IMG/VR virus record: IMGVR_UViG_3300027872_000031
Coordinates: 1-20,522 of that record
Strand: one strand, 5' to 3'
Origin: a virus
Length of the DNA: 20,522 nucleotides
Shown here: in pieces, positions 1 through 20,522 of the stretch
Numbering within the stretch: position 1 is the stretch's first letter
How the letters are laid out: each line of letters starts with the position of its first letter
The notes under the pieces: generated by a model
What the model saw: the letters and a program-made list of their open reading frames with translations, nothing else
Told to the model about the DNA's origin: nothing
The model's database searches: none
Position numbers and translations under genes: made by a program

Positions 1-7
1 TTCATAC

Positions 8-187
8 TCAATTCCCTTGCATCCAGTTGCTTTCACCTATAATGAGTTTGGCAATGTTCGAGGCAGTCTTAAGTGATAGTGCGACTTTCTGTTCTGTCCT
101 ATATCCTACTTTATTTTTCCTATGTACATGATTAATGAAATAAAATATCCTGAACATCAAGTAGACATCTTCATTAGCGTCTCTCAT
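8..187 (-). CDS. Small hypothetical phage protein, 59 aa
   Basis: Function not recognised. The product begins MRDANEDVYLMF, has an aromatic stretch (MFRIFYFINHVH) near residues 11-22 and a basic middle. I place the start at the ATG at 187, which overlaps the upstream gene's stop by 14 nt. ATGs at 196 and 214 are in frame but would increase the overlap to 23 and 41 nt. It is the last complete member of a leftward chain of small genes. Its TGA is followed by an ATG on the minus strand at position 5, so another gene probably begins at the window edge. The gene is A/T-rich, with many AGA and ATA codons, like most of the tiny genes here. Confidence 0.6.
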   Translation of the reverse strand: MRDANEDVYLMFRIFYFINHVHRKNKVGYRTEQKVALSLKTASNIAKLIIGESNWMQGN

Positions 188-386
188 GTTTCTCATGTTT
201 TTTATTGTTTTCATATTCCCGTACTTTTCTCTTCCTTATGGTTTTTCTTATTCTCTTTTTATTTTTCAAGGCTCTACTAATTACTTCACAATCATGAACT
301 GTAAAACACATTTTGTTGTGGTGGTTGTTTGTGACATTCTTTAGAAAAATCCATATACGAATTGTATTGTTTCTTATCTTACTCAC
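174..386 (-). CDS. Small hypothetical protein, 70 aa, paralogue of the gene at 379-543
   Basis: Unknown function. It starts with GTG at 386, inside the end of the upstream gene (8-nt overlap). Residues about 7-42 align with the neighbour's product: TIRIWIFL / TIHIWRFL, then FTVHDC / FTVADC followed by an Ile-rich helix. The two genes are therefore tandem duplicates. This copy has an extra C-terminal tail of about 28 residues, almost entirely Lys, Arg, Glu, Asn and His, ending KKHEKHERR. That tail could bind nucleic acid or be a non-conserved extension. The pair is translationally coupled within the leftward operon. Confidence 0.65.
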   Translation of the reverse strand: MSKIRNNTIRIWIFLKNVTNNHHNKMCFTVHDCEVISRALKNKKRIRKTIRKRKVREYENNKKHEKHERR

Positions 387-543
387 AGTTATCTCTTATT
401 AGTTTGTATATTCTATTACAATCTGCAACAGTGAAATATATTCCTTCAGGATATGTGACTATCATTAGGAATCTCCATATATGGATTGTGCCATCTGATC
501 TGTCGTATTTACTTATACTGTATGTACTAGATTGTTCACTCAT
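379..543 (-). CDS. Small hypothetical protein, 54 aa, paralogue of the gene at 174-386
   Basis: I translated this from ATG at 543 to TAA at 379-381. The product begins MSEQSSTYSISKYDRSDG, contains TIHIWRFLMIVTYPEGIYFTV as its likely beta-rich core, and ends IRDNCE. The core aligns with the next gene's TIRIWIFL...FTVHDC segment, so the two are tandem paralogues. The start overlaps the upstream stop by 8 nt (the pattern TATGAGTGA), and its own stop overlaps the downstream GTG start by 8 nt, which suggests translational coupling. No known domain is recognised. Confidence 0.65.
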   Translation of the reverse strand: MSEQSSTYSISKYDRSDGTIHIWRFLMIVTYPEGIYFTVADCNRIYKLIRDNCE

Positions 544-721
544 AAGCCTTTCCAAATCGTCTCTTGATTCCTTTTCTTATTGACGTAAAATGTCTGACTA
601 ATTCGTCTTCTATTTCCATTCTATCTAATACTTTCATGTTTGGATACATATATCTCAAAACTAGCCAAAATCTGTAATGAATCAAATCTTCTCCCTTTAC
701 TGGCCATTTCTTCAACATCAT
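536..721 (-). CDS. Small hypothetical basic protein, 61 aa
   Basis: Not recognised. The product begins MMLKKWPVKGEDLIHYRFWL and ends RKGIKRRFGKAYE; it looks helical with a basic C terminus. I chose the ATG pair at 716-721, which lies 11 nt after the upstream stop. An in-frame ATG at 781 would add 20 residues but would overlap the upstream gene by 49 nt. Upstream of the chosen start lies a 6-bp hairpin (745-760). The stop overlaps the next gene by 8 nt. Confidence 0.55.
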   Translation of the reverse strand: MMLKKWPVKGEDLIHYRFWLVLRYMYPNMKVLDRMEIEDELVRHFTSIRKGIKRRFGKAYE

Positions 722-732
722 TATACCGGCAC

Positions 733-999
733 TCAAGCGCCAGCCGGGCCTTTTGGCCCGCCTGCCGCCTTCCTGATCCATTCAGGCACCCTATTAGGAT
801 GATGCCTAACAAGAGCCATAAGAGCCATAAGGTTCTCCTTCTTCAACCTAGCCCTCATTATCTCTTCATTCTCATCGTGCAGGATACGACCATGGACAAC
901 CACCTTGTGGCGCAATCCCCGTTCTATCCTCTCCCGCTTGTTCAGCTTGCGGAACTTGCCGTCTTTTGTTCTTGGAGGCGTTCTAGTAAGTTTACCCAT
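733..999 (-). CDS. Small basic hypothetical protein, 88 aa
   Basis: Unknown function. The N terminus is strongly basic (MGKLTRTPPRTKDGKFRKLN), followed by a helical region with a MALMAL repeat (the codon string ATGGCTCTT is duplicated), RHHPNRVPEW near the end, and a Gly/Pro/Ala tail. It could be a small DNA- or RNA-binding protein, but no family is recognised. It overlaps the preceding gene by 58 nt and lacks a strong Shine-Dalgarno. No later Met gives a sensible product, so the long overlap may be real. Its codons are more G/C-rich than its neighbours'. Confidence 0.55.
   Translation of the reverse strand: MGKLTRTPPRTKDGKFRKLNKRERIERGLRHKVVVHGRILHDENEEIMRARLKKENLMALMALVRHHPNRVPEWIRKAAGGPKGPAGA
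745..760. repeat. GC-rich hairpin before the start at 721
   Basis: Perfect 6-bp inverted repeat cggcgg-type stem: CGGGCC, a TTTT loop (AAAA on the minus strand), then GGCCCG. It covers the last codons of the 88-aa gene and sits about 24 nt upstream of the next start on the minus strand. There is no U-tract, so it is not a standard terminator. Its position resembles the other pre-start hairpins in this window. Confidence 0.4.
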
Positions 1000-1136
1000 C
1001 TGCTTACACTCATCACTATTTCTATTTCATCTACTTTCAATATAGACATACCGTAGTTTGATTTCCTGTGATATGAAAAACAAATATCACAATACCATTC
1101 GTCGTCGCTCTTTATAGTTGCATATTTATCTTCCAT
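942..1136 (-). CDS. Small CxxC protein, 64 aa, paralogue of the gene at 1138-1296
   Basis: The product contains DEWYCDICFSYHRK near residues 12-25. The CxxC followed by His suggests a half zinc-ribbon or knuckle, which is inference. It then has an ILK...EI..S.SRW..LLE.L pattern shared with the gene immediately upstream (WFCVRCNGYHRE...ILK...EIFISRWQWKELLEEL). The two are clear tandem paralogues. The ATG at 1136 lies one base after the upstream TAA, with a purine-rich AGAAAGAAG just before it that can serve as a Shine-Dalgarno. Specific function is unknown. Confidence 0.65.
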   Translation of the reverse strand: MEDKYATIKSDDEWYCDICFSYHRKSNYGMSILKVDEIEIVMSVSRWVNLLERLQEQKTASSAS

Positions 1137-1137
1137 A

Positions 1138-1296
1138 TTACTTCTTTCTAGGCCATAGTTCTTCTAACAGTTCTTTCCACTGCCACCTACTTATAAATAT
1201 CTCTGAATGTTCCGCCTTGAGTATGATATTTACGGTATCCTTTTCTCTATGGTATCCATTACATCGTACACAAAACCAATCACCAATATTATTCAT
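1138..1296 (-). CDS. Small CxxC protein, 52 aa, first gene of the leftward operon
   Basis: I translated this from ATG at 1296 to TAA at 1138-1140. The product starts MNNIGDWFCVRCNGYHREKD and ends ELLEELWPRKK. CVRC plus a following His resembles a small metal knuckle (inference). It is a paralogue of the next gene, sharing W-aromatic-C-x2-C, YHR, ILK, SRW and LLE.L. The start has a good Shine-Dalgarno (TAGGAACACGCC before ATG). It is the first gene after the noncoding 1297-1766 stretch and so probably opens the leftward transcript covering 1-1296. Confidence 0.7.
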   Translation of the reverse strand: MNNIGDWFCVRCNGYHREKDTVNIILKAEHSEIFISRWQWKELLEELWPRKK

Positions 1297-1304
1297 GGCG
1301 TGTT

Positions 1305-1330
1305 CCTATATTATATATAATTTATACTAA
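1305..1330 (-). promoter_or_regulatory. AT-rich leader with possible -10 box and Shine-Dalgarno
   Basis: On the minus strand this stretch reads TTAGTATAAATTATATATAA and then TATAGGA. TATAAA at 1321-1326 could be a -10 element placing a transcript start near 1314, ahead of the AGGA at 1305-1308. I see no convincing -35 box at 16-18 bp. The perfect TATAAT at 1310-1315 lies too close to the ATG to leave the Shine-Dalgarno in the message. Confidence 0.3.
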
Positions 1331-1370
1331 CTCATCGTTGGGCAATGATCGCAAATCGCGGCGTGTCTGT

Positions 1371-1427
1371 CAACCCCCGGCTCTGCCGGGGGTTGTGGTA
1401 GTAGTCCTACCAAACATAGCCACAACC
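1371..1427. promoter_or_regulatory. Two mutually exclusive stem-loops
   Basis: CAACCCCCGGC at 1371-1381 pairs perfectly with 1385-1395 around a TCT loop. The last five bases of that stem (GGTTG, 1391-1395) also begin GGTTGTGG (1391-1398), which pairs perfectly with CCACAACC at 1420-1427 around an inner TAG/CTA stem. The two helices cannot form together in full. No T-run follows on either strand. The arrangement suits an attenuator, a switch or a structured DNA site, but its function is unknown. Confidence 0.45.
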
Positions 1428-1719
1428 TATACATTCGCTGGTGCGAGTTTCTGGTTGGATGGTTTGTATTTTTTATATATATTTTTTTTGGCCAGAGGCT
1501 GGTTTCCCTATTAGGGGGGGGGTATACTACAACCAGTAATGGGTACTAGCCCGCATATCTGGCAACCCCTCCTAATTATACAACCGGAGATAGGTAAATG
1601 GGTGGTTCTGGGTAGCCGTTCGTGGAGGTTAGTATGTTAGTGTGGGGCCTCGCGCCCACACACGGGCGGGGGTGGGGGCGGGTGCCCGCGCACATGCGCG
1701 CTATCCGCGCAGGTACCGC

Positions 1720-1762
1720 GCTCGCTACGTGGAGAGAATGGTCTATTCTCTTGAAAGCGAGC
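1720..1762 (-). terminator. Two-tier hairpin just downstream of terS
   Basis: The outer stem GCTCGCT (1720-1726) pairs with AGCGAGC (1756-1762); the inner stem AGAGAAT (1733-1739) pairs with ATTCTCT (1745-1751) around GGTCT. It begins 4 nt past the terS stop codon in the direction of terS transcription. It lacks a U-tract, so it may protect the 3' end or terminate only weakly. Confidence 0.35.
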
Positions 1763-1766
1763 AATG

Positions 1767-2243
1767 TCAGTGACTTAGGCCCTGTTTCTCCATAAGCGAG
1801 GCCAGCTTGGCAAGCAATAGCCTCTCCAAATCATCGGCCTTCATGTCTTGTTCACTCTTGTCCCCGGTTTGTTCACTGAATAGTCCAATGGCATTGGTTT
1901 TGCCTAGAGTCTCTAAGGCTCTGACCCGCACGTTCGGGGGGTTTTTGGGGTCCAAACTTTCCATCTTTAGACGTTCAATCACCAGTCTCCCTACAAGTCT
2001 GTGATACATAGATGCCCCATCCGAGCCGGTCAACTCCCGAAATCTCTTTTGGATCAATGGGTTATCCATCAACTCTGATGCTCGCTGTAAAACCCCGGCC
2101 TTTCTTAGATTGCCGGTATCGTACGCATCGGTAAAAGCCCTCACCATGTCCTTGTGCTCTAAAAGCCCTTGCATGAAGTGTTCTTGTTTCACTGTCAGTC
2201 TTGTCTCTCTGTCTCTCTCTTGTGGTCCTGATAGTTTCATCAT
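1767..2243 (-). CDS. terS: Phage terminase small subunit
   Basis: Terminase small subunits recognise the phage packaging site and deliver DNA to the large subunit. The product carries the characteristic N-terminal helix-turn-helix region: LTVKQEHFMQGLLEHKDMVR, AFTDAYDTG, then RASELMDNPLIQKRFRELTG at roughly residues 16-70, matching the Terminase_2-like pattern of an LT.kQe.f start and an NP.v....e end. The C-terminal part has an acidic helix (KADDLERLLLAKLASLMEK), consistent with oligomerisation or large-subunit contact. I chose ATG 2243 (158 aa), with GAGG 5 nt upstream; TTG at 2318 would extend it by 25 residues without a clear ribosome site. No large terminase gene follows downstream in the window. 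A structured noncoding region flanks it on both sides. Confidence 0.8.
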   Translation of the reverse strand: MMKLSGPQERDRETRLTVKQEHFMQGLLEHKDMVRAFTDAYDTGNLRKAGVLQRASELMDNPLIQKRFRELTGSDGASMYHRLVGRLVIERLKMESLDPKNPPNVRVRALETLGKTNAIGLFSEQTGDKSEQDMKADDLERLLLAKLASLMEKQGLSH

Positions 2244-2319
2244 GCAATCCTCGCTTCGCTGCGTTTGCTTCGTGCCGTGATCTATGGCGCGCGGGATGGA
2301 CAATACCACATCGCTCAAC

Positions 2320-2939
2320 CTGTCTGAAGGACAGAATAATAATCACTCTTTTAGAGTGGACTGGTCAAATTGTCCAACCAACCGACAACTTCATAGCCTT
2401 TAGCTATGGCCCGGTTTTCCGCCATTCTCGGCCTATATCTCATCAACCAACAGCCCTACGGGCTGTTGACAACGACAATTCAACCGGCTACCGTGGTCGA
2501 ACCGTCGAAATTGGCGGTCAGCGGTCAGTTTCACTTAGTATGGCGACGATCCCCAAGGGGAACCAAGCCGAAATCGGGCCGCAACAAAGACACTTTGTGT
2601 CCTTGGCTCTTTGACATTGTGAATATGGATCAGACCAGTCAGCATAGCTGATATGGGACGGTCAGCCTAGTAGTCTAGGCCAGACAAACCGGCGACGGTC
2701 GGCATTGCCCTTGGGCAATTCCAGATAGCCGATAAATCAGGTGCCTAAAGGCAAAAAGCGGCGGACCATAGGAATGCAAAGCATGACCCTGACGGCGATA
2801 GAATATGTCGCCGCAAAGCGGCACAAAGCTAAAGAATATTCAGCCATCGACTAGATGGCCAATGTGACCCTTTATAGGTCACATTGTACGTCCAGTCGGA
2901 CGACCTGCTAAAAAGCAGGCACCCTAACCTAAAAGGTTA
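2320..2939. other. Array of at least 16 short perfect hairpins in the divergent region
   Basis: Between terS (leftward) and the gene at 2945 (rightward) I find no convincing gene, but I do find a succession of small inverted repeats. Spans (stem bp): 2320-2334 (5), 2344-2358 (6), 2392-2408 (6), 2448-2468 (9), 2585-2605 (8 with one mismatch), 2639-2651 (5), 2665-2680 (6), 2704-2719 (7), 2742-2753 (5), 2774-2784 (4), 2810-2822 (5), 2843-2859 (6), 2860-2886 (10), 2889-2902 (5), 2904-2919 (6), 2925-2939 (6). The last five are almost contiguous. Many loops on the plus strand are A-rich (AAA, AAAA, AA). This suggests a plus-strand structured RNA leader or ncRNA, though a DNA site such as an origin or packaging region is equally possible. 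Confidence 0.6.
2925..2939 (+). promoter_or_regulatory. Hairpin that may sequester the ribosome site of the gene at 2945
   Basis: TAACCT, an AAA loop, then AGGTTA. The only Shine-Dalgarno-like bases before the ATG at 2945 are the AAAAGG at 2931-2936, which lie in the loop and 3' arm. Folding would therefore limit ribosome access (inference). It is the last member of the upstream hairpin array. Confidence 0.4.
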
Positions 2940-2944
2940 ATACC

Positions 2945-3415
2945 ATGACTACCACCGAAAAGGCTACGCTTTCCGACGAGTTTACAGCACTCGCTGGCCA
3001 TAAGGCCACAGTAACCAAGGGTTGCCGGAAATTCAATCCCGGCACTCAGTTGAGTGTTCGCAAGGTCGGCGTGAACCGATATGGCAAGCCTTATGCCATC
3101 GTCGTCACTAAGAAGGGTGACGAGTTCATTGATCCGAAGTGGCTCAAAATTGGCAAGGCACTGCCGGCGGCAACCATCGCAGCCTACGAAACCGCTGAAG
3201 AAGAGGCGCAGACTACCGTCATCTTGACGGCGGGCATCGCCTCCGAAAGCGAGAAGGGTATCTCGCTGAAGGTGGACGAATTTATGAAGCCCCGCTGGAT
3301 TAGCAAGAAGCTTGCTACCGAAGGCGACGAGGAAGGGACATATAATGTCCCGATGTGGTGGGCCACCAATGAGTTCGGCAAGGATTTTGCCGGCAACTTG
3401 CCCGAAGCGGCCTAA
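2945..3415 (+). CDS. Hypothetical phage protein, 156 aa
   Basis: Not recognised. The N-terminal half (about residues 15-75) looks beta-rich with conserved-looking Gly, Lys and Arg: GHKATVTKGCRKFNPG, VGVNRYGKPYAIVVTKKGDE. It could be a small SH3- or KOW-like barrel, but that is a guess from texture. The C-terminal half ends VPMWWATNEFGKDFAGNLPE. It starts at ATG 2945 directly after the hairpin array and is closed by a strong terminator, so it is probably a one-gene transcript. The codons are G/C-rich compared with the tiny genes downstream. Positions 3353-3380 contain a 28-bp block repeated exactly at 6383-6410. Confidence 0.75.
   Translation: MTTTEKATLSDEFTALAGHKATVTKGCRKFNPGTQLSVRKVGVNRYGKPYAIVVTKKGDEFIDPKWLKIGKALPAATIAAYETAEEEAQTTVILTAGIASESEKGISLKVDEFMKPRWISKKLATEGDEEGTYNVPMWWATNEFGKDFAGNLPEAA
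3353..3380 (+). repeat. 28-bp exact repeat, copy 1
   Basis: The 28 nt beginning ATGTGGTGGGCCACCAATGA are identical to 6383-6410. Here they encode MWWATNEFG near the C terminus of the 156-aa protein. The block contains the short palindrome TGGTG-GGC-CACCA. The match stops abruptly on both sides. Confidence 0.85.
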
Positions 3416-3422
3416 GTATCAA

Positions 3423-3449
3423 GGGGGGGCGAAAGCCCTCCCTTTTTTT
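3423..3449 (+). terminator. Intrinsic terminator
   Basis: An 8-bp stem (G7C pairing with GCCCTCCC, one G-U pair) with a GAAA tetraloop, followed by seven T. It lies 8 nt after the stop of the 156-aa gene. Confidence 0.9.
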
Positions 3450-3485
3450 GTCTACAATCCTAACCCTAGAATAAGGATACACAAC

Positions 3486-3668
3486 GTGAACACAATCGAT
3501 CAACACGTTGATCGTTGGGGAAACACTATATGGGTCGGCTTTTCCGGCTTAGAGCCTAAGAAGCTATGGTGTCACTCCTACCGGGCAGTCGCGCATTGGC
3601 TCAGTGTCATAGAAGCACGAGTGACCGGCGGCAAGCTATACGAGCCGGAAGATACCGACCCTGAATAA
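3486..3668 (+). CDS. Small hypothetical protein, 60 aa
   Basis: Function unknown. I start it at GTG 3486 because AAGGA lies about 8 nt upstream; the frame is open further upstream but only through the terminator and the previous gene. The product has a compact aromatic-rich sequence (RWGNTIWVGF, KLWCHSYRAVAHWL) and an acidic tail EPEDTDPE. It sits between two intrinsic terminators and so is probably its own short transcript. The GTG-AAC start resembles the gene at 4186. Confidence 0.55.
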   Translation: MNTIDQHVDRWGNTIWVGFSGLEPKKLWCHSYRAVAHWLSVIEARVTGGKLYEPEDTDPE

Positions 3669-3725
3669 CCTAAGAATGGGCAACACAAACGCCCACAACC
3701 CACATTTTCACTATTAACCAATCTT

Positions 3726-3754
3726 GGGATCGCCTTCGGGCGGTCCCTTTTTTT
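3726..3754 (+). terminator. Intrinsic terminator
   Basis: GGGATCGCC, a UUCG tetraloop, then GGCGGTCCC (9 bp with one G-U pair), followed by seven T. It ends the transcript of the 60-aa gene at 3486-3668. Confidence 0.9.
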
Positions 3755-3815
3755 GTCTACTTTCGGTCCAGCGCGAACCGGGCGATGCAAACATGACACA
3801 GCGCAAACATGACAG

Positions 3816-3865
3816 ATAACTAAACCTAGAAAGTCGCGTTAGCGACTGTATGTGAGCATAGCGAA
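3816..3865 (+). repeat. Hairpin element, copy A (direct repeat with copy B)
   Basis: About 50 nt, closely similar to 3877-3929. It contains ATAACTAAACCTAGAAAGTC leading into the stem AGTCGC/GCGACT (3832-3837/3842-3847, GTTA loop), then GTATG-TGAG and AGCGAA. No gene of useful length starts after this copy, so it may be a leftover of duplication or a leader. Before it lies a shorter direct repeat of GCAAACATGACA at about 3787-3812. Confidence 0.6.
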
Positions 3866-3876
3866 TACCTAACCCT

Positions 3877-3929
3877 ATAACTAAATCAGAAAGTCGCTTT
3901 TGCGACTGTATGAGAAAGAGCGAAGCGAA
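3877..3929 (+). promoter_or_regulatory. Hairpin element, copy B, before the gene at 3929
   Basis: The stem AGTCGC/GCGACT (3892-3897/3902-3907, TTTT loop) is followed by GTATGAGAAAG and AGCGAA leading into the ATG at 3929. It matches copy A and resembles the elements at 12366 and 13826. It may stabilise the 5' end of the mRNA or control initiation; no standard promoter boxes are visible in it. Confidence 0.5.
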
Positions 3930-4141
3930 TGATCACCTTCATCCACCGCAATTTCAGCCTTGTTGTTCCCAACGTGCTAGTGCATGAAAAGCGCGACATA
4001 TTCAAGAACCACATCACAAACCATGGCAAGGAGTTTATTGCCTTGGAAGGCCCGACCGATCATCGTATGGTGCATCAAGCACAATGCAAGATCACCGGCA
4101 AGCGCCATCAAGGCGACTTGATGGAAGCCGCAATAGCATAA
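3929..4141 (+). CDS. Small hypothetical protein, 70 aa
   Basis: Not recognised. The product starts MITFIHRNFSLVVPNVLVHE and contains many His and Lys residues (DHRMVHQAQCKITGKRHQGD). The ATG at 3929 follows directly on repeat element B; the nearest purine-rich ribosome site is GAGCGAAGCGA. After its stop comes a G-rich hairpin without a U-tract, then the next gene. Confidence 0.5.
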   Translation: MITFIHRNFSLVVPNVLVHEKRDIFKNHITNHGKEFIALEGPTDHRMVHQAQCKITGKRHQGDLMEAAIA

Positions 4142-4148
4142 GAAGAAG

Positions 4149-4170
4149 GGGGGGGGCGCAAGCCCTCTCC
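4149..4170 (+). repeat. G-rich GNRA hairpin without U-tract
   Basis: A run of G then C pairs with GCCCTCTCC around a GCAA tetraloop (about 9 bp with two G-U pairs). It resembles the terminator stem at 3423, but the T-run is missing. It lies just before the Shine-Dalgarno of the gene at 4186. It may be an attenuated terminator or an mRNA-end stabiliser. Confidence 0.45.
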
Positions 4171-4185
4171 TATCTGGAGATAAAC

Positions 4186-4461
4186 GTGAACATCATTGGA
4201 ATATATGGCGATCCGGCAGGCACACATAGACAACAACATTTAGAATTAAAACCTTTTTTCGATGATCTGTGCAAAGACTGCAAATATGATAAAGATAAAA
4301 TAAGACATTTAGTATCCTACGTATATGAAATTGATCTTGACGACACTGAAGATTATATTGTTGTCATACACGGCACTCTAAAAAAGATCACTTTCTTTGA
4401 CGTATTCCAAGGGGCATTACAGAATAAGGGTGATACACGTATTATCATACATACTCCATGA
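4186..4461 (+). CDS. Small hypothetical protein, 91 aa
   Basis: Function unknown. GTG 4186 is chosen because GGAG sits 6 nt upstream. The product starts MNIIGIYGDPAGTHRQQHLE, has an acidic middle (YEIDLDDTEDYIVVIHG) and ends GDTRIIIHTP. The alternation of beta-like and helix-like stretches recalls the paralogue pair at 17141 and 17507 (IV.I..., then ...ILS.PS), so it could be a distant third member. That is a weak impression. It is the first of the A/T-rich small-gene run. Confidence 0.55.
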   Translation: MNIIGIYGDPAGTHRQQHLELKPFFDDLCKDCKYDKDKIRHLVSYVYEIDLDDTEDYIVVIHGTLKKITFFDVFQGALQNKGDTRIIIHTP

Positions 4462-4481
4462 CCAGCTAGAGGACAGCAAAC

Positions 4482-4670
4482 ATGAAATTGACAAGGGTGA
4501 CAAAGAAGGCATACTCTAATTTCCTCGACAACCATCTGCTCGCAGACAGCGACACTAGGGGCAATGGTGTTGCCATGAAGCAGCATATCAACAGAAAGGG
4601 TCGTTTGATGGCTCAGGCTACCTATAGGGATGGGTGTGAGCCTGTCTTTCACATTATGGCAGCGGACTAA
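4482..4670 (+). CDS. Small basic hypothetical protein, 62 aa
   Basis: Not recognised. The product begins MKLTRVTKKAYSNFLDNHLL, is basic overall, and ends EPVFHIMAAD. AGAGGA lies 8 nt before ATG 4482. The stop codon TAA (4668-4670) sits in the loop of a small hairpin (CGGAC-TAAC-GTCCG, 4663-4676), immediately before the GTG start of the next gene. This may couple termination and re-initiation (inference). Confidence 0.55.
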   Translation: MKLTRVTKKAYSNFLDNHLLADSDTRGNGVAMKQHINRKGRLMAQATYRDGCEPVFHIMAAD

Positions 4671-4676
4671 CGTCCG

Positions 4677-4895
4677 GTGCCGAGAAATTGGGCCGATATT
4701 GTAGAAAAAGAAGAAAGAGAACGTGAGGCTGAACAAACTCGTATGGAGAAATACTATAGAAAGATATTACACATAACAGAACAAATCATTCCATTAAGCA
4801 CTGAACATGGCCCAGATTGTAATGGATGCAGAGGGGCAAAAAGAAGCGAAGAAAGAAGACTAGCGGTAGACATATACGAGATGATAGTGAAATGA
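4677..4895 (+). CDS. Tandem paralogue family, member 1, 72 aa
   Basis: First of four adjacent small genes sharing a layout: a short N terminus, a helix with R-M/I-x, a core resembling K(I/L)...(I)IP, a variable loop, and a terminal helix of the type (L)A.(D/E)IY.(I)I. Here this is RMEKYYRKILHITEQIIP ... RRLAVDIYEMIVK. The loop holds CNGC (residues about 49-52). The start is GTG 4677; an alternative is ATG 4743, which would remove the highly charged N terminus EKEEREREAEQ. The stop overlaps the next ATG (ATGA). Function unknown. Confidence 0.55.
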   Translation: MPRNWADIVEKEEREREAEQTRMEKYYRKILHITEQIIPLSTEHGPDCNGCRGAKRSEERRLAVDIYEMIVK

Positions 4896-5104
4896 CCATA
4901 GATGGATGGGGGTTAAAAAAAGAAAATTCTCATAAACAATTTGATAGGATGCATAGTGAAATGTGGCCAAAATTGTTGTCCACAGTACGAAATCAGATAA
5001 TACCAAAAACTCAACATATAATGCTTACATATGACGGCTATAAAATGACCAGTGGATATGTGCTGGCAAGAAGAATATGGGACATAATAGGTCACGAGAG
5101 ATGA
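4892..5104 (+). CDS. Tandem paralogue family, member 2, 70 aa
   Basis: Overlaps both neighbours by ATGA. It matches the family pattern: FDRMHSEMWPKLLSTVRNQIIP, then a loop with Tyr/Thr, then GYVLARRIWDIIGHER. The DRMHSEMWPKL segment matches YRIQDSFWYKL and FRMQDKLWAKV of members 3 and 4. It was translated from ATG 4892 in the frame ending at TGA 5102-5104. No known fold is recognised; predicted mostly helical. Confidence 0.65.
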   Translation: MTIDGWGLKKENSHKQFDRMHSEMWPKLLSTVRNQIIPKTQHIMLTYDGYKMTSGYVLARRIWDIIGHER

Positions 5105-5301
5105 GCGAAAATCCATACTTCAAGAATTATAAACCGGAAACCGTTAGTGACCATAAATATAGAATACAGGATAGTTTCTGGTATAAGCTACGTAGGATGG
5201 TAAGGCGTGAAATAATGCCATTGATGAATGAAAATGGTTCACCAGGTTCAGGGTATTACTTATCGAGAGAAATCTACCACCTGATAAAGAAAGACAAATG
5301 A
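5101..5301 (+). CDS. Tandem paralogue family, member 3, 66 aa
   Basis: Begins MSENPYFKNYKPETVSDHKY at ATG 5101, which overlaps the previous stop (ATGA). The family core is YRIQDSFWYKLRRMVRREIM, followed by a short loop of Gly/Ser/Pro and the terminal SREIYHLIKKDK. This member has the shortest loop of the four. Its stop overlaps the next start by ATGA. Function unknown. Confidence 0.65.
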   Translation: MSENPYFKNYKPETVSDHKYRIQDSFWYKLRRMVRREIMPLMNENGSPGSGYYLSREIYHLIKKDK

Positions 5302-5546
5302 AAAATACTAAAGATTGGGCTGCATTTTGGAATAAAGAAACAAATGAAGAACATAGTTTCAGAATGCAAGATAAACTCTGGGCAAAGGTAATACGATTAG
5401 TATTTGAACAGATGAAAGAAGATATGAAAATAATAGAAGGGCGCAGATGGCACCGCGATAACACTGGCAATGTTCTCCGAGGACCAAGCCCGTCATACCT
5501 ACTGGCGAAAGAAATATACGATTTAATAAGAGAGGACAGGGAATGA
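5298..5546 (+). CDS. Tandem paralogue family, member 4, 82 aa
   Basis: Starts at ATG 5298, overlapping the previous stop. The family core is FRMQDKLWAKVIRLVFEQMK, then a longer, Arg/Gly/Trp-rich loop, then YLLAKEIYDLIREDRE. It is closest to member 3 (RMQDKLWAK / RIQDSFWYK; AKEIYDLI / SREIYHLI). The N terminus is Trp-rich (DWAAFWNKET). Its stop overlaps the next small membrane gene by ATGA, so all four members and the membrane gene are probably co-translated. Confidence 0.65.
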   Translation: MKNTKDWAAFWNKETNEEHSFRMQDKLWAKVIRLVFEQMKEDMKIIEGRRWHRDNTGNVLRGPSPSYLLAKEIYDLIREDRE

Positions 5547-5686
5547 ATTACGCATTGGTCATATTTAATATATTCGTAAGTTTAATAAGAATGTATGAAG
5601 CCAACTACACTTTTGCAATACTACATCTAGGTATAGTGCTTGTAATCCTTTTGTTGGATGATTTTACCCGGAAGGTAATGAAATGA
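5543..5686 (+). CDS. Small membrane protein, 47 aa
   Basis: I translated this from ATG 5543 to TGA 5684-5686. The product has two hydrophobic stretches: residues about 3-15 (YALVIFNIFVSLI) and 24-38 (FAILHLGIVLVILLL), then a charged end DDFTRKVMK. It could be a one- or two-pass inner-membrane protein. It overlaps the last member of the four-gene family by ATGA. A role with those neighbours is possible but not shown. AGGGA lies right before the ATG. Confidence 0.55.
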   Translation: MNYALVIFNIFVSLIRMYEANYTFAILHLGIVLVILLLDDFTRKVMK

Positions 5687-5730
5687 AGAAAGAGATTACG
5701 CAAGGAAAAAGGTATGCGTCCAAGATTTAA
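5683..5730 (+). CDS. Possible tiny leader peptide, 15 aa
   Basis: ATG at 5683 overlaps the stop of the membrane gene (ATGA) and runs 15 codons to a TAA that lies inside the next gene. It begins MKKEITQGKR. It may simply be a re-initiation stop-over; coding status is uncertain. Confidence 0.2.
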   Translation: MKKEITQGKRYASKI

Positions 5731-5938
5731 AGACAAATGTCCGCACGGATTAAATGATTTCTTAACCACCATTAACAACAAAGATGTATATTGTATGTGG
5801 AGCAGGGATGAACTTTTTGCCTTTTGTGTGAGATATGGAAATAGCCAAAATGAATGTCATGAAATTAGAACGGATAGCGGGTTTTACTCACGCCTGATAA
5901 GAGGAATATATACGAATGAACAAAAAACTTTATCCTGA
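5714..5938 (+). CDS. Small Cys/His protein, 74 aa, paralogue of the gene at 5916
   Basis: The product contains KDKCPHGLNDFLTTINNKDV (residues about 6-25), then VYC...FAFCVRYG. The neighbour has DECNHG...T..YGKDIYN...VICIRYG, so these are tandem paralogues sharing C-x-HG, KD(V/I)Y and C(V/I)RYG. The Cys and His residues could bind a metal (inference). AAGGAAAAAGGT precedes ATG 5714. It overlaps the next gene by 23 nt. Function unknown. Confidence 0.6.
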   Translation: MRPRFKDKCPHGLNDFLTTINNKDVYCMWSRDELFAFCVRYGNSQNECHEIRTDSGFYSRLIRGIYTNEQKTLS

Positions 5939-6167
5939 TGAGTGTAATCATGGCACAAGTGCATATATGAACACAATGTATGGCAAGGACATATATAATC
6001 TACCGTCTCTTAAGGTTATATGTATAAGATATGGAAAAGAACATAATAAATATTATACAGCAGATATTTCTGCGGTATCAGATATTTTAACACATAAACA
6101 ATATGATTGTGCTCAACTAAAAATACTCGTAAGAATCATTCTTCAACAAGGAGAGCAAGATGGCTAA
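5916..6167 (+). CDS. Small Cys/His protein, 83 aa, paralogue of the gene at 5714
   Basis: Starts at ATG 5916 with AGAGGA about 10 nt upstream. It shares ECNHG, GKDIY and ICIRYGKEHNKYY with its upstream neighbour and has a longer C-terminal part (LTHKQYDCAQLKILVRIILQ). A/T-rich, with ATA and AGA codons. It overlaps the following basic gene by 8 nt. No family recognised. Confidence 0.6.
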   Translation: MNKKLYPDECNHGTSAYMNTMYGKDIYNLPSLKVICIRYGKEHNKYYTADISAVSDILTHKQYDCAQLKILVRIILQQGEQDG

Positions 6168-6375
6168 AAAACAAATTCGCAGTGGCGGTGGTCGGAAAAA
6201 AGGTCGGAACCTCAAAGGGTGCTTGACCTACAAAAACCGCCAGCAGAGAGAGAGAAACAAGGCGATCAAGATTGCCCGGCACTTGCGCCGTCACCCGGAG
6301 GACACTACGGCATTAAAGGCAATCGATCTTCTCCCCTTGACCTTTGCCAAGGCGGCTAAGAAAGCATACTCCTAA
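6160..6375 (+). CDS. Small highly basic protein, 71 aa
   Basis: ATG 6160 has a strong Shine-Dalgarno (AAGGAGAGCAAG). The N terminus is rich in Lys, Arg and Gly (MAKKQIRSGGGRKKGRNLKG), followed by RQQRERNKAIKIARHLRRHP and a more neutral end TFAKAAKKAYS. The charge suggests nucleic-acid binding, like other small basic phage proteins (inference). It is more G/C-rich than the genes on each side, as is the 88-aa basic protein at 733-999; a real relation between the two is not clear. Confidence 0.65.
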   Translation: MAKKQIRSGGGRKKGRNLKGCLTYKNRQQRERNKAIKIARHLRRHPEDTTALKAIDLLPLTFAKAAKKAYS

Positions 6376-6382
6376 TGGCAAA

Positions 6383-6410
6383 ATGTGGTGGGCCACCAAT
6401 GAGTTCGGCA
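6383..6410 (+). repeat. 28-bp exact repeat, copy 2
   Basis: Identical to 3353-3380. Here it lies between the basic gene and the start I chose at 6441. If the frame were instead opened at ATG 6375, it would be read in a different frame (CGGPPMSSA) from the first copy (WWATNEFG). It could be a remnant of recombination or a functional site. Confidence 0.85.
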
Positions 6411-6440
6411 TACCCTTGGCCTATTGGAAAAGGTATAGAA

Positions 6441-6581
6441 ATGAAACATTGGACCCCAGAGGATCACATATTATATATAAGACTTCTAAAACTGTTTGAA
6501 GTAACAAACGTAGTCACATCTTGGAAATGGGCCAGACATATCGTGAATGTAAATAAAACAGCAAGGAGAACATATGATTAA
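6441..6581 (+). CDS. Small hypothetical protein, 46 aa, paralogue of the gene at 6574
   Basis: Start at ATG 6441, with AAAGG about 7 nt upstream. ATG 6375 is in frame but lacks a ribosome site and would include the 28-bp repeat. The product begins MKHWTPEDHILYIRLLKLFE, continues through WKWARHIVNVNK and ends ARRTYD. The next gene has KKWNSADVKLYLALCKIL...WKWARHIVNVNK, so the two are tandem paralogues. The shared W-rich segment is identical at DNA level over 38 bp. The texture (W-[TN]-x2-D start, then helix) faintly recalls small Myb-like helices, but this is not a claim. Confidence 0.5.
   Translation: MKHWTPEDHILYIRLLKLFEVTNVVTSWKWARHIVNVNKTARRTYD
6520..6557 (+). repeat. 38-bp exact repeat, copy 1
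   Basis: The block from CTTGGAAATGGGCCAGACAT to TAAATAAA is identical at 6701-6738. It encodes WKWARHIVNVNK in both paralogues, while the rest of the two genes is strongly diverged. Confidence 0.9.
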
Positions 6582-6771
6582 TTTAATGACATCTCTAGGT
6601 TCGCTTGGAATGACACAGAAAAAGAAATGGAATAGTGCCGATGTGAAACTGTATCTAGCCCTCTGTAAAATACTTCTAACAAAAACAGATGTACGTTTGG
6701 CTTGGAAATGGGCCAGACATATCGTGAATGTAAATAAATACAACAAGGAGCATAAACATGAAGCCAAGTGA
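6574..6771 (+). CDS. Small hypothetical protein, 65 aa, paralogue of the gene at 6441
   Basis: ATG 6574 has an excellent Shine-Dalgarno (AAGGAGAACAT). After an N-terminal extension (MINLMTSLGSLGMTQKKK), the product matches its upstream neighbour: KKWNSADVKLYLALCKILL, then WKWARHIVNVNK, then a charged tail KEHKHEAK. It overlaps the MoxR gene by 14 nt, so it is probably co-transcribed with it. Function unknown. Confidence 0.6.
   Translation: MINLMTSLGSLGMTQKKKWNSADVKLYLALCKILLTKTDVRLAWKWARHIVNVNKYNKEHKHEAK
6701..6738 (+). repeat. 38-bp exact repeat, copy 2
   Basis: Second copy of the 38-bp block at 6520-6557, in the same reading frame of the downstream paralogue. The block also ends near the Shine-Dalgarno of the following gene, so part of its function could be at RNA level. 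Confidence 0.9.
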
Positions 6772-7819
6772 AGTTACCAAGTTGATCGAAGAAGTTATCA
6801 AGCACAACATACAAATGTATGCGGCGGGAAAACATCACCGTGACTACATCGTTCCCATGATTTGGGGACCACCGGGGGTTGGCAAAACAACCATGCCTCG
6901 TAACATCGCAGCCGATCTTGAAATCCCCTGCCGCACAACCATCGTTGCTCAATATGATGCGGGAGAATTTGCCGGGTATCTCATGCCAGATGAAGAGAAC
7001 AAAGTCATGGTTCGTTACAAGCCTGACTTCCTTCCCGATGGCAAGCCCGACAAGCATGGCAAGTTGCACGAACCGATCAGCCTATGGCTTCTCGATGAAC
7101 TGCCACAGGCCGCTGTAGCCCTTATGAACCTCTGCTCGCAGATCACCAACGAGTATCGTCTTGGAGAGCACAGGCTATCACCGGGATGCACCATTATCTG
7201 TACTGGCAATGATGTGAAGCATCGTGCCGGAACCAATCAGATGCCGACCCATCTTAGGGACAGGCTGATGCATATCGAAGTCGATGTTGACTACGAAGAA
7301 TGGATCAAATGGGCGAATATAAACAAAGTCGATCCCACAATCACAGCCTACATTCGGCGTAACCCGGCATTCTTGTCAGAGTTCAACCCCGATCTGAGGT
7401 CATGTCCTTCTCCCCGATCTTGGGCGAAGGTCGGTGCCATACTGAGTATGAACTTGGACAAGCATCTTCGTGTCATGGCAGTAAGTGGTTTTATCGGTGA
7501 AAACCATGCATCGCAGTTCGAAACGTACATGAGGGTCTATGATGAAATGCCTGACCCTGCCGATGTAATCGCCAACCCCATGAAGGCGCCAGTGTTTGGT
7601 ACCGGCAAAGAGGACATTCTTATTCTCCTGTTGGCACAGGTAGCCTCATTAGCTACCAAGAAAAACTTCGGAAATATCGTCAAGTACATCAATCGCCTGC
7701 CTCAACAGGAGTTCGCCATGTACTGCATCATGGATGCACAACAGCGGAACCCTGATGTTCTGGAAACCAACGCCTTCATGGAATGGGCGAAAACCAACGG
7801 CGCTGATCTACTGATGTGA
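6758..7819 (+). CDS. MoxR-type AAA+ ATPase
   Basis: A 353-aa AAA+ ATPase of the MoxR type. MoxR proteins act as chaperone-like ATPases that remodel or activate partners, often together with a VWA-domain protein. Visible motifs: Walker A GPPGVGKT (residues 37-44), Walker B LWLLDELPQ with Asp113/Glu114, sensor-1 TGN (149-151), and an arginine-rich THLRDRLMHIEVD (164-176) typical of the MoxR arginine-finger region. AAGGAG lies 8 nt before the ATG. It opens a gene set with a DUF3150-like protein and a metallopeptidase/VWA protein downstream, and probably works with them. Codons are G/C-rich relative to the small genes before it. Confidence 0.85.
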   Translation: MKPSEVTKLIEEVIKHNIQMYAAGKHHRDYIVPMIWGPPGVGKTTMPRNIAADLEIPCRTTIVAQYDAGEFAGYLMPDEENKVMVRYKPDFLPDGKPDKHGKLHEPISLWLLDELPQAAVALMNLCSQITNEYRLGEHRLSPGCTIICTGNDVKHRAGTNQMPTHLRDRLMHIEVDVDYEEWIKWANINKVDPTITAYIRRNPAFLSEFNPDLRSCPSPRSWAKVGAILSMNLDKHLRVMAVSGFIGENHASQFETYMRVYDEMPDPADVIANPMKAPVFGTGKEDILILLLAQVASLATKKNFGNIVKYINRLPQQEFAMYCIMDAQQRNPDVLETNAFMEWAKTNGADLLM

Positions 7820-7823
7820 TTGC

Positions 7824-7839
7824 ACTCGCTAAAGCGAGT
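7824..7839 (+). repeat. Pre-start hairpin
   Basis: ACTCGC-TAAA-GCGAGT lies between the MoxR stop and the gene at 7860. Six perfect base pairs (seven with a 2-nt loop) and no T-run. It has the same size and position relative to the next start as the other pre-start hairpins here. Confidence 0.5.
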
Positions 7840-7859
7840 TTCTGAAAAGAGACCCCCCA

Positions 7860-8090
7860 ATGAGAAGCAGAGCAATAAGACGACACCATAAAATAAGAAT
7901 GCGGCTCAAAGCCAAACGACTGCTTACTCATTGGGGCTATCCTCCTGAACATATTGTTATGTGTATTCGGGGTGATACTTTCTCAGCCAGAACCATCCAA
8001 TACGGCAGTTGCTCATGCTGGCTGTGTCAAAACCAGCGTAAATCAGAAGGACCAACTAGGAAAGAAATGGAGCAAGACGACTATGAGTGA
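7860..8090 (+). CDS. Small Cys-rich basic protein of the CSCWMC type, 76 aa
   Basis: The product has a basic N terminus (MRSRAIRRHHKIRMRLKAKR) and the segment YGSCSCWLCQNQRKSEGPTR near residues 48-67. Small bacterial and phage proteins with the pattern CSC-x-MCGNPR...T.QE are common in databases; from memory this is a divergent member. Its function is unknown; the three Cys residues suggest metal binding. It lies between MoxR and the DUF3150-like gene and overlaps the latter by 8 nt (TATGAGTGA). Confidence 0.65.
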   Translation: MRSRAIRRHHKIRMRLKAKRLLTHWGYPPEHIVMCIRGDTFSARTIQYGSCSCWLCQNQRKSEGPTRKEMEQDDYE

Positions 8091-8949
8091 TATCAGAAAA
8101 AAGGCAATGATCGTTAAATTACGCATGTCTCGGTGGGGAGCAACCAAGACAGATGTTATCTTGGGACAGCGTGTCGCCAAGTCACAAGATGCGAAAATCG
8201 GCACCGTCAAAACCATCAAGCTACTCATGCCAGAATTCAACTCGGCGTTTCACCGGCTTAACAACATATGTCGGTTTGCCCGCAAAGAACACAACATAAT
8301 GACGTTCCCCGGTCTGTCAAAGGGTGAAAGTATTCTCAGCGGCAAGATGTTTATTCGCTACACAACTGTCCTCACTGGATTGCAGAGTGAATTCTATTCA
8401 GCAGTCAATACGTTCCGTGATACATATCCTGAAATCAAAAGGATGGCACCGGAACGGATGGGAAAGATGTATAAAGAGACTGACTTCCCGGCTGTCAACG
8501 AAATCGCCAACTACTACACATTTGACATTGATCGCATTCCCATGCCAACAACTGATGATTGGCGTATGGACGATGTGAGTGAAGAAAAACTAGAAGAAAT
8601 GAAAGTCGATGTTGAAGAGCAACTGAGAATTGTTTACAACAATTGTCACATGGAAGTTTATAGCCGTATGGCAGAAATCCTTGGTCGCCTGTCCGATCAG
8701 GCAAAATCATATAAGGGCGGCCATGCTCCCGGTGGTGGATTACGTCAAGCCCTCTTTGACGATCTTGCGGAGATTTCAAACGTACTTCCTCTCCTGAACA
8801 TGGAAGACGATCCTGTGATAAACATGATCGCCTCAAGGATCAAGACTGATATCCTTCCAGTAGAGCCAGAGGACATACGCAAGAATAGTGATTTGAGGGA
8901 CCAGATTGCCAAACTCACAGATGATCTATTGGAGAAGGTGAAAAAATGA
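8083..8949 (+). CDS. DUF3150-like protein, 288 aa
   Basis: Starts at ATG 8083 (MSDIRKKAMIVKLRMSRWGA), with GGAG about 10 nt upstream; the frame is open further upstream but only through the previous gene. It is largely helical and charged, with FPGLSKGESILSG and a Gly-rich GGHAPGGGLRQALFDDL in the C-terminal third. By position between a MoxR ATPase and a VWA protein, and by its W-G-x-T-K-x-D start, it looks like the DUF3150 family found in such phage and mobile-element sets. The family call is from memory. It is probably a partner or substrate of the ATPase. Confidence 0.6.
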   Translation: MSDIRKKAMIVKLRMSRWGATKTDVILGQRVAKSQDAKIGTVKTIKLLMPEFNSAFHRLNNICRFARKEHNIMTFPGLSKGESILSGKMFIRYTTVLTGLQSEFYSAVNTFRDTYPEIKRMAPERMGKMYKETDFPAVNEIANYYTFDIDRIPMPTTDDWRMDDVSEEKLEEMKVDVEEQLRIVYNNCHMEVYSRMAEILGRLSDQAKSYKGGHAPGGGLRQALFDDLAEISNVLPLLNMEDDPVINMIASRIKTDILPVEPEDIRKNSDLRDQIAKLTDDLLEKVKK

Positions 8950-9227
8950 TAGAATACCCTTGGATAGAACATCAATTTGAATACATGAGTATGACGGGTG
9001 TTGTGAATGTTCTTGAAAGATGCCTAAGAAAAGAAAAAATAGTTAACGCATATTTTGCAAGAATTGAAAACATATATGCAATGAAAGACCTTAATAAATC
9101 TGGGATTATATTAATACATAAACATGGAAGACGTGACATAGATCATACTGTCACTTATTCCAAAACAGATAAGACATTACTATATGTTGGTATATTAACA
9201 GCACTAACAAAGATGGAGAAATTATGA
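8946..9227 (+). CDS. Small hypothetical protein, 93 aa, paralogue of the gene at 9224
   Basis: Overlaps the DUF3150-like stop by ATGA. The product begins MIEYPWIEHQFEYMSMTGVV. Its layout (acidic N terminus with P.IE, a central beta-rich stretch, and a hydrophobic C-terminal helix LLYVGILTALTKM) parallels the next gene's product. The resemblance is modest, so paralogy is likely but not certain. A/T-rich and AGA/ATA-rich, unlike the large genes on both sides, so the pair looks inserted into the MoxR/VWA set. Confidence 0.6.
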   Translation: MIEYPWIEHQFEYMSMTGVVNVLERCLRKEKIVNAYFARIENIYAMKDLNKSGIILIHKHGRRDIDHTVTYSKTDKTLLYVGILTALTKMEKL

Positions 9228-9511
9228 CAGACTTCCCACCCATTGAAATAAACATTGACACCTACTGCCCTGTCAAAAGATTAATAGGTATCATCAATAG
9301 CGACCGTGATAATATCGTTGGATTTGAATATTCAGAGAATACCAGTGCATTCAAATCATGGATAAAAAAAGGATATTTAAAGAGAACAAAAATATTAGAA
9401 TGGGACAATAGAATATCATTCGAAAGAACAGAAACGACATACATTCTCACAAGAAGTCTCAACATCCTTCTTCAATACACCAGAATAACAGGAGAGTTCC
9501 ACTATGACTGA
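9224..9511 (+). CDS. Small hypothetical protein, 95 aa, paralogue of the gene at 8946
   Basis: ATG 9224 overlaps the previous stop by ATGA; its own end overlaps the VWA gene by 8 nt. The product starts MTDFPPIEINIDTYCPVKRL and has KKGYLKRTKILEWDNRISF and TYILTRSLNILLQYTRI. It aligns with its neighbour over P.IE, a central Lys-rich strand region and the terminal hydrophobic helix. No known family recognised. Because it lies between MoxR partners and is translationally coupled, a link to that set is possible. Confidence 0.6.
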   Translation: MTDFPPIEINIDTYCPVKRLIGIINSDRDNIVGFEYSENTSAFKSWIKKGYLKRTKILEWDNRISFERTETTYILTRSLNILLQYTRITGEFHYD

Positions 9512-10697
9512 AATCGATATCGTTGCAAAGGCAAAGGCCACACTGCTGACCCAACGCAAGCCATTCTATACTGTTTGTGCAATGCGGCTCAAGTTTGTAG
9601 CAATCACCAAGGACGATCCACGATCCAAGCAATTCCAGTTTCAGACAATGGCTACCGATGGTGCCAGAATTTATTATAACGTCGAGTGGACAGAAAAACT
9701 AACAAAAGAAGAAGTCATCGGTGTGATCTGTCACGAAATCCTGCATGTAGCCCTACTCCATCCATTGCGGCTATTCGGAAAGCATATGCTAGTCTGGAAC
9801 TTTGCCACAGACTACGCCATCAACCAGATGCTCACAGACGATAACTTCCAACTCCCAAAAGGTGGTCTGCAAGACGACAAATACCGTAGCTGGAATTCAG
9901 ATAAAATCTACAACGAACTCATGAAGGACGTAAAGAAAATAACAAGTAGCAAGGGTGGCAAGGGTAAAGATGGCAAGGAAGGGCCGGAATGGGGGCAGAT
10001 CGTTGCTCCAATGGATGAAAACGGCAAGCCATTATCGCAAGCTGACATTCGCGGCCTTGAAATTGAAACGAAAATCTTGGTTCAGTCGGCAGCGGAGGCG
10101 GCAAAGGGAATTGGCAATCTTCCCGGTGCAATTCAGGAACTTGTCGATAAGTACACAAACCCGGTGGTCAACTGGCAGGATTATCTGCCCAAATGGTTAC
10201 TCGGTTCCCAGCCTGACGATTATACGTGGAGAAAGCCCAACCGCAAATACATGGTTCCCGGTAAGCCAAAGATTTTCATGCCGTCAGTCGATCACCGTGG
10301 CAGCGGTAATGGTGTCTTCTATATCGACACTTCTGGCTCTGTATCGACAAAGGAACTGCAACGGTATCTCTCCGAGATTGTCGGAATTATCGAGGAATGC
10401 GACCCCGAAACCCTTCTTGTCGTGCCGTGTGATACGGAGGTCAAAGGTCCGTTCAAGTGGGTTCCCGGTGATACCTTGACTGAGATAAAGGTTGAAGGAC
10501 GGGGAGGAACCCGTGTCACTCCAGCCTTTGAATGGGCGCATAAGCACCACGATGAAGTCATTGACTGGGCAATATATTTTACTGATTTGGAAGTCAGTGA
10601 TTTCCCCGAAGAACCCAATTACCCAGTATTATGGCTTTCCACTGGTCAAGAAAATGCACCGTGGGGTAACGTAATCAAATGCAGGCGAGAACAATGA
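9504..10697 (+). CDS. Metallopeptidase-like plus VWA-like domain protein (DUF2201/COG3864 type)
   Basis: A 397-aa protein with two parts. The N-terminal half carries VICHEILHVALLHP, a zincin-type HExxH with His77, Glu78 and His81, typical of the DUF2201 N-terminal domain. A Lys/Gly-rich linker (about 144-160) follows. The C-terminal half has VFYIDTSGSVSTKEL with DTSGS (275-279), the MIDAS motif of VWA-like domains, plus GGTRVTPAF and a later YFTDLEV. In known families this protein pairs with a MoxR-type ATPase. Whether it cleaves proteins or acts as a metal-dependent scaffold is not known. GGAG sits about 9 nt before the ATG, which overlaps the upstream gene by 8 nt. Confidence 0.85.
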   Translation: MTEIDIVAKAKATLLTQRKPFYTVCAMRLKFVAITKDDPRSKQFQFQTMATDGARIYYNVEWTEKLTKEEVIGVICHEILHVALLHPLRLFGKHMLVWNFATDYAINQMLTDDNFQLPKGGLQDDKYRSWNSDKIYNELMKDVKKITSSKGGKGKDGKEGPEWGQIVAPMDENGKPLSQADIRGLEIETKILVQSAAEAAKGIGNLPGAIQELVDKYTNPVVNWQDYLPKWLLGSQPDDYTWRKPNRKYMVPGKPKIFMPSVDHRGSGNGVFYIDTSGSVSTKELQRYLSEIVGIIEECDPETLLVVPCDTEVKGPFKWVPGDTLTEIKVEGRGGTRVTPAFEWAHKHHDEVIDWAIYFTDLEVSDFPEEPNYPVLWLSTGQENAPWGNVIKCRREQ

Positions 10698-11356
10698 TGA
10701 ATAGAAAGACCCTTGATAGAAGGGGAAAAATACAAGAATATAAAATAGTAAAAGAATATTGCAAACTAATGTGTAACTTGTGGTTAGAAAATAACAAACT
10801 AATTACAACAAGGGCCACGTCGATTTTTCCAGAACTACACTGGATGTTTAGGCATGTTCAGGAATATAGGGCTTCTCTCAAACTTGTGGAAAAAACAGGT
10901 TACTATGTAAAGTTTCAGCCACAGATAGAAGCAGAATTTAAACAACTATTGCCCGGACGTTACTGGAACCATAAAGTACAAATAGATGTTGGTCCTAAAA
11001 TATTCTTTCGCAATGACAAAAAAAGATATCCCGGCGAACATAGAAAAGCCAATATAACATTGGTTTTAAGACCGTCATATATAAAGAACGTCATTGAAGG
11101 TATTGGCAGGGGAAACATAGATAACAAATTCATTCTGAATGCAAACAGAATAAAAATAAACAATGACAACATAGAAATATTTGAAATACAATACGCTAAT
11201 ATTTATGATGATACTGAAATATCTCATGGCTACTTGTCAATGACAAATAACAAACAATTCTACAAAATGAAACCAACGTTTGGAGAAGCTGTGAAGGCAG
11301 GACAATCCTCAATAAAAAGCTACGTAAAGGAGACAATCAAAAACAGCACCGATTGA
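10694..11356 (+). CDS. Hypothetical protein, 220 aa
   Basis: Starts at ATG 10694 (MMNRKTLDRRGKIQEYKIVK), overlapping the VWA stop by ATGA, with AGGCGAGA upstream. It is basic and rich in Asn, Ile and Lys: a helical N-terminal half and a beta-like middle (KVQIDVGPKIFFRNDKKRYP, ANITLVLRPSYIKN). The codons are strongly A/T-biased compared with the VWA gene just before it. No family recognised. It is the last gene of the MoxR/VWA operon before a likely new promoter. Confidence 0.65.
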   Translation: MMNRKTLDRRGKIQEYKIVKEYCKLMCNLWLENNKLITTRATSIFPELHWMFRHVQEYRASLKLVEKTGYYVKFQPQIEAEFKQLLPGRYWNHKVQIDVGPKIFFRNDKKRYPGEHRKANITLVLRPSYIKNVIEGIGRGNIDNKFILNANRIKINNDNIEIFEIQYANIYDDTEISHGYLSMTNNKQFYKMKPTFGEAVKAGQSSIKSYVKETIKNSTD

Positions 11357-11381
11357 CATACCAATTTTTATCAGCTAAATC
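11353..11381 (+). promoter_or_regulatory. Likely sigma-70-type promoter before the ParB-fold genes
   Basis: A perfect -35 TTGACA (11353-11358) and, after exactly 17 nt, TAAATC (11376-11381) as a weak -10. The -35 box overlaps the stop codon of the previous gene. The next ATG is at 11408. Confidence 0.45.
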
Positions 11382-11407
11382 AGCCATATTGGCAACAGGA
11401 GAAAAAA

Positions 11408-12268
11408 ATGATGAAATCTTCCCCTATAACGATCACCCCAAACAAAGCAATGGAAATGCTTGGGTCACAGATCGTAAACAGAAACCTTTCTGAAGGACTT
11501 ATCTTGCGATACGCAAGGGATATGAAGAAAGGGAATTGGGACGAGAACGGACAGACCATCATCGTATCCGATAAGGGTGACTTGATAGATGGACAACACA
11601 GGCTCCATGCTTGTGTCAGATCCGACACGGCGTTCCGAACGATGGTAGTAAGAGGCGTTGATGAAAGCGCCAAGCTGACCATCGACAGTGGCAAGAAGAG
11701 AAGTTTTGCCCACCAACTGCAAATGGCAGGGCATACCTACACCAACCATATCTCGGCCACAACCCAAGCAGTGTATCACATCCTTGCGGGATCAACTGCT
11801 GCGAAACTCACCAACCATGAAATGCAGAAGGTTCTGGATAGATACCCAGATATCGTAACCAGCACTGCACTCTCTATGAGCCAGAAAGCCATAGTCCCAC
11901 AACCAAGTATTCTAGGGGCTGTTCACTTTTTGGCAGCACACTTCCTGTCAAAAAAGGATAGCTTTGAAGGGCAGGACATGGCCGGTGAATTCCATAGGGT
12001 ATTCTACACCGGAGTACCCTTCTATGAGCCAGATCGTAGCAGAGCAAGGCACAAAAAAGACCCTGCTCATGTCTGGAGAGAGCGTCTCATAAGGATCACA
12101 ATGAAACCTCACGTAGCAATACCAAGAAAGTCAGTCATTGATGGGACTGTTCATGCTTGGAACCTCTTTATTGAAGGAGAAAGAACCTCGAACTTCAAAA
12201 TACCGGAAGACCCCAAAATGAATGGGCTTCCAAGTCTGAAGAAGATCAGAATGGACTTCAGCGACTAA
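11408..12268 (+). CDS. ParB-like N-terminal domain protein, 286 aa
   Basis: Contains a ParB/Srx-fold signature: ITPNKAMEML, the helix LILRYARDMKKGNW, GQTIIVSDKGDLIDGQHRLH with DGQHR at residues 61-65, then a strand and VVRGVDESAKLTIDSGKKRS. In the ParB fold the DGxHR loop binds nucleotide. In phages such proteins are stand-alone regulators or nucleases of unclear role rather than true partition proteins. The C-terminal 180 residues look helical and are not recognised. AGGAGAAAAAA precedes a double ATG (11408/11411). No parA is adjacent. The following gene carries another ParB domain of a different subtype. Confidence 0.75.
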   Translation: MMKSSPITITPNKAMEMLGSQIVNRNLSEGLILRYARDMKKGNWDENGQTIIVSDKGDLIDGQHRLHACVRSDTAFRTMVVRGVDESAKLTIDSGKKRSFAHQLQMAGHTYTNHISATTQAVYHILAGSTAAKLTNHEMQKVLDRYPDIVTSTALSMSQKAIVPQPSILGAVHFLAAHFLSKKDSFEGQDMAGEFHRVFYTGVPFYEPDRSRARHKKDPAHVWRERLIRITMKPHVAIPRKSVIDGTVHAWNLFIEGERTSNFKIPEDPKMNGLPSLKKIRMDFSD

Positions 12269-12399
12269 ACCATTGTGGTAAGCGTGAGCCGCCCCGTCCG
12301 GTAGTACGGAATTTAGGCTTGATCTCATGCTTGGAAACTCTGACCGGGGAGCCACTAAACTAGAAGAAACGCATAGCGTTTCGTATGAGAGGAACGATC
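12269..12399 (+). promoter_or_regulatory. Leader with hairpin element (copy C) before the ParB/MT-A70 gene
   Basis: A 131-nt gap. A long-range CCCCG (12292-12296) / CGGGG (near 12345) pairing encloses smaller hairpins. Then GAAACGC-ATA-GCGTTTC (12366-12382, 7 bp) is followed by GTATGAGAGGAACGATC and the ATG at 12400. The tail GTATG-GAG matches the elements at 3832, 3892 and 13826. The Shine-Dalgarno AGAGGA lies directly after the hairpin. Confidence 0.5.
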
Positions 12400-13470
12400 A
12401 TGAACACAAAAACAACAATGCCAAAACTGAAAGTCAACCCAGACATTCAGCAATTCTTGGATGGTCCCCGTGACGAAGAAAATGAAGTTCTGGAAAAGAG
12501 CATCGTCACTCAAGGTGTCAGGGATGATATCATCGTATGGGACAAAGACGATACCATTGTCGATGGACACAACAGATGGACTATATGTCTAAAACATAAC
12601 ATTGTCCCACCCGTCAGGAGACTCAGTTTTGTTGACGAGGAAGCCATCAAGGACTGGATACTTGAAAACCAGTTAGGCCGAAGGAACCTGACACCCAACA
12701 GGTTCTTGGATTACCTCGGCACCCTCTACAATCGACAAAAGGGAGGCGTCAAATCGGAAAAAGAACTGGTTGAAAAACTCGCCAAGAAGGCCGGTGTGTC
12801 TGAAAAGACCGTAAGACGATCCGGGGAGTTTGCCGATGGCGTTAATGCCCTTGATAAAGTCTTGGGCAAGTTGGAAAAAAACGCCGCTCTTACCGGTAAA
12901 TCCGAACTCACCAAGGAGGAAATTCGTGAGGTTGGAAAGGCGAAAACACCGGCTGCGGTCAAAAGGACCGTTGAAATCGTTAAAGAAAGGGCTGCGGTCA
13001 AGAAAAAAGCCAAGGCTAAAGTCAAATCAACAGCCAAGGCCAAAATCAAATATGAAGTGGTTGTTGCCCAGCCCGATTTCGACAAACGTGCCCTTCAAGA
13101 CCTCAAAACCACACGACCGGCAACCAGTGACAATTCCTGCATCTTCATGATCGTACAAGACTACAATCTCGGAGAGGCCATGGAGTTGTTGAAAGCATGG
13201 GGCTTCCTCTACGAAGCCTCGTATGTTCTCATCGAAGAAGGAAGGCAGGACAAATCGAACTGGTCCGTCCTGAAACATACGTACCTTCTCATCGGCAGTA
13301 AAGGCATCGTCGGTGGTCCTACTTCGGGGAATGAACCATCCAGCACCATAAGAGCGGCCAATATCGTTGATGGAGTGTTCAACGCCATCAAGGACTTCCC
13401 TCTCGTCAAAGACGCGAAAGAGAAGCTGGTTATCAATGCCGGTACTCGGACTGGCTGGATTTCTGCATGA
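12400..13470 (+). CDS. ParB domain fused to a degenerate MT-A70-like methyltransferase domain
   Basis: A 356-aa fusion. Residues 1-110 carry a ParB-type domain with DGHNR (55-59) and ILENQLGRRNLTP (88-100), a signature of phage and mobile-element ParB/MT-A70 proteins. Residues about 115-200 look like a helical HTH part (KAGVSEKTVRRSGEFA), then a Lys/Ala linker. Residues 218-356 follow the MT-A70 adenine methyltransferase pattern: YEVVVAQPDF, the strand CIFMIVQDYN, LLKAWGFLYEASYVL, LKHTYLLIGSKG and a final TRTGWIS. The catalytic DPPW of active enzymes is replaced by AQPD (223-226), so the domain is probably inactive and may bind DNA, S-adenosylmethionine or a partner. AGAGGA sits 6 nt before ATG 12400. 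Confidence 0.75.
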   Translation: MNTKTTMPKLKVNPDIQQFLDGPRDEENEVLEKSIVTQGVRDDIIVWDKDDTIVDGHNRWTICLKHNIVPPVRRLSFVDEEAIKDWILENQLGRRNLTPNRFLDYLGTLYNRQKGGVKSEKELVEKLAKKAGVSEKTVRRSGEFADGVNALDKVLGKLEKNAALTGKSELTKEEIREVGKAKTPAAVKRTVEIVKERAAVKKKAKAKVKSTAKAKIKYEVVVAQPDFDKRALQDLKTTRPATSDNSCIFMIVQDYNLGEAMELLKAWGFLYEASYVLIEEGRQDKSNWSVLKHTYLLIGSKGIVGGPTSGNEPSSTIRAANIVDGVFNAIKDFPLVKDAKEKLVINAGTRTGWISA

Positions 13471-13489
13471 TAGATTATTCAATATGGGT

Positions 13490-13504
13490 GGCGCTCAAAG
13501 CGCC
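13490..13504 (+). repeat. Pre-start hairpin
   Basis: GGCGCT-CAA-AGCGCC, six perfect pairs, just upstream of GGAAGGG and the ATG at 13521. No T-run, so it is unlikely to terminate transcription. Confidence 0.5.
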
Positions 13505-13520
13505 GCCCGGAAGGGTTCCT

Positions 13521-13802
13521 ATGAGCAATGAGAATGAAATTGTTCTTCGTGTTCGTGCCATGAAGGCTCTTGACCAAAACCAAGAGATTGTTGCGGTCAA
13601 GATATTTGATATAGATGATGATACAAAGCTAGGCATAAGAATAGACAGAAAAGAAGACATATTCAGCAATAATTCAGTCTACATAGTGTCAAAGTTCAAA
13701 TATAGAAACGACAATTGTGGAAACTGGTACAACTATACCAACAATAGAACCCATACCATAATTGGAATTACCAAGAAAGGTGGATTTATACCCTTAAAAT
13801 AA
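13521..13802 (+). CDS. Small hypothetical protein, 93 aa
   Basis: Start chosen at ATG 13521 because GGAAGGG lies 6 nt upstream; in-frame starts further upstream would run through the hairpin. The product begins MSNENEIVLRVRAMKALDQN, continues with beta-like segments (IVAVKIFDIDDDTKLGIRID) and ends ITKKGGFIPLK. No family recognised. Its first third is G/C-balanced and its rest A/T-rich. It is followed by another hairpin element and a second small gene. Confidence 0.55.
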   Translation: MSNENEIVLRVRAMKALDQNQEIVAVKIFDIDDDTKLGIRIDRKEDIFSNNSVYIVSKFKYRNDNCGNWYNYTNNRTHTIIGITKKGGFIPLK

Positions 13803-13811
13803 ACCAGAAGA

Positions 13812-13856
13812 AACGAAACCTAGAAAATCGCAATAGCGATTGTATGCGAAGGAACT
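13812..13856 (+). promoter_or_regulatory. Hairpin element, copy D, before the gene at 13861
   Basis: CGAAACCTAGAAAATCGC leads into AATCGC-AATA-GCGATT (13826-13831/13836-13841), then GTATGCGAAGGAAC and the ATG at 13861. The CCTAGAAA before the stem and the GTATG after it match copy A at 3816-3865 almost base for base; the stem sequence differs but the pairing is kept. Confidence 0.55.
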
Positions 13857-13860
13857 GAGC

Positions 13861-14169
13861 ATGACCACAAAACCACACCTACAGCCGTTAACTGAAAACC
13901 TCATGATCATCAAGATTGAGGATAACGGCATTAACAAGCGTTCGGGATTGTTCCACGACACCGAAGGGAAATTACTGGCGTACTTCAGCGACGGTAAATT
14001 GTCCATCAGTAAGGACAATGACGAATCAGTCGTCATCAAACTCCCGAAAGAATACATCACCAGAACAAAGAAAATAGTTGAGTCTGGAGAAATCGAGAAT
14101 GGTGACGAAGGCTTCATCACCGACATTGTAAAGATCATTGGAGTAAAATCAAAAATACTTAACCAGTGA
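13861..14169 (+). CDS. Small hypothetical protein, 102 aa
   Basis: ATG 13861 has AAGGA 7 nt upstream. The product begins MTTKPHLQPLTENLMIIKIE and has a repetitive strand-turn texture (GLFHDTEGKLLAYFSDGKLS, SVVIKLPKEYIT) that suggests a small beta sheet, then an acidic loop and VKIIGVKSKI. No family recognised. It follows repeat element D directly, so its expression is probably governed by the same unknown mechanism as the other genes carrying that element. Confidence 0.6.
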   Translation: MTTKPHLQPLTENLMIIKIEDNGINKRSGLFHDTEGKLLAYFSDGKLSISKDNDESVVIKLPKEYITRTKKIVESGEIENGDEGFITDIVKIIGVKSKILNQ

Positions 14170-14176
14170 GATTAAA

Positions 14177-14308
14177 ATGAGTAGCATGGAGGACATAAGA
14201 TTAATAGGGCTAGTAATAATACTACTAGTCCTATTAGTCATTTCCGGGCAAATGAACATATTTATCTGGAATATACGTAAACAGATCAAAAAATGGAGAG
14301 ATAAATGA
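14177..14308 (+). CDS. Small membrane protein, 43 aa
   Basis: I translated this from ATG 14177 to TGA 14306-14308. Residues about 8-23 form one strongly hydrophobic helix (RLIGLVIILLVLLVIS), followed by QMNIFIWNIRKQIKKWRDK, whose positive end would stay in the cytoplasm. It overlaps the phosphoesterase start by ATGA, suggesting translational coupling. Small one-pass proteins of this kind are common in phages; the role is unknown. The ribosome site is weak (GTGAGATTAAA). Confidence 0.55.
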   Translation: MSSMEDIRLIGLVIILLVLLVISGQMNIFIWNIRKQIKKWRDK

Positions 14309-14919
14309 GATACATTGGGGACGTGCATGGCAAGTTTAGAAAGTACAAGAAAATAATCTCCACTGTTAGTGAGTCAATCCAAGTGGGAGATATGGGGGTT
14401 GGCTTTATCGATGTAACCACAGACCAGCCATATGCAAATCCTCCCTTCGATACAATGTCAAAGGGCAATCACCGGTTTATACGAGGCAATCACGACAGCC
14501 CAAAGGTATGTGCCGAACATAGGTTCTGTATCAAGGATGGGGCATACGAAAACGATACCATGTTCATCGGTGGGGGATTATCAATTGACCGGGCCTATAG
14601 AACTGAAAATTATACATGGTGGGCAGACGAAGAGATATCTTATGCCGAACTCTTGGATATCCAAAATTATTACCTTGAAATGAAACCCAAAACCATGGTG
14701 ACGCATGATTGTCCTGAAATCATTGCCGATGAAGTCTTGGGGGCGCACAATCTTACAAAATTCCACGATCCCTCTCGTACTCGGCATGGTTTACAGGCTA
14801 TGTGGGAAGGTCACAAACCTGATCTATGGATATTCGGACACTGGCACTACTCGCTTGATATTGTTCGGCTTGGGACTAGGTTCATCTGCCTTGCAGAACT
14901 GGAATACAAGGATATCTAA
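14305..14919 (+). CDS. Calcineurin-like metallophosphoesterase, 204 aa
   Basis: All motifs of the two-metal phosphoesterase fold are present in order: GDVHG (Asp6, His8), VGDMG (Asp29), GNHD (61-64), THD (His134), and GHWH (178-181). These residues bind the two metal ions and the phosphate. The substrate cannot be told from sequence; phage members include protein phosphatases, phosphodiesterases and nucleotide-acting enzymes. GGAGAGATAA precedes ATG 14305. Its stop overlaps by 4 nt the stop of the convergent gene at 14916, with no terminator visible between them. Confidence 0.85.
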   Translation: MRYIGDVHGKFRKYKKIISTVSESIQVGDMGVGFIDVTTDQPYANPPFDTMSKGNHRFIRGNHDSPKVCAEHRFCIKDGAYENDTMFIGGGLSIDRAYRTENYTWWADEEISYAELLDIQNYYLEMKPKTMVTHDCPEIIADEVLGAHNLTKFHDPSRTRHGLQAMWEGHKPDLWIFGHWHYSLDIVRLGTRFICLAELEYKDI

Positions 14920-15356
14920 CTTGAAAAATACTCGTCTAAAACATAAACCATCCTAGTCAGGTGTTTCATATTCTGAATAGGAACATCTAGTATAATCATA
15001 TTAATGACATTAAGTCTCGCTACCTTGCCCGCATTGTCATCTAGATAATTCATCATCTTCACAAGTCGCATCATTTGTTTTGATTTTTTGTCTGCGGCTC
15101 GTGACTGGTCAATTTGACCACCAGCACTGGATAGATCGACACTCTTTATGGTTGCATATCCTGCTCTATGTAAGATAGCAGCAAATCTTCCCAAAGTATT
15201 ATAATCTGTAGTGCTTATTGTATTGGAAAGTAGCATACTATCTAGTTCGCAGCCATCCATGACTTGTGCATGGTAGTTCCACAAATCACGTAGTTTAGGA
15301 ACTATAGTGTACTTTGTTTGGAACTCCTGCGTTCCAAGGATAATCGGCTCCTTCAT
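14916..15356 (-). CDS. Hypothetical protein downstream of the primase-helicase, 146 aa
   Basis: Unknown function. The product begins MKEPIILGTQEFQTKYTIVP and has a helical basic middle (RAADKKSKQMMRLVKMMNYL) and hydrophobic helices near the end. I chose ATG 15356; ATG 15383 would add nine residues. Either way it overlaps the primase-helicase 3' end by about 60-90 nt in another frame. No good Shine-Dalgarno is visible, so it is probably translated by coupling. It forms a two-gene leftward module with the primase-helicase, so a replication role is possible (inference). Confidence 0.6.
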   Translation of the reverse strand: MKEPIILGTQEFQTKYTIVPKLRDLWNYHAQVMDGCELDSMLLSNTISTTDYNTLGRFAAILHRAGYATIKSVDLSSAGGQIDQSRAADKKSKQMMRLVKMMNYLDDNAGKVARLNVINMIILDVPIQNMKHLTRMVYVLDEYFSS

Positions 15357-17106
15357 TTTGGAATGCTGAGTAGGTTTTTTCATTGCAGCCGATCACAGAG
15401 TCAAGAACGCTCTCTGAATATACATGTGTGCTCTTATTGTAAACAAGAGTTTCCTTCCCTTCCTCGCCAAGCCAAGAGAACCGGCACTTCCATATGATGA
15501 ACTGACATTGCGTGGCTCCATTGTTGCGATGGATAGTAAGCCCAAAGTCAGCTTTTGAATACCAAGCTGCGCTACCAGAGATAGAATACCCGGTAGGCGG
15601 GGAATAATTTCCTGCCTCGTTAGGATGGATTTTAGTTGGATGAGCGACAAACCAGATATGAAGACCATAGGCAGCAGCGACCATACGGACAGCGGTGAGC
15701 ATATCACTGATCCATTGAGTTTCACTTTCACTCGATTTGGGCCGAGTAATGTAATTATAGGGGTCTATTACACAACCCTTGATGCCCCACCTAAATACCG
15801 CAGCTTTTATATTTTCTATGATCGTCTCGATAGGAAGTGGATTACCATCTAGCTGGCAAATGAATTTAAAATGTTCGTTAACCCATGGCCAATCGGTGTT
15901 GATTTCATCCTTGCTCATGCGAGGGATGCCCTCACGTTCAAAGAAATCCTTCTGTAATTTCATTTCCAGAAGTTTGCCAATGTGTATTTCGGGATTGTTC
16001 TCGAAAGAACACACTGCAAATTTCCAATCCTCGCGCATGGCAAGGTTCATCATTATCTGGTCAATCATGGTGGATTTACCAGAACCGGGGATACCAGTCA
16101 CAACAGTCAATACGCCGGGAGACACGGAATAAAGATGGTCTATCTTGTCGAACCCCGTGGATACTCGCTGAATTGTATCGTTGTCATATAACTCCATCAT
16201 CTTATCGATGAAGTCAGACGCCTCATACAATCCAGACACCGGCCAAGGGGCTGCCGTATCGACAATCTCTTTTAATTTTTCTTTACCATATTTCATAAGT
16301 ACGTCATTTGCATCTTTACAATCATCTGGCAAGAGCGTCCGCCAACATTTAAATCTACCTATACGCCTCGCCAATTCCTCCGCAAGTGAGGAACCTTTTT
16401 CATCTGTGTCACTGAATATGATAACTCTTTTTACCTTGTCAATCAATTCTTTTGCGTTCCACAGATATTCAAACACGGAACCATCATCACGATCAGAAAA
16501 TGCAGCACCATTTGGAACGCTGATAGGGTTTGGTATTTTTGCTTCAACTAAAGATAGTACATCCAATTCCCCCTCTGTTATTATAATTTGGTTGCAGTCC
16601 TCAAGATCAACGTTACCTATATTAAAGAAGGTGTTTAGTTTGGAGTCACATATATGATATTTATCAGTTGAACTTCTTATCTTATGTCCGTATATTTTGT
16701 CTTTCTTATTGTGGTAGGGAAATAATATGCTATCTAATGTGGATTGTATTTGAGGAAAATATGTAGGGGACGATGATAGATTAAGATATTCAGATGCAGC
16801 TTTACCAATACATCTTGATTTCAGGAATTGAATTGACTGGTTCGATAATGGCATCTTTTTGACTTTCTTTTCTACCATCACAATTGACTTACTAGGTTTC
16901 CTATGTTTCTTATCCGGTATGCCCACCGATCTTTCACAATGCCAGCATTGGATTTTGAGGAACCCATCAAGAGCGAGATTAACAGAGAGTGACCTGTCTC
17001 TGTGTTTTTTACGATCACCAGAACAAGCAGGACATTGCAGGCGATATTGGCCAGAGCGCCCAATTGCCTGTCTGATTGAATTGATTTCGGCTTCTGTGAA
17101 TTCCAA
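15295..17106 (-). CDS. Bifunctional primase-helicase (T7 gp4/Twinkle type)
   Basis: Makes RNA primers and unwinds DNA at the phage fork. Numbering from the GTG at 17109: zinc ribbon CPAC (Cys26, Cys29) and CWHC (Cys55, Cys58); TOPRIM domain with TEGELDVLS (Glu179) and SDTDEKG (Asp234, Asp236); then a RecA-like helicase with Walker A GIPGSGKST (339-347), Walker B CVIDPYN (Asp449) and WFVAHPTK (His490). About 603 aa, close to the usual 550-650. I favour TTG 17106, because GGAGG lies 5 nt upstream; GTG 17109 would leave only 2 nt. No DNA polymerase or SSB gene is in view. It is oriented opposite to its neighbours. Confidence 0.9.
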   Translation of the reverse strand: MEFTEAEINSIRQAIGRSGQYRLQCPACSGDRKKHRDRSLSVNLALDGFLKIQCWHCERSVGIPDKKHRKPSKSIVMVEKKVKKMPLSNQSIQFLKSRCIGKAASEYLNLSSSPTYFPQIQSTLDSILFPYHNKKDKIYGHKIRSSTDKYHICDSKLNTFFNIGNVDLEDCNQIIITEGELDVLSLVEAKIPNPISVPNGAAFSDRDDGSVFEYLWNAKELIDKVKRVIIFSDTDEKGSSLAEELARRIGRFKCWRTLLPDDCKDANDVLMKYGKEKLKEIVDTAAPWPVSGLYEASDFIDKMMELYDNDTIQRVSTGFDKIDHLYSVSPGVLTVVTGIPGSGKSTMIDQIMMNLAMREDWKFAVCSFENNPEIHIGKLLEMKLQKDFFEREGIPRMSKDEINTDWPWVNEHFKFICQLDGNPLPIETIIENIKAAVFRWGIKGCVIDPYNYITRPKSSESETQWISDMLTAVRMVAAAYGLHIWFVAHPTKIHPNEAGNYSPPTGYSISGSAAWYSKADFGLTIHRNNGATQCQFIIWKCRFSWLGEEGKETLVYNKSTHVYSESVLDSVIGCNEKTYSAFQNEGADYPWNAGVPNKVHYSS

Positions 17107-17125
17107 CACCGCCTCCAGTCAAAAG

Positions 17126-17153
17126 AGAATAACTGATTCCATGGGTAATTCAA
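17126..17153 (-). promoter_or_regulatory. Possible promoter for the primase-helicase
   Basis: On the minus strand TTGAAT (17148-17153) and TATTCT (17126-17131) are 16 nt apart. Each matches its consensus box at four of six positions. The pair lies partly inside the start of the divergent gene at 17141. Confidence 0.25.
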
Positions 17154-17491
17154 GTAGAAATCTTCCCCCAAACAAGCCTTACATAATACTTTGGGTCCAT
17201 CCAAAACTACCACAAAATTGTATATGGCGTATGTCAAGTAATTTTGATATATCTCTTGACGATGCTATGGATAGATTTACAATTGAAGCATTCGACTTTG
17301 ATATGGAAACAACACCACCAGTTAGAATGAACGATATAATTTATAAGTTTCAAGAAGTCCGTCCTGATCTAATAATGTTTTTTGATGAGTTCAGCCAATG
17401 GAATGTAGCAGCAGTAAAAGCTATTAAAAAAGAGACATTCACAAAAGATTATCAGATACTATCATTCCCATCCCTGAAAGAAATAAACTAA
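17141..17491 (+). CDS. Small hypothetical protein, 116 aa, paralogue of the gene at 17507
   Basis: Start at ATG 17141; the frame stays open far upstream but only antisense to the primase. The product begins MGNSSRNLPPNKPYIILWVH and shows the pattern of its neighbour: YIILWV / FYIVYV; an acidic FD..(D)(M)D stretch; LIMFFDEFSQWNV / MIVIFDNDKENIN; and YQILSFPSLKEI / TQILSYPSMRLI. The two are tandem paralogues of almost equal length. The A/T-rich coding is typical of the small genes. It is divergent from the primase-helicase with only 34 nt between the starts. Function unknown. Confidence 0.65.
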   Translation: MGNSSRNLPPNKPYIILWVHPKLPQNCIWRMSSNFDISLDDAMDRFTIEAFDFDMETTPPVRMNDIIYKFQEVRPDLIMFFDEFSQWNVAAVKAIKKETFTKDYQILSFPSLKEIN

Positions 17492-17506
17492 GAGAAGGCA
17501 ATGACA

Positions 17507-17842
17507 ATGTTTAACCCAGAACTAGAAAACTTTTATATAGTGTATGTTTCACTATCAGATAAGGAAAATTACTATTGGGACATGTCAGACCCTTTTGATG
17601 ATATTATGAGTAAAATATATTATAAAAAATTCAATATTATTGCCACCGCCAGAGAAAATAATATTGTTTGGCACAAACAATACAATGCCATGATTGTTAT
17701 ATTCGATAATGACAAAGAAAATATAAATAAAATACTTGTTAATAAACTTTTTGAACACGATCCACAAACACAAATATTATCATACCCTTCAATGAGGCTT
17801 ATCGAGTGGAAAGACTACCAACCCCAAAGGAGAATGAAATGA
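17507..17842 (+). CDS. Small hypothetical protein, 111 aa, paralogue of the gene at 17141
   Basis: GAGAAGG sits 8 nt before ATG 17507; ATG 17501 would be too close to it. The product begins MFNPELENFYIVYVSLSDKE and ends IEWKDYQPQRRMK. It keeps the paralogue signature (FYIVYV, SDPFDDIM, MIVIFDNDKE, QILSYPSMRLIE) and is strongly Asn/Lys/Ile-rich. Its stop overlaps the XRE regulator start by ATGA. No known family; it could be a small alpha/beta fold. Confidence 0.65.
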   Translation: MFNPELENFYIVYVSLSDKENYYWDMSDPFDDIMSKIYYKKFNIIATARENNIVWHKQYNAMIVIFDNDKENINKILVNKLFEHDPQTQILSYPSMRLIEWKDYQPQRRMK

Positions 17843-18072
17843 AATGCCCATACTGTAAAGGAACTGGCGAACTAAACCCCAAAACCATAGGAGAAGTGGT
17901 AAAACATTTGCGTCGTTCCAAAGAATGGAACCAAGCAAAATTGGCAAAAAAAGCGGGTCTAGGTACTAGCATGATCTGTACCCTCGAAAAGAACCGCAAC
18001 CCAACCATCAGCACCCTCAAAAAAGTGGCGAAGGGCCTCAATTGTAAAGTAGCCGACCTACTGCCATTCTAG
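17839..18072 (+). CDS. XRE-family regulator with an N-terminal Cys knuckle, 77 aa
   Basis: Starts at ATG 17839 (MKCPYCKGTGEL), overlapping the previous stop, with AAAGGAG upstream. Residues 3-6 form CPYC followed by KGTG, the half of a DnaJ-type CxxCxGxG knuckle. The rest is a classic XRE/Cro-type helix-turn-helix: IGEVVKHLRRSKEWNQAKLA, KKAGLGTSMICTLEKNRNPT, ISTLKKVAKGLNCKVADLL. Such proteins bind operator DNA as dimers. A single CxxC could make an intermolecular zinc site or a redox switch (inference). The operator is not identified. Confidence 0.85.
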   Translation: MKCPYCKGTGELNPKTIGEVVKHLRRSKEWNQAKLAKKAGLGTSMICTLEKNRNPTISTLKKVAKGLNCKVADLLPF

Positions 18073-18105
18073 TTGACAAACAAGGATAAGTAGGGCAAAA
18101 GAGAA

Positions 18106-18143
18106 AGGCCCCGGCAGTTGGAATTGGTTTCCATCCGGGGCCT
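18106..18143. terminator. Two-tier GC-rich hairpin after the XRE gene
   Basis: AGGCCCCGG (18106-18114) pairs with CCGGGGCCT (18135-18143); inside, TGGAA pairs with TTCCA (18119-18123/18129-18133). On the plus strand no T-run follows; on the minus strand TTTCTCTTTT follows. It may end transcription in the leftward direction or act as a processed 3' end for the regulator mRNA. Confidence 0.45.
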
Positions 18144-18161
18144 CAACTCTAGGCACAAGAA

Positions 18162-18374
18162 ATGTATACAACATTCCCCCAAACTCCGCAAGCGAAAAAA
18201 CGACAAAAGATTGTCGCATGGGAAACCATGGGCATCTATGGCGTTTCTTTGCGTGCCATAAGGCCGGTCTTTACCCAATTTGACCCGCGCCTCCCCCTCT
18301 GGGACATGAAATTGGCTCTGTGCCGGTGCAGCGACACCGGACATGACTTCCCAACGGACGAGACAGCCGTGTAG
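18162..18374 (+). CDS. Weak candidate gene, 70 aa
   Basis: Open frame from ATG 18162 to TAG, in the G/C-richer stretch between the XRE gene and the small-gene run. The product begins MYTTFPQTPQAKKRQKIVAW and later reads DMKLALCRCSDTGHDFPTD. No good ribosome site and no recognised family. After the TAG the same frame continues open for 44 more codons (see 18390-18509), so this could be part of one longer gene split by an amber codon. Other frames here are also open, so coding status is doubtful. Confidence 0.3.
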   Translation: MYTTFPQTPQAKKRQKIVAWETMGIYGVSLRAIRPVFTQFDPRLPLWDMKLALCRCSDTGHDFPTDETAV

Positions 18375-18389
18375 AGAACCGGTCCACCA

Positions 18390-18509
18390 TTGACTGACTG
18401 GCTACATGAATTAGCCAGCATGGGCGCAGATGGCACTGCGATAACAAATGCAGGCCGGGGATATTGGGAAGAGGCAGCACTACAACGGGACGCCCGCCGT
18501 CATGGGTAA
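18390..18509 (+). CDS. Weak candidate gene, 39 aa
   Basis: TTG 18390 (or ATG 18420) to TAA 18507-18509. The product LTDWLHELASMGADGTAITN, then RGYWEEAALQRDARRHG, has a protein-like composition and lies in the same frame as the open frame before the TAG at 18372. The ribosome site is unclear. A perfect 7-bp hairpin, CTGGCTA/TAGCCAG at 18398-18418, lies inside it. It could be the end of the 18162 gene or an independent small gene. Confidence 0.35.
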   Translation: MTDWLHELASMGADGTAITNAGRGYWEEAALQRDARRHG

Positions 18510-18540
18510 GCGTCTTTTTTGAAGCCTATGGAGGAAGACT

Positions 18541-18771
18541 ATGAATATTAGATCAAAAGGCGACACACCCATGCCAGAAAACATTGCTCTTCATGTAACT
18601 CTAGCTATAGCCGAGCAAGAATTGAGTCGTCTTGTCGGGATGAAAAAAGCCAATGCGGCTGAAATGTTCCCTCCAGAGATGGAGGAATTGGTGAACAGAA
18701 CTATCAATGAAGACATATCTCGTGTGAAGGCTCACATTTCTGAAATAAAGGATAAGGATAGTGGAGATTAA
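18541..18771 (+). CDS. Small helical hypothetical protein, 76 aa
   Basis: ATG 18541 has a clear Shine-Dalgarno (GGAGGAAGACT). After MNIRSKGDTP the product looks like two amphipathic helices: IALHVTLAIAEQELSRLVGM and a charged C-terminal one (ISRVKAHISEIKDKDSGD). An in-frame Met at residue 11 (MPENIALH) is an alternative start with poorer spacing. It overlaps the next gene's GTG start by 11 nt. Unknown function; coiled-coil pairing is possible. Confidence 0.65.
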   Translation: MNIRSKGDTPMPENIALHVTLAIAEQELSRLVGMKKANAAEMFPPEMEELVNRTINEDISRVKAHISEIKDKDSGD

Positions 18772-18979
18772 ATACCGGGTAGTGTCGGATACGTTTCGTG
18801 GATTTGAGGTTCAGTTTAATAGAGGAGATGGGTGGGTGCAATGTGGTTTAAAAAACGGGGTTAATACATTAAGTTCTGAATTACGCGCTAGTATATACAT
18901 AGCTTTAAGAATGTCAGGGATAAATAATGTTAATTCTGATCAATTAGAAAACATGGCAGATAAACTAAACATACCATGA
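18761..18979 (+). CDS. Small hypothetical protein, 72 aa, paralogue of the gene at 19260
   Basis: GTG 18761 with AAGG about 9 nt upstream. The product starts MEIKYRVVSDTFRGFEVQFN, then GDGWVQCG. The gene at 19260 has KYRIVRDNYDGREVQLWNGG, then EWIQCG, so about half of the first 26 aligned positions are identical. Later parts align loosely: VNTL.S.L.A.I.IAL / VNTFTSHLAAVIFMTI. It is a duplicated gene whose copies are now separated by a membrane-protein gene. The N-terminal half looks like a small beta sheet; function unknown. Confidence 0.65.
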   Translation: MEIKYRVVSDTFRGFEVQFNRGDGWVQCGLKNGVNTLSSELRASIYIALRMSGINNVNSDQLENMADKLNIP

Positions 18980-18988
18980 GGAAAAAAG

Positions 18989-19285
18989 ATGGCTCATATT
19001 TTACTTGTAGCACTTCTTATCTTTTTAATGTTTTGTCTTTGGGTGTTATATTGTGATGAAAGAACAGGTCAACAACGAGAACTAATGATCACCCATATGT
19101 ATTCTAAATTAGGCGTCAAACAAGATCGTGCAGGGTTTGACGATGTTTCATACGAGGAACATATGTGGGCTTTAGTATGGTTTCAAGACCCACGTAAACT
19201 CTATAATATGCATCGTGTAAAAGCAATCATAAAGGGAGCGAGAGAAGAGGAAGGAAAAAATGAAATACCGAATAGTAAGGGATAA
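18989..19285 (+). CDS. Small membrane-anchored protein, 98 aa
   Basis: GAGGAAAAAAG precedes ATG 18989. Residues about 3-24 (HILLVALLIFLMFCLWVLYC) form one transmembrane helix or signal anchor with a short N terminus. The rest is a charged, probably cytoplasmic domain with many aromatic residues (YEEHMWALVWFQDPRKLYNM) and a basic/acidic end. It lies between two paralogues and overlaps the second by 26 nt. No family recognised. Confidence 0.65.
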   Translation: MAHILLVALLIFLMFCLWVLYCDERTGQQRELMITHMYSKLGVKQDRAGFDDVSYEEHMWALVWFQDPRKLYNMHRVKAIIKGAREEEGKNEIPNSKG

Positions 19286-19526
19286 CTATGACGGACGTGA
19301 GGTTCAATTGTGGAATGGTGGCGAGTGGATACAATGTGGTTCTGGGGGACATAGGTACCCTGATGATAATGAAGATCAAAATATTGATGTTAATACATTT
19401 ACTTCACATTTGGCAGCAGTAATATTCATGACAATCCATGATATGAATTATCATCGTTCAATTATATGTGAAGATTTAAGTTCCATGGTTGCAGACTACA
19501 AAATTAAAAGAGGATGGGTGTTATAA
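19260..19526 (+). CDS. Small hypothetical protein, 88 aa, paralogue of the gene at 18761
   Basis: ATG 19260 follows AGGAAAAA. The product starts MKYRIVRDNYDGREVQLWNG and keeps the KYR(V/I)V.D...G.EVQ......W(V/I)QCG signature of the gene at 18761, with an acidic insertion (PDDNEDQNID) that the first copy lacks. It is the last rightward gene before the convergent pair at 19544-20165; no terminator is visible in the 17-nt gap. Confidence 0.65.
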   Translation: MKYRIVRDNYDGREVQLWNGGEWIQCGSGGHRYPDDNEDQNIDVNTFTSHLAAVIFMTIHDMNYHRSIICEDLSSMVADYKIKRGWVL

Positions 19527-19543
19527 GATTGTGCATAGTCAAT

Positions 19544-19912
19544 TCAATCTAAGGATGTTTCTTCGCCGTTCGCAGTAGGTCTTTCTCTCTTCATTGATCT
19601 GTCACTGATACTCTTACATAGTAAACGTGAATAATGCTTTCGTAATGGTCGTGAGGTCATTGTTAAAAGATTTTCTATTTGTCCCTTAATTAATATATTA
19701 TTTATGTCAGCAAAATCACATACAGTTTCGAAGTCTCTTGTTTTCATCCATCTGGCAACCTCTAGCTGTTGCCTTCTGTCTCCTAATGCTGTATCAGATA
19801 TCGCTTGCGCCAATACCGCTCTCCAAAGGCCCGACTCTGATAATACTCCGTGGTCTGTCTCGACATAATCCATGCCGGATGAGTTTTCGTTTGATTTGTC
19901 GGTCATTGCCAT
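19544..19912 (-). CDS. Conserved phage protein of unknown function, 122 aa
   Basis: ATG 19912 with AAGGA 7 nt upstream. The central part, GLWRAVLAQAISDTALGDRR, then VARWMKTRDFETVCDFADIN, follows a pattern I recall from many proteobacterial phage and prophage proteins (W.aV..QA..D......a..W..s.DF..VC..A.i). No activity is established for it. The first 40 residues are encoded in the region that also codes the end of RusA in another frame (119-nt overlap). The C terminus is basic and probably disordered. Confidence 0.7.
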   Translation of the reverse strand: MAMTDKSNENSSGMDYVETDHGVLSESGLWRAVLAQAISDTALGDRRQQLEVARWMKTRDFETVCDFADINNILIKGQIENLLTMTSRPLRKHYSRLLCKSISDRSMKRERPTANGEETSLD

Positions 19913-20165
19913 AGATAAATCCTTCCATGCAATCCAAGATTAGTGATTCATCAAGGTCTGGCCTTCTGGTTCTATAATATATATCGATCTCGATTTGAAG
20001 ATCACAAAACCATAGCGGTGATAGGATGGGACATTGTTTTTCAAAATCCTTCTTGTATTGCAATGCCTTGGGAGATTTTATGAAGCGTGGTTTGCCATGG
20101 AAGACTACCGCTTGTCGGCTGTTTGCCTTGGATGCAGGCTCTCCTTCTATGATGAACTCCACCAT
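19794..20165 (-). CDS. rusA: RusA-type Holliday-junction resolvase, divergent
   Basis: RusA-family dimers cut four-way DNA junctions. From the Met at 20165 (123 aa): an N-terminal strand MVEFIIEGEPASKANSR, GKPRFIKSPKAL, then TRRPDLDESLILDCMEGFIY with Asp70 and Asp72, and GNDRQIKRK with Asp88. These match the acidic catalytic residues of the family. The conserved Lys four positions after the second Asp (Lys76 in E. coli RusA) is Ile here, and the usual Asn after it is Glu. Activity may be reduced, or another Lys may substitute. ATG 20216 would add 17 residues. The acidic GNDRQ region is overprinted by the next gene. Confidence 0.75.
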   Translation of the reverse strand: MVEFIIEGEPASKANSRQAVVFHGKPRFIKSPKALQYKKDFEKQCPILSPLWFCDLQIEIDIYYRTRRPDLDESLILDCMEGFIYGNDRQIKRKLIRHGLCRDRPRSIIRVGPLESGIGASDI

Positions 20166-20251
20166 TCTGTGGTTGTTAACTCTTCTGGCGGCAATGGACA
20201 ATTTGACTATCGACATAGCCCTATATACACTTACCTAGGGAAGACCGCAAT

Positions 20252-20419
20252 ATGACTAACGTGGTTAGAAGCAGATATATAGAAAAACTGAAAAAAAGAA
20301 AACAGATATGTGCAATTATCAGGGATCATCATTCATCTGCTTTCAAAGCGGATATACTAGACAATCTAGTCACTGACATTTTAGAAATGATGGGGGATAG
20401 TGATGCAAGACTATACTGA
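20252..20419 (+). CDS. Small basic hypothetical protein, 55 aa
   Basis: I translated this from ATG 20252 to TGA 20417-20419; AGGGAAG lies about 11 nt upstream. The product begins MTNVVRSRYIEKLKKRKQIC and ends MGDSDARLY. The N-terminal half is basic and helical, the C-terminal half acidic. It is divergent from rusA, with an 86-nt gap. It overlaps the next gene by 17 nt. Function unknown. Confidence 0.55.
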   Translation: MTNVVRSRYIEKLKKRKQICAIIRDHHSSAFKADILDNLVTDILEMMGDSDARLY

Positions 20420-20522
20420 AGACTTTCTAAACTCAGTAAGAATATATAGGTTCTTAAGAGCAGAACATAATAGAACCTATGAAAGTTTATTTGTCGGCAC
20501 AGATTTTAAAAAAGAAATTAAT
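20403..20522 (+). CDS. Small hypothetical protein, 3' end outside the window
   Basis: ATG 20403, preceded by a GTG and by GGGGGATA as ribosome site, opens a frame that stays open to the window end. The product begins MQDYTEDFLNSVRIYRFLRA and continues with HNRTYESLFVGTDFKKEIN. A/T-rich like the other tiny genes. Too short to assign. Confidence 0.5.
   Translation, partial: MQDYTEDFLNSVRIYRFLRAEHNRTYESLFVGTDFKKEIN

Follow-up and report, generated by a model that had tools for sequence, protein, structure and literature searches.

In this study, we examined a dense array of small hairpins beside the terminase small subunit gene (terS) of a phage represented by the window, the entire 20,522-nt IMG/VR record, classed linear. 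The array does not stop at the noncoding gap where it begins: it runs through the adjoining rightward gene up to an intrinsic terminator, and hairpin islands occupy the same place in three independent relatives with terS divergent beside a homologue of that gene, G001 (L103), G002 (L104), and L113. We judge it about evenly balanced that 2320-2944 forms the leader of an RNA-level hairpin island, with an early mRNA kept pervasively folded, local pairing under selection, and short single strands as the probable use. More tentatively, and with rather less confidence than that, we suggest an undescribed strategy of DNA phages, whereby early operons would be recoded as strings of hairpins, with selected overall pairing, turnover of individual stems, and protection from host RNA-targeting or terminating factors. 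Our literature search, partial in its coverage, returned no description of such a hairpin island in a DNA phage.

Hairpins in the Divergent Gap

The gap measures 701 nt between leftward terS and the rightward gene at 2945 and, as the initial annotation had it, separates leftward from rightward transcription. The start of terS was taken as the likely ATG at 2243, the mechanical open reading frame extending to a TTG at 2318; homologues of terS are present in G001, G002, G003, G005, and G006. The open reading frames that overlap this region (2201-2614 and 2406-2651) match no PHROG or Pfam family. A tRNA search of the hairpin region found none, and an Rfam search gave no family above the curated threshold, which agrees with the remark that no named element fits. 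The features of this part are as follows.

1767..2243, - strand: terS (terminase small subunit), which bounds the gap on its left (PHROG 1595, E 4.9e-8; PHROG 51, E 6.8e-6)
2320..2944, + strand: hairpin-dense untranslated stretch, probable leader (hairpin count, fold z -9.0)
2320-2334, 2344-2358, 2392-2408, 2448-2468, 2584-2598, 2639-2651, 2665-2680, + strand: perfect hairpins within 2320..2944
2704-2719, 2810-2822, 2843-2859, 2860-2886, 2889-2902, 2904-2919, 2925-2939, + strand: further perfect hairpins within 2320..2944
2843..2939, + strand: five nearly contiguous hairpins directly before gene 2945, the densest part (hairpin count, local z)
2925..2939, + strand: hairpin TAACCTaaaAGGTTA, ending 5 nt short of the start codon, with the likely Shine-Dalgarno AAAAGG in its 3' arm (comparison with L104 and L113)

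Counting perfect, non-overlapping hairpins with loops of 3-7 nt in 2320-2944 against dinucleotide-preserving shuffles (n=300), we found 19 with stems of at least 4 bp (8.0 in shuffles, sd 2.2), 14 with at least 5 bp (2.3, sd 1.4; maximum 8 among the 300 shuffles), and 10 with at least 6 bp (0.54, sd 0.68; maximum 4). The earlier figure of at least 16 hairpins therefore hinges on 4-bp stems, about eight of which are expected by chance, while 10-12 hairpins lie well beyond chance. When both strands were folded, the comparison that the initial annotation had proposed, the + strand as RNA reached -231.2 kcal/mol (z -9.0) and the - strand as DNA z -7.5, neither equaled by any of 20 shuffles, with a local z of -8.2 for 2776-2925. 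Stem excess and folding on both strands confirm the array. The last five hairpins are indeed nearly back to back, the final one stopping 5 nt short of the ATG at 2945, and stem sequences are unlike throughout, as had been noted; so are those of the loops. Elsewhere in the window, a second noncoding stretch, 1276-1500, is also significantly structured (z about -4) and includes the GC-rich hairpin CAACCCCCGGctctgCCGGGGGTTG.

Extension through the Adjoining Gene

The hairpins had been thought to be limited to the divergent gap and to end where gene 2945 starts, which proved too early. Stems of at least 6 bp occur at 16.0 per kb in 2320-2944 and still at 11.9 in 2945-3450, up to the terminator, then at 3.2 in 3451-3760 and 1.7 in 4301-20522; coding sequence is thus included here, as are kilobases of genes in the relatives. 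Gene 2945-3415 has 6 such stems, against a mean of 0.85 and a maximum of 4 in 200 codon permutations, while no clear excess over codon permutation is seen in the window's genes for the ATPase and the VWA protein, and 2945-3450 folds with z -3.7.

2945..3415, + strand: gene of 156 aa, function unknown, hairpin-rich (homologous in G001, G002, and L113)
2977-2993, 2995-3008, 3043-3056, 3081-3099, 3216-3230, + strand: hairpins in gene 2945
3248-3267, 3301-3317, 3335-3351, 3356-3368, 3376-3392, + strand: further hairpins in gene 2945
3421..3451, + strand: strong intrinsic terminator (core 3421-3444), end of the array (10-pair stem then T run; density falls from 11.9 to 3.2 per kb)
3726..3754, + strand: second intrinsic terminator, probable end of a small transcription unit, 3487-3668 (stem and T-run scan)

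Structure prediction for the gene-2945 protein was of low confidence (pLDDT 67), and a fold search with that low-confidence model gave no significant match. The second terminator carries a 17-nt exact repeat of the tail of the first, and a promoter scan of the window recognized none. We considered terminators as an identity for the hairpins at large and rejected it: only those at the array end combine a GC-rich stem with a T run, and terminator-like sites in relatives show no excess over shuffles (5 versus 5.5 and 6 versus 5.5). A near-identical 38-nt stretch (89%) occurs at 3343-3380 and 6373-6410, 3 kb apart and in different reading frames.

The Phage and Its Gene Order

The window encodes a MoxR-type ATPase, a VWA/DUF2201 protein, ParB-like proteins, a leftward primase-helicase, and RusA, in a gene order matching that of the 65-kb phage Pag-Yong1, the nearest isolate. 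Its ATPase and VWA protein have relatives in Roseobacter phage CRP-7 and in gp24 and gp25 of N4-like phages. An alphaproteobacterial host is suggested by a small gene of the relatives, which has homologues in phages of Rhizobium, Sinorhizobium, Agrobacterium, and Rhodobacter, and from the gene order we infer that the island genes are early. The window also has a perfect 38-nt direct repeat (6520-6557 and 6701-6738, 181 nt apart), a 25-nt repeat that is 96% identical across 13 kb (5439-5463 and 18422-18446), and, at 4826-5546, tandem small open reading frames that are seemingly diverged copies of each other. In G002, at about 51.0-57.5 kb (L124:7001-13507), a leftward open reading frame that the end of the contig truncates, with 2168 aa or more, matches the giant PHROGs 14770, 616, and 10691, of unknown function. 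Three records, L004 (OL906435), OQ594354, and PP438419, are named as phages of different cyanobacteria, yet all are 65,014 bp long and have an identical primase; at a GC content of 68%, the more likely host is a heterotroph contaminating the cultures.

Hairpin Islands in Related Phages

Relatives were found by alignment-based IMG/VR scans, the queries being alignments with distant homologues; single-sequence IMG/VR searches with gene 2945, the ATPase, and the VWA protein found no relatives, and a gene-1 search of bacterial and archaeal genomes gave no match. G003 is a 99.99% copy of G002 over this stretch, and contig 3300045886_000134 carries G002's proteins. The effective sample is four lineages (the window, G001, G002, and L113), all metagenomic contigs. 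The same locus in related phages, where the initial annotation had proposed to look, holds an island in all three independent relatives, with 14.3 (G001), 17.7 (G002), and 15.9 (L113) stems of at least 6 bp per kb against a background of about 2. These islands measure 2-2.6 kb and cross several consecutive small genes, with stems of 6-11 bp and loops of mostly 3-5 nt. Mean gaps between hairpins are 36-44 nt in these three and 36-51 nt for the rightward islands, with one hairpin about every 40-60 bases; fold z of the rightward islands ranges from -10.8 to -20.2. Among 165 loops, 50 are of 3 nt and 74 of 4 nt, and the commonest loop sequences occur 7 times. The leftward arm in relatives is thinner (9-13 per kb over terS and its neighborhood), and in G002 the center of the divergent gap is without such stems. 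Over the whole contigs of G001 and G002 the island forms a single sharp peak that nothing else approaches; that of G002 ends at its only strong rightward terminator, L104:4818-4850, beyond which density is 1.9 per kb.

Genes within the relatives' arrays have about 2 to 12 times the stems of their codon-permuted versions. The HNH gene in the L113 island, a member of a widespread family, has 7 stems while eight homologues from other phages have 0-1; structure goes with position in the island, not with gene ancestry. Across 185 fetched loci, many of them overlapping, the densest kilobase holds 13-17 stems of at least 7 bp in the clade's rightward islands, at most 7 elsewhere, and 5 in the window, whose array is weaker than those of its relatives. 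The proposed link in mechanism between the window and these relatives rests on position, gene homology, and a common excess of perfect stems. In Pag-Yong1 a short cluster, six hairpins within 170 nt, immediately precedes the first early gene, but the wider region, on a GC-rich background, is only weakly structured (z -4.2 sense, -6.1 antisense). We rejected the array as a trait of N4-like phages at large, since N4, ort11, and RHph_X2_28B are without it, and as one shared by every phage that has the VWA gene or the MLNIGT-type small gene, only the window's clade being strongly dense.

Conservation and Turnover of Stems

The initial annotation held that what is kept is the pairing. This stands as a regional property and for intergenic cassettes; hairpin by hairpin it fails, as in-gene orthologous stems mostly turn over. 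Across orthologues, paired positions within genes survive no better than slid controls, and in the pooled in-gene stems the frequency of double compensatory changes does not exceed that of such controls. Aligned places within genes mostly lack a matching hairpin between phages; density is thus kept while individual stems are replaceable. A few in-gene sites do covary in three phages (CGTCCtttgGGACG / CATCCtttgGGATG / CATTCtttgGAATG). Compensatory change, suggested earlier as a check, was found for the hairpin at 2925-2939, which recurs at this position in L104 and L113, both sides having changed in two of its six pairs (three sequences, weak statistics); no other stem of 2320-2939 could be matched in relatives.

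In the relatives, a covarying cassette is repeated before most small genes of the island. One intergenic cassette, GAAATTGCATG-[hairpin]-GCGGGCAATTTCGCCC...GAGGAGCC, occurs seven times in L104 and L113 together; 98% of its cells are paired and 12 of 17 pairs show double compensatory changes, versus 3.4 when shuffled; a second helix, excluding the outer stem, is also fully paired. Copies lie at L113:4372-4419, L113:4941-4989, L104:3017-3083, and four more places, before a GAGGAG ribosome site, and the mutually exclusive covarying helices are GAAATTGC/GCAATTTC and GGGC/GCCC. This RNA-like cassette might represent a separate family of phage riboregulators. The two-hairpin cassette of G001 differs, its second stems of about 11 bp being unlike in all four copies, yet paired; at L103:2790-3857 a GAAA-loop hairpin, the hairpin with the variable stem of about 11 bp, and then GAGGAG precede four G001 genes.

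RNA, DNA, or Mutation

Read in the presumed transcript sense, stems with a single G.T number 28 against 7.4 expected, and those with a single A.C 14 against 8.1 (z 3.6), the pooled islands including two that are 66% identical in shared genes. Leftward arms agree when read leftward (5 versus 1), and Pag-Yong1 has no G.T preference (5 versus 12). This bias favors RNA, because DNA hairpins and strand-blind mutation predict no difference between G.T and A.C. G.U pairs are rare for structured RNA (48 of 1132 pairs, before chance subtraction), antisense strands fold about as well as sense strands, and 175 of the 217 stems counted are perfect, the other 42 having one mismatch. A first impression, that such strict Watson-Crick pairing points to DNA, was tempered by the G.T excess in the wider count. 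GNRA-like loops are also frequent in transcript sense (11 versus 2); they are not main evidence, because several stem from paralogous cassettes. Template switching, in which one arm is copied from the other, would be expected to concentrate changes in a single arm; the asymmetry of changes between arms is 0.328, against 0.337 in the control (26 hairpins, low power). From the G.T bias and the absence of concentration in one arm, we therefore place RNA-level selection first, with DNA hairpins and mutation behind; among the options listed earlier (a multi-hairpin RNA, a long 5' leader, a protein-binding array, or a DNA site), the first two are best supported.

That the hairpins work as DNA, extruded under supercoiling or when single-stranded and recognized by shape as N4 early promoters are, or used in replication, genome entry, or packaging, seems to us unlikely. 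The gene order related to N4-like phages speaks for it, as do the nearly all perfect Watson-Crick stems and a DNA strand that folds far better than shuffles. In N4 (Schitoviridae), early promoters of the virion RNA polymerase are three small hairpins of conserved sequence (PMC4496689), with a 5-7 bp stem, a 3-nt loop, and a common sequence from -17 to +1 including a GC-rich heptamer centered at -11. The islands likewise have small hairpins where the early region of a related gene order begins, but by the dozen, mostly inside genes, and with unrelated stems that lack that common sequence; stems are of 6-11 bp, and 50 of 165 loops are of 3 nt. N4 itself, ort11, and RHph_X2_28B have no array, a PF00940 RNA polymerase was not found in eight related records by a model that scores the N4 virion enzyme at just 10 bits (G002 does have the giant open reading frame noted above), and the bias of G.T over A.C would be unexpected. 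Rather improbable, too, is a mutational origin, with local template switching perfecting functionless near-palindromes, as proposed for the mitochondria of Nematomorpha, where coding palindromes have arms of up to 142 bp; the arguments used there, dominance of perfect stems and fast turnover (PMC6649704), apply here, with 175 perfect stems against 42 with one mismatch and individual hairpins quickly replaced. The two systems share perfect inverted repeats in functional genes, rapid gain and loss, and few imperfect copies, but the phage arms measure 5-11 bp, are densely packed within a single operon region, and are present in noncoding cassettes as well. Mutation alone sits poorly with the lack of concentration of changes in one arm (at the low power stated), the strand-sense G.T bias, the sharp coupling to transcription units, and covarying cassettes kept beside each gene. 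We consider it very improbable that ordinary cis-regulation, with separate attenuators, translation leaders, or terminators each serving its own gene, explains the whole: it fits the hairpin that covers a Shine-Dalgarno and the relatives' leader cassette with two mutually exclusive, fully paired helices, whereas density is equally high inside reading frames, terminator-like sites in relatives are no commoner than in shuffles, and individual in-gene sites are not conserved.

A Proposed Early Transcript Kept Folded

The reading that we prefer, selection at the RNA level, is supported by the way in which the array stops, in L104 as in the window, at an intrinsic terminator. The early operon beside terS would be written so that its transcript, translated and untranslated alike, folds into near-continuous small perfect hairpins. 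Selection would act on the amount of locally paired RNA and not on particular hairpins, so that these would be gained and lost at a steady density. Most likely, this would serve to keep single-stranded stretches short, leaving little for factors that need unpaired RNA to act on, candidates being RNase E-type decay, host mRNA interferases, RNA-guided defences, and, on the long untranslated leader, Rho; both transcription as one early RNA and the identity of these factors we infer. Ribosomes could still melt stems of 6-11 bp, and the hairpin before the start codon may have an added local role in covering the Shine-Dalgarno.

In some positive-strand RNA viruses, genome-scale ordered RNA structure (GORS) extends over the full genome, and pervasive structure of coding RNA in RNA viruses has been linked to host RNA sensing. 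As in GORS, folding energy in the islands lies far below that of controls (shuffles, codon permutation) through coding sequence, and overall structure is kept while individual pairs are not; unlike GORS, the host of the trait is a DNA phage, the structure is bounded to one region of 1-2.6 kb per direction, and it is made of very short perfect hairpins. In early mRNAs of phage T4, secondary structure protects RegB sites from the ribonuclease (PMC3014915), a precedent for structure shielding phage mRNA sites from an RNase, although the T4 structures are local and at single sites, whereas here a continuous string of hairpins passes through genes.

If true, pervasive structure that a DNA phage limits to its early region, and imposes even on a gene of a widespread HNH family, would imply that some host activity targets early phage RNA where it is unpaired. 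A clean test is possible, because the same phage's unstructured neighboring genes provide an internal control. If the cause lies instead in DNA or in mutation, these phages would offer an uncommon natural example of densely packed palindromes under constant renewal in apparently functional genes. Either way, the islands illustrate the extent to which recoding for local pairing can go in genes without loss of their open reading frames.
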